Below are positions 1 to 64,000 of a stretch of 64,000 nt of DNA, piece after piece. The stretch comes from Bacteroides ilei. GTDB lineage: Bacteria; Bacteroidota; Bacteroidia; Bacteroidales; Bacteroidaceae. The notes beneath the pieces were generated by a model, which was given only the letters and a program-made list of their open reading frames with translations, was not told the origin of the DNA and did no database searches. Each line of letters opens with the position of its first letter. Position 1 is the first letter of the stretch. The stretch lies in the NCBI RefSeq assembly GCF_900128495.1, contig NZ_LT635801.1, positions 693,997-757,996 of the forward strand, read 5' to 3'. The translations under genes were made by a program, and so were the position numbers.

Positions 1-525
1 AAGTATGCTTATCAGTACGCTATGGTCTATGTTGTCGAAGAATCCTTTAATGTCTCCCTCGATGAACCATTTAGCTCCGACAAACCTTTTCTGAATGCTT
101 GATAGTGCGGTGTGGCAGCTTTTGAAAGGTCTAAACCCATGTGAGGTGTATTCAAAATACCCTTCATATATGGCTTCAAGTATCATTCTTACCACCTCCT
201 GTACAAGTTTGTCTTCAAAGGAGGGTATGCCCAACGGACGCATTTTACCGTTCTTCTTGGGAATATATACCCTCTTTGCCGGATTAGGTTGATATGTCTC
301 GTTTTTGAGACTTGCTATAAGAGATTCTATTCTTTGAATGCTCATTTGGTCAATGGTCTTGCCGTCAGTGCCAGGTGTCATATTGCCTTGCTTAGTGTAA
401 ATACGTTGATAAGCAACATAAAACATCTGTTCATTGAATAGATTTCGATACAGCCTTTCGAACCTGTAGCCCGAAACTTTGCTGTGTTCACATAAATTGT
501 TTAATACTTGCTTTGGATTTCTCAT
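1..525 (-). CDS. ltrA: Group II intron reverse transcriptase/maturase (N-terminal 175 aa, partial)
   Basis: Intron-encoded protein that would copy spliced intron RNA into target DNA and help it splice. The visible part starts MRNPKQVLNNLCEHSK and contains the classic early RT blocks: GNMTPGTDGKTID, PAKRVYIPKKNGKMRPLGIP, EGYFEYTSHGFRPFKSCHTA and WFIEGDIKGFFDNIDH (RT block with the first catalytic Asp). The YADD block and maturase region lie beyond the left edge. ATG at 525 is chosen because the protein then begins as family members do; an in-frame GTG four codons upstream is possible. No lesion is visible, so the enzyme may be active. Confidence 0.92.
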   Translation of the reverse strand, partial: MRNPKQVLNNLCEHSKVSGYRFERLYRNLFNEQMFYVAYQRIYTKQGNMTPGTDGKTIDQMSIQRIESLIASLKNETYQPNPAKRVYIPKKNGKMRPLGIPSFEDKLVQEVVRMILEAIYEGYFEYTSHGFRPFKSCHTALSSIQKRFVGAKWFIEGDIKGFFDNIDHSVLISIL

Positions 526-1093
526 AATGTCTCTCACATTATCCGTTGTTTGTATTAAAATTACCAACTGCTTCCCTTCGCCATGTACAAAGCTTTCCCT
601 TGCTCAGACTACTACGGAAGCTCCGTTGCCATGTCGGGTATTCAGAGTCTTTACCCATAGCCTTTTGGCATCCCGATTTAGGCAATCTCCAGTTAGCACG
701 CATAGTAACTATTGGCACGACAGATTGTCGGATGCGACTTTCGTTCTTTTCTTGCTTATCGCAAGTGCGTCGTGGTTGATACCTTTTGCCCATATTCCTA
801 ATGCTTTGGAATTGAGTACCACGAGAGGGCGTAGATATAACTGCCTTTCCGCCCACGCCACGCCTTATGCCGCTGAACTATCGTTGAACCAATGCAGGCT
901 TCATCCTTATATCTGTCTTTCCCCCTCACGGAACTGTGTCGCATGACAGTTAGCCACACATTCCGTTTTACTGAAATGCTGTTTTCACCTTTTGCTTTCG
1001 CTCGGGGCTTATTCAGTTGGGAGTAGAACATATTGTATCCTATTCTAATCTCTTGCCACAGAGATATTTACTATGCGACCATTCTGGACGCAC
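1..1093 (-). mobile_element. Group II intron, 5' part (runs off window)
   Basis: The intron begins on the minus strand with GTGCGTCCAGAA, a good match to the bacterial group II 5' end GUGYG, with its first base at 1093. About 570 bases of non-coding sequence (domains I-III by position) separate this from the start of the maturase/reverse transcriptase gene at 525, the usual domain IV arrangement. The upstream exon is the first 65 codons of an ArdC-like gene, which runs into a stop inside the intron if unspliced. The 3' end and downstream exon lie left of the window. The 5' boundary is read from sequence; the 3' boundary is unknown. Confidence 0.85.
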
Positions 1094-1289
1094 GCATCAA
1101 CGCATTCATGCCGTTGTATTCGCGTCCGGCCAGATTACGGGGCCACTGGAGTGCTCCCTCTGTAAACCAGGGTTTTTTCCAGTCCTTACCGATGGTCTCC
1201 AGCTTTTCTATCATCATCTCAGCGAACAGGTCAAGAGCCTTGTCTTCGCTGTTCGGTCCGTCCGCATTGCGTTTCCTGTAACTTGCCAT
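1094..1289 (-). pseudogene. ArdC-like antirestriction gene, 5' exon interrupted by a group II intron
   Basis: The first 65 codons match the N-terminal ssDNA-binding domain of ArdC-type antirestriction proteins (WKKPWF, then QWPRNLAGREYNGMNAL). This family protects incoming DNA from host restriction. After MNALM the frame enters intron sequence and stops 7 codons later. The break falls at the conserved ArdC core, so the rest of the gene is expected past the left edge. If the intron splices, the gene is functional and simply split; if not, only a 72-residue fragment is made. It is first in line after the SSB-like gene in the same leftward operon (5-bp gap). Confidence 0.8.
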
Positions 1290-1293
1290 ATCG

Positions 1294-1899
1294 TCAGTTG
1301 TCGTTAGATGCCGGAACGTATTGGTTTATCTCCTGACAACGGCATGTAATATCAACTTTGCCGTTATACAAGGAGAAATCGATTTCACCTTTTGCCTCTA
1401 TTTTGGTAGCAGGCTGCAACCAGGATTCACGTTGTTTGTCGAAACAAAAGAATCTTACCCACAGGTATTCGAAATTTTCATTTACCTTTTCTGCGCTAAA
1501 GGCTGAAAAACTGAAGAACGGTTTGCCGTTTTTGTCCGTTCGTTCATCTACAGTTTTTCCAACTTTGCCGCGGAATGTGAGTTCCCCCTGCAGGCTGTCT
1601 GTGTCGCCTGCTCCGGCTGGTACGATACTTTCTGCCGACAGGTTGAAGTAAGTCTTGTCGCCCCTGTGTTTCGGTATCAGTACGCCTGTCACCTTTACAC
1701 GCATACCGCTTCGCAGACGTGATGCTTCTTCCTGTGTACCGTCCATGCTGACGCTGATTTCCACTGTCCCGCTCTGGCCGTCCTTTCCTTGGATGGCGGT
1801 CTGTACGGTCATACTGACGAACTGTTTCCCTTCTTTTCCGTTTCTGATGATGGCATCACGGCTGATTAAGCCGCATACCGTTACATTACATTTGATCAT
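1294..1899 (-). CDS. Single-stranded DNA-binding protein with two OB folds
   Basis: 201 residues, probably coating transferred ssDNA. The N-terminal half (MIKCNVTVCGLISRDAIIRN ... RVKVTGVL ... KTYFNLSAESI) has the strand pattern of an SSB OB fold. The C-terminal half repeats it (ELTFRGKVGKTVDERTDKNG ... FFSFSAFSAEK ... KIEAKGEIDFSLYNGKVDITC), so this looks like an internally duplicated SSB rather than the usual one OB fold plus acidic tail. The classic acidic DDDIPF tail is absent; the end is VPASNDN. It lies directly upstream of the ArdC-like gene, consistent with protecting DNA after entry. The OB assignment is by pattern recognition. Confidence 0.72.
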   Translation of the reverse strand: MIKCNVTVCGLISRDAIIRNGKEGKQFVSMTVQTAIQGKDGQSGTVEISVSMDGTQEEASRLRSGMRVKVTGVLIPKHRGDKTYFNLSAESIVPAGAGDTDSLQGELTFRGKVGKTVDERTDKNGKPFFSFSAFSAEKVNENFEYLWVRFFCFDKQRESWLQPATKIEAKGEIDFSLYNGKVDITCRCQEINQYVPASNDN

Positions 1900-1981
1900 A
1901 AAGTGTCTTGTTTATTAGTGTTACATGCCCACAGACCATGTATGTGCTGAATATTGATGTTGAATGCTGAAATGATTCTGT

Positions 1982-2158
1982 CTAATCGGGTGCACGGATT
2001 TTTATATAGACCATCCATGCGGCGATGGCTACCTGTACGGTTACGACGACTGCCGTACCTTTCCAGCCGACCAGCCGGTGGCATATCAGGATATGCATTG
2101 CCAGTGTGGATAGTCCGAGTACACATTTGCTTATTGTTATCACCACGCGTTTTGTCAT
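1982..2158 (-). CDS. Small two-helix membrane protein (58 aa)
   Basis: A short gene fitting neatly between its neighbours: 22 bp after the end of the hydrolase gene and 82 bp before the SSB-like gene. The product starts MTKRVVITISKCVLGLSTLA, has two hydrophobic stretches (about residues 5-26 and 35-53) with basic residues at the start, middle and end, and stops IKIRAPD. It fits the leftward operon in strand and spacing. The family is not recognised. A small membrane partner of the transfer machinery is a guess from context only. Confidence 0.5.
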   Translation of the reverse strand: MTKRVVITISKCVLGLSTLAMHILICHRLVGWKGTAVVVTVQVAIAAWMVYIKIRAPD

Positions 2159-2180
2159 GTCTTTTATGTGTTTGTTATGT

Positions 2181-3740
2181 CTATCTTTTCATGGTTTCCG
2201 TCTGTGTCTGCTGTTGCGACATGCCTTGTTCGAAATTACGGGAGGCGGTTTCCGAAAGAATTACGGTATTCAGCAGTCCGGTCACCCGCATCCGTTTGGC
2301 TTCTTCTGAAAGCTCGTTGTTGTTTAATACGGCAGACAGTCGGCTCAACTCGGCCGATGTCAGCTCGCGTGATATTTTCAGTTCGCCGTTATCTGCTTTC
2401 AGGATAGCCTTCCCGTTTTCTTCAATGCTCAGTTCACAAGTTCTCATGCCCGGCATCAGGGATGTCAGGTCAAGCCTGTGCCTGTCCATTGCAGCCGAGA
2501 TTGCGGCATTCTGCTCTTCTTCGCTTTTCGCATCTATCTGCGTAGCTAATAGCATCAGTGATGTGAAAGCGGTCATCGCCATTTCTACGATGGGGTCATT
2601 GCATCCCGATATGCCGACACCGCTATCCTCCGAGGAAAGCAGTTTCTTCATCCAAGCATCAGGATTCATGGTCTTATCTATGTTTATGTTCTCGTTATCC
2701 CTGTACTTGGCTAGAAGGTCACTTCCGTTGTACATCACCTGCTGTTTTATATTTCCTTTTTGGGCGATCTCTGCTAGATAGGCCGCCGGATCCACCTCAC
2801 GTTTCGTTCCGTCGCTGTATATGTTTGTCACACCGAAATGCAGATGCTCACCGGTTGTTCTGGTTCCCGTGTTTCCGGAGGTTCCGAGCCGTTGTCCTGC
2901 ATTTACGCTGTCACCGGCTTTTACGGCGATGTCGCTCAGATGCATGTAGGTGCATTGTACCTTGTTCCCGTCCGGCCTACTGTATTCTACTGTTATCGTC
3001 TTACCTCCGCCAGAGTTCACATTATTGTTCACCGACACGACCTTTCCTCCGTTTTCCGTAGCCAGCACCGTGTCCCCCTTGCATCGTATGTCAAGTCCCT
3101 TGTGCATCTGCTGCTTCTCCTTGTTCATCGGATCCTGGCGCATACCGAAGGCCGACGTTACAAAGAGGAATTCCTTGCGTTCCACCGGAAATGAATACTT
3201 TTCTGCCGTTCCTGCCTTTTCTTCTCCGTGCAAAGGATTCTGCTCAATACCGAAATTTTTTCCCTGCGCGGCCATTTCCTGCATGACCTGACGATCGTAT
3301 TTGTCAAGACCGTTATTTTCGATGATTTTCTGTAGTGTAGCTGCATAGTTTCCTCCAGTTGCATATCCGGCTTTTGCTATTCCTTCTGTCCATCCCTTAT
3401 AGTCATCCGCACGGAGATTGAAGCACTCGGCATAGCGGCTGTTCTCTTTCAAAAATCTGGAATGATGTTCGAATGATTCGCCCACATTGTCATAGCTGCA
3501 GAATTTTTCGTTCGGCTTGTCATCTGTGTAAAGTCCGTATCGGCCACCCTGCGCAATCCAGTCGGGAGTAGCCTTGATCCCGAAGTGGTTATTCTCGTTC
3601 TGTGCCAGACGGCTCTGTCCGTTGCTGCTTTCCAGAATGCCTTGGGCAAGTGTCACGGATGCCGGTATGCCGTAGCGGCGCATCTGCTCCATGGCATACT
3701 CTGCATACTTGTCTGCATATTCTTTATTTTTCCCTGCCAT
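2181..3740 (-). CDS. Bifunctional peptidoglycan hydrolase: glucosaminidase + M23 endopeptidase
   Basis: 519 residues. Residues 1-150 are a GH73-type glucosaminidase domain (YGIPASVTLAQGILESSNGQ with probable catalytic Glu37, then NNHFGIK). Residues about 185-335 are an M23 zinc endopeptidase: H213/D217 in QMHKGLD and H299/H301 in TGEHLHFG. The C-terminal 180 residues are helical with no recognised domain. There is no signal peptide, unusual for a wall hydrolase, so export through the conjugation channel or by lysis is likely. It should open peptidoglycan locally for the transfer apparatus. Four bases separate it from the upstream gene, indicating one transcript. Confidence 0.85.
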   Translation of the reverse strand: MAGKNKEYADKYAEYAMEQMRRYGIPASVTLAQGILESSNGQSRLAQNENNHFGIKATPDWIAQGGRYGLYTDDKPNEKFCSYDNVGESFEHHSRFLKENSRYAECFNLRADDYKGWTEGIAKAGYATGGNYAATLQKIIENNGLDKYDRQVMQEMAAQGKNFGIEQNPLHGEEKAGTAEKYSFPVERKEFLFVTSAFGMRQDPMNKEKQQMHKGLDIRCKGDTVLATENGGKVVSVNNNVNSGGGKTITVEYSRPDGNKVQCTYMHLSDIAVKAGDSVNAGQRLGTSGNTGTRTTGEHLHFGVTNIYSDGTKREVDPAAYLAEIAQKGNIKQQVMYNGSDLLAKYRDNENINIDKTMNPDAWMKKLLSSEDSGVGISGCNDPIVEMAMTAFTSLMLLATQIDAKSEEEQNAAISAAMDRHRLDLTSLMPGMRTCELSIEENGKAILKADNGELKISRELTSAELSRLSAVLNNNELSEEAKRMRVTGLLNTVILSETASRNFEQGMSQQQTQTETMKR

Positions 3741-3744
3741 ATCC

Positions 3745-6126
3745 TTATCTTCTTAATGTTGTACGTTGTTCCTCTGATTCTTTGCTCCCGTCTTGTCCGG
3801 GCACTTGGCCTGTATCTCTGGTTGTGCCTTCGGATTGCCTCCCACCCGACATGCCTTCAGACTGTTGCGCGGCTTTGCCTCTTGCTTTCTCCAGTTCCGG
3901 AGCATCACAGATGACTACACGTTCACCGCCTCTGATCAGTTTGGGCAGGTACTCGTCCAGTTTATGATAAGGAAACTCTGCCGATTGTGCAAAGCCCCGT
4001 TCACTTCCTCCCGAAAGCTTTTTTACGATAATTCCCAGTATGCTGGCACCCTTTTCTGCATCTTCATTGTACATACGGTAAAAGTCACCCTTCCGTACCA
4101 ATTGCAGGGCATCAGGATGTTTTGCCTTTATCCTGTCCCAGGATTCCCGCTGTGCAGACGTTTCATTCTGTATCGTCTTTTCAGCACTGTCTTTTGCGGT
4201 CTCAGTTGTCTGTTGTCTTTCGGCATCCTTTTCCTGTTTTTCTCCGGCGTGTTCTTCCTGCGTCTGTCCCTGTTGCAGTACGTCTGCAAACAGCGTTGCA
4301 GCCAGGTTGCGTTTATACTCATTCTTGTCCTCTGCCAGCCACATGCGTTGCCACTGCTGGGGAGTCATGCTTCTCGGTTGCATACGGTTGCCGTCTATGG
4401 TAGCCGCACACTGGATGCCGTCTTTCTTCGTCTTGAATACGCAGACCTTCTGTATGCGGTTCAGGTCTATATCCCTGGTGTCAGTACTGAACAGGTCCAC
4501 CTTCAGGTCTGGTTTTATCTCTGCCAGTGCATAATACTTGTGTGCCAGCTCCATGCGTACCTTGTCGATGTCATCCATTGCCTGTTTCAGCGTGGTGAAG
4601 AAACGGTTCACATCCTCCTTGTCCGGATAAACGCTGTATCCCGGTTCATTCTCCGGTTTCAGATACAGGGCCCAGCGGTTCTTGTCATCCTGTACCATCT
4701 GTATCTTGTCAAAGCATTTTTCATTGGCTTGTTTTACGGCTGGAGTAACGTCCAGCGTAGAGAGTACTTCCATTGTCCAGTTTTTCAAACGGGCCAGCGA
4801 CACTTGTTTTTCTGCGAAATACGCATCATCGGGTCGGTAGCCCAAGGCACCGTCCGGATTGAAGAAACGTACGTTTTCTATACCTTCCAGTCGCAAGGCA
4901 CGTTCGATACGTGCTTTGTTCATGCCCGGAACCTCATTGTCCACCTCCGTAGAAGCGCCTGCAGGCAGTACCACGTCTGCCTTCTTGCCCTGACGGTCTA
5001 TGACAAGCACGATGTTCTTGTCTTCCTTGTTCGGATATCTGCTGATTTCATCCGCTACAAAATAGTGCTTTGGAAGCTGGTCGCGCAGGTCAGTTGTCTT
5101 TTGCCGGTTACGCAAAGTGGCATATTCTATTCTTTCGCCTTTCTCCGCTTTGTGAATCACCTCAAGGGCGTTGTTCACGTCACTTTCCAATGCGTCTATC
5201 AGAATAGGGTTTTCTTTGAGTTCCCTGTTCCAGTAGTCTGCCATCTTCATGCTTTCTTCCGTCAGTCGTGCCGGCAGGCCAAGTTCCAGCATCTTGATTC
5301 CGGATGCTATTTCTACTACCAGCCTTTCCTGTTTCAATGCATCTTCCGAAGGTGGCATCCCGTTTTTCATCACCATACCTTCTCGTGCAAGTCGCTGCTG
5401 GTGGCCGGTGGCACTCACAATCTGACGAAGGGCTTCCTGTATATAGTCATGGTAATGTTTGAAATCTCGCTGTCGGGGCATATACACCGCGTCACGGTCT
5501 GTCTCATAGTGGGGCATACCGCTTCCGTCCGAACGTACAGGGACAAGATACTCGCGCATTTTCAGCAGGAAATCGTTGAATCGGATGTGCAGCTTGCGTT
5601 CGTCAGCCTCCGAATATCCTTTCTCCGTGATGCCGCCGTCGGTCTTCAGAGCAAGGTCGTAGCCCCTTTCGTCCACAGAGGGAAATGTCGTCTGATCGAT
5701 GTTGAACAGGGTGCGTATTTCACGGTTGTGAATGCCTTTGTACTGTTCCTTTACTTCCGGTTCCAGCAGGAGATAATCCCTTCGGGTGATAATATCCTCC
5801 GGGTTGTTGCGGTTCACATAGCGGTTCCAGTTGTAGTAGAGGAACGGGACTCCCTGCTCATGTTCCCTTACTGATGTGCCGCGTGCCTTGGCATCGGTGT
5901 ACAGGGTGAACAGATTTGTCTTGCACCCTTTGCTGTCCGAATGCAGGGCCATAAACAAGGCGTTGAACGGACTGGCCGAGACTCCTTGCGGGTAGAGTCT
6001 CGGATAGTGCTTACCGGCTGCATTGAGCCAGTGGCCGTTGGCATCCGAAGCGCTGCTCAATGCCGACGAAAGCAGTTCTACTTGCTTTTGTGCGGCATTC
6101 TTCTCTATTTGCGACTTTTCTTTCAT
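3745..6126 (-). CDS. ArdC-N-like protein with C-terminal MutS-N-like domain (793 aa)
   Basis: The N-terminal part resembles the ArdC ssDNA-binding domain: FNALFMALHSD, VPFLYYNWNRYVNRNNPEDI, ITRRDYLLL, and RTLFNIDQTTFP matching the ArdC YTVFNIDQT block. The middle (about 200-620) is a long element-specific region. Residues about 690-775 resemble the mismatch-recognition N-terminus of MutS (IKAKHPDALQLVRKGDFYRM, then EFPYHKLDEYLPKLIRGGER and VVICDAPE), a domain often reused in mobile-element proteins. The tail is low complexity. No zinc-protease HExxH motif was seen, so protection by DNA binding is more likely than catalysis. It sits between two hydrolase/structural genes in the leftward operon. 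The exact role is inferred. Confidence 0.7.
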   Translation of the reverse strand: MKEKSQIEKNAAQKQVELLSSALSSASDANGHWLNAAGKHYPRLYPQGVSASPFNALFMALHSDSKGCKTNLFTLYTDAKARGTSVREHEQGVPFLYYNWNRYVNRNNPEDIITRRDYLLLEPEVKEQYKGIHNREIRTLFNIDQTTFPSVDERGYDLALKTDGGITEKGYSEADERKLHIRFNDFLLKMREYLVPVRSDGSGMPHYETDRDAVYMPRQRDFKHYHDYIQEALRQIVSATGHQQRLAREGMVMKNGMPPSEDALKQERLVVEIASGIKMLELGLPARLTEESMKMADYWNRELKENPILIDALESDVNNALEVIHKAEKGERIEYATLRNRQKTTDLRDQLPKHYFVADEISRYPNKEDKNIVLVIDRQGKKADVVLPAGASTEVDNEVPGMNKARIERALRLEGIENVRFFNPDGALGYRPDDAYFAEKQVSLARLKNWTMEVLSTLDVTPAVKQANEKCFDKIQMVQDDKNRWALYLKPENEPGYSVYPDKEDVNRFFTTLKQAMDDIDKVRMELAHKYYALAEIKPDLKVDLFSTDTRDIDLNRIQKVCVFKTKKDGIQCAATIDGNRMQPRSMTPQQWQRMWLAEDKNEYKRNLAATLFADVLQQGQTQEEHAGEKQEKDAERQQTTETAKDSAEKTIQNETSAQRESWDRIKAKHPDALQLVRKGDFYRMYNEDAEKGASILGIIVKKLSGGSERGFAQSAEFPYHKLDEYLPKLIRGGERVVICDAPELEKARGKAAQQSEGMSGGRQSEGTTRDTGQVPGQDGSKESEEQRTTLRR

Positions 6127-6164
6127 ATATTGGATGTGTTTGTGTTGTTGATTTTCTGCTAGTT

Positions 6165-7970
6165 TTACTGGATACCTCTGCTTCTGGCCGCTGATTCCTG
6201 TTGGCTGCTGTCGTAATTTTCCGCAGCCATCTGACGCAGTCTGTCACTTTGGGCCAGTATGGCGTTGGCCAGTGTGTTCAGAGGCACTGCGCCGCTGCGG
6301 TAGGCATCCGCTACTGTCGGACTGATTTGTATGGTGCAGGGCACACGATCTATCGTGGCAATTAGCGTGCAGCCCTGCAATACCGGATTTGCGATACGTG
6401 GATTCAAAGGTTCGTCCGCGTACCGCTTGTATTGCAGGTTTCCGCTTTCTTTACGGGAATATCCGTTATCCTCGTTCTGTTGGTTTGACAGGGCCTCCTT
6501 ACTGGCCTTGTTCAGCAGATTGGCACCGCCAAGTCCCATGAGAAGTATTTTCAGCAGCGGGTTTCGGACAAACAGTCCGGCTACAATGCTGGCTATCGGC
6601 AGAAGGTTGTCTTTCAGTCCGAGGGATTTCGTTTTTCCGGTAAATAGTCCCAGCAGCATATCCGGCAGCATGGCAATGATATAGCCCAGATTACCGGCTA
6701 CTTTTCCCATTCCGTCAAGACCGAAAGAGCGCAGAAGACCGTCCCATCCGTTTATGTTGGTTTGTTCAGCTTGGCTTTCCGTCTTTTCCCGGGTTTCGAT
6801 AGCTGTTTCGACATCCTCCGCATTTTGTCCGGTATATCCGTCGGTCTGTGTTTCAGTATTATTCTTTGTCTGTTCCCTTTCAGCTTCAGCTTTTTCCTTC
6901 AGCATTTCCTGTTCTTTCAGGTAGGCATCCTCATATCCCGGGGCTACCACAAGGGGGACGTCTTTGTACTGATCTTTACGTTCTTTTCCCGGCATACTGT
7001 AGTTCTTCATCCATACCGGTTTTTCATTTTCTTTTTTGCTCCAATCCATAAAACCAAAATTGATGACAGGTATTTTGTTTCTCAGCTGTCCGTTGACTTG
7101 GGCAATCAGTGTATTTTCCTTGGCTGGAATCATGGTCGCTTCCTTACGGAAAATGTCGAACACATTGTTCTCCTTCCCGAATACGCCTTTGCTGATACAT
7201 TCCTCTACGGATTTTTCCCGGGGAGTATCAGGCATAAGGCTGTCGGCGGCAGCAGTCAGTGCCACATCCATACCCACGAATCTGGCAAGAGAGGCCCACG
7301 AGCCGGCACCTCCCAGCATAATGGCGTCAGCCGAAGCGCCCAGTACATTTCCGGCACCCTTTTCCAGCGTACTTGGATGATAGGCAGCCTCACTGCGTGA
7401 TTCTATCTCTTCGGCCAGCGGCGAACGTCCCAGTGTCTGGGCCAGTCCCAGCAGACTCGATTGTCCGGCCTTTCGGATAATGTATTCGGCCGATGACTTG
7501 GGTATCCGGTCGTTCACCAGCTTGTCCACCATCAGTTGGTCCATCCGGTAGTCCAGATAGGCATACGCCAGATCACATCCCAGTTTCTCAGAAAGGGCAT
7601 CGTAACGCTTACGTCCGATTTCCGCCACTACGGTTTCACGCCACCGACCGGCCATACAAGCCAGGTCACGCTGGATGTCATCCGAGGCCAGAATGCGTTC
7701 CTTACACATTCCGATATACTCTTCCGTAGTCTTTGAGTTCCATTCTCCGGTCAGTTTGAGTGTCTGGTATGGATCTCCTAAAGGTTGTCCTGCAGTTGCC
7801 ATCATACCGAGAATACCGCTGACCGAGGTAGAGTATTCCTTCATTTCCTCCACCTGCTTACGGTTAAGATAAGCCTGCGTTTCATTCATTACCGGTACCA
7901 GGTAACAGCGGAAATAACTGCTTGCAAGAGCCTCCATTTCCGCAAACCGTCTGCTATTGATTCCGTCCAT
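6165..7970 (-). CDS. Large conserved element protein with hydrophobic C-terminal region (601 aa)
   Basis: Not recognised beyond its context. It has no signal peptide. The N-terminal 300 residues are helical; residues about 190-260 are small-residue rich (GAGNVLGASADAIMLGGAGSW). Residues 365-405 are strongly charged and probably coiled coil (KEQEMLKEKAEAEREQTKNN). Residues about 425-480 hold hydrophobic segments (NLGYIIAMLPDMLLGLFTG, IASIVAGLFVRNPLLKILLM). A soluble C-terminal domain of about 100 residues follows. The mix suggests a membrane-associated scaffold in the mating apparatus or a toxin-like delivered protein; the sequence does not decide. It is between the 98-aa gene and the ArdC/MutS-N gene in the same leftward operon. 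Confidence 0.6.
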   Translation of the reverse strand: MDGINSRRFAEMEALASSYFRCYLVPVMNETQAYLNRKQVEEMKEYSTSVSGILGMMATAGQPLGDPYQTLKLTGEWNSKTTEEYIGMCKERILASDDIQRDLACMAGRWRETVVAEIGRKRYDALSEKLGCDLAYAYLDYRMDQLMVDKLVNDRIPKSSAEYIIRKAGQSSLLGLAQTLGRSPLAEEIESRSEAAYHPSTLEKGAGNVLGASADAIMLGGAGSWASLARFVGMDVALTAAADSLMPDTPREKSVEECISKGVFGKENNVFDIFRKEATMIPAKENTLIAQVNGQLRNKIPVINFGFMDWSKKENEKPVWMKNYSMPGKERKDQYKDVPLVVAPGYEDAYLKEQEMLKEKAEAEREQTKNNTETQTDGYTGQNAEDVETAIETREKTESQAEQTNINGWDGLLRSFGLDGMGKVAGNLGYIIAMLPDMLLGLFTGKTKSLGLKDNLLPIASIVAGLFVRNPLLKILLMGLGGANLLNKASKEALSNQQNEDNGYSRKESGNLQYKRYADEPLNPRIANPVLQGCTLIATIDRVPCTIQISPTVADAYRSGAVPLNTLANAILAQSDRLRQMAAENYDSSQQESAARSRGIQ

Positions 7971-7987
7971 ATCTTGTTATTGTTTCG

Positions 7988-8284
7988 CTATACCATGTTA
8001 ATCTGTTTGAGCAACTGCTCCTTGGTCTGCTCGATGGCGTGGTGATATACTTCCATCTGTCTTGGAAAATATTCTTCCAGCCATTTGTCCTTCTCTATGT
8101 TGTCCTGCAGGAAGCGTACTGCCTGGTCACGTTCAATTTCCACCGATGCTTCTCCTTCATCATGGTTGTTGAACCATGCCTTTGTCCACCAGCGGATGCC
8201 GAACCGGTCAGGATATACAGAAACTATCCTCGGAATGTCGAAGCTCTGGATGTCTATATCCAGTCCCGCCAGCGGATCGATCAC
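7988..8284 (-). CDS. Hypothetical acidic protein (98 aa)
   Basis: A short soluble protein starting MIDPLAGLDIDIQSFDIPRI, rich in Trp and aromatic residues (RWWTKAWFNNHDEG), with a charged helical C-terminal half. No signal peptide, membrane segment or known motif is visible. It sits 11 bp after the M23-like gene and 17 bp before the 601-aa gene, so it is surely part of the same transcript. Function unknown; it may be a partner or chaperone of one of those neighbours, on position alone. Confidence 0.55.
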   Translation of the reverse strand: MIDPLAGLDIDIQSFDIPRIVSVYPDRFGIRWWTKAWFNNHDEGEASVEIERDQAVRFLQDNIEKDKWLEEYFPRQMEVYHHAIEQTKEQLLKQINMV

Positions 8285-8295
8285 ACCTCCGCTGG

Positions 8296-9123
8296 CTATT
8301 GCTTCGCTATGGAGTTTTTTTTTAATTCCTCATCAGTCGTATTCAGGAATATTTCGTGTCTGAGTGCCAGGTAGTTCAGAAAATCCCTGATAAGCAGGTT
8401 CTGTACCTTTCCGGCAAGTGGCAGGGCCCTGTGTCCGAGTCCCAGCGGATTGGCCATACTGGGCATTCTTTCATAGAAGTACTCCTTTACGGCTCCCATG
8501 GTGAACAGATGACGCAGGTTCTGTTCCGTATGTTCCGGAAGCGTATAAGCACCGGATCTCAGGTCGTCCATATAAAGTGGAAGGAAACGGAGCATCAGTT
8601 TTTCTATTTCCTCTCTGTCATTATCGTAGTCAGTTACTACGGTCATTCCTTCTTCGTCAAAGTCTGCTGCGCTGCCGGTTGTCTGTCTGGCTGCCCGGAT
8701 ATTTCCGTACAGCATGGTCAGAAATTCAAGCGGATTCAGTTCTTCTCCTTTGAAGCGGGTTTCCAGATGCAGCAGGTCACCGCTAAGTGCCACTGTCTGT
8801 CCGGCTTTTACACGCTGTCCGAACTGTGCAAATACGTTCGACAGATGCCCGTAGGTCACTTCGTAGCAGTCATATCGGATAGTCTGACAGATACCGTGCA
8901 CCGGATTGTTTGACACGCCCGACACGATACCGTCCGCAAGGGCTGACAGCATCCGGCAGTGCACGTTGAAGTCAATGCCGTGATGAAAGAACTTTTCTCC
9001 AGTTGTCGGATGTACCTGTTCGCCATATCCCAGCGACATTTCCACATCTTTTCCACGTACTTCCTCAAACGGCATACAGTAGCCGCTTTTCGAGTGCAGG
9101 ATCATTTCTTCTGTATATTTCAT
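8296..9123 (-). CDS. M23-like peptidase domain protein, probably degenerate (275 aa)
   Basis: The first 160 residues follow the LytM/M23 fold: MSLGYGEQVHPTTGEKFFHH, then HGIDF giving H47xxxD51 as the first zinc pair, GIVSGVSNN, YEVTYGHLSNVFAQFG, and VKAGQTVALSGD. Where active M23 enzymes have HLH, this protein has LLHLETRF, so the first His of that pair appears replaced by Leu. It may be a non-catalytic, substrate-binding or regulatory homologue of the active hydrolases in the window. The remaining 115 residues are helical and unknown. No signal peptide. The gene lies between the 221-aa membrane protein and the 98-aa gene. Confidence 0.65.
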   Translation of the reverse strand: MKYTEEMILHSKSGYCMPFEEVRGKDVEMSLGYGEQVHPTTGEKFFHHGIDFNVHCRMLSALADGIVSGVSNNPVHGICQTIRYDCYEVTYGHLSNVFAQFGQRVKAGQTVALSGDLLHLETRFKGEELNPLEFLTMLYGNIRAARQTTGSAADFDEEGMTVVTDYDNDREEIEKLMLRFLPLYMDDLRSGAYTLPEHTEQNLRHLFTMGAVKEYFYERMPSMANPLGLGHRALPLAGKVQNLLIRDFLNYLALRHEIFLNTTDEELKKNSIAKQ

Positions 9124-9144
9124 ATATTGTATTGTTTTTAAGTT

Positions 9145-9810
9145 CTATCTTCTCATGCCTCCCGGTCGCACTTGCTCTTCTTCCGGGGCGGCTTGTGGTT
9201 GTGTCCTTACGGCATTTTCCTGTGTGGGTGTACGGGCAATACCCGAATTGTTGCCGATAAGCATCATTCCCAGCAGTGCACCGGCGATTTTGCCGAGCCA
9301 TCCGAAACGGCCGAATACGAGGAATGCGGCCGCTACCAGTCCTGCGATGCTCAGGCCTGATACGTTTCCACGCCCCAGATTGCCGAAAAAGTTTCCTATC
9401 ATCGTTCCAAGTCCTCCGCTTGTCGTTTCTTTCAGGAAGTTTGATATTCCGTCCAGTTTCCCGTCCAGCCCGGATACAGCTTCCGTTACTGTATCCATTG
9501 CCGCTCCGGCTTTTTCCTTCAGGGCTTTCATTCCATCGGTCGTACCGGCAAGGGTATCCGTAGCATTTTTGCCTACTACAGCTTCGCTCACAATCCTTGC
9601 CACGCTTTTGTCCGATGTCAGTTTTTCCCAGCCTACATAGCCCACAGCACCCGTTACCGTAGCTGCCTTTATAGCATGACCGGCCGTGCGCAATGTTCTC
9701 GTAGGATGCAATATTGCACTTCCGGCCGTTTTTCCGGTCTCGGCAGCTGCTGCTCCTACACCTTTGGCAGCCTTGCCGCCATATTTTAATAAACTGCTCC
9801 AAAATCCCAT
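9145..9810 (-). CDS. Gly/Ala-rich membrane protein (221 aa)
   Basis: Starts MGFWSSLLKYGGKAAKGVGA, an amphipathic basic N-terminus, followed by Ala/Gly-rich helices, a segment at about 55-65 (GAVGYVGWEKL) and a strong hydrophobic hairpin at about 153-188 (VSGLSIAGLVAAAFLVFGRF, then GKIAGALLGMMLIGN). The tail is Gln/Glu/Pro rich. No enzyme motif is seen. The composition resembles channel-associated or pore-forming small membrane proteins of conjugative elements, but no family name can be given. It is 13 bp downstream of the secreted protein gene and in the same operon. Confidence 0.55.
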   Translation of the reverse strand: MGFWSSLLKYGGKAAKGVGAAAAETGKTAGSAILHPTRTLRTAGHAIKAATVTGAVGYVGWEKLTSDKSVARIVSEAVVGKNATDTLAGTTDGMKALKEKAGAAMDTVTEAVSGLDGKLDGISNFLKETTSGGLGTMIGNFFGNLGRGNVSGLSIAGLVAAAFLVFGRFGWLGKIAGALLGMMLIGNNSGIARTPTQENAVRTQPQAAPEEEQVRPGGMRR

Positions 9811-9823
9811 ATCTTTTCGTATA

Positions 9824-10507
9824 TTAAGGTCTTACATTCTTTCCTGCCTGTTTCCACCGCCTTTTGGCCGCTTCTACAATGTCCCGCTTGTCTGTCACGG
9901 GCCGTGCGCCTTCGTCTATCTCCAGCCAGATGTCACCAAACGTGGTGTACTTTACGGCTTTGGTCAGCCGTTGCAGTTTCTGGTTCATTATCCTTAGTTT
10001 GGGACGGATGCCGAATACGATTTCCATCCGTTCCTTTTCGGTCATCTTGTTGTCAGATATACAGACGGACCGTATGTCATTCACAATTTCCACGCTATTC
10101 AGTATCAGTTCCCTGTATATGGCATTTCGCCTGGCGGAGAGGGCTACTGCTACGGCGTTCGGAGAATTCCGTGCCAGCTGCCGGCTGAAGTCACCCATAT
10201 TGTCCGTCAGTTTGGATACTTCGTGGTAGAATCCGTATGTCTGCGCCGCATAGCTGACTATCGAGCGGAACGAGTCCAGATAATTGTTGAATTCCCGTTG
10301 CAGGTCGGTAGTTGCTTCCACCTCTTCCTTGGTCCAGATATGACCAGTTGTCTGCATCAGCATTACCTTCTCCTGGTTCTTCAGTTCCTTTTCCGCTTTC
10401 TCCGTGTACAGCAGGATCATACCTGCAAGTACCGGGTCGTTCTGTGCCCGGACTTTTGAAAGCCCCGTACACAGCAGAAGTGTCATTATTAATATTATCC
10501 TGTTCAT
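9824..10507 (-). CDS. Secreted conjugation-associated protein with C-terminal RW motif (227 aa)
   Basis: Residues 1-21 (MNRIILIMTLLLCTGLSKVRAQ) are a Sec signal peptide, so the protein is periplasmic. The mature part is almost all helical. It ends IVEAAKRRWKQAGKNVRP; the same A-x-x-R-W pattern ends the adjacent 229-aa protein and three secreted proteins of the tra operon. Together with the next gene it looks like a tandem duplicate that has diverged (same length, signal, helical body, DIW/DVW near the end). Likely an envelope-spanning structural or accessory component of transfer. The function is not known from the sequence. Confidence 0.6.
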   Translation of the reverse strand: MNRIILIMTLLLCTGLSKVRAQNDPVLAGMILLYTEKAEKELKNQEKVMLMQTTGHIWTKEEVEATTDLQREFNNYLDSFRSIVSYAAQTYGFYHEVSKLTDNMGDFSRQLARNSPNAVAVALSARRNAIYRELILNSVEIVNDIRSVCISDNKMTEKERMEIVFGIRPKLRIMNQKLQRLTKAVKYTTFGDIWLEIDEGARPVTDKRDIVEAAKRRWKQAGKNVRP

Positions 10508-10518
10508 TTTGCCTTGTT

Positions 10519-11208
10519 TTATCGTGTCATGGCTGCAGCCCTCCGCCAGCGCGACATGGCTGTTCTGGCCACTTCTCCGTTATTTCGTTCTATCATCCCG
10601 GCTGTCACGTTGTTCCATACGTCATTCAGTGTATAATAGCGCACACTCAGATAGAGCAGATGCAGTTTGCGGCTGAAAGCCGACAGCTTGTCATTCAGTG
10701 CCCACAGTGTCTTGCTGCGTTCTGCGCCCGTCAGCATGTTCTCTGTTCCTCCCTTGGCTACGGCATCGTTCAGCAGCGTAAAGACAGACACCAGTTCGGT
10801 GGCCGTCTCTATATACAGGTTGTTCATGCTCATTCCGGCTGCGATACCCTGTGGATTGTCACGCACGGCCTTGCCAAGTTTTCCCAGTGTAAGAAAAATC
10901 CTCACTCCGTCGTTGTACAGATGGGTACAGGCTTTCAGCGACGATGCATAGCCGTTTACGGTCTTCAGATAGCTGTTGTACTGTTTCTCCCACTGGTGGA
11001 TGCGGTTGAACTCTGCTGCAATGGTATTTTGTAACAGTGCAGTCTGTGTCTGTCCCTTAATCTGCTTTTCTATCTGTCCGTTTATCAGGTCATTGCCCTC
11101 GGCCAGCGCCATCCATTCCAGAGGATTCGAAGCTGCTACCTGTGCACGGAGCGCCTGTGGAACTATAATGGCAAGTGCCAGCAGTATGCTAATGATTGGT
11201 AATCTCAT
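10519..11208 (-). CDS. Secreted conjugation-associated protein, paralogue of its neighbour (229 aa)
   Basis: Begins with a Sec signal peptide (MRLPIISILLALAIIVPQAL, cut near RAQ) and continues as a helical periplasmic protein; it ends EVARTAMSRWRRAAAMTR, sharing the A-x-x-R-W ending with the neighbour. Similar length and layout to the next gene (11 bp downstream) suggests tandem duplication and divergence. The gene start overlaps the end of the PH-domain gene by 20 bp, implying translational coupling. Role in the mating envelope complex is inferred from context. Confidence 0.6.
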   Translation of the reverse strand: MRLPIISILLALAIIVPQALRAQVAASNPLEWMALAEGNDLINGQIEKQIKGQTQTALLQNTIAAEFNRIHQWEKQYNSYLKTVNGYASSLKACTHLYNDGVRIFLTLGKLGKAVRDNPQGIAAGMSMNNLYIETATELVSVFTLLNDAVAKGGTENMLTGAERSKTLWALNDKLSAFSRKLHLLYLSVRYYTLNDVWNNVTAGMIERNNGEVARTAMSRWRRAAAMTR

Positions 11209-11674
11209 ATATTCCCTTTTTTCGTTTGTTGTATTCCACGCGTTCGCGTATCAGAGTCACGATTCTGTCACTGCGTTTCATCCCCAGCAGATCAAGCCGG
11301 GGCGTGTTCCGGTCCATCGAGAGGATGCTTACTGTTTTCAGTCCGCATATCTGTTGTAGGATACTCTGTTTCTCCTGAAAATCCACGATGCGGTACAGTT
11401 CCATATAATCCACTTTTCTTAACAGAATACCGCGCTCGCATACAAGCTGTTCGGCAGTGATGTCGTAGCGTATTCTGCGCAGGTAGATGTAGCGGTACAG
11501 CAATACAAGAAGTGTTAATGCAGATATTATGGTCGCCATGCTGCTGAGAGGCATATTTTCCATGCCTCCGTATATCAGTCCAGCAATACAGACCGACATC
11601 AGCGGCAGTTCATTGATGACAAACTGTGCCGGATGCGGTCGGAAGTTGATGATATTGTAATGTGTCATTTGCAT
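11189..11674 (-). CDS. Membrane-anchored PH-domain (bPH2/YdbS-like) protein (161 aa)
   Basis: Two adjacent hydrophobic helices at about residues 23-37 and 43-63 (LPLMSVCIAGLIYGG, MATIISALTLLVLLYRYIYL) are followed by a bacterial pleckstrin-like domain: RIRYDITAEQLVCERGILLR, KVDYMELYRIVDFQEKQSIL, GLKTVSILSMDRNTPRLDLLG. This is the standard order in short YdbS-type proteins. Such proteins sit at the inner membrane; their ligand is generally unknown. The gene overlaps the following secreted-protein gene by 20 bp and begins 13 bp after the toprim gene, so it belongs to the operon. Confidence 0.78.
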   Translation of the reverse strand: MQMTHYNIINFRPHPAQFVINELPLMSVCIAGLIYGGMENMPLSSMATIISALTLLVLLYRYIYLRRIRYDITAEQLVCERGILLRKVDYMELYRIVDFQEKQSILQQICGLKTVSILSMDRNTPRLDLLGMKRSDRIVTLIRERVEYNKRKKGIYEITNH

Positions 11675-11687
11675 AGGCAGACTCTGT

Positions 11688-13235
11688 TTATCGGTGAAAC
11701 CGTGGTTGGTTCTCTTCTTTTATCTCTGGTAAGGAATCGGATATCTCTTTTTCCAGGCGGGATAGTTCTTCCCGGATTTTGTACATCTCCTGGAAACCTT
11801 TTTCAGGCATTCCCTGATCTTGGGTTTCAAAGGAGAATATTATTTTGTCCGCACGCTCAATTCTCTGTCGTACAGCCTTATAGTCCGCTTCGTCATACGT
11901 CCCGGTACGGATATGTTCCGGATTGACTTCCGGCAAAGCTGCCAAAGCACGGTTCAGAGTGGCTTTTCCGCTTATCTCCTGAAGTTCGTTCCTCTTTTCT
12001 TCTATTGGCCTCCCTTGGTCTAGTAGCTGGTCGTTCCAGTCCTTGTAGCCGTCAGCTGCCGGCTCATAGATGATACGGGATGTGGTGTTAGGGTCCAAGG
12101 AATCCGGCCTTCTTGCCGCTTCGTTTGTATTTACCGGCTCTTCTCCCTGTTTCCCAAATGGTTGGATTATCTTGTCAAAGTCAAAGGGTTCCAGCTTTAT
12201 TTCATGGCGTAGGTTTCCTTTTCCGTTTTCCTGAATGACAAGCAGGTCCGCTTCCGGGGTGAAGCTGGTAAATTCCATTCCGGCATGGGTGAGGGCAAAG
12301 GTTATTGCATAGATTTTTCCCGCACGGTCACGGTCAAAGCAAAGGTGGTGTGAAGCCTGTGGCGCTGCTTCAAGCATTCCTCTGAACTGCTGGCGGCTCG
12401 GTGAACCTCCGGTAGATACAAACACGGCCTTTCTCAAATCCCTGTTTGTTTTCTGGTGCAGCTGGTAATAGGCCATTGCGTCGTATGCGCTTTCAAACCA
12501 GTAGATATCTTTTGCGTCAGCCGGCTTGGTCTGTGCAGGACTGGCGGCCCAGACACCTTCATTCGAATTGCTTCCTTCTGCCTTTCCTTTGTAGCTTCCG
12601 CTTCCGTCTGGTCGCGGACGACCCCTTTCCTCAAATCCCACAGTCTTGTCCGGCTCTTTTGGCAGAATCAGCGGAAACGACAAGTTTGTATAGGATCTCC
12701 CGTCTTCCAGATGTCTGGTTGCCAGACAGAAATTCCTGTGAAAAGCATATTGGGTGTACAGGTCTATACCTCTGCTCTTGAAATAAGGATAAAATCTTTT
12801 CTGTGTTTCCCGATCCTGTGGGTTGAATTTATGCAACTCGTAATGTTCAATGTCAAAAGGCCTGATATCCCGTTTGGGCTGTAGGATGCGGGCACTGCGC
12901 TCCTCTATGGGGTGGTTGAGCAGACGGCAGCATACAAGGTTCACCAGTCTGTCAGGTGAGACTCCGGTTTTGTATTCGGCAAAAAGCTGCGGATGCTCCT
13001 TGATGAACGATATTATATTGTAAAGTTTCTGTTGCGGTGGCTGGAAACAGCATTGTCCGTTGGCTGTCACTATGAACTTGTCGCCACGGATACGTCGTCC
13101 GTCGCTGTCCGTGCGGACATACGAAGGATAGCGCAGGCCGTCCCGCCTGTTCAGGCGGTAACCCGCATCAATCAGCACATCCTGAATGTTCAGTCTGCGC
13201 AGATAGTCGTCGTATGTAAGGTCTCCGTCTCTCAT
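11688..13235 (-). CDS. Toprim-domain (primase-like) mobile-element protein (515 aa)
   Basis: N-terminal region (DYLRRLNIQDVLIDAGYRLN, RRDGLRYPSYVRTDSDGRR, then VTANGQCCFQP) resembles the CHC2-like/DUF3991 part of mobile-element primases, without a clear zinc ribbon. Residues about 250-340 look like a toprim fold: IYWFESAYDAMAYYQLH (Glu motif), KAVFVSTGGSPSRQQ and HHLCFDRDRAGKIYA (DxD motif). The C-terminal 150 residues are a charged helical extension. Such proteins are thought to prime or process transferred ssDNA. Three bases separate it from the upstream gene and 13 from the PH-domain gene. Confidence 0.75.
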   Translation of the reverse strand: MRDGDLTYDDYLRRLNIQDVLIDAGYRLNRRDGLRYPSYVRTDSDGRRIRGDKFIVTANGQCCFQPPQQKLYNIISFIKEHPQLFAEYKTGVSPDRLVNLVCCRLLNHPIEERSARILQPKRDIRPFDIEHYELHKFNPQDRETQKRFYPYFKSRGIDLYTQYAFHRNFCLATRHLEDGRSYTNLSFPLILPKEPDKTVGFEERGRPRPDGSGSYKGKAEGSNSNEGVWAASPAQTKPADAKDIYWFESAYDAMAYYQLHQKTNRDLRKAVFVSTGGSPSRQQFRGMLEAAPQASHHLCFDRDRAGKIYAITFALTHAGMEFTSFTPEADLLVIQENGKGNLRHEIKLEPFDFDKIIQPFGKQGEEPVNTNEAARRPDSLDPNTTSRIIYEPAADGYKDWNDQLLDQGRPIEEKRNELQEISGKATLNRALAALPEVNPEHIRTGTYDEADYKAVRQRIERADKIIFSFETQDQGMPEKGFQEMYKIREELSRLEKEISDSLPEIKEENQPRFHR

Positions 13236-13237
13236 AT

Positions 13238-14806
13238 TTACCTTCCTAATCTCATATCTGTTATTTCCTGGTTCATTTCTGCTTCGAAGTAGCGTATTGC
13301 CACATCCCTTGGAGTGTCAACTCCCGGTTTGTAATAGGGTCTCGGTCCGCAGTAATGCTCGCTGTACACCTCAGGGGCATGATGGCACCGCAGGTTGTGT
13401 GCCACTTCCGAGGCTACCACCGTACCTGCAGTCAGTGCGGCAAGTATCTTTACGCCCAGCCCCTGTCGGGCTTCCGGACGCATTTTCATGTCCACTTCGT
13501 CAAACACTTTCGAGAACAGTTTCATCCTGTGATAGTCATCAACTGCAAGAAACTTGTCATATTCCTTCTGACTTATCTCATGGCTCACAACCTGTCCGTT
13601 AATTACGGCACTCATCCGGTACTTTCCCTCGGATTCAGCAGGATGTACGGCTATTTCACCCACTTCGACCTCACGTCCGTTTCTTTCTTCCCTGTACCAG
13701 CCCATCTTTTCGTTGATGGGTGTGAGGTCACGTCCGTCCACAGTAGCTGCTGCCTGTATGCCTGTTGTCATCCGTTGTTCCTGTACCTGCTGTTCCTGCA
13801 GGAAAGTGTTTTCCTGCAATTGGTTTTGCTGTTCTATTTCCTGACGTATTTCAGGATGCAGTCCGATGGCAATACGGCTGTTGCTGTTCAGCGTTTCCAT
13901 ACTTACCTTGTCGGCAAAGTCCGGACTGATGATATCGTTTATCAGGCTGATGCGTTTTTCTGCCGGATGCTCTTCTATCGAGTTGGAGGTCAGTATGGCT
14001 GCCTCTTCATCCGATAGGTCATAGACCATGTCCACCGTTTCTTGTTCCGACTGTACAGTCATGGTCTTGGCTTCCTGATCAATGATTATTCCGTGCGATG
14101 ACAGGCATTCCTGCCATTTCTCATTGGAAAAATATACCGGAGACGTTATCAGTTCGCGGTATGGAATTGCCGGTTCCGCACTTCTCGGTCGGCTTGTCAT
14201 CGGAGTGATTACAGCCTGAAGGTCCTGCAGTACGTCCCGTTCTTGCTGTGGCTGGGGTTGCTTGTTCCCCTTGTAGTAGAAGCCGTAACCGCCTGACTGC
14301 AGTTCTCCGGGTTTCATCCGTCCGTCCCATCGTTCCGGCACAGCCGGTCCTCCCGGATAGAACAGGTTGCCTCCCACTCTGCGCAGATGAAAGCCCCACT
14401 GGTTGCGTGGAGTCCATCCTAAAAACGGAGGCGGCATCCTGAGCCATGCAGTCCGTCCGTATTCTCCTATGCCTATCCTGTAGCCGTGTAGTCCCATGGC
14501 CACACGCCCGTTTGCGTTTCTTGCATGTACAAAGTTCTTGGGCAGATAAAAGTCACTGCCTATAATGCTGGTAAATACATTGTAGGCTTTCTTGTTTGCT
14601 GTGTTTGTTCCCCAGTCCGTAAGGGCCAGCATCTGGCGTTCGGTGATGGCGTAGGTCAGCAAAGGTGAGTCATGTCCCTGAACGACCAGTCTATATCCCG
14701 TGCCGTCAGACACCACATGGGCCTGCATCCCGTTGCGCATCAGTATTTTTTGCATTTCGGGTTGCAGATCCATTTCCCGTGGATTGGTATTTTTTCGTAT
14801 CGCCAT
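13238..14806 (-). CDS. Conserved element protein with DUF3945-like C-terminal block (522 aa)
   Basis: A soluble protein with no signal peptide. The N-terminal 200 residues have a distinctive Gly/Trp/Arg-rich stretch (RMPPPFLGWTPRNQWGFHLR). The middle is acidic with a Gln-rich, probably coiled region at about 330-350 (QEIEQQNQLQENTFLQEQQV). Residues about 365-440 (PINEKMGWYREERNGREV ... GKYRMSAVINGQVVSHEISQ) resemble the DUF3945/DUF4099 repeats found in Bacteroides conjugative element proteins. The extreme C-terminus has VASEVAHNLRCHHAPE. It is immediately upstream of the toprim gene (2-bp gap), suggesting joint DNA-processing work. Function inferred only. Confidence 0.6.
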   Translation of the reverse strand: MAIRKNTNPREMDLQPEMQKILMRNGMQAHVVSDGTGYRLVVQGHDSPLLTYAITERQMLALTDWGTNTANKKAYNVFTSIIGSDFYLPKNFVHARNANGRVAMGLHGYRIGIGEYGRTAWLRMPPPFLGWTPRNQWGFHLRRVGGNLFYPGGPAVPERWDGRMKPGELQSGGYGFYYKGNKQPQPQQERDVLQDLQAVITPMTSRPRSAEPAIPYRELITSPVYFSNEKWQECLSSHGIIIDQEAKTMTVQSEQETVDMVYDLSDEEAAILTSNSIEEHPAEKRISLINDIISPDFADKVSMETLNSNSRIAIGLHPEIRQEIEQQNQLQENTFLQEQQVQEQRMTTGIQAAATVDGRDLTPINEKMGWYREERNGREVEVGEIAVHPAESEGKYRMSAVINGQVVSHEISQKEYDKFLAVDDYHRMKLFSKVFDEVDMKMRPEARQGLGVKILAALTAGTVVASEVAHNLRCHHAPEVYSEHYCGPRPYYKPGVDTPRDVAIRYFEAEMNQEITDMRLGR

Positions 14807-14839
14807 AGTCCGTTGTGTAGTCTTTTGTTAGTTGTTTTT

Positions 14840-15064
14840 CTATGCTTCTCCGTTTTCCATGGCAGCTTCAAGTTCAGCATCCTTATGGCGGACAAACTCG
14901 GCTGCTGATTCGTTTCCTATGGAAAAGCCGTTCTCTTCGCAATAGCGGCCGTACTCCTCCTGCCACTCAGCAGAATAATGGTTGATGTAGTCCAGCCAAC
15001 CGTATTCGCCGCTTTCCATTTTTTCCACCAGAATATCTTCTGGATAATATTTTTGTTCTGACAT
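14840..15064 (-). CDS. Small acidic conserved protein (74 aa)
   Basis: Very acidic soluble protein (MSEQKYYPEDILVEKMESGE, then YGWLDYINHYSAEWQEEYGR), helical throughout, with no signal or membrane segment. It sits between the 252-aa and 522-aa genes, 32-33 bp from each, on the same strand. Acidic proteins of this size in conjugative elements are often DNA mimics or regulators; nothing in the sequence proves this here. Confidence 0.6.
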   Translation of the reverse strand: MSEQKYYPEDILVEKMESGEYGWLDYINHYSAEWQEEYGRYCEENGFSIGNESAAEFVRHKDAELEAAMENGEA

Positions 15065-15096
15065 CTTTTTTTATTTAATGATTTTATAATGCTGTC

Positions 15097-15855
15097 TTAT
15101 TTATGAAGGGCTGTCGCACGGTTCCTTTCCCCGCTTTTCTTCTGCTCGTTCCAGATTTCTTCTGTGTACTCTTCTTCCGGCACATAATCCAGGTTACCAT
15201 CATCGTCCATTACCCAGCATCCGTAGCAACCGAAGTTGTATTTGTCCCATTCACGTTTGTCACGCTCTTTCCATTTCTGTCCGTCACCGGAGCAGAATCG
15301 GATCCCTGTCGGGGTTGTCAGGTCGATACCTACCGTAACCGTATCGTCATCTACCAGTAGGGTAAGCGGATCTCCGTGCTGCATACTCTTGATTTCCACT
15401 GCCCCCAGACGCAGTTCCTCGGCGAGAACCTGAAGGTTGCGTCCGATGATGGGTGTGGGTACCGACATTACCTGTTTCGTCCCCGGATCTATCTGTACGA
15501 AAGCCTTGCCGTGTCTGCCGTCGGTCTGTATTACATCTGCAATGATGGCTTTCCCGTCCAATAATTCTTTTTGTTGTTCAGGTTTGTATTGTTCCAGTGG
15601 CGATGATTTCAGTACCGGATAGAATACTACGTCTGTCGTTCCGTCATCCTTTCGGATACATACAAAGCGTGTACGGCTCTCTGCAGTCTGTCCGTTCTCA
15701 TCAGTTACGCGTACAGGTAATACCGGTGAATGTCTTCCGTTGCATATTTCTTTCAGTACACGCATGGGAAGGTCTTCTATCATTTCTCTGCTAAGCCCAA
15801 ATTTTGACAGTACCTGATAAGGTAACTCACTAAGATCGAAATTATTATTTTTCAT
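15097..15855 (-). CDS. DUF4099/DUF3945-like protein, first gene of the leftward operon (252 aa)
   Basis: Begins MKNNNFDLSELPYQVLSKFG, LSREMIEDLPMRVLKEICNG, the typical opening of DUF4099 proteins of Bacteroides mobile elements. A DUF3945-like segment follows (DVVFYPVLKSSPLEQYKPEQ, KELLDGKAIIADVIQTDGRH, GKAFVQIDPGTKQVMSVP). Soluble, no signal peptide. In longer relatives this module precedes a topoisomerase or other enzymatic domain; here the enzyme is absent and the C-terminal half is unique. As the first gene after the promoter at about 15.89 kb, it may be regulatory or act with the DNA-processing genes downstream. Confidence 0.68.
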   Translation of the reverse strand: MKNNNFDLSELPYQVLSKFGLSREMIEDLPMRVLKEICNGRHSPVLPVRVTDENGQTAESRTRFVCIRKDDGTTDVVFYPVLKSSPLEQYKPEQQKELLDGKAIIADVIQTDGRHGKAFVQIDPGTKQVMSVPTPIIGRNLQVLAEELRLGAVEIKSMQHGDPLTLLVDDDTVTVGIDLTTPTGIRFCSGDGQKWKERDKREWDKYNFGCYGCWVMDDDGNLDYVPEEEYTEEIWNEQKKSGERNRATALHK

Positions 15856-15885
15856 ATTTTAATTCCATATTAAAATTATACTCTG

Positions 15886-15918
15886 CAAATATATCTTCAA
15901 TATCTAATTGCTGTAAAC
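15886..15918 (-). promoter_or_regulatory. Bacteroidetes-type promoter for the leftward operon
   Basis: On the minus strand TATATTTG (15893 to 15886) is a perfect TAnnTTTG -7 box. About 20 bp upstream is GTTTAC (15918 to 15913), one base off the TTTG -33 box. The first start codon of the operon is 31 bp further downstream. The region from here to about 16020 is extremely AT-rich and carries two copies of AATCATATT, candidate binding sites for a regulator between the divergent genes. Confidence 0.6.
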
Positions 15919-16071
15919 TATCAGATATATAAAGAGTTATATTATATCTTTTTTATGATTTAAGTATGATTATACTCCAAAAATCATATTCTAATATTAA
16001 AATAATCATATTTTAATCACATAGTTTTGTGGAAATTCGTCCTGATATGTTGGTCCCATTATCTTTGCTCC

Positions 16072-16725
16072 ATGAGAAAAAATATATTGATTGGTCTGAT
16101 GGGTATTTCAATTTTTGCTGAGTCTGTTTATGCACGAGCGTGTCCACTTGTGACAATGGATGATTCCTATAAATCAGACATATTGATTCTAACTGACAAT
16201 AGTGGTGCTGTCAAATCGTTCGGGAGTGTTAATCCTGATAATTCCGAGATGTCAGGAAAAGCGGACGAAGCAAGAAAGTTTTGGACAGAAAGATATTTGA
16301 GTGTAAGTCTTCCGCTGAAAGCCCTGACGGTAACGTCATCTTACGGTTATCGTACCGATCCTTTCACCGGAAAGAAAAAATTCCATGGAGGTCTTGATCT
16401 TCATGCCAGAAATGAAGCAGTTCTGGCTATGATGTCCGGAATAGTAGTTAAAGTCGGGCAGGATAATGCTTCTGGAAAATATGTTGTTCTACGTCATGGA
16501 AATTATCTGGTCAGTTATTGCCATCTTTCACGGATTCTGGTGGGTAAAGGAAAACAAGTAAACCCCGCAGAACCAGTCGGAATAACTGGTTCTACGGGGC
16601 GCAGTACGGGCGAGCATCTACACGTTACGTGCAAGCTAAACGGAAAAAGTATCGACCCGTGGATTCTTTTCCGCCACATCAAAAATATTAAGGATGAATG
16701 TGTAAGGGCTTTGAGAGACCTGTAA
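16072..16725 (+). CDS. Secreted M23 family peptidoglycan endopeptidase (217 aa)
   Basis: Starts MRKNILIGLMGISIFAESVY, a signal peptide cut near residue 22. The M23 domain covers about residues 85-200: SSYGYRTDPFTGKKKFHGGL with zinc ligands H105 and D109, YCHLSRIL, and GRSTGEHLHVTCKLNG with H182 and H184. All metal ligands are present, so it should be active in the periplasm, opening peptidoglycan for the transfer channel. It is transcribed away from the leftward operon. A TATCTTTG box (16060-16067) with TTCG 20 bp upstream looks like its promoter but ends only 4 bp before the ATG, so the transcript may be nearly leaderless. An upstream TTG start at 16027 would spoil the signal peptide. Confidence 0.85.
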   Translation: MRKNILIGLMGISIFAESVYARACPLVTMDDSYKSDILILTDNSGAVKSFGSVNPDNSEMSGKADEARKFWTERYLSVSLPLKALTVTSSYGYRTDPFTGKKKFHGGLDLHARNEAVLAMMSGIVVKVGQDNASGKYVVLRHGNYLVSYCHLSRILVGKGKQVNPAEPVGITGSTGRSTGEHLHVTCKLNGKSIDPWILFRHIKNIKDECVRALRDL

Positions 16726-16759
16726 TGGCATTTCAAGGTTTCATGCTTATGTCGCTGTT

Positions 16760-17596
16760 TCATCTTTTCCTCGTTTTCAGCAGGCATTTTACCTGAATAT
16801 ACCAGACGTGCATTCTCAGTAAAAAAAGCGGCGGAACTTCCACCGTCTTCCCATAGAAGATGGCAGCTGTTACCCGTCCGCCGTGCCGTTCTATCTCTTT
16901 CTTATACTCGGATACGCTCTGCCCGGTGGTCATCACGTCGTCCACGATGACGATGTTTTTTCCTTCTACCTCGCCGGTGATGCTATAGTTCCGTTTGAGA
17001 ATACGTTTTTTGCCGCCTTTCATCTTGTGCAGGCTTTCGCGTGTTCCGGTTATCACCACATCGTTCAGTCCCGAGGTCATCTGCGGGCAATGCATGGATA
17101 TATATTCGTCCAGCCGTCTGAAGCGGCGGATGTATTTCTCACGGCTGCTGCACGGCATGAACATGATATGCAGGTTCCCTTCTTCAAGATGCAGGGCTTC
17201 CATGCAGGATTTGAAGAATCTCACTCCGCTGATTCCACCGTCCTTAAATCTGAATAGCGCATGGCAGAACATCCGCTGCCTGTCACTCAGCAGCTTTTCG
17301 TAGCGCATGGGGTAGTAGTAGCCGTAGAAGGCCATTTTCATCCCCCGGAAGCTGTACGGTTTCAGCGGTTGGCGGCTCTCGTATATGTCCGTATGTGAAA
17401 AGAAGAACATTCGGCAGGCATTCCTGTTACCGGCCAGTACGGACAGTCGGCAATACCGCTCACGCTCTTTCTTGTCTATAGCGGCTTGTGCAGCAGCAAA
17501 GGCAGCATCGCCGGCTTTCCTTCGCCAGAATCCTATGACGTAAAACAGAATGCACACCAGCGTACATAGAAGCGTGAATACGGATTTCGCAAACAT
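16760..17596 (-). CDS. Membrane-anchored phosphoribosyltransferase-like protein (278 aa)
   Basis: Residues 5-23 (SVFTLLCTLVCILFYVIGF) are a membrane anchor. Residues 214-227 (NIVIVDDVMTTGQS) are a textbook PRPP-binding loop of type I phosphoribosyltransferases, preceded by MKGGKKRILKRNYSIT as in ComF/GntX-like proteins. The usual ComF N-terminal zinc finger is replaced by the anchor and a helical region. ComF relatives act in DNA uptake or nucleotide salvage; an anchored version in a conjugative element may act at the DNA entry or exit site, which is inference. Seven bases separate it from the ATPase gene upstream, so the two are probably co-transcribed. Confidence 0.72.
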   Translation of the reverse strand: MFAKSVFTLLCTLVCILFYVIGFWRRKAGDAAFAAAQAAIDKKERERYCRLSVLAGNRNACRMFFFSHTDIYESRQPLKPYSFRGMKMAFYGYYYPMRYEKLLSDRQRMFCHALFRFKDGGISGVRFFKSCMEALHLEEGNLHIMFMPCSSREKYIRRFRRLDEYISMHCPQMTSGLNDVVITGTRESLHKMKGGKKRILKRNYSITGEVEGKNIVIVDDVMTTGQSVSEYKKEIERHGGRVTAAIFYGKTVEVPPLFLLRMHVWYIQVKCLLKTRKR

Positions 17597-17603
17597 ATCT
17601 GTT

Positions 17604-18800
17604 TTATCGGGGGCTTTGGAATAGTTTTCTGATATCCATCGAGAGGAAATTTTCTACGCTGATGCCGCCGTCGCCGACAATGAACGAAGCCTGTGGTGCA
17701 AACAGTTCCCTGAATTTATCCAGGCCGTCTGTCCTTTTCTCGGCATTGCTCTTTACCTCGATGGCTATTGTTCTGTCTTTCTTTCGGATGACAAAGTCCA
17801 CTTCATCATTTCGTTCCCTCCAGTAGAACACTTCAAACCGGTGGATGAACCCCTGACTTACAAGGTATGCTCCGATGCCGGATTCAAATATATGGCCCCA
17901 TACCCGACGGTCAAGCAGGGCTTGTTTGAATGATACAGGGCTGTACACCGTCTTCAGTGCATTGTTGAACACCTGGAACTTCGGAATGCTGGCTTTTCTT
18001 CGGGCCGTATCAATGCTGTACTTCTGTAAGCCGCACAGCAGTCCGCTTTCTTCCAGCAGATTGATGTAGCCGGCCAGTGTGGCCGTGTTCCCTGCATCCT
18101 GAAGGGAACCGAGCATCTTGTTCAGCGACAGCAGGTTGCCTGAGTATGCCGCTCCCAGTTCAAAGGTCTGTCGCAGCAATGCCGGCTTGCTGATGGGGGT
18201 ATCCATCAGGATGTCTTTGTTGATGGTCGCCTCGATAATGGCAGACTGTATATATTGCTGGAAACGGTCTTCGTCACCGATAAGTGAGGCTGCGCCGGGA
18301 TAGCCTCCGTAATAGAGATATTGATCGATTGAGAAACCGAAACTGTCCCTCATCTCCGTATAGCTCCAGTGGCTCATGCGTATCTCTTCGAATCTTCCGG
18401 CAAGAGATTCCGACAGTCCCTTTTCCAACAGCACGCGGCTGCTGCCCAACAGCAGCACCTTGATGTTGCGGTCATGAAATGTGTCATCGTCCCATTCCTT
18501 TTTTACTACCTCGCTCCAGTTGGATATCTTCTGTATTTCGTCTATTACCAGGACGATCTCTTCCCATCCGTTGTTTTCTTTGAGGCTGCGCACTGCCGCC
18601 CAGCAGTTGGATATCCATGCACTGTTCGTAGCCGGTACATTATCAGCGGAAAACAGCTGATACGGAATGGATATATCCTTCAATACCTGTTTAACTACTG
18701 TCGATTTTCCTATCTGGCGTGCACCCATCACGACCTGAATGAACCTTCTTGGTTCTTCTATTCTGCTTTTAATTATCTGGTATTCAGCTCTTTTATACAT
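17604..18800 (-). CDS. AAA+ ATPase with DUF4143 nuclease-like C-terminus (398 aa)
   Basis: Residues 26-34 (GARQIGKST) are Walker A; residues 82-90 (IVLVIDEIQ) Walker B with D87/E88. A sensor-like LLLGSSRVLL follows. The C-terminal third is the DUF4143 region, ending in a PD-(D/E)XK-like pattern (WRERNDEVDFVIRKKDRTIA, then IEVKSN: D, E and K in order). The length matches the family. Such ATPases are common in Bacteroidetes and their role is unsettled; some are suspected defence or addiction-like modules. The gene is preceded by a clear promoter and a three-part repeat, suggesting self-regulation. Confidence 0.85.
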   Translation of the reverse strand: MYKRAEYQIIKSRIEEPRRFIQVVMGARQIGKSTVVKQVLKDISIPYQLFSADNVPATNSAWISNCWAAVRSLKENNGWEEIVLVIDEIQKISNWSEVVKKEWDDDTFHDRNIKVLLLGSSRVLLEKGLSESLAGRFEEIRMSHWSYTEMRDSFGFSIDQYLYYGGYPGAASLIGDEDRFQQYIQSAIIEATINKDILMDTPISKPALLRQTFELGAAYSGNLLSLNKMLGSLQDAGNTATLAGYINLLEESGLLCGLQKYSIDTARRKASIPKFQVFNNALKTVYSPVSFKQALLDRRVWGHIFESGIGAYLVSQGFIHRFEVFYWRERNDEVDFVIRKKDRTIAIEVKSNAEKRTDGLDKFRELFAPQASFIVGDGGISVENFLSMDIRKLFQSPR

Positions 18801-18812
18801 AGCTTTACATTT

Positions 18813-18845
18813 TACGCAGTGGAGTGCGTATTTTTACGCAGTGCA
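18813..18845 (-). promoter_or_regulatory. Operator-like repeat before the DUF4143 ATPase gene
   Basis: Three copies of an 8-base half-site lie between the -7 box and the start codon: TACGCAGT (18813-18820), AGTGCGTA (18823-18830, inverted) and TACGCAGT (18835-18842). The first two form a dyad with a 2-bp centre; the third repeats the first. Position over the transcription start suggests repressor binding, or a structured leader. Confidence 0.55.
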
Positions 18846-18874
18846 AATATAATAAATTTATCAGACTATATCAA
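18844..18874 (-). promoter_or_regulatory. Promoter of the DUF4143 ATPase / phosphoribosyltransferase pair
   Basis: On the minus strand TATATTTG (18851 to 18844) matches the Bacteroidetes TAnnTTTG -7 box exactly; TTGA lies 19 bp upstream at 18874 to 18871. Start codon 44 bp downstream of the box, with the repeat operator in between. Confidence 0.6.
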
Positions 18875-19600
18875 TTTATTGAAGTACAATATTTTGCAAT
18901 TATGTTTTTGGCCATGCTGTTCTACAGTCGCACCTTTTTTATCTCAAGATCTGGACAATCCAGATGATATGTACTACAAGTCTGGTATATATTTTATTTA
19001 TTGCATGTCTTGATATGCTGAGGAAGAAAAAGAGCCTACTTCTTATTTGATTTATATTATAATATCAACATAATTCCCAAACCAACATAAGGACAGAAAA
19101 GCTATCTATCTGTTAACGACACATAGGCATACAGAGCGGCCATTATATATTCCTTTATTGGAACCTGGAAGTTTAAGATATAAATGTGAGATAAGCACTG
19201 TATTATGAAAGGAACGAAAAGAATATGACAGAATTTCTTCCACGGAATTGGGTGAATTTAGAAGGATTCTATTCCGATATAGATATAATTTGATGTTATC
19301 AGTTTCGACTCAGGGGCGACCTCAACGAACCGTACCGAGTCGGGATAATTTATTCCTCTTTTGCATTACGTACTTTACGGAGGCTTACATAACATCTGAC
19401 GGATGATGCATTCTAAGCAGTAATCGGGTGGTTTTCACACGGAAGCAAACTGGTCTATGCGATTGAAAAAAGAACTCAAAAATTTCAGGTGTTATGCATT
19501 AACTGAATAATATTACGTCAGTATGGAAAGGGCTTTTCCGTCTCATTGACGAATAAGATTTTAGGGTATATTGCTATATTTTCTAAAAAAAAATAAATAA
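18875..19600. other. Non-coding or eroded region
   Basis: About 725 bases with no supported gene. It is AT-rich at both ends with a more GC-balanced patch at about 19300-19450 (starting near TTTCGACTCAGGGGCGACC). Only short broken reading frames are present on both strands, none with recognisable domains. It may be the eroded remains of earlier insertions, and its last part must hold the promoter of the FRG gene. Confidence 0.5.
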
Positions 19601-19682
19601 TTTGTTGTTTTGTTATTTGTTTTCTAAATTAGCATTAGATAGTATTTCTATTTTTATTAAAACGCACAAAATTTGTAAGTAT

Positions 19683-19838
19683 ATGAGCAATTCAATAGAT
19701 GGTTGGACATATATATCCGCAATATTCCAAGTTATGATAGATTCTTTAGATAAAAATAATCTAATTGAACCTAGACTCATTTTTCGGGGAGTAACAAGTA
19801 GATACTTTTCATCCTCAAAATCTATACCTAGTTTTTTA
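19683..19838 (+). pseudogene. FRG-domain gene, 5' part (split by IS1380 element)
   Basis: The first 52 codons start MSNSIDGWTYISAIFQVMID and contain LIFRGVTSRYFSSSKSIPSF, the FRG motif region that names the domain. The frame is cut after SFL by the IS. Removing the IS and one TTTTA duplicate joins it in frame to the 3' part at 21438 (SFL then EKNPNF). The start at 19683 is preferred to an in-frame ATG at 19602, whose extra 27 residues look unlike protein sequence. FRG domains occur in phage- and plasmid-related proteins and in suspected defence genes; the role here is inferred. Confidence 0.8.
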
Positions 19839-20009
19839 CCTCAAATCCGCAACCGCCCTCATAAGATGACACAGAGGTCAAAAAGGTAGCGACACTGTGG
19901 CAAAAGAGGGTGCAACGCAGCAAAAATCGCCACAAAGACGCATTAAATCCCCTTACCCCACCATGCGACTTGAGGCAATACGCAAAATCACGACCATAAG
20001 TTGTCGGTG

Positions 20010-21296
20010 TCATCCAAAGTCATTCTGGAACACATCAGCATAAGCGTTGTTGCATGAATAGATATTCAGCACATACTGCCTTGATGTCCTGACCCATTTG
20101 GCTGGCACAGAGATGAACTTGAAGACAAACGCCTTGATGCGGCTTGTTGCTTTGAGTCCGAACCTCTTCACGTCAAGCCTCGCCATGATGAATTTATAGA
20201 AGTTGCGTATGAGTGCCGTAAGCAGAAGAAACACCGTGTTTTCTCCCATGAAGGATTTTGGAAGCCTGTTCCAGCCGAATCCGTTATTCATGTCATCGAA
20301 GATGCGTTCCTTCCCTCCACGGAGGTTATAGAATTCGACAATCTCTTTCTCGGAAGACTCGTAGTCATTTGTAAGGATGCAGCGGTAGGTGTATTCTCCT
20401 TCCCACAGGTCGAGTTCGCCGTCTATCCGCTTCTGTCTTTGAATCACAAGACGGTATGCCTTCCCTTTCCATTTCTCGATGAGAATGGAGGCCAGCTCAA
20501 ACTCAATGCCGCCCAATTCCACTTTCTTCCAACCTCTGAGGGCAAAGATGTCATTGTAGAGCGAACTGCATCGGTTGGCACGGATATAGAAGGTCTTGCA
20601 GTGTTTAGCAATCTCTTCCACTATCTCTTCAGAACACGAGCCGCAATCAGCTCTGAAACGGTTGATCATAAGCTTGTTCTTTTCAAACCTTTCAAAGAAC
20701 CTCTTCAGCGTGTCCTTCTGGTGGAAACGGACATTTGTGTTGCCGTCGCTGTTCTCAATGCCGACAATCAAGTCGCCAATAACCGCCACGCCAGGACGGT
20801 ATCCGAGAAACTTCTTGTATGTGGGTTTCGCATCAAACTTCTCAGCCTCTATGAACTGGTGGTCGAAGTCAACGTCATACCCCTCGCCATCTTTCAGCTG
20901 CCCTGTGGACAATAGGCAATTGAGGAGCAGTGTATTCAGCATGTCTGCCGTGTTTAAGTCGTAGGTCTTGCCAGTGTCGGATGTGTAGGAAATGTTATCC
21001 TGGGTCAGTTCCTTTATGGCTCTGAGAATCGTGTCGGCACTGCATGTGCGAAGTGTCGGATGAAGCGAGAGGTGATACATCAGATGAGTGGTGACATCCT
21101 CTATGCATGAGCCGCCACAGAAATAAACGCTCATAAGCGAACGGATGATTTCGCTGTATTGATAACCATACAGCCTACATCTCATACCGAGGGTTGAGTC
21201 GATTACAGATGAGAGATTGGAGTCAAATTGCTCCATTATTGAAAAAATTCCTCCAAAAGGAGAGAGTTTCTCAGATTTTATTGCTACCTTTGCCAT
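20010..21296 (-). CDS. IS1380-family DDE transposase (428 aa)
   Basis: Full-length transposase of the IS1380 type found widely in Bacteroides. Recognisable stretches are DVDFDHQFIEAEK (first catalytic Asp region), KTFYIRANRCSS, and the C-terminal YNLRGGKERIFDDMNNGFGW (YREK-like block with the catalytic Glu). The N-terminus MAKVAIKSEKLSPFGGIFSI and the length fit the family. No frameshift or stop, so it may be active. It catalyses cut-and-paste movement of the IS bounded at 19839-21432. Upstream is a strong hairpin that could shield the gene from outside transcription. Confidence 0.92.
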   Translation of the reverse strand: MAKVAIKSEKLSPFGGIFSIMEQFDSNLSSVIDSTLGMRCRLYGYQYSEIIRSLMSVYFCGGSCIEDVTTHLMYHLSLHPTLRTCSADTILRAIKELTQDNISYTSDTGKTYDLNTADMLNTLLLNCLLSTGQLKDGEGYDVDFDHQFIEAEKFDAKPTYKKFLGYRPGVAVIGDLIVGIENSDGNTNVRFHQKDTLKRFFERFEKNKLMINRFRADCGSCSEEIVEEIAKHCKTFYIRANRCSSLYNDIFALRGWKKVELGGIEFELASILIEKWKGKAYRLVIQRQKRIDGELDLWEGEYTYRCILTNDYESSEKEIVEFYNLRGGKERIFDDMNNGFGWNRLPKSFMGENTVFLLLTALIRNFYKFIMARLDVKRFGLKATSRIKAFVFKFISVPAKWVRTSRQYVLNIYSCNNAYADVFQNDFG

Positions 21297-21365
21297 GTCT
21301 GTCGGGTTTGATACATATTTTGATTTGCAACACTAAGATAGGTGAAAAATCTGACATGGCAAAAT

Positions 21366-21390
21366 CCTGAGCAACTTTTTGTTGCTCAGG
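21366..21390. other. Perfect hairpin upstream of the transposase
   Basis: CCTGAGCAAC, a TTTTT loop and GTTGCTCAGG form a perfect 10-bp stem, 70 bp upstream of the transposase start and inside the IS. Such hairpins often block translation or transcription entering from the flanking gene. Confidence 0.6.
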
Positions 21391-21437
21391 TACTTATAAA
21401 ATAAGTTAAACTAAAATGCTGCGGAATTTAGGTTTTA

Positions 21438-23123
21438 GAAAAAAATCCTAATTTTGTAACATTAGATAAACATAAAGACTCAAAACAAGAAAGGGATAAA
21501 AAAGCTTATGAAGTGTTTTATAAAAGGTTTTGTACATATTATAAAGATGACCTAAAAAAGAGAGGAATTACAAGTATAGAAATTCTTCAAGAACTAATGA
21601 AATGTGAAGAATACAAATATGTACCGCCAGAGTATATCAAATCTGGTGCAGCAATAAGGATGCAAAAACTTAAGAATCGATCACATATCGACTATATTAA
21701 TTATATTAAATATTTAATTCGTGATGCTAAAATCAGATTCCCAGAATATACAGAAAATTATTCTGATATTGAAATATTAGCAGATATTCAGCATAAGGGA
21801 GGAGCATCTTGTCTTGTTGATTTCAGTAACAATTTTCTTATTTCTCTATGGTTTGCTACACAGACAAATAATGATGATAATAATTTCGGGTATTTATTTT
21901 GTTACGACATCAATTCAGAAATGATAGAAAAAGACAATTTATCTATTTTGTCATATTGTCGTAGTAAAAGTAGAATCGAAGATTTATTATATGCTACAAC
22001 AAAAAGTACAAGATATAGCGAAGAAAAATCTCATAGATTCTGGATATGGAAACCATCTTTCTTGAATGAAAGAATAGCTAGACAAGATAGTGTGTTCATT
22101 TTTGGATTAGACCCGTTTTATATCAAAGAACATGGAATTATTGTTATTCCAATACCAGCAGATTGGAAAAAAGCTATTCAAGTTGCATTGAAATCTTATT
22201 TTGGAATCACAGAAGAAAGTATATTTGGTGATAATAATGGTTTCGCAACATCACACGATAAATCAAAACCATATGAACGCGTTATATCTCATTATTTTAA
22301 TGAACAATTTTCTCCAATATCAAAAAATAAAAACTTGATTCTTAGCAATTTACAGAATGGGATGTCTTGCTTATTTCATGATGAATATGATTTGGCTTTG
22401 AAGTACTTTTTATCTTTTGAATCAAGTATTAAAGATAAAATTAGAGACATTTTAGACAAGCGACCACGAATTTCTTCAATAGACGATAGTGCGCAAGATA
22501 TCAAAATGTTTCTAATAGATATAGAATTACACTTTTCAAAAGCTTTATGTCTTAGACACTTAGACAATAAATATAGAGCCATAGAAGAGTATGAATTGAC
22601 ACGGAAACATTGTATTGTATTGATTGAGAAAATTGAAGAAAATATTAATCATTGGGACAATAAACATATATCTATAGAGGAAATAAGTAAAATTGAAAGA
22701 CTCAAAATGTATGCTCTGACAAAATATCAAAAGACGATAAAGGATTTAATTGATTTATTATACGATACAAAACAATATAATAAGGCTTTAGATCTTGTAT
22801 CCTCTATCAAGAAAGTAATGCCCCAATTATCAAAACCATTACTGGAAACGATAACAAATGAGCTTAATACATTACATGAATTGTTTAAAAATAAAAATAG
22901 CGAAAATAAGATAGATAGTAATATAATTAAATCTACTTCAGCTGGCACTATTCAACCTTTATGCTACGTTCTAAATTATTACTTTATTTGTATACTAAAA
23001 TCTGTACGTAAACAACAGATAGATACAGAATCATTGAATAATTTATGCGAAAAAATAGCATCAAAAAAAATATGGATTATTCAACACAATGTCATTTTAC
23101 TCAATGGGATTTTTCGGATATAG
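21438..23123 (+). pseudogene. FRG-domain gene, 3' part, ending at a frameshift
   Basis: In-frame continuation of the 5' part: EKNPNFVTLDKHKD, then RFCTYYKDDLKKRG and the second FRG signature DIQHKGGASCLVDFSNNFLI, SLWFATQ (family pattern: HYG-x-PT-x-LLDWT ... A-x-FA). The remaining 350 residues are helical and may form a repeat scaffold. At a run of eight A (23063-23070) the reading frame goes off into WIIQHNVILLNGIFRI and stops, while a better-looking tail continues in another frame to 23248. The rebuilt gene would code for 655 residues with the tail, or 613 without. Very AT-rich, unlike the conserved element genes, which suggests recent acquisition. Confidence 0.75.
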
Positions 23124-23248
23124 TCTCTGCAATAGAATCTTATAAGGAATTTAATCCTAATTTATACCACGATTTAATTACTGTAACTGCAAAAGTTGAA
23201 GAATTTATGGGATTTATTAATGGCAAATTGAGAATACCTCCATATTAA
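23071..23248 (+). pseudogene. FRG-domain gene, frameshifted C-terminal tail
   Basis: About 59 codons immediately after the A-run, in a different frame from the main body: MDYSTQCHFTQWDFSDIVSA, then ESYKEFNPNLYHDLITVTAK and VEEFMGFINGKLRIPPY, ending in a stop. It reads like real protein and would join the body if the A-run had nine A instead of eight. Possible reasons: a real 1-base deletion, a sequencing error in a homopolymer, or slippage during transcription. Confidence 0.55.
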
Positions 23249-23294
23249 TAAATGTGTTTTATGAGAATTGAAGAGGCTGTGTCAAATTGAAGTG

Positions 23295-23334
23295 CACCCC
23301 AAAAGTTAGATACAAAACTTTTGGGGTGTTTTTT
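23295..23334 (+). terminator. Strong hairpin plus T-run (IS3-type left end)
   Basis: CACCCCAAAAGTT (23295-23307) pairs perfectly with AACTTTTGGGGTG (23316-23328) and is followed by six T. It is shaped like an intrinsic terminator and would end transcription coming from the FRG gene. It directly precedes the ATG of an IS3-family orfA relic, so it is probably part of that IS. Confidence 0.6.
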
Positions 23335-23456
23335 ATGAAGTACAGTTACGAACAAAGGCTTATTATCGTAGCCGGGTAAAACAAGGAGAGTTAATAGCTC
23401 ATTTGTCGAAAGAGTATCATATCAATAAGACTCAGATATTGGCATGGGTGAGAATG
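23335..23456 (+). pseudogene. IS3-family transposase orfA remnant
   Basis: Starts MKYSYEQRLIIV, then a frameshift near 23372 (premature TAA), and continues as RVKQGELIAHLSKEYHIN, KTQILAWVRM, the helix-turn-helix opening of IS3-type OrfA proteins. Only about 40 codons remain; the rest of the IS and its right end are gone. A dead relic. Confidence 0.7.
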
Positions 23457-23841
23457 ATGGGTAGCCACACATGTGTCCTCATGAGCTTTGTTAGGCTTTG
23501 GTTCATGTCTGTTATTGCTGATTACCGCAGATTTGAGGGTGTCCTAGTGTCAGTATTGGAGGTACATGTCATGCATGGGCATAGTCGCTGTAAGGCATAA
23601 AGGCAACAAACCCCTACTCTGATGATATCTTCGGTCTCGGTGTTCACATAGCATATCACTTTTATATTCCTCCTTTGGCAGATTTTCCATTTTTATCCGA
23701 ACAGCAGTTCCTTTTTTACCGTTACATGTTCCGATTTATTTCCTGTTCCGCCTCACATATGGTACTCATCACCGGCATTGATTTTCTTCGCGAATCTACT
23801 GGCCGGTCCGAACCTACAGGTACCGCTCTGCTAACCGGGTA
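23457..23841. other. Non-coding stretch upstream of leader E
   Basis: No supported gene. From about 23640 onward it resembles the other long spacers of the rightward module: repeated C-T-run-TAT strings such as CTTTTATATTCC, CCATTTTTATCC and CCTTTTTTACC within GC-balanced sequence. Confidence 0.45.
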
Positions 23842-23996
23842 CGGATTTGACGGCAGCCTTCCGCAAATCAAAGATTTTGGTTTTCCGTGAAATCCGCAGC
23901 CGCTTTCCCTGCTTTTGTCGTCCGCTTTTCCAGTCTTCATTGCTCAAAAATTCCAATCCCGGCATGAGAGTCCGAAATGGCTCGAACTAAGGGAAA
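23842..23996 (+). promoter_or_regulatory. Structured leader E (before the 214-aa gene)
   Basis: A long hairpin (CGGATTT at 23842-23848 with ACGG at 23850-23853, pairing with CCGT at 23885-23888 and AAATCCG at 23890-23896; inner AAATC/GATTT) is followed by a small hairpin (GAG-CC at 23968-23973 with GGCTC at 23979-23983) and, 6 bases on, AGGGAAA (23990-23996), 29 bases before the ATG. Same order as leaders A-D but a more diverged primary sequence, so the weakest copy. Confidence 0.45.
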
Positions 23997-24018
23997 TTAA
24001 CAATTAAAAAATACAGGT

Positions 24019-24663
24019 ATGGACACAACAACAGCAACAACAATGCATCCGGCAGAAGCTTATCTCCGTAACGAACAGAACCCACCGGTCTTGTATGTCA
24101 GGATTTACGGGGAACGCCGGAAATTGTTTATCAACCGTGGTAGGGAGAACGTCGTCGGTATCATTGCGAAAGGCAAACGCAAACATGGCTACATCTTTTC
24201 AGACTGGAACCGCATCGAAAAAATCTATTACCCGTCACAGGAAAAGGAGAACGAAAAGGATTTAGACCGGAAAATGATACTCAAATACCAGCGGCTGGCC
24301 GCTCTTGCCACACATACCAACGACTGGCTCCGGAAGATTGCCGCAGCAGACCTTGAGAAGTCCCTGTACGAAAACCGTATTACCACAGGAACGGCTATTG
24401 ACGGAAAGTGCATCCGCCTTTCCACGATTGAGAAGTATTGCGGAAGCTGGAACATGCAGCGGTTCCGCCAGGCCATGAAGAATAAGGAGAAATTCTCGAC
24501 GCTTCGTTTCGACTTTTGCGGATACGACGGTACGCTTTGGTGCGAGCCGCGGGACAACGACGACATGGCTGCCGGTTTCAGCAAGGAATACCGGAATTGC
24601 GGCAACGGCTATTACTATCTGCTTATCAATGACGACTTCATGATTGGTTACGATATTGACTGA
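24019..24663 (+). CDS. Conserved Bacteroidales element protein (214 aa)
   Basis: Soluble, basic in its middle, no signal peptide. It begins MDTTTATTMHPAEAYLRNEQ and contains PPVLYVRIYGERRKLFINRG, KRKHGYIFSDWNRIEKIYYP, and a C-terminal aromatic region (LRFDFCGYDGTLWCEPRDND). Resembles a family seen next to the giant methylase/helicase gene in Bacteroides conjugative elements; I do not know a tested function. It is the first gene of the rightward module and has a structured leader of the same plan as four downstream genes, implying shared control. Confidence 0.65.
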   Translation: MDTTTATTMHPAEAYLRNEQNPPVLYVRIYGERRKLFINRGRENVVGIIAKGKRKHGYIFSDWNRIEKIYYPSQEKENEKDLDRKMILKYQRLAALATHTNDWLRKIAAADLEKSLYENRITTGTAIDGKCIRLSTIEKYCGSWNMQRFRQAMKNKEKFSTLRFDFCGYDGTLWCEPRDNDDMAAGFSKEYRNCGNGYYYLLINDDFMIGYDID

Positions 24664-24945
24664 TAATCCACGGACAGACCTTACCGGGGGGCCGGCAGGG
24701 TCTGTTCCGGCTTCGGTCTGCCGACGGCAAATTCCCTTTTTATCGATGGCATTGCCATGCGCCGTTCCTTTTTTACCTCAGATTTTCCTTTTCTATCTTT
24801 CCATCCGCCTGTTTTCAATCCTTTTTTATTCATCCCTCTTGTAGCTGCTCTTCCGTTCTCCACCGTGCGACCTCGGGGGATTGGATTTTTCAGCAAAGGT
24901 AACCGCCGGTTTCCATTCCTGCCAATGCCGGCATTCTGCCCGTGG
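24664..24945. other. Spacer between the 214-aa gene and leader A
   Basis: No supported gene. It carries four C-T-run-TAT strings (CCTTTTTATCG at 24735, CCTTTTTTACC at 24770, CCTTTTCTATC at 24788, CCTTTTTTATTC at 24823) and, on the minus strand, TACCTTTG with TTGG 20 bp upstream near 24895-24927, which fits a leftward promoter. A minus-strand open frame here is not believed to be a gene. Confidence 0.4.
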
Positions 24946-25075
24946 GGTCTCGGAAAAATCTTCCTCTCCGGCTGTCGAGCGTATTTTTCCTTACCGGCCA
25001 TGGCAGATGGCCACCGCCACCTTTCAAAGCAGAAAAATAATCCCTGCGGCCGCAAACGGGCCGAAAAAAGGGAAA
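24946..25075 (+). promoter_or_regulatory. Structured leader A (before the giant methylase/helicase gene)
   Basis: Three hairpins in order. P1 at 24946-24995: GGAAAAAT (24952-24959) pairs with ATTTTTCC (24983-24990), extended by GGT/ACC. P2: GGCCAT (24996-25001) with ATGGCC (25007-25012). P3: CGGCC (25047-25051) with GGCCG (25059-25063). AGGGAAA follows at 25069-25075, 27 bases before the ATG. Shares AAATCTTCC and GTATTTT around the P1 tip with leaders B-D. Confidence 0.68.
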
Positions 25076-25095
25076 TAAAAAAATTAGGTTAAATC

Positions 25096-28000
25096 ATGGG
25101 TTACAACAAATTGACATCATTATCGGCCAACATCAAGGCCATAGAGACAGCAGTAGCTATTCGCATACAGGGCAGGACGGCTACACAAGAGGAAAAACAG
25201 ATATTGGCGCAGTATTCAGGTTTCGGCGGTATCAAGGACGTGCTGGACTTGGGTACGGACAAACCGCTTGACAAAGGCGTGTCCGAGCTGTTGAACCGTC
25301 TGCTGGATGCGTTAAGGACACTTGCAGGGGGTGACGAAGCCGCTTGCCGTTCACTTGTTGAAAGCATCAAGTCATCAGTCCTGACAGCGTTCTACACACC
25401 GCAATTCCTGATTGACGCAGTGGCGGCACAGATACACGGCACTTTTTCCGCAAACGGCTTGCAGATGCACAGCTTTCTTGAACCGAGCGCAGGCATCGGC
25501 GGTTTCCTGCCTGTAGCCATGTCCGGCACACACAGCTATGCTTTTGAAAAGGACACCATTACAGGACTTGTACTTTCGCTGCTGCATGAGGACGCAACCA
25601 CCGTAACGGCAGGGTTTGAAACGATAGGCACACAGGAGCTGGAGCATCGGAAATTCGATGTCATTGCGTCCAATATTCCTTTCGGCAATTTCCGTGTATT
25701 CGATGCCGACCTGTGGAAAAAGGGCGGTATCTACGAACAGGCCACCAAGACCATACACAACTACTTTTTTGTCAAGGCTATGGAGCTGCTTTCCGAGGGC
25801 GGCCTGCTTGCCTTTGTCACTTCAAGAGGTGTGGCCGACACGGCAGGAAACAAATTTGTACGTGAGTATCTGGTGAGCCATGCCGACCTTGTCAGTGCAG
25901 TACGTTTGCCTGACGCTCTTTTCATGCAGACAAGCGGTATTGAAGTGGGCAGCGACCTGCTCATATTCCAGAAGCATACCAATAAGGCGGCACTTTCCGC
26001 ACGTGAACAGATGTTTTTGCAGGTAGCCAAGGAAATGTACGACATGAACGGAACAATGACCGAAAATGCCAACAGGCTGTTTTCCATGCCGAAGACCGTA
26101 CTGGCAACCGACAGCCGTATCGTGATGAACCAGCACGGCAAATATGTACGCAAACACCAGTGGCTCGGCTCTGATGCGGCCATGGCGCAATACCTTTCCG
26201 CACTTCTGAAATACGACTTTGACCGGTATTTCCGCAAAAGCCTTTTCGGACAGCAGGGCGAAGCGTCCGTACAGATGTCGCTGTTCGGGATGCAGGAGAC
26301 GACCGCACTCTCCGTAAACAGAGGACGGAGGCCATATACTGAAAAGCTCGATGATTGGATGAAAAGCGGTACATTGGTAATGTTCGAGGGGCAGATTGGT
26401 ACGGTCGTGTTCCGCAAGTCAAGCCACTATGTCGATGTGGCCGTGGATTTCGTTCCGGTGGACGAGGGAAAGGTCAATATGGAGCGTGCAACCGACTATT
26501 TCCCTGTCCGTGAGGCGTACTTTATGCTTTCTGTCAGGGAAAGGGATCTGCAGACCGAACAGACGGCCATACGTGAGCGGCTGAACACGCTGTATGATGC
26601 CTTTGTCACCAAATGGGGATTTTTCCATGAGAACGACAACAAGGAGTTTATCATGCTTGACAGCCTCGGTGTCGAGGTGTTCACTATTGAAATGCAGCTT
26701 GGCAGCGATATAGTCAAGGCCGACATCATGCGTGAGCCTGTAGCTTTCACAAAGATTGTGGCTGACCGCATTTTACAGCCGTCGGAAGCGCTGGCAAGCA
26801 GCCTCAATTTCTACGGGAAGGTGGAAATGGACTACATCATGCGCTCTACCGGCTTGTCTGATGAAGATGTAATCGCAGCACTGCAGGGCGAGATATACTA
26901 CAATCCCCTCACGGAAGAATGGGAACACAAAGGCAGGTTCCTTGCCGGAAATGTGGTGGACAAGTACAAGGAACTCACATCCTGCCTTGACGACCTGTCC
27001 GGCAGGGAAAGGGATTGGGCGGAAATCTCCGCAAGGGCACTGGAGAACGCAACACCCGAACTGATACCTTATGAAGAGCTGGATATCAATATGGGCGAGC
27101 GTTGGATTGACCCCCAGCTTTACGCCGACTTTGCGGCAGACCTTTTCGGGGTGGAAGCCGAAGTGATGTACTTTGATGTAAACGATACCTATGTGGTACG
27201 TCTGAAAGGTTACTCCCCGGCAGCATACAACACCTATTCCGTGCGCAATTTCAACGGTGAAGACCTGTTTGTTCATGCCTTGCACGATACCGTACCCGAA
27301 ATAACCAAAGAGGTGTATCGAAATGGTGATAAGATACGTGTGCCCGACGAGGAAGCCATTCAGGAAGCGGCTACCAAGATACAGGAAATCCGCAGCAATT
27401 TCAACCAGTGGCTCGATGCCTGTCCTCTGGAAGTCAGGGATGAACTGGTACGCACATACAACGAGCGTTTCAACTGCTATGTTCGTCCTGCCTATGACGG
27501 CTCGGCACAGACCTTTCCGCAGCTTTCCTTTGAGCAGTTCCCGTACAATGAACTCTACCCGTCGCAGAAAGACGCAATCTGGATGATTAAGCAGAACGGC
27601 GGCGGTATCTGCTGGCACGAAGTAGGTACAGGCAAGACGATGATAATGTGCGTCTCGGCCTATGAAATGAAGCGTCTGGGATTGGTACAGAAGCCTCTGA
27701 TTATCGGCCTGAAAGCAAACGTCCACGAGATAGCCGACACATTCCGCAAGGCATACCCGAACGCCAAAGTCCTATACCCGGGCAAGGAAGACTTCACGCC
27801 GGCCAACCGCAAAGAGGTGTTTTCCAAAATCAAGAACAACAACTGGGATTGTATTATCCTGACGCACGACCAGTTCGCCAAGATACCGCAGTCCGAGGAA
27901 ACCATGATAGAGATATTCACCGAAGAGCTTTACGATGTGGAGCGAAGCCTTGAAGTGTTGGAACAGTCCACCATGCGCTACCGCAGCCGTAAGATGCAGA

Positions 28001-30081
28001 AAGGGCTGGAAGTAAGGCAGGAGAACCTGAAAGCGAAGCTGTCCGAACTCCGTAGAAAACTGGACGACCGCAAGGATGATACCGTGGACTTTCATTCAAT
28101 GGGTATAGACCATATCTTTGTCGATGAATGCCACATGTTCAAGAACCTCATGTTCCAGACACGCCACAACAGGGTGGCAGGTATCGGCAATACTAAAGGC
28201 TCGCAAAGGGCTATGAACCTGCTTTTTGCCATCCGTGACATCCAGCACCGCACAGGCCGTGACCTTGGGGCTACGTTCCTGTCCGGTACGGTGGTGGTAA
28301 ATGCGCTGACAGAGCTTTATGTGATGTTCAAGTATTTGCGGCCACGTGAACTCAAGCGTCAGCAGATTAGCTGTTTCGATGCCTGGGCGGCCATATTTAC
28401 AAAAAAGACAGCCGACTATGAGCTGAACGTGACAGGGGCAATCAAACGCAAGGAGCGTTTCCGCACTTATATCAAAGTGCCGGAACTGGCGATGTTCCTG
28501 CGTGAAATCACCGACTACCGTACCGCCGACATGATAAATCTTGATGTGCCGGAGAAAAACGTCCGCTTTCTCTCTCATGCACCGACAATCGAGCAGGAAG
28601 AAATGATCGGACGTCTCGTTTCCTTTGCCGGTAGCGGAAACTGGGAAGACCTCGGACTTGATACTCCCGAGCCGGACAACCTCGACAAGGCAAAGATGCT
28701 CATTGCTACCAATGTGGCACGCAAGATGGCTCTCGACATGCGTCTTTTGGGTGATAGGTTCAGCGATGATGCCAGTAACAAGGCTTCCATTTGTGCCCGA
28801 ACCATCTATGACTATTATGTACGTTCGGCAGCCAATAAGGGTACGCAGTTTGTCTTCAGCGACCTAAGTACCTACAAGCCTAACGAGTGGAATATCTATA
28901 CCGACATCAAGGAGAAGCTGGTACGCCTCGGCATCCCGGCTGATGAAATCCAGTTTATCCAGTGTGCCACCACGGAAAGGGCGAGGAAACGCCTCTTTGA
29001 AGACATGAACAGCGGCAGGGTACGTGTCCTCTTCGGTTCTACATCCATGCTCGGTACAGGGGTCAACGCCCAGCAGCGGGCTGTGGCAGTGCATCATCTG
29101 GAGATACCGTGGCGACCTGCCGACATGGAGCAGCGCAACGGTCGTGCGGTACGCAAGGGCAACACCGTGAAACTCTGGGGCGGTAACGTGGTGGATATTG
29201 TAATCTACGGAACGGAAAAGACGCTTGACGCCTACAAGTTCAACCTGCTCAAAAACAAGCAGATGTTCATCAACCAGATAAACAACGGCACTATCGCCGT
29301 GCGCCGCATCGACGAGGACAGCATGGACGAGGACAGCGGAATGAACTTTGCCGAGTTCGTGGCTATCCTTTCAGGAAATACCGACCTTTTGAACAAGGCC
29401 AAGCTCGACAACAGGATTATGCAGCTGGAGAAAGAGCAGGCCATATTCAAGAAAGAGCGCATCCGTGCAGAGCGTAAGATTGCAGCCAACACGGAAGCTG
29501 TCGGTATGGCAGAGCGCATCATGGCACAGGTTAGGCAGGATATGGAGTATATCGCATCCTATAACGGCAACAGGGAAACGCTGTTGCTCAATCTGCCGCA
29601 GGCTACCCGGGAAGAGACAGGTCGTGAACTGCACCGCATAGCCAAGACATACAGGAGCGAGGCATACCGAACCATAGGCAGCTATATGGGACTGAACCTG
29701 CTTGTCCGCAGCGAGTACACTCTTTCCGGCTCGTTCGACCGTAACGCTTTCTTTGTCGAGGGCGTAAGCGGACTGAAATACCGCTGTGGCGTGTCGGGAA
29801 GCCTGCCGTTGGGATTCGCTGAATCGGCACGCTACCCACAGGCCGCACTTGAAAGGATGCCGTCACTGATAGAGAAGCAGCAGAAACAGATAGCCATGCT
29901 GCAGCACGAAATACCTACCTTGCAGGAAATCACCGCCCGGAAGTGGAACAAGGCGGAAGAGCTGGAGCGGTTGAAACAGGAATGTAAGGACTTGCAGCAG
30001 CGGATTGACGAGGCACTTAAGGAAGCCGAGTGTCCGAAGCCGGAAGTTCCCGAAGAAGAAAACACTGTCAGGGCAGCCTGA
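25096..30081 (+). CDS. Giant N6-adenine methylase / SNF2-type helicase fusion (1661 aa)
   Basis: A hallmark protein of Bacteroides conjugative elements. Residues about 90-320 form an N6-methyltransferase domain: FLEPSAGIGGFLPVAM (SAM binding) and NIPFG at 193-197 in the place of the NPPY motif. A superfamily 2 helicase follows: HEVGTGKTMIM (Walker A, about 840-852), VDECHMFKN (DExH-like box, about 1009), then the C-terminal lobe with LGTGVNAQQRAVAVHHLEIP and MEQRNGRAVRKGN (motif VI, about 1345). The last 200 residues are coiled coil. It probably modifies or remodels element DNA to evade host restriction. No nuclease domain seen. It follows leader A. Confidence 0.88.
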   Translation: MGYNKLTSLSANIKAIETAVAIRIQGRTATQEEKQILAQYSGFGGIKDVLDLGTDKPLDKGVSELLNRLLDALRTLAGGDEAACRSLVESIKSSVLTAFYTPQFLIDAVAAQIHGTFSANGLQMHSFLEPSAGIGGFLPVAMSGTHSYAFEKDTITGLVLSLLHEDATTVTAGFETIGTQELEHRKFDVIASNIPFGNFRVFDADLWKKGGIYEQATKTIHNYFFVKAMELLSEGGLLAFVTSRGVADTAGNKFVREYLVSHADLVSAVRLPDALFMQTSGIEVGSDLLIFQKHTNKAALSAREQMFLQVAKEMYDMNGTMTENANRLFSMPKTVLATDSRIVMNQHGKYVRKHQWLGSDAAMAQYLSALLKYDFDRYFRKSLFGQQGEASVQMSLFGMQETTALSVNRGRRPYTEKLDDWMKSGTLVMFEGQIGTVVFRKSSHYVDVAVDFVPVDEGKVNMERATDYFPVREAYFMLSVRERDLQTEQTAIRERLNTLYDAFVTKWGFFHENDNKEFIMLDSLGVEVFTIEMQLGSDIVKADIMREPVAFTKIVADRILQPSEALASSLNFYGKVEMDYIMRSTGLSDEDVIAALQGEIYYNPLTEEWEHKGRFLAGNVVDKYKELTSCLDDLSGRERDWAEISARALENATPELIPYEELDINMGERWIDPQLYADFAADLFGVEAEVMYFDVNDTYVVRLKGYSPAAYNTYSVRNFNGEDLFVHALHDTVPEITKEVYRNGDKIRVPDEEAIQEAATKIQEIRSNFNQWLDACPLEVRDELVRTYNERFNCYVRPAYDGSAQTFPQLSFEQFPYNELYPSQKDAIWMIKQNGGGICWHEVGTGKTMIMCVSAYEMKRLGLVQKPLIIGLKANVHEIADTFRKAYPNAKVLYPGKEDFTPANRKEVFSKIKNNNWDCIILTHDQFAKIPQSEETMIEIFTEELYDVERSLEVLEQSTMRYRSRKMQKGLEVRQENLKAKLSELRRKLDDRKDDTVDFHSMGIDHIFVDECHMFKNLMFQTRHNRVAGIGNTKGSQRAMNLLFAIRDIQHRTGRDLGATFLSGTVVVNALTELYVMFKYLRPRELKRQQISCFDAWAAIFTKKTADYELNVTGAIKRKERFRTYIKVPELAMFLREITDYRTADMINLDVPEKNVRFLSHAPTIEQEEMIGRLVSFAGSGNWEDLGLDTPEPDNLDKAKMLIATNVARKMALDMRLLGDRFSDDASNKASICARTIYDYYVRSAANKGTQFVFSDLSTYKPNEWNIYTDIKEKLVRLGIPADEIQFIQCATTERARKRLFEDMNSGRVRVLFGSTSMLGTGVNAQQRAVAVHHLEIPWRPADMEQRNGRAVRKGNTVKLWGGNVVDIVIYGTEKTLDAYKFNLLKNKQMFINQINNGTIAVRRIDEDSMDEDSGMNFAEFVAILSGNTDLLNKAKLDNRIMQLEKEQAIFKKERIRAERKIAANTEAVGMAERIMAQVRQDMEYIASYNGNRETLLLNLPQATREETGRELHRIAKTYRSEAYRTIGSYMGLNLLVRSEYTLSGSFDRNAFFVEGVSGLKYRCGVSGSLPLGFAESARYPQAALERMPSLIEKQQKQIAMLQHEIPTLQEITARKWNKAEELERLKQECKDLQQRIDEALKEAECPKPEVPEEENTVRAA

Positions 30082-30348
30082 CCATGATTCATTGATTTAA
30101 CCTTTTGCCTGTCCGGTCGTGATGATCGGGCAGGTTTTCCTGTGTTCTGTCCTGCCGGGGCCCAGTTGGCTTTTATAGCCTGGCATCTGCCTTTTTTATC
30201 CTCCTTTCCCCTTTTTATCGCCTCCCTTTATATCTGTCTTTCAATCCTTTTATATCTTTGTCCTTGCAGTCCGTCCTGACCTTCCGGCTTATTGTTCCGC
30301 GAAAGTAACGGATAACAGCTGTACCTTGCAAATCCTCACGGCCTGCGG
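30082..30348. other. Spacer before leader B
   Basis: No supported gene. It contains five C-T-run-TAT strings between 30170 and 30260 (for example GCTTTTATAGCC, CCTTTTTTATCC, CCTTTTATATC), several directly after GC-rich inverted repeats, as in the other spacers of this module. Confidence 0.4.
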
Positions 30349-30479
30349 TGGCCGACGGAAATCTTCCTTCTCGGGGAGAAGCGTATTTCTGTCGCCAGAT
30401 TTGTCCGGTTGCCGTTATCACTTTCGTGATGCGGAAAAATAAATCCGGCAAAGGTCTTTAAGGACCGAAAGCAGGGAAA
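30349..30479 (+). promoter_or_regulatory. Structured leader B (before the DUF4313-like gene)
   Basis: P1 at 30349-30397: TGG-CGAC with GTCGCCA as the outer stem, AAAT/ATTT, then the perfect tip CTTCTC-GGG-GAGAAG (30367-30381). P2: ATCAC (30417-30421) with GTGAT (30426-30430). P3: GGTC (30453-30456) with GACC (30463-30466). AGGGAAA at 30473-30479, 37 bases before the ATG. Outer-stem bases differ from the other leaders but pairing is kept. Confidence 0.7.
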
Positions 30480-30509
30480 GAAAAAAGTAAACTTAAAAGA
30501 AGTAGCATT

Positions 30510-30923
30510 ATGGAAAATGAAATCAGAGAAAGGGAAGTGGTTGTTGACGGCAAGACTCTGACATTGTTACGAAAGGACGGAAAATGGGTTTTTCCGCTTG
30601 TCACATATTACAAGCATGGACTCGGAACACCGCTTTGTCTGGCATTGTTGGCGTATGTGGAAGACAGTAACGAATTTGAGTCAGAAGCTGTTATTACGGT
30701 CAATCTTCCTGGTGCGGAACGCGGTGCCGGGTGTCAGTTCATCGACACGAACAACAACGGAGAAGAAGTTCTTGGCTGGCTTATGCTTTACGGCTTGTGT
30801 ACTCCTACCGGCAAATACGCCGTTTCCGGTTTCTGCAAGTACCCCGAGGTGGACTTTTATCAGAGCGAACGCTTCATGCGACAGAAAGAGCTTTGTGACA
30901 GGTATTTCAACTTCGTTGATTGA
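30510..30923 (+). CDS. DUF4313-like conserved element protein (137 aa)
   Basis: Soluble 137-residue protein: MENEIREREVVVDGKTLTLL, then RKDGKWVFPLVTYYKHG, GAGCQFIDTNNNGEEVLGWL and GKYAVSGFCKYPEVDFY. It matches what I recall of DUF4313, a family found with ParB-like and methylase/helicase genes in Bacteroides elements. No catalytic motif is visible and the function is unknown. It is transcribed alone, with long spacers on both sides, and has its own structured leader, so it may be individually regulated. Confidence 0.68.
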   Translation: MENEIREREVVVDGKTLTLLRKDGKWVFPLVTYYKHGLGTPLCLALLAYVEDSNEFESEAVITVNLPGAERGAGCQFIDTNNNGEEVLGWLMLYGLCTPTGKYAVSGFCKYPEVDFYQSERFMRQKELCDRYFNFVD

Positions 30924-31526
30924 CAGGCAGGAGAAGGCGGTCATACAGGACTGCCTTCATGGCCTTGCCTGCCAGTGCCCTTTTATACGAATACCTTTCC
31001 GGTATTTCCTTCCTTTTCTATCCGGCTTTCCCACCCGAAGATCTAAGGTATGGTGTCTGTGCCGCAGTCCGCCCTTCACTTCAAGGTACGGAAGGCTGTG
31101 CCCGATCAACGGCAGTCTGCATCATGCCGCTTCATGCCGGAGCTTCGACCTGTCGAAACAACCGGTATTCCGCTATATGGGCATCCTGCCTGGTTGTTGC
31201 TCCGGCACATTTCGCCTTTTGTCCGCAGCTTTCCTTTCCGGGCCGACGGCGTCATGGGCAAACGGTGACACATTCTGCTTGTGCCGTCCGTCGAACCTCC
31301 GGAATGTCACAGTCAGAAAGAGTCCCCATTTTGTTTGCCCGGCAGACCGTTTCTTTTACCCGCCCAAGCCGTCATTCCTTTTATCAGATGCCTTTTATAC
31401 AGGCCGATGGCCAATTCCATTTCTATTTGCGATTATTGCCTGCTGTCATTCCTTGTCTGCCACCGCATAGGTTTTATCGGGTGCGAATGTAGGCTGTCGC
31501 GCCTGATTCTTCCGTTTTGAAATGCA
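30924..31526. other. Long spacer before leader C
   Basis: About 600 bases, GC-balanced, with several open frames in both directions that overlap each other, lack start-site context and look like chance. It holds the C-T-run-TAT strings CCCTTTTATACG, CCTTTTCTATCC, CCTTTTATCAG and CCTTTTATACAGG, the last two close together near 31376-31402. No recognisable gene. Confidence 0.4.
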
Positions 31527-31660
31527 TTTTGAAGGAAAATCTTCCTTGCGGGCAAGAGTATTTTGCTTCAAAAAAACGTCGAATGGGCTTTACCGACATC
31601 CATTGTCTGCACCATAAAACCCCAAGGCGGTTCGGCAGAAAGGAACCGACCAGAGGGAAA
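31527..31660 (+). promoter_or_regulatory. Structured leader C (before the ParB-like gene)
   Basis: P1 at 31527-31573: TTTTGAAG pairs with CTTCAAAA, then AAAAT/ATTTT and CTTG-CGGG-CAAG at the tip. P2: GACA (31595-31598) with TGTC (31604-31607). P3: CGGTTC (31628-31633) with GAACCG (31643-31648). AGGGAAA at 31654-31660, 41 bases before the ATG. The region 31460-31620 is also clearly similar base by base to leader D (shared GCACCATAAAAC and CGTTTTGAAATG). Confidence 0.75.
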
Positions 31661-31694
31661 TAAAAATATTATTAACAATTAAATTCGATGAATT

Positions 31695-33428
31695 ATGGAA
31701 AAAACAGGAATGCAGTCAGTAGAAGAAAAGAACATCAGTATGGTAGCATTGGCAGACATTCAGCCGAGCGGTTACAACCCACGCAAGCATTTTGACGAGG
31801 CGAGCCTTGCGGAACTGGCAGACAGCATCCGTCAGCAAGGGGTCTTGCAGCCTATCGGTGTACGCCCGATTGAAGAAAGCGGAAAGTTTGAGATAGTGTT
31901 TGGAGAACGCAGATACCGAGCTTCCCTTATGGCAGACATGACGGAAATTCCTGCTGTCATTCTGAATGTGTCGGAAGAGGTGGCAGAGGAAATGGCGGTG
32001 ACGGAGAACCTGCAACGTAAGGATGTCACACCTATTGAGGAAGCAAACGCATTTCAGAAACTCATTGAAAGCGGACGACACGACATTCAGTCTTTGGCCG
32101 TTCAGTTTGGCAAGAATGAAACCTATATTCGTACCCGATTGAAGTTCACAGCCCTTATTCCCGAGATAGCGGAACTTTTGGAAAAAGACGAACTGACTAT
32201 CAGTGTGGCAAGTGAAATCTGCCGTTATGATACTGATATTCAGAAAGAAGTGTTCGACAAACATCTGAAAGAGGGTGTTATGTATGGCAGTTGGAGAGGT
32301 ATGAAAGCTACCGAGGTGGCAAAGAACATTGAACGTAATTATACGACCGACCTTAGCCGTTACAACTTTGACAAGGCCGTTTGTGCTTCCTGTCCGCACA
32401 ATACTAACAACATGACTCTGTTTTGTGAGGGTGGTTGTGGAAATTGTGCAAAGCGCAGTTGTCTTGCTGAAATGAATACGGCATTTATTGTTGAAAAGTC
32501 TGTTCAGGCGTTAAGTGCCCATCCGCTACTTTCTCTCGGGTACAATCAATACTGCTATGATATGGAAGCTGTAAACCGCCTTAAAGAGTTGGGCTATGAA
32601 GTTACAGAACTTTCAGGCAGATGTTACCAATACCCAGAATTGCCGGAAGAACCGCAGTCCTCTGACTATGAAACGGAAGATGCATTCCGGGAAGCCAGAT
32701 TGGAGTATGACCAGGAAGTCAACGACTATATGGAAGAATGTAAGGAACTGGTTCGAAGAAACGAAGAGGGAGAGATAAGCCTGTATGCTCAGATAGGTCA
32801 GAAAGATATTTCCATGTGTTATGTGGAAGTGGCAACCCAAAGTTCAATTGGCGGACAGCCTACAGGACAGGAACAGCTCTCACCGATACAGAAGCTGGAA
32901 AAACAGGATAAGCGTAACAAGGAAATAGCACGTGAGAAGACGGTAGATGATACCAAGAGACGGATTTTTGAAGTTGATTTGACCGAAGCCAAATTCGGGG
33001 CAGATGAAGATAAAATGATATATTTCTTCCTGCTTTCATCGCTTCGCAAAGAGCATTTTGCAACCGTTGGATTGGTGGATGAAAATATTCCATATTTGAC
33101 TGACGAGAACAAACTGAACATTATAGCAAATCTTACTCCAAAGGCAAAGGCTGTTATCCGCAGGGATTATCTGATTGCCAATTTCAAGAGTAACGCATAC
33201 GGAAATAATGCAGTAGCCGACATGTTGCTTGAATTTGCACAGAAACACATGCCTGAAGAACTGGCTGAAATCAAGGGTACGCATGACGAGGTGTACGAAA
33301 AACGCCACCAGCGTATTGAGGAAAAGAAAGCTGTTCTGCAGGTGCAGGAACAGGCAAAGCAGGAGACAGGGCATTCAGAAAGTGATAGTACCGAACAACA
33401 GCCTCATTCACAAGAGGCTGCTGCCTGA
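31695..33428 (+). CDS. ParB/RepB/Spo0J-like protein (577 aa)
   Basis: Residues about 14-120 are a ParB N-terminal domain: LADIQPSGYNPRKHFDEASL, GERRYRAS (70-77, the CTP-binding arginine box) and TENLQRKDVTPIEEA (103-117). A helix-turn-helix follows (SLAVQFGKNETYIRTRLKF). Residues about 231-257 hold a Cys cluster (CASCPHNTN, FCEGGCGNCAKRSC) that probably binds zinc. The C-terminal 320 residues are long and charged, far larger than chromosomal ParB (about 300 aa). No parA gene is next to it, so it may regulate or help maintain the element without classic partition. Preceded by leader C. Confidence 0.85.
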   Translation: MEKTGMQSVEEKNISMVALADIQPSGYNPRKHFDEASLAELADSIRQQGVLQPIGVRPIEESGKFEIVFGERRYRASLMADMTEIPAVILNVSEEVAEEMAVTENLQRKDVTPIEEANAFQKLIESGRHDIQSLAVQFGKNETYIRTRLKFTALIPEIAELLEKDELTISVASEICRYDTDIQKEVFDKHLKEGVMYGSWRGMKATEVAKNIERNYTTDLSRYNFDKAVCASCPHNTNNMTLFCEGGCGNCAKRSCLAEMNTAFIVEKSVQALSAHPLLSLGYNQYCYDMEAVNRLKELGYEVTELSGRCYQYPELPEEPQSSDYETEDAFREARLEYDQEVNDYMEECKELVRRNEEGEISLYAQIGQKDISMCYVEVATQSSIGGQPTGQEQLSPIQKLEKQDKRNKEIAREKTVDDTKRRIFEVDLTEAKFGADEDKMIYFFLLSSLRKEHFATVGLVDENIPYLTDENKLNIIANLTPKAKAVIRRDYLIANFKSNAYGNNAVADMLLEFAQKHMPEELAEIKGTHDEVYEKRHQRIEEKKAVLQVQEQAKQETGHSESDSTEQQPHSQEAAA

Positions 33429-33540
33429 CCATAATTCATGATTTGTATCAGATACAGGGCGGAGGAATCTGTCCTGTATTTTTTTGTGTCGGTATCTCAT
33501 GTGCCCGCCAGAATCACTTTTTTAATTACCTGCTTTTTCT

Positions 33541-33648
33541 CCGGTAGCCTGTAGCTACTGGAGATATTCGGTCCGGATCTATGGCTGATGACGGAATCCG
33601 GCACGAGCCGTCTTCTGTCATCGGCCGCTCCGGGAGCCTTTATAATCT
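33541..33648 (+). repeat. Structured repeat unit T1
   Basis: Opens with the hairpin CCGGTAGC (33541-33548) / GCTACTGG (33554-33561), then a second stem CCGGAT/ATCCGG and a GC-rich hairpin (GCTC-CGG-GAGC) followed by CTTTATAAT. Nearly identical to T3 (33861-33968) and related to T2. Confidence 0.7.
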
Positions 33649-33701
33649 TCCTCTTATATACGCCAGGGTTCTGGCTGTCCTTTTTATCAGCTTCTTGTCT
33701 T

Positions 33702-33808
33702 TCGGCAGCTTTTGGCTGCTGAAACAATACGCTCCGGGAATTTGGCTGATTTCTACTGACAGCACAAGCAGTCATCCGTCATCGGCCGTCCCGGGAGACT
33801 TTTATATC
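33702..33808 (+). repeat. Structured repeat unit T2 (diverged)
   Basis: Hairpin TCGGCAGC (33702-33709) / GCTGCTGA (33715-33722): compared with T1 and T3, base pairs are changed on both arms and pairing is kept. The 3' part keeps GTCATCGGCCG-like sequence, a GTC/GAC hairpin and CTTTTATAT. The middle is diverged. Confidence 0.6.
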
Positions 33809-33860
33809 ATTCCCTGTATCATGTGTGGTTAATGCTCTTTTTTATCCACCTCCTTATCTT

Positions 33861-33968
33861 CCGGTAGCCTGTGGCTACTGGAATCATCTCGGTCCGGATC
33901 TGTGGCTGATGACGGAATCCGGCACGAGCCGTCTTCTGTCATCGGCCGCTCCGGGAGCCTTTATAATT
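33861..33968 (+). repeat. Structured repeat unit T3
   Basis: Near copy of T1: hairpin CCGGTAGC (33861-33868) / GCTACTGG (33874-33881), then CCGGAT/ATCCGG, then the GCTC-CGG-GAGC hairpin and CTTTATAAT. The middle and 3' parts differ from T1 by only about one base. Confidence 0.7.
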
Positions 33969-34148
33969 TCTCCGGTTATACACCATCCGTCACATTGCCC
34001 CGCCGCCACCCTTGTCCCTTTATATTTTCCCTTTTATACAGAAGTTACTGGATGTCGAGTTTTCCTTTCGCCCTTCCTTTGTCACCGCATTGGTTTTATC
34101 AGGTGCAAATTTAGTCAGCCGCGCCTGCTCCTCACGTTTTGAAATGAA

Positions 34149-34286
34149 TTTCTTGATAAAATCTTCCTTGCCTGAACAAGAGTATTTTACCAAGAAAAAA
34201 CGTCGGAATAGGCTTTTACGGCAGACATTTCTCGCACCATAAAACCCGAAGCGGCTCCGGTAATAAGGAAGCCGAACTGAGGGAAA
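34149..34286 (+). promoter_or_regulatory. Structured leader D (before the 92-aa gene)
   Basis: P1 at 34149-34197: TTTCTTG pairs with CAAGAAA, then AAAAT/ATTTT and CTTG-CCTGAA-CAAG at the tip. P2: GCAGA/TCT-GC (34221-34235, with a bulge). P3: CGGCT (34252-34256) with AGCCG (34270-34274), plus CC/GG. AGGGAAA at 34280-34286, 44 bases before the ATG. Similar in sequence to leader C from about 34080. Confidence 0.75.
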
Positions 34287-34323
34287 AAATAAACGAGTTT
34301 TCAATTTAATAATAGAATCAACT

Positions 34324-34602
34324 ATGGACAAAAACATTCAGGAGTCTAAAGAGTTCCGCCTTGCCAAGGATTGGGAAATGGCGGTGAACAGTTTTTCTTT
34401 CAATCCGAAACGCTTTGCGGCTGCAATCCCTACAATGCATCCTACGCTGCAACAATGCCTGTACAGACTGATTAGGGAATGTATCAAGGTTATGGCAGAT
34501 GATACTCGTTACTACGATGACCGTAACATGGCTTCGCATGAGGAAGCGAAATGTTTGATGGAATACCTCAATAAACATGGACGTAACATACCGCTTAAAT
34601 AA
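34324..34602 (+). CDS. Conserved small element protein (92 aa)
   Basis: Soluble, helical: MDKNIQESKEFRLAKDWEMA, VNSFSFNPKRFAAAIPTMHP, TLQQCLYRLIRECIKVMADD. No known motif, signal peptide or membrane segment. It is the first gene of a three-gene rightward run (7-bp gap to the next) and carries leader D. Proteins of this type accompany ParB-like genes in Bacteroides elements. Function unknown. Confidence 0.62.
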   Translation: MDKNIQESKEFRLAKDWEMAVNSFSFNPKRFAAAIPTMHPTLQQCLYRLIRECIKVMADDTRYYDDRNMASHEEAKCLMEYLNKHGRNIPLK

Positions 34603-34609
34603 TTGAATT

Positions 34610-34873
34610 ATGAAAACAAAGGAATATCATTTTGACGGCAGCACTTATGTATGTCGTATTGTTCAAGCCAACGATGGTGAAGAACTTGTTATCGCACCTA
34701 CCGCTTTGTTGGATGTCATCCAACCAGGTAGCATTGAAGATGAAAATGAAGGCTTTGCCAATAAGGAAGCCGAATATATTTATGACGAGATTTTTTTCTT
34801 TACTGATGCGGAAACTCTTGCTTTACCCGAGGAGCAGTTTATCGAAGAGCTGAAGAAAGATAACCGTGGGTAG
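34610..34873 (+). CDS. Small acidic conserved protein (87 aa)
   Basis: MKTKEYHFDGSTYVCRIVQA followed by a strongly acidic C-terminal half (EDENEGFANKEAEYIYDEIF). No motif recognised. Its start is 7 bp after the 92-aa gene, so translation is probably coupled. Function unknown. Confidence 0.6.
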   Translation: MKTKEYHFDGSTYVCRIVQANDGEELVIAPTALLDVIQPGSIEDENEGFANKEAEYIYDEIFFFTDAETLALPEEQFIEELKKDNRG

Positions 34874-34913
34874 TTTGAATAATTAGTATGTAATCATTAA
34901 ATACTTTAGCATT

Positions 34914-35237
34914 ATGGATAAAGATTATGTTATGCGTATAGCTGAGACTATCCGCGAACAGCTGGTAACAATGACCGACACAGCAGTCCTTTTGTCATGG
35001 GGTATTCATGAATTTATGGCAACGGTATATAAGGATTTGCCTGGATTGAAGTTCCGTGTCAACGGATGTCTCTTTCAGGGGTATGTTTTGATTTGTCTGA
35101 ACAGTTCAGATTATTATGAGGTGTATCTTCAGAATGAGGAAGGAACTAGGTGCATTAGTGATGAAGTTTGTTTTGATAAACTGGGAGAGGTTATTGACTG
35201 GTATATCGAACTAAATATTGATGAAGGTGTCGTATGA
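34914..35237 (+). CDS. Conserved small protein (107 aa)
   Basis: MDKDYVMRIAETIREQLVTM, then TDTAVLLSWGIHEFMATVYK and GLKFRVNGCLFQGYVLICLN. A mixed alpha/beta soluble protein with no recognised family motif. Last gene of the three-gene run. Codon use is more AT-rich than in the earlier genes, and it borders the very AT-rich RiPP cluster. Function unknown. Confidence 0.58.
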   Translation: MDKDYVMRIAETIREQLVTMTDTAVLLSWGIHEFMATVYKDLPGLKFRVNGCLFQGYVLICLNSSDYYEVYLQNEEGTRCISDEVCFDKLGEVIDWYIELNIDEGVV

Positions 35238-35702
35238 TTTGTTAGACTTAAAATAATTCTTTGATATATTTGTGAGTCATTTAATATTTATATTTTCTAT
35301 AGAATCTTATACGTGAAATATTTATAGAAGTTCATAAATTAAAAGCTTAATAGGTGAATTTAATTAGGATTAAGACATGATGAATGCCTCATTATTGAAT
35401 CTGTAAGAAAATGGATAGTTTATTTTTGATGTCACACTATAAATAAGTTTTTTGATATATCAATTTTCGGGTGACACCGAATTATAGCTTTATAATAGCA
35501 ATTTTCTTCAGATTCTTTGAGGATTTCCCAAAAAAATACTACATTAGGGCCCGAAAGGTTGTTGCTTTATGAAAACATGAATATACTGTAACTTTTATTC
35601 AGAATGCTATCAAACGTTTTTTTACCGGTGCGTAGAAATTCGTAACTTTTATTAAAAAGAGGTGGAAGGGGCACCGACCTAATACCTCACAATACAAATA
35701 GT
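35238..35702. other. AT-rich region upstream of the RiPP cluster
   Basis: 465 bases without a gene. TATATTTG at 35266-35273 matches a -7 box, with TTTG 23 bp upstream. Further down are two direct repeats (listed separately) and CGGTGC/GCACCG arms about 40 bases apart (about 35626 and 35671). This is where the cluster's control elements should lie. Confidence 0.45.
35588..35653 (+). promoter_or_regulatory. Direct repeat GTAACTTTTATT x2 before the RiPP precursor
   Basis: Identical 12-mers at 35588-35599 and 35642-35653, 54 bp apart. Each contains TAACTTTT, one base from a Bacteroidetes -7 box, so they could be tandem promoters or regulator sites. The second is 50 bp before the precursor start codon. 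Confidence 0.4.
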
Positions 35703-35912
35703 ATGAAAATAGCTATTTTTTCAAGCGCAGCATTGTTGGACGAATCTTCTCTCCAGCAATTGAAGGGTGGTATTAATGACAAACTGGAGCATCTGGAATT
35801 GTCTAATTCTAACTCAAATTCGAATAGCAATTCGAATTCTAACAGTAGCATTGCTTCAATGCAAATGGCAAGTGGATGCAACTGTGGTTGTAGTTGTGGC
35901 TGTAACTGTTAA
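35703..35912 (+). CDS. RiPP precursor peptide, double-glycine leader, palindromic Cys core (69 aa)
   Basis: Leader MKIAIFSSAALLDESSLQQL ends with a KGG site (Gly22-Gly23), the C39-peptidase cleavage signal. After it comes an acidic/basic spacer (INDKLEHLEL), seven Ser-Asn repeats (residues 34-47), a short linker and a core ending SGCNCGCSCGCNC with six alternating Cys (59, 61, 63, 65, 67, 69). The last 11 residues read the same in both directions. The next genes are a radical SAM/SPASM enzyme and a C39 ABC exporter, so the Cys are probably modified (thioether links are typical) and the peptide exported. Cleavage would release a 46-residue product. The serine codons vary, so the repeat is not a simple DNA slippage product. 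Confidence 0.85.
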   Translation: MKIAIFSSAALLDESSLQQLKGGINDKLEHLELSNSNSNSNSNSNSNSSIASMQMASGCNCGCSCGCNC

Positions 35913-35977
35913 AGTGCAAAATGTTTTTATGTATGGGTTTATTCTTAAGCCCATACATAAAATAAATTAACAAAAGG

Positions 35978-37258
35978 ATGAAAAAGTCTAGTAGATATAA
36001 TCGATATATAATTGTTGATGATGAACTTTATGTTTATAATTTGTTGTCAAGAGCATTAATATGTCTTGGAAATATAGAGCTTGGTGATAAGCTTAGGAAT
36101 AATTCTTTTTCTGATTTTGATGCGGTATCTTTGGACGTTTTGGAGAAGAATAAGTTTATCTGTGATGATTCTATAGACGAATATTTACAAATTGTACGTC
36201 TGCAAAGAATTATTAAATATGGAAATAGAAATGCTCGTCTAACAATTCTTCCAACGTTGAATTGTAATTTTAGATGTTGGTATTGTTATGAAGAACATAC
36301 GGCAAAGAACCTATCAGAAAAAGATTGCGAGATTTTACTGAAATATGCAGAAAATCTTTTGAATAATAATCACTTAAATAGTCTAACTTTGGATTGGTTT
36401 GGGGGTGAGCCAATGCTTAAGTTTAATGATATAATTGTTCCTCTTTCATTAGAAATTAAACAGTTATGTGAGAAGAAAGGAGTTGTATTCTATAACATGA
36501 TAACAACAAATGGCGCTCTCATTTCAGAAAAACAAATTGCAGACATGGATCGTATTGACCTTAAAAAGTTTCAGATTACGTTAGATGGTGGTAAGGAGTT
36601 TCATAATAAAACAAGATTTTCAAAGAAATTTCCTGATTCTTACGATTGCATTGTAAATAATATATCCATGTTAATTAATTGTTTGTCTAATCTTGATTTA
36701 ACATTAAGGATTAATTGTACGCCGGAAAATATTGAATCAATTATGTCAATAATCGATTCTTTTTCTATGGAAGTAAGAGGTAAAATACATGTCAATTTTC
36801 AACCGATTTGGCAAGAAATAGATACCTTAAAAAAACTTTCTAAACGAGTAACGGAAATTACAGCCCATTTTTATGAAGCAGGTTTTTCTGTTCCATCATT
36901 TACTATACTCCCAACAACCCCCAATATATGTTATGTTGAAAATATGTTACATTATACAATAATACCAGGATTGGAAGTATATAAATGTACCGCAAGGGAT
37001 TTTAAGAAAGATTCAGTAAATTATATTGGGAATATATCAGATGATGGGGCTTTTATTTCGAATGATAATATTTTAAGATATTATTGTAATTCTTTTTTTG
37101 AAAATGAAAAGTGTAGAGAATGTGAAGTCCTTCCAGTATGCAGAGGAAACTGTATTCAGAAATGTGTTGAAAAAAATAGGTTGGATTGTCAAAAGGAAAA
37201 TTTAATAAAAGGTGTTGATTCAATTGTAATTGCTATGATTAAACGTGCGAAGTCATAA
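35978..37258 (+). CDS. Radical SAM/SPASM peptide maturase (426 aa)
   Basis: TLNCNFRCWYCYEEH carries the radical SAM CX3CX2C motif (C96, C100, C103), which holds the 4Fe-4S cluster that cleaves SAM. The GGEPML motif, which binds SAM, follows. The C-terminus has a SPASM domain (CNSFFENEKCRECEVLPVCR, then GNCIQKC), which holds auxiliary clusters and is typical of enzymes that modify ribosomal peptides. The first 85 residues (IIVDDELYVYNLLSRALICL) probably bind the leader peptide. It starts 65 bp after the precursor and is AT-rich like it. Expected reaction: cross-linking Cys residues of the precursor core; the exact bond cannot be told. Confidence 0.9.
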   Translation: MKKSSRYNRYIIVDDELYVYNLLSRALICLGNIELGDKLRNNSFSDFDAVSLDVLEKNKFICDDSIDEYLQIVRLQRIIKYGNRNARLTILPTLNCNFRCWYCYEEHTAKNLSEKDCEILLKYAENLLNNNHLNSLTLDWFGGEPMLKFNDIIVPLSLEIKQLCEKKGVVFYNMITTNGALISEKQIADMDRIDLKKFQITLDGGKEFHNKTRFSKKFPDSYDCIVNNISMLINCLSNLDLTLRINCTPENIESIMSIIDSFSMEVRGKIHVNFQPIWQEIDTLKKLSKRVTEITAHFYEAGFSVPSFTILPTTPNICYVENMLHYTIIPGLEVYKCTARDFKKDSVNYIGNISDDGAFISNDNILRYYCNSFFENEKCRECEVLPVCRGNCIQKCVEKNRLDCQKENLIKGVDSIVIAMIKRAKS

Positions 37259-37308
37259 CAATGTCAGGAGATAATCTATTCTTTCATTACCATTATTTAT
37301 AATTTGTT

Positions 37309-39528
37309 ATGCTCCGTGTTATTCATAGACTTTTTGGAAAGTGTTTTCCTATTATTTTGCAGAAAGATAGCATGCAGTGTGGTGTCGCATGTTTGAGTAT
37401 GATTAGTTCATATTACGGTCGTTCATATTCGTTAGATTTTCTGTCAAAAAAATGCTTTCCTACAAAGGAAGGTGTTTCTATGCTTTCTATATCTAAAGCA
37501 GCAAAACAAATCGGATTGGATAATATAACGGGATTGATAAGCCTAGAAGAGTTGATGCGTGCTCCATTACCATGTATTTTGCATTGGTCCCAAAATCATT
37601 TTGTTGTATTATATAAAGTTAAAAAATGTAATACATTTTATTTGTCTGACCCGGCAAAAGGTAAAGTAAAACTTTCCTTAAATGAGTTTTGTGCTCATTG
37701 GCTTAATCAAACAGGAAAAAACGAGAATAAAGGTGTTGCTATGTTTTTTGAGCCTGAGCCCGAGTTTAAAATGCATATGGAAACTAATGTGTCAGAAGTC
37801 CATTCTTTGAGGTTTCTAAACAAGTATGTTAAAGAATATAAAAAATACTTGTTTCAGATTCTTTTAGGATTAATATTGGGCTGTATTCTACAATTAATAA
37901 TGCCTTTTTTGACTCAAGCAATTGTAGACATTGGAATAAAACATAATGATGTTAGTTTTATTTGGCTTGTATTAATTGGTGAGTTGATAATTGTAATTGG
38001 CAAGACCATAACTGATTTTATTAGAAGATGGTTAGTCTTGTACATCTCAATGCGAATTAATATTTCTTTGGTAAGTGATTTCTTTATTAAATTACTTAAA
38101 CTTCCAATGGCTTTTTTTGATACCAAACTAATGGGAGATTTATTGCAACGTATAAATGATCACTCTCGTGTACAATCTTTTTTGACAAATCAAGTTCTTG
38201 GAGTTATCTTTACATTTCTCAGCTTTATTGTTTTTGGTGTTGTTCTGTTGATTTACAATCAAACAATTTTTTATATTTTTACTATTGGTAGCGTAATATA
38301 CGGTTTATGGATAACAAAGTTTTTGCACAAACGAAAAATAATAGATTATGAATTGTTTGAGCAACAAGCCAAAAACCAGAATAAGACGTATCAATTGATT
38401 ACTTCCATGCAAGAAATAAAGTTGCAAGATTGTGAACAGCGTCGTAGGTGGGAATGGGAAGATGTGCAGGCTGATATATTTTCAGTGCAAATGAAATCAT
38501 TGAAGTTACAGCAAACGCAAGAGGCAGGATCTATTTTTATCAATGAAGTAAAAAATATAACTATTACCGTACTTGCAGCTACTGCTGTAATAAACGGTCA
38601 AATGACTCTTGGTGCAATGCTTGCAGTACAGTATATAATAGGGCAACTAAATTCCCCAGTAGAACAATTTATGTCTTTCATTTATTCTCTTCAGGATGTT
38701 AAGATTTCTCTTGAACGTATCAATGAAATACATGAAGGGAATGAGGAAGAAACAAGTGATAATAAAAGAAAAGGTTTCGATTCTGAGAAATCAATAAGAA
38801 TAAGTAATATAGATTTTAAGTATGATCAATATGCGATGAAGAAAACTCTGGAAGGAGTTTCTTTTGAAATTCCCGCAGGGAAGGTTACGGCAATTGTTGG
38901 GGCATCTGGAAGTGGTAAAACTACTTTAATAAAGCTCATGCTTGGCTATTATAAGGTTATGTCAGGTAGTATTTTAATCGCTGGTCACGATATAAATGAA
39001 TATAATCTTAAATGGTGGAGGCGCCATTGTGGTGTTGTATTACAGGATGGAGTGATTTTCTCCGAATCTATTGCTAGAAATATAGCAATAGGTGATGGTG
39101 ATATAGATTGGGAGCAATTGGAATGGGCTGCTAAAATAGCCAATATACATGATTATGTAATAAGTTTGCCTTTAAAATATGAGACACTAATTGGACGAGA
39201 TGGGATTGGTTTAAGTCAAGGGCAAAAGCAAAGAATTTTAATCGCGCGTGCAGTATATAAAAATCCAGATTTTATCTTTCTCGATGAAGCCACAAATGCT
39301 CTTGATGCAAAAAATGAAAAATTAATAGTGGAGCGACTTTCAGATTTTTATAGAGGAAAAACAGTAATAGTTGTGGCACATCGTCTTTCAACAGTTAAAA
39401 ATGCTGATCAAATAATAGTTCTTGATGAGGGTAAGGTTGTAGAAATAGGTACTCATACGTCTTTAATTAATATCAGAGGTGTCTATTATAATCTAATTAA
39501 AAATCAATTGGAATTAGGTAGTAACTAA
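37309..39528 (+). CDS. Peptidase-containing ABC exporter (C39 domain), 739 aa
   Basis: Residues 15-140 are a C39 double-glycine peptidase: DSMQCGVACLSM with catalytic C24, HWSQNHFVVLY with H97, and LSDPAKG with D114. A six-helix ABC membrane domain follows (about 170-450), then an ATPase: GASGSGKTTLI (Walker A, about 533), LSQGQKQRILIARAVY (signature) and FIFLDEATNALDA (Walker B). All key residues are present. It should cut the precursor after Gly23 and export the product. Follows the maturase by 50 bp and belongs to the same rightward cluster. Confidence 0.95.
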   Translation: MLRVIHRLFGKCFPIILQKDSMQCGVACLSMISSYYGRSYSLDFLSKKCFPTKEGVSMLSISKAAKQIGLDNITGLISLEELMRAPLPCILHWSQNHFVVLYKVKKCNTFYLSDPAKGKVKLSLNEFCAHWLNQTGKNENKGVAMFFEPEPEFKMHMETNVSEVHSLRFLNKYVKEYKKYLFQILLGLILGCILQLIMPFLTQAIVDIGIKHNDVSFIWLVLIGELIIVIGKTITDFIRRWLVLYISMRINISLVSDFFIKLLKLPMAFFDTKLMGDLLQRINDHSRVQSFLTNQVLGVIFTFLSFIVFGVVLLIYNQTIFYIFTIGSVIYGLWITKFLHKRKIIDYELFEQQAKNQNKTYQLITSMQEIKLQDCEQRRRWEWEDVQADIFSVQMKSLKLQQTQEAGSIFINEVKNITITVLAATAVINGQMTLGAMLAVQYIIGQLNSPVEQFMSFIYSLQDVKISLERINEIHEGNEEETSDNKRKGFDSEKSIRISNIDFKYDQYAMKKTLEGVSFEIPAGKVTAIVGASGSGKTTLIKLMLGYYKVMSGSILIAGHDINEYNLKWWRRHCGVVLQDGVIFSESIARNIAIGDGDIDWEQLEWAAKIANIHDYVISLPLKYETLIGRDGIGLSQGQKQRILIARAVYKNPDFIFLDEATNALDAKNEKLIVERLSDFYRGKTVIVVAHRLSTVKNADQIIVLDEGKVVEIGTHTSLINIRGVYYNLIKNQLELGSN

Positions 39529-39541
39529 AATTGCAATAAAT

Positions 39542-41665
39542 ATGAAGAATTATTCTAAAATGAGTTTAAAGGTCTTTTTTTCTATATTTTGCTTTGTATG
39601 CTTCCCCTCATTGAGAGGAATAAGTCAAACACTCGATAGTATATCAACTATTGACTTGAAGGAAGTGGTAGTGAAAGCTCAGATGCATCGAACAGATGCA
39701 TCCTCTTCTACTTTTACTCCTACAATAAATCAAAAAGCTTCCGCACAAAATGCAATAGACCTTTTGAAACAACTTGCTATTCCTCAAATCAACATAAACA
39801 TGATGGACAATACAGTCACTACGCCAAGTGGACAGAGTGTAGCCATATACATCAACTATATTCTCGCTTCAGCAGAAGAAATGGAAGGTATATCCACTTC
39901 AGACGTACGGCGAGTGGAATATCTTGACTTTCCATCGGATCCTCGCTTCCAAGGAAATGAGCATGTGGTTAATTTTATTGTACAGAAATATGAATACGGT
40001 GGATATACAAAGGCGACATTGAATGAAAACTTTCTGATAGGCAAACTTTCAAGCCGGGCTTCGATTTATTCTAAGTTTGTGTATAAACGTATGACCTACG
40101 ATTTGTATGTGGGGGCTTCCAATCACAATATCAATCATTCGGGCAATTCCGTTTCGGGAGTTTACAGTCTGGAGAATGAAGCGGGAGAAGCCTATCAGAT
40201 AACTCGAAACGAAACATTAGAGGGTGCCCATCTCAAGTATAACCAGTATCCGGTTACGTTCCGGGCCGTCTATGACACAGATAAAATGCAAATAGCCAAT
40301 ACCGTCGGCTTCAACTTTGACCAGACTCCATTGTCGGAAACAAAGGGTATGTTGTCGTTTGTTCCTCAGCAAAACACGGATTATTCCTATTATAAGAATG
40401 AACCATCCACTAGCCGTTATTTTGTCTGGTCGGGTAATTATTATTTCATCCTTCCTCGGGATTTTCATCTTAGCGTATCGCCTGGCATGAATTATGGGCA
40501 TACGAATTATTCGTATATTTATCAGACCTCATTGCCTGGCAATTCCAGTATCGCGAACATTTCAAGAGAAAATGTTTGGCAGTTTCGTGGAAGCGCTACT
40601 TTATTCAAAAAGTTAGCTGACAAGCAGAGTGCTTTCTTCCGGACATGGTTTGGATCGACATCCAATGATGTGAGCTATTCCGGTACTTCGCCCTACGATA
40701 ATGAATTCTTAGATATGTACGCCGGTGCCGCACTGGGTTATAATTTCTCAAACGACAAATGGAACGTCCGGGCCGATGCCGCCTTCCAATGGGAAAAGAA
40801 CCAGATTAATGATCAGTCTGTGGCGGAAGTCTATCCGCTACTGAACTTGTCTGCAGGTTTCTCTCCCTCACAAAAGCACTCGTTCCGTACTTTCTTCCAT
40901 TTCGGGGCAAACTATCCAGGGGCCAGTGAAAAGACGCCAAATGTTCTTCAGCAGAACGAACTGATGTACTATACGGGAAATCCCACCATCGGACTTTCCC
41001 GACAGGTGACCTTCAACCTGTCCTACAACTGGATACCGACGAGTGCATTCTCTGCTTCGGCATTTATGCAGTACTTCGGCGAATATGACCTGTATGTGCC
41101 GGTTTACCAGCCTTATCAGGAAGGTAAGGCTTTGCTGCGTACGTTTGAAACGGATGGAGCATACAACCGGACACAGATAGGTTTGTCGTTTAATTACAGG
41201 TTACTCAATGGAAAACTGCAACTGGCGGCCTCTCCTTCGGTCTCCTTCTATCGCATGACAGGGCTTTTCGACATTTCGCAGTCCCCGTTCTACTGTAATG
41301 CCTCTGCCACTTATTATTTAGGTAACTTCTATTTTCAGGCAGCCTATCAGACCCGAAGCCTTACGGTACAGGGCAATCGGGGCGTAATTTATAAAGACCG
41401 TGATTTCTATCAGGTTTTAGCCGGATGGAGTCATTCCAACTGGAACATTCGTGTTAGCGGAATGAATCTGTTCCGGAAGGATTGGCTGTGTGCCACGAAT
41501 CTATTGTCTACACCTCTTTATTCCGAAACCCAGCTTGTGGAGGGCAACAATTTCCATCAGCGCCTAAACTTGTCGGTTACCTATACATTCGGATATGGCA
41601 AAAAGGTTAAACGAGGGAACGAGGTCGGCGAACAATCAGGAGCAGCATCAGCAATTATGAAATAA
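39542..41665 (+). CDS. Outer-membrane beta-barrel protein, TonB-receptor-like (707 aa)
   Basis: N-terminal signal (VFFSIFCFVCFPSLRGISQ), then DSISTIDLKEVVVKAQMHRT and a plug-like region (NAIDLLKQLAIPQINI, GQSVAIYINYILASAEEMEG, DVRRVEYLDFPSDPRF), and a long region of alternating aromatic/polar strands to the end, typical of a large barrel. The carboxypeptidase-like domain usual in Bacteroidetes TonB receptors is absent. It is 13 bp after the exporter, so it probably serves the peptide: outer-membrane exit, re-uptake or self-protection. From about 39900 codons are markedly GC-richer than in the other cluster genes, hinting at separate origin. Confidence 0.72.
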   Translation: MKNYSKMSLKVFFSIFCFVCFPSLRGISQTLDSISTIDLKEVVVKAQMHRTDASSSTFTPTINQKASAQNAIDLLKQLAIPQININMMDNTVTTPSGQSVAIYINYILASAEEMEGISTSDVRRVEYLDFPSDPRFQGNEHVVNFIVQKYEYGGYTKATLNENFLIGKLSSRASIYSKFVYKRMTYDLYVGASNHNINHSGNSVSGVYSLENEAGEAYQITRNETLEGAHLKYNQYPVTFRAVYDTDKMQIANTVGFNFDQTPLSETKGMLSFVPQQNTDYSYYKNEPSTSRYFVWSGNYYFILPRDFHLSVSPGMNYGHTNYSYIYQTSLPGNSSIANISRENVWQFRGSATLFKKLADKQSAFFRTWFGSTSNDVSYSGTSPYDNEFLDMYAGAALGYNFSNDKWNVRADAAFQWEKNQINDQSVAEVYPLLNLSAGFSPSQKHSFRTFFHFGANYPGASEKTPNVLQQNELMYYTGNPTIGLSRQVTFNLSYNWIPTSAFSASAFMQYFGEYDLYVPVYQPYQEGKALLRTFETDGAYNRTQIGLSFNYRLLNGKLQLAASPSVSFYRMTGLFDISQSPFYCNASATYYLGNFYFQAAYQTRSLTVQGNRGVIYKDRDFYQVLAGWSHSNWNIRVSGMNLFRKDWLCATNLLSTPLYSETQLVEGNNFHQRLNLSVTYTFGYGKKVKRGNEVGEQSGAASAIMK

Positions 41666-41759
41666 AATGCATATTAGTAATGACAAAATATTAAAGTTAT
41701 ATTTGTCTGGTTGGTGATATGTATATCTTAATCACGCAAAAAATATAGAATAAAATTAA

Positions 41760-41957
41760 ATGAATAATGAGTTCTCGAAAAATATTGATTCACGTTCAGA
41801 AAAGGTTCGTAATCTTTTGGGGGAAAAACCTCCTTTCTTTGTAAGGTGGGGTACATCAATAGTCGTAATTATGTTTTTGATTCTATTGTTGATACTTTTA
41901 GGTTTGCAGTATCCTTATTCAAATGGAGAAAGCATATTGCAACATTTACTTCGTTGA
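41760..41957 (+). CDS. Minimal HlyD-like membrane protein (65 aa)
   Basis: Resembles only the first 60 residues of the HlyD-type membrane-fusion proteins that partner C39 exporters in Bacteroides: IDSRSEKVRNLLGEKPPFFV, RWG, then one membrane helix (31-49) and LQYPYSNG. In full-length proteins (about 430 aa) a long periplasmic part would follow; here the frame stops after ESILQHLLR. Either a truncated remnant or a real mini-protein. It lies 94 bp after the barrel gene, just before the terminator of the cluster. If no full HlyD exists elsewhere, the export route must be unusual. Confidence 0.55.
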   Translation: MNNEFSKNIDSRSEKVRNLLGEKPPFFVRWGTSIVVIMFLILLLILLGLQYPYSNGESILQHLLR

Positions 41958-42015
41958 AATATGATTATTTTTAAATTCTGATGAGAAGAAATAAAGAAAC
42001 AAATTTCTTCAATAC

Positions 42016-42066
42016 AAAATAGCCATATAGAACTTTTTAGAAGTTTGTATGGCTATTTGTTTTTTA
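42016..42066 (+). terminator. Rho-independent terminator of the RiPP cluster
   Basis: AAATAGCCATA (42017-42027) pairs perfectly over 11 bp with TATGGCTATTT (42048-42058) and is followed by GTTTTTT. It would end rightward transcription of the cluster; the stem could also serve the leftward lysozyme gene that ends at 42069. Confidence 0.85.
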
Positions 42067-42068
42067 CA

Positions 42069-42249
42069 TTATGGGGTATATAGAAGATGTAATTCTATGA
42101 GCCTACGCCTTTTTATGGATGCAACTGATTTACCATTGTAGTAACAATAAGAAACATATTCCTCATAGATATTCCTGTCACCAACCTCCAGTTTTCGAAT
42201 AAGTCTGCTTTTAGGCATTTTTTTTGTACCTAAAAGTCTGTAGGCTCCC
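42069..42249 (-). pseudogene. Lysozyme gene, 3' part (separated by the RIT element)
   Basis: About 60 codons: GAYRLLGTKKMPKSRLIRKL, EVGDRNIYEEYVSYCYYNGK, ending IELHLLYTP. This is the C-terminal part of the same phage-type lysozyme whose N-terminal part lies at 45903-46255. Joining the two at the shared ACCT restores an unbroken 177-residue frame (...AYQVGAYRLLG...). Orphaned from its own promoter by 3.65 kb, so not expected to be made. Confidence 0.85.
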
Positions 42250-42276
42250 ACCTTATGTAAACTTTTACATAATGTC

Positions 42277-42304
42277 GGTTATGTAAGCAATTTTATTATG
42301 TAAA
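42277..42304 (+). repeat. RIT left inverted repeat (28 bp)
   Basis: Starts GGTTATGTAAGCAATTTTAT and is the exact reverse complement of 45874-45901. Probable recombinase binding site. Confidence 0.92.
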
Positions 42305-42489
42305 TAAAGAAAATATAAATCATTGATTAACAAATAGTATATTCATTTTTCACAGGATTACTTTTTACATAATATTCCTAACTTATTAGGTAAAATCATA
42401 GCATTATTTCCTAATAAGAGATATATTGAAGCTCCATCAAATCAAATAGATGGAGCTTCAATTAATATCAAACAATAAATAATGTTTTT

Positions 42490-43746
42490 ATGGAAGAAAG
42501 TAATTTTTATGATTTAAGGAAACAAGTTGTCCAGCAACTGCGTGAAAGACATTATGCACCTTTAACTATTTGTGCATTTAAGAGTAGTTATAATAAACTG
42601 GAATGTTATATGCTGGAAAATAGAATTGAAATCTATTCTGCTCGTGTAGGGGAAGATTTTTTGAAAACTCGCCATAAAGGTGTTGCATACGCCCAACTGT
42701 CTGATTTTGAGAAGAACATGGTTAGACATATAAGAATAATGAATGAAGTTCTGCATACAGGAATTATCATTGGAAAACCAACACCGCGAAGTCCCATGTT
42801 TGAATTCAAAGGAGATTTAGGCATACAATTCAATGAATTTATTTGTCATGAAAGGAGAATTAAAAGTCCTCTAACAGTAAGTAAATATCACTTGTATTTG
42901 AGAGATTTGTTTAATTTTCTAAAAGAGAACAACAAGCTCGTTAAAGACTTTGACATTCCCAGTTGCTTATTATTCTTACGTGATTTGAAGCGACAGAAAC
43001 GTCCTTGGCCTCATGTTGTATCTTCTGTAAGGGCTTTTATTAGATACTCATGTGAACGTAACTTATTAGGAGATTGTAATTTTTTTCGTTGGGATAAAAT
43101 ATTATGTCTCCATCGTCCAAGAAACCCTCAATTGCCATCGTATTATAGTAAGGAGGAAATAGAGAAATTATTGGTCACAATAGACAGGTCTTCTCCGAAA
43201 GGCAAACGTGACTATGCAATGATTTTACTTGCAGCACGTTATGGGCTCCGCGCTTCAGATATAGTAGGAGTTACATACGCCAACTTTGAATGGGAACTCA
43301 ATCGTTTGTCCCTTGTCCAGACAAAAACAGGAAAACCTGTTTCATTTCCATTATCAGAAGAAATTGGAAGTGCCATTATTGATTATATCAAATTTGGACG
43401 ACCAGAAATTGACAGTCCATATGTCTTTTTGGAACACATGGCTCCATACCAAAGAATTTCCCCCCAGGCATTACCAGGAATTGTTTCTGAATGGATGCTT
43501 TCTGCCCAAATAGATATCTCAACACGTAAACACGGTCCTCATTCTTTACGTCATAGTCTTGCTATTAACTTGTTTGAGAATGGTGAAACTCCAAGCGTTA
43601 TATCTGAAATACTTGGACATTCTAATTTATCAACCACTTTAAATTATGTGAAAGTTGATTTAAAGCATCTAAGACAATGTGCACTTGAAGTTCCTCAAAT
43701 TCCTGAATTTTTTTATTTAGATATATATGAGAAAGAGAACTGGTAA
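42490..43746 (+). CDS. RIT tyrosine recombinase A (418 aa)
   Basis: First of three phage-integrase-type recombinases. The N-terminal 190 residues are the SAM-like DNA-binding arm and core-binding region. The catalytic domain shows YGLRASD (first Arg, about 255), HGPHSLRHS (HxxR, about 347-352), LGHSN (His) and NYVKVD (Tyr, about 387): all residues present. It overlaps the next gene by 20 bp. In RIT elements and Tn554-like transposons the three recombinases act together at the ends. The source of the small accessory gene some relatives have is not seen here. Confidence 0.92.
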   Translation: MEESNFYDLRKQVVQQLRERHYAPLTICAFKSSYNKLECYMLENRIEIYSARVGEDFLKTRHKGVAYAQLSDFEKNMVRHIRIMNEVLHTGIIIGKPTPRSPMFEFKGDLGIQFNEFICHERRIKSPLTVSKYHLYLRDLFNFLKENNKLVKDFDIPSCLLFLRDLKRQKRPWPHVVSSVRAFIRYSCERNLLGDCNFFRWDKILCLHRPRNPQLPSYYSKEEIEKLLVTIDRSSPKGKRDYAMILLAARYGLRASDIVGVTYANFEWELNRLSLVQTKTGKPVSFPLSEEIGSAIIDYIKFGRPEIDSPYVFLEHMAPYQRISPQALPGIVSEWMLSAQIDISTRKHGPHSLRHSLAINLFENGETPSVISEILGHSNLSTTLNYVKVDLKHLRQCALEVPQIPEFFYLDIYEKENW

Positions 43747-44716
43747 ATTATGCAGCGTATTCTCAGGGTTAATTACCCAATATGTAGAATATAAACAAAA
43801 CATAGGTTGTAAAACAACCGTAATGGAATTTATGTTGAAGCGATTTGACAAGTTTGCTAATGACAGAAACGAGAAAGCCCTTGGTATTTCCAAAGACTTG
43901 GCAGATGCCTGGTGCTGTAAATTTTCTGGAGAGTCCGAAGAAAACCGCTATTATAGGATCGTCATTCTTCGAGGATTCTCTTCTTTCCTGCAAATAATTG
44001 GATATAATTCATATATTCCAATATTACCAAAACATCAATCAAATTTTACCCCCTATATTTATACATCTGATGAAATAGAGAAGATTTTCAAGGAATGTGA
44101 TAGGATTAACTCCTATTATCACTTAGTCAATTCAGCCCGATTTTCCATGCCATGCCTAATCCGTTTACTATATGGGACAGGAATCCGTGTAGGTGAAGCT
44201 CTAAAATTGAAACACAGTGATATCGATTTCAAAAATGAATGCTTATTGCTTAGAGAATGTAAAAATGGGAAAGACAGGTATGTGCCTCTTTCTCCTTCCT
44301 TGGTACTAATGTGCCATGATTATGTAGCCCAAAAACAGAAATTTGGGTTTAGTATTAATCCAGAAAGCTATTTCTTTGTAAAATGTAATGATACTTCCAT
44401 CTCACCAAGGACTGTTTCAAATCATTTCAATCATATATTAGAACGTGCTGGTATTATGCGAAACGAAAATAGAAAAGGTCCTCGTCTACACGATCTCCGA
44501 CATACATTCTGTGTAAATTCATTTGTGCAATTATGCAAATCAGGGAAGGATATACATAATGTGATGCTAATACTAATGACATATATGGGACATCAATCCA
44601 TTAAAGCCACAAATAAGTATGTCAGAATAGTAGAGGCTATGTTTCCTGAAATTGTAGAACAGGTGGATATGGCTCATAATCATATTTTCCCTAATATGAA
44701 TGAAATGATTGATTAG
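43727..44716 (+). CDS. RIT tyrosine recombinase B (329 aa)
   Basis: Second recombinase: YGTGIRVGEALKLKHSDID (first Arg), DRYVPLSP (beta-hairpin Lys region), LHDLRHTFCVNSF (HxxR), YMGHQSIKATNKYVRI (His and Tyr). Complete catalytic set. Begins inside the end of gene A (20-bp overlap) and overlaps gene C by 8 bp, which implies translational coupling and a fixed stoichiometry. Confidence 0.92.
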   Translation: MRKRTGKLCSVFSGLITQYVEYKQNIGCKTTVMEFMLKRFDKFANDRNEKALGISKDLADAWCCKFSGESEENRYYRIVILRGFSSFLQIIGYNSYIPILPKHQSNFTPYIYTSDEIEKIFKECDRINSYYHLVNSARFSMPCLIRLLYGTGIRVGEALKLKHSDIDFKNECLLLRECKNGKDRYVPLSPSLVLMCHDYVAQKQKFGFSINPESYFFVKCNDTSISPRTVSNHFNHILERAGIMRNENRKGPRLHDLRHTFCVNSFVQLCKSGKDIHNVMLILMTYMGHQSIKATNKYVRIVEAMFPEIVEQVDMAHNHIFPNMNEMID

Positions 44717-45761
44717 TTATGCGTTAAGACTTGGAATTATGACAGATTTTGGAAAATATCTCACAGATTATTTAAACCGTTATCTCACAATGGAATGTGG
44801 TTGTTCCTATCAAACGGTAAAACAATATAGTGTAACATTTATGCTTTTTATACAATACATGTATAAAATTGAACTAATAGCTCCGGAAAAACTATGCCTT
44901 AAAGAATTTACAAAAGAAAGAGTTTTGGGATTTTTACATTGGCTGGAAGATACAAGAAAATGTTCAATATCAACAAGGAACAACCGTTTATGCGCCTTAC
45001 GGTCATTTTTTAAATTTCTTCAATATCGTGAGGTTAAGGGTATGGCTTATTGGCAAGCTATATTGAGTATCAAACAGAAAAAGACACCTTTTAAGGAAAT
45101 GTCTTATCTGACTACGGAAGGAGTAAGGGTATTGCTTGAACAACCGGATTTATCAACTCGCAAAGGGCGTAGAGACTTTGTTCTTATGGGGCTATTATAC
45201 GACAGCGGTGCCAGGGTTCAAGAAATCATAAACCTCACCCCGGAAAATATAAGATTAGGAGAAACTACGACTGTAAAATTACATGGGAAAGGTAATAAAA
45301 TCAGAGTAGTTCCTCTCTCTACCAACCAAGTGAAAAATTTAAGGTTGTATATGGACGAAAACAATCTTTTTGCAGCACAATATAGATGTCATCCATTATT
45401 CCCTAATCCCAAAGGAGAAAGGTTGACAAGAATGGCTGTATTAGATATTGTGAAAAGACATGCAGAAAATGCAAGGAAACAATATTCAGAGTTGATACCC
45501 AATAATATATCTTGTCATACTTTTCGACATTCAAAAGCTATGCATATGCTGGAAGCAGGTATAAATCTCGTTTATATTCGTGACTTTCTTGGACATACTT
45601 CTACAACAACAACGGAAATATATGCCAGGGCAAGTGAAAAAATAAAAGAACAGGCATTGAAGAAACTGACTTCTGGTATTATTCAAGAAAGCAAAACTAC
45701 ATGGCAAAAAGACGGAGATTTAATGGAATTCCTAAAAGCTTTACAAGTAAAATATAAATAG
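44709..45761 (+). CDS. RIT tyrosine recombinase C (350 aa)
   Basis: Third recombinase: LYDSGARVQEIINLTPENI (first Arg), GKGNKIRVVPLST (Lys), CHTFRHSKAMHMLEAG (HxxR), FLGHTSTTTTEIYARASEKI (His and Tyr). XerD/IntI-like layout, with a full catalytic set. Starts 8 bp before the end of gene B. The C-terminal tail is followed by the right end of the element about 110 bp downstream. Confidence 0.92.
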   Translation: MISYALRLGIMTDFGKYLTDYLNRYLTMECGCSYQTVKQYSVTFMLFIQYMYKIELIAPEKLCLKEFTKERVLGFLHWLEDTRKCSISTRNNRLCALRSFFKFLQYREVKGMAYWQAILSIKQKKTPFKEMSYLTTEGVRVLLEQPDLSTRKGRRDFVLMGLLYDSGARVQEIINLTPENIRLGETTTVKLHGKGNKIRVVPLSTNQVKNLRLYMDENNLFAAQYRCHPLFPNPKGERLTRMAVLDIVKRHAENARKQYSELIPNNISCHTFRHSKAMHMLEAGINLVYIRDFLGHTSTTTTEIYARASEKIKEQALKKLTSGIIQESKTTWQKDGDLMEFLKALQVKYK

Positions 45762-45873
45762 AGGAATAGAATAGAGTGAAGAGTATTAGTTTAAAATTCT
45801 CTTCACTCTATTAAATATAATGTAAACAATTCAATAACTACAAAGTTAATAATCAGATAATTAACAGATGCTT

Positions 45874-45901
45874 TTTACATAATAAAATTGCTTACATAAC
45901 C
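45874..45901 (-). repeat. RIT right inverted repeat (28 bp)
   Basis: Exact reverse complement of 42277-42304. Its outer end is one base from the lysozyme junction. Confidence 0.92.
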
Positions 45902-45902
45902 A

Positions 45903-46255
45903 ACCTGGTATGCCAGACAGGCTAAAAGCACTGAATCATGGCCAAATTTACTGAATAAACGGCAAAGTTTCATCATGTCCGCTCTTAAGATAGAATCTCC
46001 CTGAGCTTTTGTGATGTCGTTGGTAAATCTCTCTCCGGGAAGGACCTTATGTCCCCATCCAACATAAGGCCAGTGTCTTTTTTCCCCATGCCAACCTTCA
46101 TAGAATTTTATACAACTTATAGCCCTTTCCAGCGGTGGAAGACTGTATATGGACAGTTGGGTGGATGCCGGTTTTGCTCTGTACCTTTCCTGCCCATATA
46201 CTGTCGTCATAGCCGCTATCATCAGCATGAAGATAAATATTTTTCTATGCTTCAT
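45903..46255 (-). pseudogene. Phage-type lysozyme gene, 5' part (broken by the RIT element)
   Basis: Signal peptide MKHRKIFIFMLMIAAMTTVY, then FYEGW with probable catalytic E53 and VGWGH (66-69), the GH24 lysozyme core, followed by LLACLAYQVG, where the RIT element cuts in; the fused frame adds YVSNFIM and stops. The rest of the gene is at 42069-42249. It overlaps the stop of the coupling-protein gene (ATGA), so it was the last gene of the tra operon. Loss of the C-terminal third probably inactivates it; other hydrolases in the window may compensate. Confidence 0.85.
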
Positions 46256-48438
46256 TTTGCTCCGCGTTTGTTTAGTACATCCTTAATCATTTCCTTCACA
46301 TCCAGTCCTACCTGTACAAAGTTTTTGTACAGGATGCGTTCCCTTTCATCCCTTGAATTGAATGTATAAAATTTGGGCAGTGGTACATATCCGGCTTCTT
46401 CTTTCTTTATTTCTTCCATATCGAAATCCGTTTTACAGAAGAACTTTGTGGTCTTGAATTCTTCTGATTCCTGAATGTTCATTGTTCCTCCGTTTCCTAC
46501 CTTTGTTTTCACAAAGTCACGGGCTGTCTGTCCGCATATCCATCCGGTAGGCATGTCGGATATCTTTGATGCAGGTACCAGGCTGTCCATATTCTCGTTC
46601 AGGTTGATACTTGTCTTGTCGCGGTCTATGGTTACGCCTTTTTTCAGCTGAACCACTTTTCCGAAGATGTCATTCGACAGCCATTCCAGTGTTTCTTTCG
46701 AGCGAGCAGAACCGCTTACCACGTTACCCACTGTAGTGATAATTTTCTGCATACCAACCTTGCCGTAGTCGGCTTCAAGCTGCGGCAGTTCTTGGAATCC
46801 CAGCGTCACGCTTACCTTGTTGCTTCGTGCTGTTCCTATGAGCCGGTCTATCTTGTGGAAATATAGTGTCGGCAGCTCGTCCACGATGATGCTCACTGGG
46901 ATATTCTTGCCCTGTCCGGTATTCACACGGGTTACAAGGCGGTTCAGGATAAGGGCGTTCAGCGCACCTATGATACTTTCCATTTCCGGATCGTTGGCTA
47001 TGAGCAGGTAGCTTGGGTCCTTCGGGTCACTTACTTTCAGGTCGAAATCGTCCCCGTCCTTGTGGAATATCCAATATGATTCCTTGGTAGCCAGACGGGA
47101 GGTATATACTCTCAAGGTACCGATCATACCTTCCAGCTGCTCCATGGCCTTGTTCTTGAAAGCCGTTTGGAACGGGCCAAGAAGGGGAGCCACCTCATTG
47201 TCTGTTTCCAATACCTCGAAGATGGTCTGGTAGCTCTCGTTCAGGAATGACAAGATGTGTGGCATATCCGAGTATTTCCCCAGCCAGTAAGCAGGTTCTA
47301 CAATATTGCCGTCTTTCTTGTCACGTACCACGCCGGTCGGCTTCCAGAATTTTGTTTCAGGATCCTGACGTTTCTCAGCATACAGCATGTTACCGTCCTT
47401 GTCGTAGGGTTCTCTCTCATAGTTGACAAAAAAGTAAATGCAAGCTGCCAGAAAGTTCACAGCGGAGGTCTGGAAGAATTGGTCGCTTCCGCCACCTCCT
47501 TCCTTCTTTCCTTTCTGCAATGATTCAAGCAAGGTCTCGGCAGTTTCGCTGGCGGCGGCCAGATTGTTTATATACTTTGCCTGTATGGGGTTCACACGAC
47601 GGCTGTATTCTACATCCACAAAGTTGATGATGTTGAACTTGCAGCCTTTTGGCAGCTTGCCGAGTTTCTGGTTCTTCTTGTAATGATAATACAGTTTTGT
47701 CGCCAAGGTAGGGAACTTATAATCGTACACGACCATAGCGAATCCCTTGGCAGAGTGCTGTCTGATAAATGGTTCGATGATTGAAAATGTCTTACCACTA
47801 CCCGGTGTACCTACTACCCATGTCCCGCGAAAGGGGTTGCTTATGCTTACCCAGCCCTTGCGGAATTTACCTTTATAGTAGTAGCGCATGGGGATATTTA
47901 CACTGTATTTGTTTTCCTGTATTTCCTCGCTCTGCTCAAAACTCTCGTTCTCGAAGTTGAACCTGTCTTTCATCAGCCCGTCCTTCAGGAACTTTGAAAT
48001 GTTGTCAAGGGCAATATGCGCCAGTATGACACCGGCAAGTGAGGTTGCCATGTAGAGCCAAATGTTCAGCGGCAAGGTGTACAGCCGCATGCCCATTTTA
48101 TATCCGAACAGCCATACGGACAGTACAATCAGCCCTACACCGCCCACAAGCGGATACAGCACCATTCGCCGGGCATCAAATTCCAGCTGTTTTTTGTTGC
48201 GGGTGCCGATACAGGTGATACAGATGAGCAGGAAGGTTGCTACCTTGCTGTACACCAGGTGTCCGTCATTATATATCATCCAGCGCTTGATACGTCCGTG
48301 TATGTCACACAATATTCCGCTCCAACTGTCAAGCAGGGCCGGCTCCAGTGCATATTCAAAGAATTCCATAAGCACGGATATATAGATTACAGCCCGGAAT
48401 ATTCTGTAGAATCCCTGCAACTCTTTACTTTCTTCCAT
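46252..48438 (-). CDS. Type IV coupling protein, VirD4/TraG family (728 aa)
   Basis: The ATPase that feeds DNA to the secretion channel. The N-terminal 150 residues have several membrane helices (VATFLLICITCIG, LYPLVGGVGLIVLSVWLFGY, WLYMATSLAGVILAHIAL). Walker A GTPGSGKTF is at about 209-217, followed by VVYDYKFPTLATKLYYHYKK; Walker B/VDELPTLYFH and the GFQELPQLEADYG region come later. This is the MobC/TraG-like type of Bacteroides elements, which takes its DNA from a relaxase; no relaxase gene is in the window. It is the second to last gene of the tra operon. Confidence 0.92.
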   Translation of the reverse strand: MEESKELQGFYRIFRAVIYISVLMEFFEYALEPALLDSWSGILCDIHGRIKRWMIYNDGHLVYSKVATFLLICITCIGTRNKKQLEFDARRMVLYPLVGGVGLIVLSVWLFGYKMGMRLYTLPLNIWLYMATSLAGVILAHIALDNISKFLKDGLMKDRFNFENESFEQSEEIQENKYSVNIPMRYYYKGKFRKGWVSISNPFRGTWVVGTPGSGKTFSIIEPFIRQHSAKGFAMVVYDYKFPTLATKLYYHYKKNQKLGKLPKGCKFNIINFVDVEYSRRVNPIQAKYINNLAAASETAETLLESLQKGKKEGGGGSDQFFQTSAVNFLAACIYFFVNYEREPYDKDGNMLYAEKRQDPETKFWKPTGVVRDKKDGNIVEPAYWLGKYSDMPHILSFLNESYQTIFEVLETDNEVAPLLGPFQTAFKNKAMEQLEGMIGTLRVYTSRLATKESYWIFHKDGDDFDLKVSDPKDPSYLLIANDPEMESIIGALNALILNRLVTRVNTGQGKNIPVSIIVDELPTLYFHKIDRLIGTARSNKVSVTLGFQELPQLEADYGKVGMQKIITTVGNVVSGSARSKETLEWLSNDIFGKVVQLKKGVTIDRDKTSINLNENMDSLVPASKISDMPTGWICGQTARDFVKTKVGNGGTMNIQESEEFKTTKFFCKTDFDMEEIKKEEAGYVPLPKFYTFNSRDERERILYKNFVQVGLDVKEMIKDVLNKRGAK

Positions 48439-48496
48439 AATCTTTATTGAGTGTGTTTGTGTATGATGATAACCGTTTTCGAGTTGTTCTCTATTT

Positions 48497-49168
48497 TTAT
48501 TTGTTCAGAGAGACAATAGGTCTTATACGGTGAGCTTGTGTCTTCGGTGTTTCCTGCATTGCTCCGCTGCCTAACGAATAGAGCCAGGCTTTTGCCGTCT
48601 GCTGTCCATCCACTTCTGTCGAAGTCCAATACCAGCAGTCCTCGGAGGTTTCCGGAAGCGGATCTCCACCGCATAGCTCTATTACGGGGTTTATAGTCTG
48701 GCGGGCAGTGTACAGCAAGCGCATCTCTGCTACTGAAGGGATAAAGGCACTCTGTCCGTATCTCCACATGTCAAGCACGGATTCTGCCATGGGAGAGGCA
48801 GTCTCATTTGTGTCGTAGAGGGCAAATGTATTGGCATTGCCGTCATAGGCATCTGTATTGGCAGATGTTCCTTGTTCGATACCCAGACTGTCTGCAAACG
48901 CCTGTTCCTTAAATTCCCAGAGATAGACGGCATACCCAATTCCTTTTTGACCGTCACGGATGCCTGTGTCAAATACTACAGCGATAGCTTTTTCCTTTGT
49001 CTTGTCGTACATTTCATAAGGTACAGTCGAACCGTCTTCACAAAGGATATGTCCTGGACGTACAGTCATGTCTGTTTCCTCGATGTGTGCATCACAAGCT
49101 GTCAGCATTGCGGCAATCAGCGTTGCCGGCAACAACCGGCAGATTCTTGTTATAGTCTTTCCTTTCAT
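48497..49168 (-). CDS. Conjugation-associated lipoprotein with DUF1566-like end (223 aa)
   Basis: Lipobox LTAC at residues 22-25 after a hydrophobic signal marks an envelope lipoprotein. The body (KAIAVVFDTGIRDGQKGIGY, AVYLWEF ... CWYWTSTEVDGQQTAKAWLY, then HRIRPIVSL) has the DUF1566/C-type-lectin-like pattern that occurs in surface adhesins and in Bacteroides tra operons. It may sit at the outer membrane around the channel or help mating contact. It lies 8 bp upstream-to-downstream from TraO, in line with the operon. Confidence 0.72.
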   Translation of the reverse strand: MKGKTITRICRLLPATLIAAMLTACDAHIEETDMTVRPGHILCEDGSTVPYEMYDKTKEKAIAVVFDTGIRDGQKGIGYAVYLWEFKEQAFADSLGIEQGTSANTDAYDGNANTFALYDTNETASPMAESVLDMWRYGQSAFIPSVAEMRLLYTARQTINPVIELCGGDPLPETSEDCWYWTSTEVDGQQTAKAWLYSLGSGAMQETPKTQAHRIRPIVSLNK

Positions 49169-49176
49169 CTTTTCCC

Positions 49177-49683
49177 TTATTTTATCGGTAGTTTTACACC
49201 CAGTGCTATACCTGTACGAAACAGGTCAGCTCCATTGATCATCACGTCGTTTTTTACCTGCCAGTAAAAAGTCCAGCCTGAGCGTAGTACATAGTTATGC
49301 TCATAGCCCAGATGTATTCCTGCCACGAATTTCTGTGTGTCACTTCCTCCTGAACCTCCAATGCGAAGACTTCCGTAGTGGTTACGTCCTCTGATTACGC
49401 AGGGCTTGTATGCGATTCCGACTCCCCAGGTGCGATAATTCCTCCAGAAACTTTCCGGACATACATGTCCGCAGGTTCCGCAGTCCGTCCATTGCAGATA
49501 GCCGTTGGCAAAAAACTCCCATGTGTGTCTGTAGTTTACCTCATGTTCGTAGGCGAGTGTAGCTTCCATACCGTTCTTGTATAATAGTCCGGTACCAAGC
49601 AAAAGACGGCCGCTGTTACGTTGCGCCGATACGCTTATACAGAGGAACATGCACAAGAGGGAAAAACAAATCATCTTTTTCAT
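49177..49683 (-). CDS. traO: Conjugal transfer protein TraO-like (168 aa)
   Basis: Signal peptide MKKMICFSLLCMFLCISVSA, then a beta-rich protein (RLLLGTGLLYKNGMEATLAY, WEFFANGYLQWTDCG, GSLRIGGSGGSD, IALGVKLPIK) with the look of a small outer-membrane barrel, as in Bacteroides TraO. It sits directly downstream of TraN (2-bp gap), as in known operons. Role: outer-membrane part of the mating channel (inferred). Confidence 0.78.
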   Translation of the reverse strand: MKKMICFSLLCMFLCISVSAQRNSGRLLLGTGLLYKNGMEATLAYEHEVNYRHTWEFFANGYLQWTDCGTCGHVCPESFWRNYRTWGVGIAYKPCVIRGRNHYGSLRIGGSGGSDTQKFVAGIHLGYEHNYVLRSGWTFYWQVKNDVMINGADLFRTGIALGVKLPIK

Positions 49684-49685
49684 GG

Positions 49686-50543
49686 CTATTCCTCCTCCAA
49701 AAGATTAGAATTAAACGAATCGGCCGAAAGGACATCTTCATAATCTATGTTCAGACTGATGTTGCGTCCGCTTATCTGCTTCTCTGTCATTTCAATGGTC
49801 AGCACCTTGTCATTGGGAAATGTCAGTTTCTTTATGGCAATCACGTTACGGTAACCGTGTCTGAATGTCTTGCCAGGTTCCAGAACAAGAGCCGGTGCCA
49901 GTTCGATTACCTGTGAATTGGTGGCTTTTGTTACTTTCTTGTCGGCAAGTTTGATACGTATTTCGTCAATGTCAAAGCGGATGTTGGTCTTGTTTTCAAT
50001 GGAGAAGTCTATGAAAAAATAATCACCTACTGAATAGATGTTATTCAGGCGCATGACCATCCGATGCTCTTTGCTTGCTACGTTCCTGATTTTGGCCGGT
50101 GAATTCCAGATACGTCTGGCAAATCGGGCCATATCGGCAAGTGGCATCGAAACTGCCGGATTGTTGAAGGCTTCACGTTCTTGTAAAAGCACCTCTTTGT
50201 CCGTAACAGCTTCCCGCATCCGGGTTGTATAGAGTAAGGCATATTGCGTACGGTAGCGTTCTGTTACGATAGTCACAATAGCAAGTATGTCACCGTCTTC
50301 ATGCCCGGCTTCTTTTGGCTTTAGGCGGATAATGTTGTCTATGGGCTGATCCCCAACAATTTTTTCAGTAGAGATATCTACAAAACGTATGGGTTCGGAT
50401 GCTGTAATCACGGTTGTAACCTGTTCGTTTACTGTCAGATGTTCCATCTCTTCATAGGTACGCTGTGCCAGCACCTCACGTCCGGCAAACAGCCCCGTTG
50501 CGAGGAATAATACCATTATTGTTCTTTTCAAGTTCATATACAT
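49686..50543 (-). CDS. traN: Conjugal transfer protein TraN (DUF4138, VirB9-like), 285 aa
   Basis: Signal peptide (RTIMVLFLATGLFAGREVLA), then EPIRFVDISTEKIVGDQPID, IVTERYRTQYALLYTT and a C-terminal beta domain (VGDYFFIDFSIENKTNIRFD, then IDEIRIKLADKK, FRHGYRNVIAIKKLTF). This is the DUF4138/TraN family, which stands in for VirB9 in the outer-membrane core of Bacteroidetes type IV secretion. ATG at 50543 or two codons later. Confidence 0.88.
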   Translation of the reverse strand: MYMNLKRTIMVLFLATGLFAGREVLAQRTYEEMEHLTVNEQVTTVITASEPIRFVDISTEKIVGDQPIDNIIRLKPKEAGHEDGDILAIVTIVTERYRTQYALLYTTRMREAVTDKEVLLQEREAFNNPAVSMPLADMARFARRIWNSPAKIRNVASKEHRMVMRLNNIYSVGDYFFIDFSIENKTNIRFDIDEIRIKLADKKVTKATNSQVIELAPALVLEPGKTFRHGYRNVIAIKKLTFPNDKVLTIEMTEKQISGRNISLNIDYEDVLSADSFNSNLLEEE

Positions 50544-50560
50544 TTCGTTTTGTCCTTTTA

Positions 50561-51352
50561 TTATTCTTTTGTTGCCTGTATTTCAGTATTATGTTGCTGC
50601 AGCTCTTCGTCAACACGTTTTTGGGCTATCTCATAATAGCTCTTTTCGGTTTCAAAGCCTATATAATGTCGCCCTGTCCGGATTGCGGCTACTGCAGTTG
50701 TGCCCGAGCCTATGCAATTGTCCAGAACTATGTCTTTTTCGTCCGTATAGGTTCGTATCAGATATTCCAGCAAGGCTACCGGCTTTTGCGTCGGATGATA
50801 GAATGTGCCCTTACGGTGTTCCTTGGGTATGGCGATTACCGAAGTGGGATATTTGTCATCAGCCATACGTATGGGAGACAGTTCTGTCTTGCCATAGCAC
50901 CGGTTGGTAAATCCTTCTGTTTTCCGGCGGCTGTGGTTTCTTTGCTCCGGCAGGCTGGGCTTCATCTGCGGATGATAAACTGGTTGGTGCCTGTAGAAGA
51001 TTATAATATCCTCATGCTGGCGCAGCGGCATCCGGTTGGCGTTCAAGTGTCCTGTTACCCTGTCCTTATGCCATACAAGGTTATACCTCCACATTTGTGG
51101 TTGCGAAAGCATCAGCTTTGCTGTAAACATGCCTTGTGAAAACAGGATGATGGGACTCTCCGGCTTGGCAATACGAAGATATTGTTCCCACAGCAGGTCC
51201 AAGGGAAGTTGTTTGTCCCATACTGCTGAATGGTTTCTGCTGTTCAGTACACCATACGGTAGGTCGGCAATGATGGCATCTACACTGTTGTCTGCCATTT
51301 GGTTCATTCCTTTCAGGCAGTCCATGTGGTATATGTGATCTGTTTCTATCAT
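50561..51352 (-). CDS. Orphan beta-class DNA methyltransferase (N4/N6), 263 aa
   Basis: IIADLPYGVLNSRN carries the DPPY-type catalytic motif (as DLPY), and the SAM-binding motif comes later (DIVLDNCIGSGTTAVAAIRT), the order of beta-class amino-methyltransferases. WHKDRVTGHLNANRMPLRQH matches the family's target-recognition area. No restriction endonuclease is nearby. Its place between TraN and TraM within the tra operon is unusual and suggests it marks DNA at the time of transfer. The target sequence cannot be read from the protein. Confidence 0.88.
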   Translation of the reverse strand: MIETDHIYHMDCLKGMNQMADNSVDAIIADLPYGVLNSRNHSAVWDKQLPLDLLWEQYLRIAKPESPIILFSQGMFTAKLMLSQPQMWRYNLVWHKDRVTGHLNANRMPLRQHEDIIIFYRHQPVYHPQMKPSLPEQRNHSRRKTEGFTNRCYGKTELSPIRMADDKYPTSVIAIPKEHRKGTFYHPTQKPVALLEYLIRTYTDEKDIVLDNCIGSGTTAVAAIRTGRHYIGFETEKSYYEIAQKRVDEELQQHNTEIQATKE

Positions 51353-51358
51353 AATCTT

Positions 51359-52510
51359 TTATTGTTTGTTATTACCATTTACCAGATAGACAAAGGTTCC
51401 GTATTTCAGCTTCACCTTGTTTTTTTTGATGGCCTTGCCGATAGCGTTGCTCGTTTTCTGGTAGGCATTCTGCATTGCTTGCATTCCCCATTGGGCCAGA
51501 CTGTTCCCGGCCCCCGTTGTGTTCATGCTGATGTTGCCTGTTACGGCACCACTTGCAACATCTTTGCTCGTTTCCCGGAACTGGCTGTTGGGTACATACA
51601 GTCCTTCCAGTCCATCCGTGTCATACAGTGACAGACTTACTTTCACCAGTTCGTCATCTACAAGTATGCTGTTGATGCTGCCTTTTACCCGCCCGGAAGA
51701 GAATCCGCTCATGGTGGCATACAGGTAAGAGCCGCGTTTGACTACATGTTCGTCAATTTCCACATCATCAAGTAGTCTTAGACGTACACGTGAACCGTCA
51801 ACAGCCTTGATATTTTCATCAATGATGGCCTGTATGAGCTTTGGTTCACGGGAGTTTTTAGCCAGTGTATTGAAGTAGTCGGAGGTTGTCTTTACTTTCT
51901 TCACCACTTCACTGGCTTTTGCTGTTTCAGCAGGGGCTTTCACCGAACGGCTGTCTTCTTCAATTTTTCCCGCAGAATGGATTGTGTCCATGGGTATGGC
52001 TGTGGCATCAGAATCTCCAGCTATAGGTTCTATTGCTTTCTGTCCTTTTAACCTCGCTTCTGCCAAAGCCTTCTCCAGTTCCGCAAGGGCTTCTTTTTCT
52101 CTCTCTTTGGTATCGGTCTCTTGTGTGGCCATAGCCTTGTCTTTCTCCTGCTGGTCGAGCAGGGCGATGTCATTTTGTGTGTATTGCGATTCATAAGCTT
52201 GTTTGTTTTCGTCCGGTTCATCACGGTCGATGTTATCTACTGCGGAATAGTCTTGTATTTTACCCCATGATTTTGCCATGTTCTCATATTTGCTTCCGAT
52301 TCCGTCTCCGTCTTTGATTTGGGCGTCCGGAAGCTCAGGATTCAGAAATTCCGTCGTCTGCAGCGTTTTATCCGGAATCTCTGCTTTTTCTGCATGGAAC
52401 AGGTCGAAGATAAAGTACGATCCGCCCATCAGCGGAATGTAGAGGATTGCCGGTAACATAAATTTGGGCTGCCTCCAGTTGATTTGCTTGATTTTTTCCT
52501 TTATGTTCAT
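51359..52510 (-). CDS. traM: Conjugal transfer protein TraM (VirB10-like), about 383 aa
   Basis: From MNIKEKIKQINWRQPKFMLP: short cytoplasmic N-terminus, one membrane helix (LPAILYIPLMGGSYFIFDLF), a long charged and probably coiled periplasmic region (KDKAMATQETDTKEREKEAL), and a C-terminal beta domain (SRVRLRLLDDVEIDEHVVKR, GSYLYATMSGFSSGRVKG), as in Bacteroides TraM, the bridge between both membranes. Start chosen at 52510; ATG at 52519, overlapping the upstream stop, is also possible. An open frame extends to 52609 but lies inside the upstream gene. Confidence 0.85.
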   Translation of the reverse strand: MNIKEKIKQINWRQPKFMLPAILYIPLMGGSYFIFDLFHAEKAEIPDKTLQTTEFLNPELPDAQIKDGDGIGSKYENMAKSWGKIQDYSAVDNIDRDEPDENKQAYESQYTQNDIALLDQQEKDKAMATQETDTKEREKEALAELEKALAEARLKGQKAIEPIAGDSDATAIPMDTIHSAGKIEEDSRSVKAPAETAKASEVVKKVKTTSDYFNTLAKNSREPKLIQAIIDENIKAVDGSRVRLRLLDDVEIDEHVVKRGSYLYATMSGFSSGRVKGSINSILVDDELVKVSLSLYDTDGLEGLYVPNSQFRETSKDVASGAVTGNISMNTTGAGNSLAQWGMQAMQNAYQKTSNAIGKAIKKNKVKLKYGTFVYLVNGNNKQ

Positions 52511-52518
52511 TGCTCTCA

Positions 52519-53010
52519 TTAATTGATTTGTACATATTTCCCTTCTAGGGCACACGTCTTTAATATTTCTGCATTGTCTTTTCCAAAGGCGATAAGGATA
52601 CTTCCACATCCGGGCGAATCACCGCGTGTACCGTCCGGACGGTAGAATCTGATGCGGTGGCGTAGAAACTTCATGGCTATTGCTTTCTTGAAGATGATGT
52701 CCTGGAACATCTTGGAATCACATCGGTTATACAGCAATGCGATGCCGTTTCCATGTTCTGCCAGCCGGCGCACAAACTGCTCTATAAGTGGACGTGAGTA
52801 AGGTGGATTGAGCCATACGCGGCCTTCCCATTTTTGAGACAATCCGTCAATACGTTTGTCATACATGACTGTAGCTGTCGGCCACAGCGGAGCGACCGGT
52901 GCACAGGGGTCAAGGTCGAATTTTCCCAATGCCTCCAGTACATCTTTGGGAGTATACCATTCATCTGATGCCTTTTCAGTCCTTTCAAATCTTGTATTCA
53001 TACGTGTCAT
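52519..53010 (-). CDS. Dam-like adenine methyltransferase, phage type (163 aa)
   Basis: KASDEWYTPKDVLEALGKFD and DLDPCA, followed by GRVWLNPPYSRPLIEQF (NPPY catalytic motif), then GIALLYNRCDSKMFQD: the pattern of the phage Dam family (N6-adenine). There is no cognate nuclease. Like the methylase between TraM and TraN, it sits inside the tra operon, here between the TraL-like gene and TraM. The start of TraM overlaps or abuts its stop codon, so translation is linked. Likely protects DNA in the recipient. Confidence 0.88.
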   Translation of the reverse strand: MTRMNTRFERTEKASDEWYTPKDVLEALGKFDLDPCAPVAPLWPTATVMYDKRIDGLSQKWEGRVWLNPPYSRPLIEQFVRRLAEHGNGIALLYNRCDSKMFQDIIFKKAIAMKFLRHRIRFYRPDGTRGDSPGCGSILIAFGKDNAEILKTCALEGKYVQIN

Positions 53011-53040
53011 GGTTGTGTTTGCTTTTTTCTGGATTTGTTT

Positions 53041-53415
53041 TTATGGGCTTTTTTCTTCTGCTTTGCTGCTGTTATGTTCAGATGGCGTGTAAAAGACTTT
53101 TCGCCGTTCTTTGAGTACGGAGTCTTGCATTTCGGTTGCTGTTCGTTGCACGGGCTGATGACGGTACACTACAGAAATGCGGTAAATGTTCCATACCAGT
53201 CCACCTAAGACAAAAGCAAAGACAATGACCAGAAACAGGTTCCGGTGCATGTTGGCAAACCCTTGCACTTTGGCTGCCGCCTTGTCTATTCTGGTTGCTT
53301 TGGCAAATTTGCGTCCGGCTTCTATGTCACGCTCGTAGCGTTCCTTGTATTGCGGATCATTCTTGTCCGGCATTTTCTCGCCGAACAGCATTCGTCTGAA
53401 TCCTTTGGTATTCAT
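53041..53415 (-). CDS. TraL-like membrane protein (124 aa)
   Basis: Basic cytoplasmic N-terminus (MNTKGFRRMLFGEKMPDKND), then one membrane helix (NLFLVIVFAFVLGGLVWNIY) and a periplasmic tail. It follows TraK directly, the place of TraL in Bacteroides operons. Similar proteins are annotated as TraL or DUF3989; the match is by position and layout rather than a motif. A structural membrane component. Confidence 0.65.
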   Translation of the reverse strand: MNTKGFRRMLFGEKMPDKNDPQYKERYERDIEAGRKFAKATRIDKAAAKVQGFANMHRNLFLVIVFAFVLGGLVWNIYRISVVYRHQPVQRTATEMQDSVLKERRKVFYTPSEHNSSKAEEKSP

Positions 53416-53427
53416 GTTACTATAATT

Positions 53428-54042
53428 TTAGTAGTTTATTTTGGTTTTCTGTTCTATGTCTTTGTTCAGCAGCGTGCGCCAGTTGGTGATGAGCAGTCCG
53501 TGGGGGTTGTTATCGGTTCTCGGCACTCTTTTCAATTGGCCTGCTGTCACAAGTTCACGCATCAGGATGCTGCTGCGGCGTTCGATACGCTGCCTGCCAT
53601 AGTAGGTGAACTCCATTTTTTCCTTGTCAAAGGCTATACTGTCACAGAAAATCGAAAACACGGCACTTGTTCCCAGAATATTGGAATAGAATCCTTTTTC
53701 TTTTAGTGTATTGTACTGTGCAAGTCCTGTCTCATCCACCAGATACATGGCTTTTTCCATCGTGTATCGGATATATTTGTCATCCGGTGCCAATGTGAAG
53801 AAATAGTGGTGGAACATTTCCACATGGCTTCTGGCTTCCACGTCCAGCGTTTCGTCCATAGTTGTGCGGTTTACAAGTATGGGGACGTTTCCGTCCAGTA
53901 CATACACTTTTTTCTGGGCGTCAGTTACCATGGTACGGGCTGTCCAGATGCTCGACACACTGATGATGATACACCCTATGAGGAAGGCGGTACAGATAAT
54001 ACCTACCAGTTTTATCTTGTTCTCTAAGTTCTTTATTACCAT
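53428..54042 (-). CDS. traK: Conjugal transfer protein TraK (VirB8-like), 204 aa
   Basis: N-terminal cytoplasmic stub, one membrane helix (KLVGIICTAFLIGCIIISVS) and a periplasmic domain (VEMFHHYFFTLAPDDKYIRY, AQYNTLKEKGFYSNI, NPHGLLITNWRTLLNKDIEQ) typical of Bacteroides TraK, which corresponds to VirB8 and organises the inner-membrane complex. Confidence 0.9.
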   Translation of the reverse strand: MVIKNLENKIKLVGIICTAFLIGCIIISVSSIWTARTMVTDAQKKVYVLDGNVPILVNRTTMDETLDVEARSHVEMFHHYFFTLAPDDKYIRYTMEKAMYLVDETGLAQYNTLKEKGFYSNILGTSAVFSIFCDSIAFDKEKMEFTYYGRQRIERRSSILMRELVTAGQLKRVPRTDNNPHGLLITNWRTLLNKDIEQKTKINY

Positions 54043-54053
54043 AATTCTTTTAT

Positions 54054-54440
54054 TTAGTTGTTCAATGTCCTCATATATTCCGCATGAAGCATTGGTATGA
54101 GGGTTAAGCGCAGTTCCGGCAACAGCCGGTCGAATTCTTTAGCGAAATACTTTACGTCATGTCCCAGTAGGATAACCTGTACAAATACCCACCAGATTCC
54201 TTCTCTGCGCTTCTTGGAGTTTTTTTTCAGTTTGGCACGGTGCAGTCTGTACACCAGATAATCTACTACCGGTACGACATACCGGTCGTCACGCCCGAAG
54301 CATTCATCCAGTTCCTCATATTTCAGGTCATACGGATAATTGTTCAGTATATACCTGGCTATTTCGGTAGTACGCTTTTGCGCGAAGCTCATGAATGCTT
54401 CATCTTCCAGCCATTTGTCAACTTTCTCTTTGCGTTTCAT
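54054..54440 (-). CDS. Conserved tra-operon protein between TraJ and TraK (128 aa)
   Basis: MKRKEKVDKWLEDEAFMSFA, then KRTTEIARYILNNYPYDLKY and a basic middle (RAKLKKNSKKRREGIWW); soluble and helical. ATG at 54440 is chosen because AAGAAG stands just before it; the longer open frame (to 54572) runs into the end of TraJ. A gene of this size occurs at this place in related operons. Function not known. Confidence 0.62.
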   Translation of the reverse strand: MKRKEKVDKWLEDEAFMSFAQKRTTEIARYILNNYPYDLKYEELDECFGRDDRYVVPVVDYLVYRLHRAKLKKNSKKRREGIWWVFVQVILLGHDVKYFAKEFDRLLPELRLTLIPMLHAEYMRTLNN

Positions 54441-54460
54441 TTCTTCTTTTATATGTTGTT

Positions 54461-55594
54461 TTATCTCATTATTCCTCCTACGGCTCCGGTTGCCGTCATC
54501 TTGGCCTGTTGGGCAACTCCTTCTCCGAAGTTTCGGGTAGAGAATGCCGTATCGCCTTCCGGAATCATCCATGCCGCGAGGTCAGGTACGAGGTTCAGAC
54601 ACTTGAGTGCCACGATACTAGCCGCCATCAGATAGCCGGCAGAGAAGAACGAGTTTTGTAAGTAGGCTGCCATCGTTTGTTCGCTTGCGGTTATCGCCGT
54701 AAGGTTCTCTACCTGTATGCACAGTACGATGTCAAACAGCAGTAGCACGTAGAACCCCACAAAATACAGCATTGCCCCGTAGAAATGTACCGTCAAGTAC
54801 CTTGTCAGCCATTTGGCCCAGGCACTTTCCCATTTCGGCAGGAGGGAAAATGCCCATTGTATAGGTCCGAAGATGGTCAGCATCCCCAGCAGGATCTGCT
54901 GGCAATATATGGTAGCCCACCAGCCTATGCGAAACACGATCAGGGCTATGAGCATGATGATTTTGTCAATCCCCACCATTACACCGGAAGTCAGTGAGGT
55001 AAACCACAGCTTGGCAGCATCCTTTTCCATCCCTGTCACTTCGTCCACACCGGTCTGTTCCATTGTAGCCTCTATCAGTCCGGGGTCTGATGTTCCCGTA
55101 TGGGCCACGTCCGCCTGAGCCTGAAGGCTGGTGTAGAGTGTGTCGCGTACGTATATCAGTTCTTGTACTTCCGCGAACTTGTCTGATATTTGGGTGGCTT
55201 CCGCTTCATAGAGGTCATGCGTGTACGAACCGATGCAGTTGGGTATGTAGGACAGGAAGTCCAGAAAACACCAGCTGTTTCCGCTGTTCGCCATGCCTGT
55301 GTCCGCCGGAGGGTACCACCAGCATAGCACCACAGAAATAGCAAGAGGCCGGAACAGTTTCATCACGTCCAGAGGCTCGTGTTTTACCATCATTTTGTAA
55401 GTCATTCCGGCTGCCATAACAAGAGAAAACAGTGCGGCCAGTGCCATGCACATCTGCAGGATCCACCAGAAAGGGCCTTGTGACCCAGTAAAAGTCGCGT
55501 CAGTAAGAAATTCGTTCGTTTGGAATATCACGTCATCTATTTCCTCTTCAAGAATATTGATGCCGAAGTCTGATAGTATGTTTCCGTCTGCCAT
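54461..55594 (-). CDS. traJ: Conjugal transfer protein TraJ (VirB6-like), 377 aa
   Basis: A multi-helix inner-membrane protein: ILQMCMALAALFSLVMAAGM, LFRPLAISVVLCWWY, IDKIIMLIALIVFRIGWWAT, FYGAMLYFVGFYVLLLFDIV and others, with a periplasmic or cytoplasmic loop at about 135-205. Matches Bacteroides TraJ, the VirB6-type channel base. Preceded by secreted proteins and followed by the 128-aa gene and TraK, the normal order. Confidence 0.88.
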   Translation of the reverse strand: MADGNILSDFGINILEEEIDDVIFQTNEFLTDATFTGSQGPFWWILQMCMALAALFSLVMAAGMTYKMMVKHEPLDVMKLFRPLAISVVLCWWYPPADTGMANSGNSWCFLDFLSYIPNCIGSYTHDLYEAEATQISDKFAEVQELIYVRDTLYTSLQAQADVAHTGTSDPGLIEATMEQTGVDEVTGMEKDAAKLWFTSLTSGVMVGIDKIIMLIALIVFRIGWWATIYCQQILLGMLTIFGPIQWAFSLLPKWESAWAKWLTRYLTVHFYGAMLYFVGFYVLLLFDIVLCIQVENLTAITASEQTMAAYLQNSFFSAGYLMAASIVALKCLNLVPDLAAWMIPEGDTAFSTRNFGEGVAQQAKMTATGAVGGIMR

Positions 55595-55613
55595 TTTTTC
55601 CTCCTTTTCCCTC

Positions 55614-56384
55614 TTATCTGTTTACTGTTTCTTCACCGTCACCGCCTTGTGTGCCGCCCGTATCCTGCGAACCGCGTACGGCAAAGCGTGATTCGTTCCA
55701 TCGGTTCATCGCTTCCCTGGCAATGCTTCCTTTTTCGGGAGTTCTGTCCACCACATTCGCATTCAGCAGTTCACTTGTCAGCGAGGCGTTCTGTCTCTTT
55801 GCCAGATAGCATACAAGGATCTCGTTCTCTCGGGCCACATCCTCATAGATGCGCAGGTATTCCTTCTTGCGCTGTGCATTGGGCATATAGGCATCCCGAG
55901 TTGCGCTTATGGCGCATTCGTAGATTTGGTAGTATTCTGTCCACCGTTCTCTGTCGTCAGGGGTGCCGCCGGCAGTCAGGATGCGGTCGATGTTCCGCTT
56001 GAATCGTTCCATCTGTCCGTTTATCTTGTCTCCTTCAGCCTGCCATGCAAGGTCTATCTGGCGGTCTGCCACGTTCAGTGCCTCAATTTCCGCACGCTTT
56101 ACCAGTGCGGAATCTATTGCTTCCGCATCGTCCACCTGTCCGTATAGGTTGGCTCCCGCAAGGGTACGGAAAGACAGTTTGTTTTTTGTCGCCGCCGTCT
56201 TCTTGTAGCTATTGTGCAGCGCCCAGTAATACAATTCAGGAGTGAGCGCACCCGTACCGGTTTCCATTACTGTAATCTGATTCTGCTTGGGTGAATCATG
56301 GTTGTAGGTCGCATACTGTGCATGAACCGTCGTAGCCTGAACGGCTATCACGGCAAGCAGGATAAATGTCCTTGATGTCTTCAT
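55614..56384 (-). CDS. Secreted tra-operon protein, DUF5045-like (256 aa)
   Basis: From MKTSRTFILLAVIAVQATTV (signal peptide, cut near HAQ), a helical periplasmic protein. It contains ETGTGALTPELYYWALHNSY, and a C-terminal AREAMNRWNESRFAVRG with the same A-x-x-RW pattern as four other exported proteins here. The annotated start avoids 21 implausible upstream codons. Likely part of the periplasmic transfer complex. Confidence 0.7.
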   Translation of the reverse strand: MKTSRTFILLAVIAVQATTVHAQYATYNHDSPKQNQITVMETGTGALTPELYYWALHNSYKKTAATKNKLSFRTLAGANLYGQVDDAEAIDSALVKRAEIEALNVADRQIDLAWQAEGDKINGQMERFKRNIDRILTAGGTPDDRERWTEYYQIYECAISATRDAYMPNAQRKKEYLRIYEDVARENEILVCYLAKRQNASLTSELLNANVVDRTPEKGSIAREAMNRWNESRFAVRGSQDTGGTQGGDGEETVNR

Positions 56385-56403
56385 ATCTTTTTTGTTTTTA
56401 TCG

Positions 56404-57129
56404 TTAATAATCCAGACGACCGGCACCGCGCCAGCGGCCGAAGGCACCGTCTATGATTTCCTGTTTGGTTCTTTCTCTGTATATCTTTGCTTTCCAGTAG
56501 CCGATTCTTACCTGAATGTATCTCCAGGTCTCTATGTAGGCCTGGTTCAGATGACGCTCGATGTCATCCAGCGATCGGTTCACCGATTCCAGTACCATCA
56601 GCAGGTCGGCGGTCGAGCAGGCGGCGGCACCCGTTGCATAAAGCACAAGGTCGCTAACCGACTTGTATAGCTGTTCCCCGTCATGGGCGATATCCCGTAT
56701 GGCTCTTTCATTAATGGTGATTATCAGCAGGTCCGACGGATCTGCACGCCCATGCTGCAGTATCTTTTCGTTATAGGCCCCCAGCATGTCCTTGTAGTCA
56801 CTTATGCGGTTGCTCACCGTGGTATAGGTGTTCTTTACGTTCAGCACCGTCCGCAGTGACTGGTACATCACGTCGATTATGTCAAAAGCTCTGGTATAAC
56901 GGTCCAGATCAATATTCACTTCCTTGTAATTGCCTACCTCGTCCCGGCTGTATTCATGCAGCAGCTTGTTGCTGTATTCCAGTGTACTGCGTGCCAGCAG
57001 CAGACTGCGCTGTTTCTTGTGGTCGTTGATGTAGGCTTCTACCGATACAATATCAAAAGTCCATTGGGCTTTTGCTGCTTCCGGCAGAAGGATAATCAGC
57101 AACAGGCCGATAATCAGATAATGTTTCAT
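56404..57129 (-). CDS. Secreted tra-operon protein (241 aa)
   Basis: Start MKHYLIIGLLLIILLPEAAK is a signal peptide cut near KAQ. The rest is helical (YSNKLLHEYSRDEVGNYKEV, then DLLMVLESVNRSLDDIERHL). It ends EIIDGAFGRWRGAGRLDY, the RW pattern again. The ATG overlaps the stop of the preceding gene (ATGA), so the two are translationally coupled. Family often annotated only as conjugal transfer protein. Function inferred. Confidence 0.7.
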   Translation of the reverse strand: MKHYLIIGLLLIILLPEAAKAQWTFDIVSVEAYINDHKKQRSLLLARSTLEYSNKLLHEYSRDEVGNYKEVNIDLDRYTRAFDIIDVMYQSLRTVLNVKNTYTTVSNRISDYKDMLGAYNEKILQHGRADPSDLLIITINERAIRDIAHDGEQLYKSVSDLVLYATGAAACSTADLLMVLESVNRSLDDIERHLNQAYIETWRYIQVRIGYWKAKIYRERTKQEIIDGAFGRWRGAGRLDY

Positions 57130-59663
57130 GGCTCTACCTCCTTTCTGCTTGTCCTTTCCGGAAGGTTTCTGGCATTTTCCACCCACCGTTCATGGCATTC
57201 TTCCACCAGTGTCCGGCGGCGTCCTTCGTCCCAGTCCAGTGTAGGGGCGATGTCCTTCAATACGTCAATGATATTCCGTTTGTAGTGCATCATCTTTTCC
57301 AGTGATACAAGGTCGGCGTATATTTTCGTGATGCGCGAATCCACTTCTCTGGCTATCTCCAGACGGTCGCTTGACCAGAGCAGATGATATACCTCTCCGG
57401 TGGGTGTCTCTTCCAACGGAGGGGTTTTCATGTATTCCGTCGTAATCTTGCACGACGGGTACTGGCGGGCAATTTCCGCTATACGGTCATTTACCTGCTT
57501 TGTCTTCTCTGTATCGGACATGCCCGGGTCCAGCGTGATTACTTCGGCTACATGGGTATCCGTGTAGTCCGAGGTCAGTTCCCAGCTTATCTGTACGATA
57601 GCGCGGTGTATCTTGATGCCGAGAAAATATTTCGGTTTTCTGGCTATGGATACTGTCGCTTGGAAAGTGATTACCCCGTTAATGTTGGGCATGGTGGCCT
57701 TACGGACAAATGTGTAGCCGTTCCATGAACCGCTGTCCTCCCAGCGGAGTCCGTAGGTGGTCTTGCAGTCCTGCATGATGGCAGGTATGCGGTAATAGTC
57801 GTCCGTAGCCACCGAATTGTCCGCTGCGGCATCGGCTTTGGCCTGTTCGTATTCAGACAGTTTCCGTTCCCATTCGGAAAGCTCTGCCTTCAGCTTGTCT
57901 ATCTGCGTCTTGTTCGCATTGTATTGCTGGCGGAGCACGGCAGCGTCTTCCACACTGGCTTCCGAGATTTTTTTCAGCAGTATGGCGTTCTCTTCCTCCA
58001 GTGCCTTGATCTGTGCTTCCAGCGATGCTTTCTTGTTTTGTGCTTCCTGAATTATGCCGTCCAGTTCCGACAGGTCCAGTTCGTCATCCGTCACCGAGGT
58101 CTGCATGGCACATTCTTTTGTGTGTGCGTTGGGAGAGCTGCCGCACTTTCTGCATTTGTATTGGGTACTCCCTTGTCCGAGAGTCACACCGTCCGAACAG
58201 GTTACGCTGATGGTCACGCTCTCACACCCCTGAAGCTTCACTTCATCCGTGGCCTGATAGTAGTTCCTGCCGTCCGATGCTATATAATAGGTGTAGCCGT
58301 CCTCGTTCTCATTGAACTCCGACAGCCGTGCGTTCAGTTGCGCCTTGAAGGTGTTCAGGTCCATCGAGTAGGAATCGAAGACCTCTTCATATACGATTTC
58401 CTCATGGTTCCAGCTTTTCTTTACATGAATCTCGTATGCATAGGCTTTCTTGGTCTGTTTGCCGCCCCGACTGATGATGTAGCTCTTCATCCAGTAGTTT
58501 ATACTGTAGTTGTTTCCGTCATTTTGTCTGTTAAGCTGTTCCACACGGTTTCTCGACCATCCCGCGTAGCGTTCTGAGTTGGCCAGCGCCTGCTCTCTCT
58601 GCGATGCGTTCGGATAGAATCCGGCATCCGTGGTGGCAAAGCGTGTCCATTCGCCGCCGTTGAGGATACTGTTGTCGTCTGTGGGAGGATAGTAGTCACA
58701 CAGTGCGATGCTTCCCTGGTCGCGGCGGGCTATGTACCACCGCTGGGTATAGTAGGTGCCGGCAGTTTCATCCAGATAGTCTGTTATCCATTGGGTGAGG
58801 TTATAGTTGCTGATGTCAAAGAGGCCTGCCACGTTGTCCGGACCGCCTACCATGTCTATCAGCAGTCCGCCGGCGTCCAGCTCGGCGCGTTCCATCAGTC
58901 CGCTGTAATGGTCGTAAAGGTTGAATATTTCCTCCACCTTTCCGTTCATCAGGTTGTGGAACGCACTCTTTTGCAGCAGGGCTTCCCCCAGATTGGCCGT
59001 ACCGGCGGTGGCAAGTCCCACTCCCAGATTGTACAGGTTGTCTATGTCCTGACGCAGATTTTCTTTGGTAAAGTTACCCGGGACACTGGCCAGATCGTCC
59101 AGCATACGCTGCCAGTCAATGTTTCCAATTTCCGACAGTCTCAGAAGCGGGGCTATTTCCTCGCTGATTTTCAGAAAGGTGATGTCGGAGAAGGTCAGCG
59201 AACTGTTGGTTACGATGCTTTCAAACTGCATACACAGGTTTTTCGTGTCGTCGCAGACCTTCATCAGATAGCTCCCCCAGTAGATGGCCGTTTGCGGCGA
59301 ATGGAGCATCTGTTTGGCCACAACCACAATTTTGGGCAAGATTTTTTCCGCTACCATGCGGTAAATGCGTCGGTAATAGTAATTTTCCGTACTGCTGCAC
59401 CAGATTCCCAAGTCTGTAAAAGCCTTGTGCTGAAGAAATTTCGATGCGAATATTCCTGCTGCGGCCACTTCCGCGGCGTTGTAGTGCTTCAGAATATTAT
59501 CCACCTGTTCACCGTAATAGCCCTCCGCTACGGCTTCCGTACCGAATGCGGCCGCCATGGCCGCCACGGTACGTGCGTCGTAGTTCACGCTGTAATACTG
59601 GGCATGTACGGGTCGGGTGACAGCCAGCAGTAGTATTGTTATGATAAGTGACAGATGTTTCAT
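57126..59663 (-). CDS. Large secreted tra-operon protein with coiled coil (845 aa)
   Basis: Signal peptide MKHLSLIITILLLAVTRPVH (cut near HAQ). The N-terminal 300 residues are helical. A cysteine pair region at about 515-530 (YKCRKCGSSPNAHTKEC) looks like a zinc ribbon, unusual in a periplasmic protein. Residues about 545-625 are a coiled coil (LEAQIKALEEENAILLKKIS). The C-terminus ends with LVEECHERWVENARN, the RW pattern. Probably a long structural component of the envelope channel. It lies between the VirB4-like ATPase and the other two secreted proteins. No enzyme motif. Confidence 0.68.
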   Translation of the reverse strand: MKHLSLIITILLLAVTRPVHAQYYSVNYDARTVAAMAAAFGTEAVAEGYYGEQVDNILKHYNAAEVAAAGIFASKFLQHKAFTDLGIWCSSTENYYYRRIYRMVAEKILPKIVVVAKQMLHSPQTAIYWGSYLMKVCDDTKNLCMQFESIVTNSSLTFSDITFLKISEEIAPLLRLSEIGNIDWQRMLDDLASVPGNFTKENLRQDIDNLYNLGVGLATAGTANLGEALLQKSAFHNLMNGKVEEIFNLYDHYSGLMERAELDAGGLLIDMVGGPDNVAGLFDISNYNLTQWITDYLDETAGTYYTQRWYIARRDQGSIALCDYYPPTDDNSILNGGEWTRFATTDAGFYPNASQREQALANSERYAGWSRNRVEQLNRQNDGNNYSINYWMKSYIISRGGKQTKKAYAYEIHVKKSWNHEEIVYEEVFDSYSMDLNTFKAQLNARLSEFNENEDGYTYYIASDGRNYYQATDEVKLQGCESVTISVTCSDGVTLGQGSTQYKCRKCGSSPNAHTKECAMQTSVTDDELDLSELDGIIQEAQNKKASLEAQIKALEEENAILLKKISEASVEDAAVLRQQYNANKTQIDKLKAELSEWERKLSEYEQAKADAAADNSVATDDYYRIPAIMQDCKTTYGLRWEDSGSWNGYTFVRKATMPNINGVITFQATVSIARKPKYFLGIKIHRAIVQISWELTSDYTDTHVAEVITLDPGMSDTEKTKQVNDRIAEIARQYPSCKITTEYMKTPPLEETPTGEVYHLLWSSDRLEIAREVDSRITKIYADLVSLEKMMHYKRNIIDVLKDIAPTLDWDEGRRRTLVEECHERWVENARNLPERTSRKEVEP

Positions 59664-59936
59664 TATGGTTGCTTTTGCTATAGGTTACTCCAACAAATGG
59701 TATCATACACGTCTATTTCCCCTTGGCTCATGCTGGGATGCAGACCTTTTCGGCAAGCATGTCCTTTATGTGCTGTAGGTTCTTTCCTTTGATAAAGGGA
59801 ATATTTGAAAGCTATTCTTCGGTTTTCCTGCACATTTCTCTATGGTTACAATATCCGCCTGCATCAGTGCCTTGCGGATAACCATATACGGACGTACCTA
59901 TTGTGATGTGCATGATTGAGATATGCGTCTTTACAT
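59664..59936. other. Gap in the tra operon, possibly a decayed gene
   Basis: 273 bases with no convincing gene. On the minus strand a 43-codon frame starts right after the VirB4-like stop (MNVKTHISIMHITIGTSVYG), and a different frame reads VIRKALMQADIVTIEKCAGK as plausible protein. Frameshifted remains of a small gene would explain both. Not assigned. Confidence 0.4.
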
Positions 59937-62660
59937 TCATTCCATCGTCTGCTTGTTTTTTGATGGCTTCAGATTCAATACTTTCCCGGCTTCATTCACT
60001 TTCTTTGCAAAGGGAAGTGATTTGCTGATTCCGCTGGCATCCCAATCACGACAGTAGGCTTCGATGGCTTCCTGATGAGAGCATCCCAGCTCTTTCTTGT
60101 ATAGTTTCAAGGCTTCCTTTTCCGCACGTTCCGTCGTATAGGTCATATAGCATTCATGCGGTTCCTCCACACCATACACACCGCTTGTACTTCCTCTTCT
60201 GATAAATACCTCCCTGAAGAAACTTCGTCCCTCCTTGTTTTCAAGGCGGTTTACAGTGAATATCTTTTTGCAATCCACATCGGTAAGTCCGAGGATTGCC
60301 TTGATTTCATCAAAGCGTTCTCGGAATTTGCTTTGATCAAGCAGCATGACCACATCCGAATTGTTTATGATGGCTTCTTTTACTATCGGACTGCCGATAA
60401 TATCCTGTATTTCCTGGGTTACAACTCCTACCGAAGCCCAGAATTTACGGGCGGTCTTGTACATAAATTTGATATACTCGGCCATCAGCGGGCTGGCGAT
60501 GGCTTTCCATGCTTCCTCGATTACAAGCACCTTACGGTTCTTCTTGATACGCATCTTCTGCAGGAATACATCCATGATAATGAGCGTAACAAGAGGGAAC
60601 AGGAGGGGATCATCTTTTATACTGTCGATTTCGAAAACAATGAATGTTTCATCAAACAGGCTGCTGTCCATGTTCTCGTTTAATGTCTTCTCATGGTTGC
60701 CGCCTCGATAGAAGTCTTTCATCATATACCGGTAGGTGGAAAGGTCAATCCCTGAAATTCTGTTTTCACTGCAAATGTCCGGGATACGCTGTACAGAGAA
60801 CTCGTAAAAGGAATTGAAGGAAAGTTCCTTCACCTTCAGTTCTTTGCGTCGTCTTTCCATCTCGTTTATCATTCTGTCTATACGTGCATCCCGCTCTCTT
60901 TCGCTTTCATCCCGCCTGTCGTTGTGATTCCGCTCATCTATCTGAAGGCTCTTTTGTAAATCCTCACGCTGCGTTACGGTAAATCCTTCGAAACCATTAA
61001 AATACGTATCGTAGTATTCAGTGATTACCTGCTCTATCAGGCGGTCTTCCGTCTTTGTCACCGTACCCTGCGAGCCTTTCCAGATAAGCAGAACAAGATT
61101 TTTCAGGAAGCCGGTCTTTTCCACATTCAGTTCGGCACGGTTGATGCGGAACGGATTCATGGTTATCGGCTTTTCTTCCGTATAACTGATGTACTTGCCG
61201 TTCAGATATTCACAAAGTCCTTCATAGGAATTACCGGTATCTACCATCACTACATCCGTACCTTGCTCATATAACTGTCGTACTACCGAGTTCATGTGGA
61301 AGCTCTTGCCGCTTCCGGAAGGGCCGAGACAGAAGAAGTTCGAGTTGTCTGTCAACTTGTATTTTCCTTCTTTTCCTGTTATGTCGATAGCCACAGGTAC
61401 ACCCTGACGGTCAGTATAATATATTTTCAGTGGGGTTTCCTCACTGTGCTGGATACGTTCTTTATACATCAGACACATGGCCGCATCACTGAGCGTCAGA
61501 AAGCGGTCATAGTCCTCGCTCATACTGTAGCAGTTACCGGGGAAGGAGCTGACAAACAGTTCCAGTTGGTTATAGGCCCGTTTGCTGATATGGATGCCCA
61601 GACGTGAAAAAGTATTCTCCAGATGGTTTGTACATTTCTGCAAGTCAGTATCAGCCGGAACGGCTACTATCAGGTTATAATGGGTATAAACCAGTTGCTT
61701 GCTCTCTCTGGCGATTACTTCCTGTACTCGTTTTATGTCTTCTACTGCCATTTGGTTTCCAGGGTTTGGTATGCTTGCATGGCGGTTCTTCTTCTTGTCA
61801 AGTAAGGCCAATTCTCGTTTCTGGTTAGGCAGGAAGATAATCTGGTTATACACCACAGTTTCTGCATTTGGGATGCTGTCTATGGCCGAAAGCAGATCAA
61901 CAGGCATCTCACTGTTGTTCACTTCAATATTTGAGTATGGACGTATAAGTGATGGCAGGCTTACACAGTCCACATCTACCAGGCTGTACACCTTGCAGCG
62001 TTTGTCACCCATTGACAGATTTTCATCACTCGCTTTGAAGTTGGTCATCGAAACTGTCTTGTTTTTGAAATCCATGGCAAAGAAGCGGTCTACATAACTG
62101 CTCGCCTCTGTTTCATTCAGGAATACTGCCTGTACACCTGCATCGTGCAGCAGGTCATGCACCTTGCGGATTTTTACCAGGAAGTCGCGCCACTTCTTGT
62201 TGTCAAATGAGAAAAGGCGGCTTTTCTTGGATTCCTGCGTAATTGTCAGATAGCATACACTGTCCGTGTAGTGTCGTCCGTTGAAATACCTGAAATAGGC
62301 TGCCGACAGGAATTCATGCTGATCTCCGCTTCCGTCTTCAAACTGTTTGCGGATAAATATGTCTTGCTTGTGAATGGCATACCCTTCGCCTAAAGTTTGT
62401 GCAATGGCAGAAAACAGATGTGTAAATTCATAATAGCTGTCTGTATTGGCCGAGTATTTCTGCACCGGATTTTCTATTTTCAGGATGGCGGAATATTCTC
62501 CGGTTTTGGTATAGATGATACCTATGCCATCTGTATTCTCTACAGAGAAATAGATGTCTCGGAAAATGTGCTTGCGTTTTCCGCCGGTACCGAAAGCATG
62601 GACAGAAATAGCCATTCCGATACATAAGGCGATGAAGATTAGAAGAATATATATTGTCAT
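59937..62660 (-). CDS. traG: VirB4-like conjugation ATPase TraG (907 aa)
   Basis: N-terminal membrane helix (IYILLIFIALCIGMAISVHA), then a VirB4 N-terminal domain and an ATPase: CLGPSGSGKSFHMNS (Walker A, about 446-454), MVDTGNSYEGLCEYLNGKYI, KVLVIEEAWKAIASPLMAEY (Walker B) and WASVGVVTQEIQDIIGSPIV (motif Q region). All ATPase motifs are present. It powers assembly and DNA passage. The standard TraG of Bacteroides conjugative elements, in its expected place after TraE and TraF. Confidence 0.94.
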   Translation of the reverse strand: MTIYILLIFIALCIGMAISVHAFGTGGKRKHIFRDIYFSVENTDGIGIIYTKTGEYSAILKIENPVQKYSANTDSYYEFTHLFSAIAQTLGEGYAIHKQDIFIRKQFEDGSGDQHEFLSAAYFRYFNGRHYTDSVCYLTITQESKKSRLFSFDNKKWRDFLVKIRKVHDLLHDAGVQAVFLNETEASSYVDRFFAMDFKNKTVSMTNFKASDENLSMGDKRCKVYSLVDVDCVSLPSLIRPYSNIEVNNSEMPVDLLSAIDSIPNAETVVYNQIIFLPNQKRELALLDKKKNRHASIPNPGNQMAVEDIKRVQEVIARESKQLVYTHYNLIVAVPADTDLQKCTNHLENTFSRLGIHISKRAYNQLELFVSSFPGNCYSMSEDYDRFLTLSDAAMCLMYKERIQHSEETPLKIYYTDRQGVPVAIDITGKEGKYKLTDNSNFFCLGPSGSGKSFHMNSVVRQLYEQGTDVVMVDTGNSYEGLCEYLNGKYISYTEEKPITMNPFRINRAELNVEKTGFLKNLVLLIWKGSQGTVTKTEDRLIEQVITEYYDTYFNGFEGFTVTQREDLQKSLQIDERNHNDRRDESERERDARIDRMINEMERRRKELKVKELSFNSFYEFSVQRIPDICSENRISGIDLSTYRYMMKDFYRGGNHEKTLNENMDSSLFDETFIVFEIDSIKDDPLLFPLVTLIIMDVFLQKMRIKKNRKVLVIEEAWKAIASPLMAEYIKFMYKTARKFWASVGVVTQEIQDIIGSPIVKEAIINNSDVVMLLDQSKFRERFDEIKAILGLTDVDCKKIFTVNRLENKEGRSFFREVFIRRGSTSGVYGVEEPHECYMTYTTERAEKEALKLYKKELGCSHQEAIEAYCRDWDASGISKSLPFAKKVNEAGKVLNLKPSKNKQTME

Positions 62661-62691
62661 TTCTGTATTATTTCAATCAAATAAGGGCAGA

Positions 62692-62712
62692 TTCACCTTC
62701 AGTGAAGGCGAA
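62692..62712. other. Hairpin in the traF-traG gap
   Basis: TTC-A-CCTTC / GAAGG-C-GAA around an AGT loop: 8 pairs with one mismatch, in a 121-bp gap that is long for this operon. May stabilise or attenuate the transcript. Confidence 0.4.
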
Positions 62713-62781
62713 CCTACCCGCATTCAAAATTTAACATTCAACTTGCCCACACATGTCTCATGATGGTTTATTTTTATTCAA

Positions 62782-63078
62782 TCACATTTTCTTGGAACTT
62801 GCATAGACGAACACTCCCTTGTCGATTCGTTTGGAGTGCAGTCCCTGTCTTTGTTTCACGATGATCAGTGAGATGCCTGCCGACAGGATGGCCGTCAGGG
62901 CTATCAGTCCGGCAACAAAACCGAGCAGGCAGTAGGCGGCGATGAAGCCTACAATGGCTCCACCTGCCGTACCTGCAGCCCAGTAGATGTATCGCCCCTG
63001 AATCCCCATGAGTTCAAGCGGACGTTGCAATCCCTTGAACACCGGATAGTCAGGATAACGGGTCTCTTTGCTTTTCAT
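62782..63078 (-). CDS. traF: TraF-like inner-membrane protein (DUF4133), 98 aa
   Basis: RYPDYPVFKGLQRPLELMGI, then two membrane helices (YIYWAAGTAGGAIVGFIAAY, LLGFVAGLIALTAILSAGIS) and a basic C-terminus. This is the DUF4133/TraF family, which corresponds to VirB3 beside the VirB4 ATPase. Fifteen bases separate it from TraE. Confidence 0.88.
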   Translation of the reverse strand: MKSKETRYPDYPVFKGLQRPLELMGIQGRYIYWAAGTAGGAIVGFIAAYCLLGFVAGLIALTAILSAGISLIIVKQRQGLHSKRIDKGVFVYASSKKM

Positions 63079-63093
63079 CTTCTTTACACTGTT

Positions 63094-63465
63094 TTAGGCT
63101 GTGATTCCAAAGAACAACGGGAGTGCCTGAGCTGCTGCAATCAGGAAGATGCAGGCGCCTACTACCATCATAATCTTCTTCTTCACGTCCTGTTCCTCGT
63201 TGTTCATGGCGATATAGACGCTGATAGCACCCACAATGGCAACTACACCGGCAATGGCGTAGCACAGTTTAACCATGATTGGCACATACTTCGCAATTTC
63301 TTCCGCCACGGTGGACAGAGCATTTGTTCCTGCCGTGTAATCACCGGCCGTATTCTGTGCCATGAGCGAAGTTGCTCCGCACAGCAGCATAATCAAAAGC
63401 ATCTGCACTTTCATGGATGCGGATGCTGTCATCCTTTTGAAAAACCCCTTTACTTGCTTGATCAT
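63094..63465 (-). CDS. traE: TraE-like protein (DUF4134), 123 aa
   Basis: Signal segment (VQMLLIMLLCGATSLMAQ), then two helices (VPIMVKLCYAIAGVVAIVGA, IMMVVGACIFLIAAAQALPL). Members of DUF4134 are taken as the pilin-like (VirB2) subunit of Bacteroides channels. It is the second of two related genes. Confidence 0.88.
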   Translation of the reverse strand: MIKQVKGFFKRMTASASMKVQMLLIMLLCGATSLMAQNTAGDYTAGTNALSTVAEEIAKYVPIMVKLCYAIAGVVAIVGAISVYIAMNNEEQDVKKKIMMVVGACIFLIAAAQALPLFFGITA

Positions 63466-63529
63466 TCTTTTTTACTTTTTTGTGTTATACTTGTGTTTGT
63501 TTTGGCCTCGTTTCTTCCATTCCGTTCCT

Positions 63530-63853
63530 TTATATGCGGTATCCGAAAAAGGCCGGAAAAACGATTGATGCTCCGATGATGAACAGGCAGGCGCCTACCA
63601 GAGTGGTAATTGATTTCGTGATACCGTCTTCACCTGTGTTCATTTTGATATAAATCTGGAGCGCGGACACGACAGCAAAGACTGAGGCGAATGCGTAGCA
63701 GATGTACAGGACATACAGCATCATTGTCACCACATAGTCGTGCATTGTCGCTAGTGAATCGGCGCCCCAACTGTAGTTTACGCTTCCGCATTTGGCGAAT
63801 GCGTAATAGGGCATCAGACATAAAATACATAGTAGTTTTCTCGTTAGTTGCAT
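63530..63853 (-). CDS. TraE-like protein, second copy (DUF4134), 107 aa
   Basis: Signal peptide MQLTRKLLCILCLMPYYAFA, then two helices (MMLYVLYICYAFASVFAVVS, TTLVGACLFIIGASIVFPAF) with the same ending (PAFFG versus PLFFG) as its neighbour. The two probably arose by duplication; two pilin-like proteins may build a mixed filament or channel. Confidence 0.82.
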   Translation of the reverse strand: MQLTRKLLCILCLMPYYAFAKCGSVNYSWGADSLATMHDYVVTMMLYVLYICYAFASVFAVVSALQIYIKMNTGEDGITKSITTLVGACLFIIGASIVFPAFFGYRI

Positions 63854-63862
63854 TGTATTGTT

Positions 63863-64000
63863 TTACAGTTTGTCTCTGATTGGTTTCCAGGCTAAGGCCG
63901 GACGGTTGTCTATGTGTCCTCCCGATACCATTGCTTTGTACATTTCTTCTGTCGTAAATGCATCCGACAGATAAGGTTCGGTTTCTTCCATCCGTTCTTC
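63863..64000 (-). CDS. Unknown protein, C-terminal 45 residues (partial)
   Basis: The frame is open from the window edge to a stop at 63863: ETEPYLSDAFTTEEMYKAMV, then GGHIDNRPALAWKPIRDKL. Only the end is visible, nothing to name it by. Ten bases before the second TraE-like gene, same strand, so part of the tra operon. Confidence 0.6.
   Translation of the reverse strand, partial: EERMEETEPYLSDAFTTEEMYKAMVSGGHIDNRPALAWKPIRDKL

Follow-up and report, generated by a model that had tools for sequence, protein, structure and literature searches.

A gene cluster in a 64,000-nucleotide stretch of the Bacteroides ilei genome (the window) appears, on balance, to be a transferable RiPP cluster based on Cys-Asn thioether chemistry, as judged from the sequences of the cluster and of related loci. 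The cluster comprises five genes (Table 1), in support of the RiPP-type assignment made in an initial annotation of this DNA. The encoded peptide is very probably modified by the radical SAM (rSAM) enzyme and exported. This iron-sulphur enzyme probably staples the Asn- and Cys-containing peptide, and the likeliest guess for the putative role of the product is interbacterial competition. The Ser-Asn repeat of the precursor, the outer-membrane barrel, and the nature of the last open reading frame were absent from the initial annotation.

Table 1. Features of the cluster and of its surroundings in the window.
Feature	Position	Strand	Description
Inverted repeat GGTGC...GGCACC	35627-35675	+	Possible regulatory hairpin upstream from the precursor; both arms in a stretch conserved in the diverged locus L014
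Precursor gene	35703-35912	+	69 aa; predicted leader M1-G23 ending LKGG; predicted core I24-C69
Alternating Ser-Asn strand S34-N47, (S-N)7	35802-35843	+	Seven Asn at i,i+2 (N35-N47); putative acceptor strand
Alternating Cys strand C59-C69, CNCGCSCGCNC	35877-35909	+	Putative thiol donors
Radical SAM/SPASM peptide maturase	35978-37258	+	426 aa
C39 peptidase-containing ABC exporter	37309-39528	+	739 aa; C24, H97, and D114 present
Predicted outer-membrane beta-barrel	39542-41665	+	707 aa; profile relatives in 42/50 loci
Membrane-fusion-protein stub	41760-41957	+	65 aa; RSEKVR motif, one hydrophobic segment, PYSNGESILQHLL tail
Conjugation coupling protein	46252-48438	-	PF02534, PF12696
TraM of the host conjugative element	51359-52609	-	PF12508
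TraG conjugation ATPase	59937-62660	-	PF19044

The precursor contains two alternating strands

The initial annotation described a palindromic motif with six alternating Cys at the end of the precursor. This was confirmed, the last 11 residues forming a palindrome with six Cys in strict alternation. The S-N strand is separated from C59 by 11 residues, the last Asn being located 12 residues before the first Cys. The sequence NxxC is present once in the window precursor (N60-C63). The seven S-N units are encoded with four Ser codons (TCT, TCA, TCG, and AGC) and an unchanged amino acid sequence, and all units were retained in none of 200,000 simulations introducing an equal number of random base changes. 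The ancestor in these simulations was the consensus unit, which makes them strict since one unit is three bases away from it. These results indicate that the S-N alternation has been kept at the protein level, and not by DNA slippage.

Comparison of the precursor with the NCBIfam and Pfam models, metallothionein models included, identified no family at E ≤ 0.1, in line with the initial annotation, in which the core was not recognised from known radical SAM peptides. The model TIGR04149 (GG-Bacteroidales rSAM-modified RiPP precursor, cut-off of 25) was thus unmatched at E ≤ 0.1, and its cut-off was also missed by precursors of the related loci L015 (13.3 bits) and L012 (15.5 bits). NCBIfam searches with the precursors of ten relatives only returned sub-threshold matches, such as FibroRumin for L063 (15.9 versus 45 bits). 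In 393 genomes of the order Bacteroidales, the sole match to the precursor was the window's own copy. An Rfam scan of positions 35100 to 36000 returned just two matches, both sub-threshold and implausible.

The Cys pattern recurs in part. Among 59 hand-picked precursors, the longest alternating run contained six Cys in the window only, four in L063, three in 20 precursors, and two in 10, the remaining 27 having none. Shorter runs are therefore found in relatives, but the run of six is not. Likewise, palindromy holds for both runs of more than three Cys (the window and L063, CSCHCSC) but is not general, since it was detected in 4 of the 26 alternating runs of at least three Cys. Alternation of at least three Cys required at least seven changes on a partly unresolved 40-row tree, and therefore seems not to be a single inherited trait. 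The L063 precursor (L063:4544-4753) displays four alternating Ser followed by a palindromic four-Cys strand (SVSVSVSGDTCSCHCSC). In the diverged homologue L014, the leader is retained and the S-N strand comprises five Asn; the maturase there is 78% identical to that of the window over residues 252-425. L014 has no core because the leader and S-N strand run in frame into the C-terminal half of the maturase (L014:5872-6525), a fusion resulting either from a deletion or from an assembly error.

The maturase falls below the cut-offs of named families

The assignment of the second gene to radical SAM/SPASM enzymes with intact cluster motifs held on closer inspection. The protein harbors the CX3CX2C motif (C96, C100, and C103) and the seven-Cys SPASM pattern (C318, C337, C379, C382, C388, C392, and C404), all of these Cys being invariant across 33 aligned sequences, window included, and it scored 49.4 bits with PF04055 (cut-off of 29.5). 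It was below the cut-off of every one of the best 25 NCBIfam models listed. The best scores were obtained with TIGR04463 rSAM_vs_C_rich (173.6 bits versus 525), the TIGR04334 Clo7bot maturase (145.9 versus 600), and CefB (138.5 versus 600); scores for the NF047865 PapB family (87.2 versus 340) and the TIGR03974 SCIFF maturase (58.5 versus 425) were also below the cut-offs. The cluster appears to work like a ranthipeptide or sactipeptide cluster and, by curated cut-offs, belongs to none of the named maturase and precursor families examined.

The AlphaFold2 model of the maturase had a mean pLDDT of 88.4. Its top three Foldseek matches were entries titled 'Thioether Bond Formation in the Biosynthesis of Sactipeptides' (5why and 5wgg), the latter corresponding to CteB (PMC10352776). 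Z scores obtained with VIA-align were 24.7 for ChlB, 23.6 for CteB, 23.3 for anSME, 23.2 for TigE, and 19.4 for SkfB. Use of the fold for other chemistry counts against a thioether assignment: TigE is a close structural match but catalyzes another reaction, and TvgB, likened here by its description, makes cyclopropylglycine (PMC9062424).

Apart from L013 and L014, the aligned relatives of the maturase were 24 to 36% identical to it. Matches were detected in 9 of 60 related genomes at E ≤ 1e-30 and in 8 of the 393 genomes of the order at E ≤ 1e-50, the window's own genome being counted in both cases. The viral contigs searched contained no relative, and eight records of a plasmid collection encoded distant maturases, with at most 34% identity. 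The window maturase grouped with L015 and L039 in a 35-row tree (support of 92/85) and was unresolved in the 40-row tree, the nearest rows by path being L059, L039, L060, and L015; L036 was absent from both trees. One genome of the same genus (G825) encodes five maturases of this family (L098-L102), with different Asn/Cys-rich precursors.

Asn is positionally coupled to Cys in related precursors

Related maturases (24-36% identity) adjoin Asn/Cys-rich precursors. Our set consisted of 58 precursors hand-picked beside such maturases, in addition to the window's own. A GG-like motif and the presence of Cys served as filters for the script-generated candidate lists, so that the set is enriched for Cys and not selected by Asn position. 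Several loci gave no precursor (e.g. L023, L024, L027, L029, L031, L032, L054, L059, L066, and L080), and the leader was cut at the first GG, which is wrong in a few rows.

In the 13 precursors of four loci (L015, L036, L039, and L060), 25 of the 26 C-x-C modules read N-x-N-x4-C-x-C, the remaining six positions of the motif being variable. Precursors within one locus are paralogues, and the 25 modules therefore represent four loci rather than 25 independent cases. Three of these loci rank with the nearest neighbours of the window in the tree. Coupling was tested in 33 other loci, several of which share genomes. The first precursor of each locus was considered (186 Cys, 324 residue/offset tests, 600 shuffles), near duplicates (L021, L064, and L099), the window, and the four loci with N-x-N modules being omitted. 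Asn was over-represented at positions -3 (60 versus 25.2 expected, z = 7.8), +2 (46 versus 21.8, z = 6.1), and -5 (41 versus 21.2, z = 5.1) relative to Cys. Only these three offsets, and no other residue, exceeded the 99% family-wise shuffle limit (4.48), Asn at -5 only just passing since the highest shuffle value was 5.03.

The initial annotation had proposed a choice between very tight thioether rings and a metal-binding peptide. This choice is unsupported: the coupling of Asn to Cys in relatives is better accounted for by a third option, in which Cys would be cross-linked to a separate alternating Asn strand, and very tight rings are not the best explanation. We therefore lean towards the presence of Cys-Asn thioethers in the matured peptide. 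Asn is not the partner everywhere, since L012 (12 Cys, 4 Asn) and L079 (11 Cys, 1 Asn) display alternating Cys in repeated C-x-C-x-C with little Asn, and since the L063 precursor has alternating Ser/Val (S-V-S-V-S-V-S-GDT-C-S-C-H-C-S-C).

The likelihoods that we attach to the alternatives overlap and do not sum to one. The foremost of them, itself unlikely, is a sactipeptide-like hairpin in which Cys would be linked to the alpha carbons of other residues, such as Ser in the SN strand or turn residues. The match of the maturase model to the sactisynthase SkfB, the layout of the L063 precursor, and the description of sactipeptides as hairpins with varied acceptors (PMC8326336) are consistent with this alternative, but Asn, and not Ser, was coupled to Cys in the 33 related loci. 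In addition, donor Cys are mostly N-terminal in the sactipeptides described in the same report, with exceptions implied (PMC8326336), whereas the Cys of the window are in the last 11 residues. The precursor thus departs from the usual sactipeptide layout, in which donor Cys are located in the N-terminal part of the hairpin.

A metal-binding peptide with free thiols comes next and is likewise improbable; the C-x-C array would bind a soft metal, for example as a secreted metallophore, and the rSAM enzyme would act elsewhere or make a single link. C-x-C arrays resemble metallothionein motifs, and the Asn-poor precursors of L012 and L079 would fit this role. The coupling of Asn to Cys and the lack of a match between the precursor and Pfam or NCBIfam models argue against it, and no metal gene was recognised in the cluster itself, the scan extending upstream only to the last of three small open reading frames (34324-35237). 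Still less probable is the formation of only one or two local NxxC thioethers, as in NxxcA, with the SN repeat acting as a flexible spacer. N60-C63 has the spacing most enriched in the 33 loci, but the SN strand was maintained at the protein level against codon drift, and four related loci share a fixed motif of alternating Asn followed by alternating Cys.

A nested Cys-Asn hairpin as a candidate structure

For Cys-Asn cross-linking, the leader (up to LKGG) would present the core to the rSAM/SPASM enzyme, which would join Cys thiols to Asn by thioether bonds. Attachment would involve the beta carbon by analogy with NxxcA, in which Cys23 is joined to Asn20 at C-beta (PMC8326336). In the likeliest topology, the alternating Asn strand would face the alternating Cys strand in a hairpin with nested pairs N(47-2k)-C(59+2k), k = 0-5. 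Such a ladder (N47-C59, N45-C61 ... N37-C69) is possible because N(i-2) and C(j+2) share a hairpin face, with a period of two on both strands. Applied to the N-x-N-x4-C-x-C relatives, the same pairing rule would give two rungs around a four-residue turn. Precedents include freyrasin, which contains six C-beta Cys-Asp links (PMC8326336), and PapB, whose links can be in-line or nested, with 0-6 residues tolerated in between (PMC9413430). The 11-residue turn of the window is longer than this range and than the four-residue turns of the relatives. Since the last Asn is 12, rather than 5, residues before the first Cys and NxxC is present only once, a single local cross-link could be formed instead of six. 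We regard the nested six-rung ladder as tentative.

A complete scheme, to which we give somewhat less credence than to the ladder itself, would be a thioether 'zipper', a hairpin in which a single rSAM enzyme places six nested staples between Cys and Asn at i+2 spacing, all on the same face of the two strands. The zipper could be lengthened by the addition of S-N and C-x units, would have two-rung counterparts in relatives (N-x-N-x4-C-x-C), and would be exported by a C39 transporter whose fusion protein has been reduced to one membrane segment. Should the ladder be correct, it would represent a covalent hairpin that is extendable by repeats and composed of Asn and Cys alone. Such a hairpin would be a new scaffold for stable peptides and would allow the counting and nesting of cross-links by a single rSAM enzyme to be tested cleanly. 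The N-x-N-x4-C-x-C modules would offer a minimal two-rung test substrate.

Export functions

The C39 exporter with C24, H97, and D114 was correctly recognised in the initial annotation. The protein also contains Q18 and the Walker A, signature, and Walker B motifs, and scored well above the Pfam cut-offs for PF03412 (110 bits versus 22), PF00664 (97.1 versus 28), and PF00005 (110.8 versus 25). We infer that the C39 domain cuts after GG and that the product is exported with the assistance of the fusion-protein stub and the outer-membrane barrel.

The barrel has no Pfam or NCBIfam match of its own; two of its profile relatives carry CarboxypepD_reg domains. Its structure model was of low confidence (mean pLDDT of 47.8). 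Among 50 related loci, duplicates and cut contigs included, barrels were detected in 42 with a loose profile, whose members are 16-19% identical to the window barrel, and C39 genes in 35. The stretches examined at L015, L039, L059, and L060 contained no barrel.

The 65-aa open reading frame is a membrane-fusion-protein stub of a kind that recurs after C39 exporters. In alignments, it corresponds to the N-terminal end of HlyD-type fusion proteins (436-439 aa), of which it retains the N-terminal tail and membrane segment but not the periplasmic domain, a short tail bringing the protein to its full 65 aa. S-E-K-x-R and one hydrophobic segment are kept, and a P-Y-x-N-G tail is present in 4 of 8 aligned stubs. 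The stub profile also detects full-length fusion proteins; it matched 102 of the 295 genomes of the order and 21 of the 61 genomes of the genus, the window's own included. The 58 best-match loci comprised 15 stubs of less than 120 aa, 21 mid-size proteins, and 22 larger ones. Thirteen of the 15 stubs were located beside a C39 gene in the 2-3 kb examined; the other two include the window's own, which is separated from the exporter gene by the barrel. Six of the 15 belong to the sequences that make up the profile, and seven of the nine others end with P-Y-P-[YH]-x-x-G-E-[ST]-[IF]. Such a conserved tail points to a functional small protein and not to a decaying one.

Stubs of about 47-89 aa, most of them directly after C39 exporters and many sharing a P-Y-P-Y-x-x-G-E-S-I tail, were observed in the window and at L020, L052, L056, L057, L079, L083, L100, L149, L175-L180, L182, and L190. 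L083, on a 278-kb plasmid record of Parabacteroides distasonis, is a related precursor-rSAM-barrel-C39-stub cluster near a two-component system. The stub may bear on the open question of how export proceeds in Bacteroidales clusters with a PCAT and an OMP in which no fusion protein was detected, as reported for BGC6-9 (PMC10352776). A missed stub of this type could account for the apparent absence in BGC6-9.

The cluster is located on a mobile element

Location on a conjugative element, as initially proposed, was borne out by the adjoining conjugation genes and by a block at least 99.1% identical in another genome. The coupling protein, TraG ATPase, and TraM genes, characteristic of integrative conjugative elements, are all downstream from the cluster. 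G000:C1:592391-788719 (about 196 kb) aligned with Bacteroides ndongoniae NZ_FNVV01000014 in three long segments (99.1%, 99.99%, and 99.96% identity), a repeat of about 1.6 kb interrupting one site of the shared block. The backbones of the two genomes are different, with 66-78% identity over parts of two 4-kb test pieces. The cluster thus appears to be carried by a mobile element common to both genomes, with indirect evidence for a putative self-transfer. Three overlapping tandem tyrosine recombinase genes (42490-45761), which we take to resemble a recombinase-in-trio element, are located just downstream from the cluster, and an inverted duplication of about 145 bases, 89% identical (33517-33658 and 33837-33980), is found upstream.

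Over 13.3 kb around the cluster, the B. ndongoniae copy (L013) differs by one base in the length of a T-run, which breaks the rSAM frame there. This broken frame and the missing core of L014 raise the possibility of a decayed or silent cluster on the mobile element, which we consider the least probable of the alternatives, as the five genes of the window are open and the rSAM and C39 motifs are intact.

Comparison with known systems

The Asn-strand/Cys-strand layout matched no family model searched, although the proposed chemistry resembles that of known peptides. In open-licence PMC text, we found no paper on the core, the N-x-N-x4-C-x-C motif, or the stub, nor on TIGR04463 or Clo7bot. As in the TIGR04463, Clo7bot, and CefB systems, the maturase is associated with a Cys-rich precursor, but the four annotated Clo7bot precursors of L084 have a different leader, without GG, and are unlike that of the window. 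SCIFF and its maturase CteB share with the window system the top Foldseek matches across the enzyme and six Cys in a short peptide, CteB being the best PDB sequence match over profile positions 81-263 only. Alternating Cys are not known from SCIFF peptides.

Bacteroidales rSAM RiPP clusters with a PCAT and an OMP also combine GG precursors, an rSAM enzyme, a C39 exporter, and an OMP, several of them without a detected fusion protein; most of the nine clusters described carry YcaO, LanC, or LanM, unlike the window, a comparison made by gene content (PMC10352776). The Asp-Cys repeat system resembles the window in its repeated Cys at short spacing, rSAM maturase, and nearby recombinase; its description sets it apart by Asp-Cys repeats in place of an Asn strand and a Cys strand (PMC9062424), although the two systems may overlap. 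Freyrasin and PapB ranthipeptides have multiple thioethers, in-line and nested, and the PapB model matched the maturase, albeit below its cut-off; the acceptors are Asp located downstream from Cys (C-x3-D), whereas Asn is upstream in the window (PMC9413430). NxxcA/NxxcB, a ranthipeptide system of Streptococcus orisratti, combines an rSAM/SPASM maturase, likened here by its description, with Asn upstream from Cys, and its N-x-x-C spacing is the strongest in the related precursors. Unlike NxxcA, which contains one link, the window precursor displays six alternating Cys and seven alternating Asn in a separate strand (PMC8326336).
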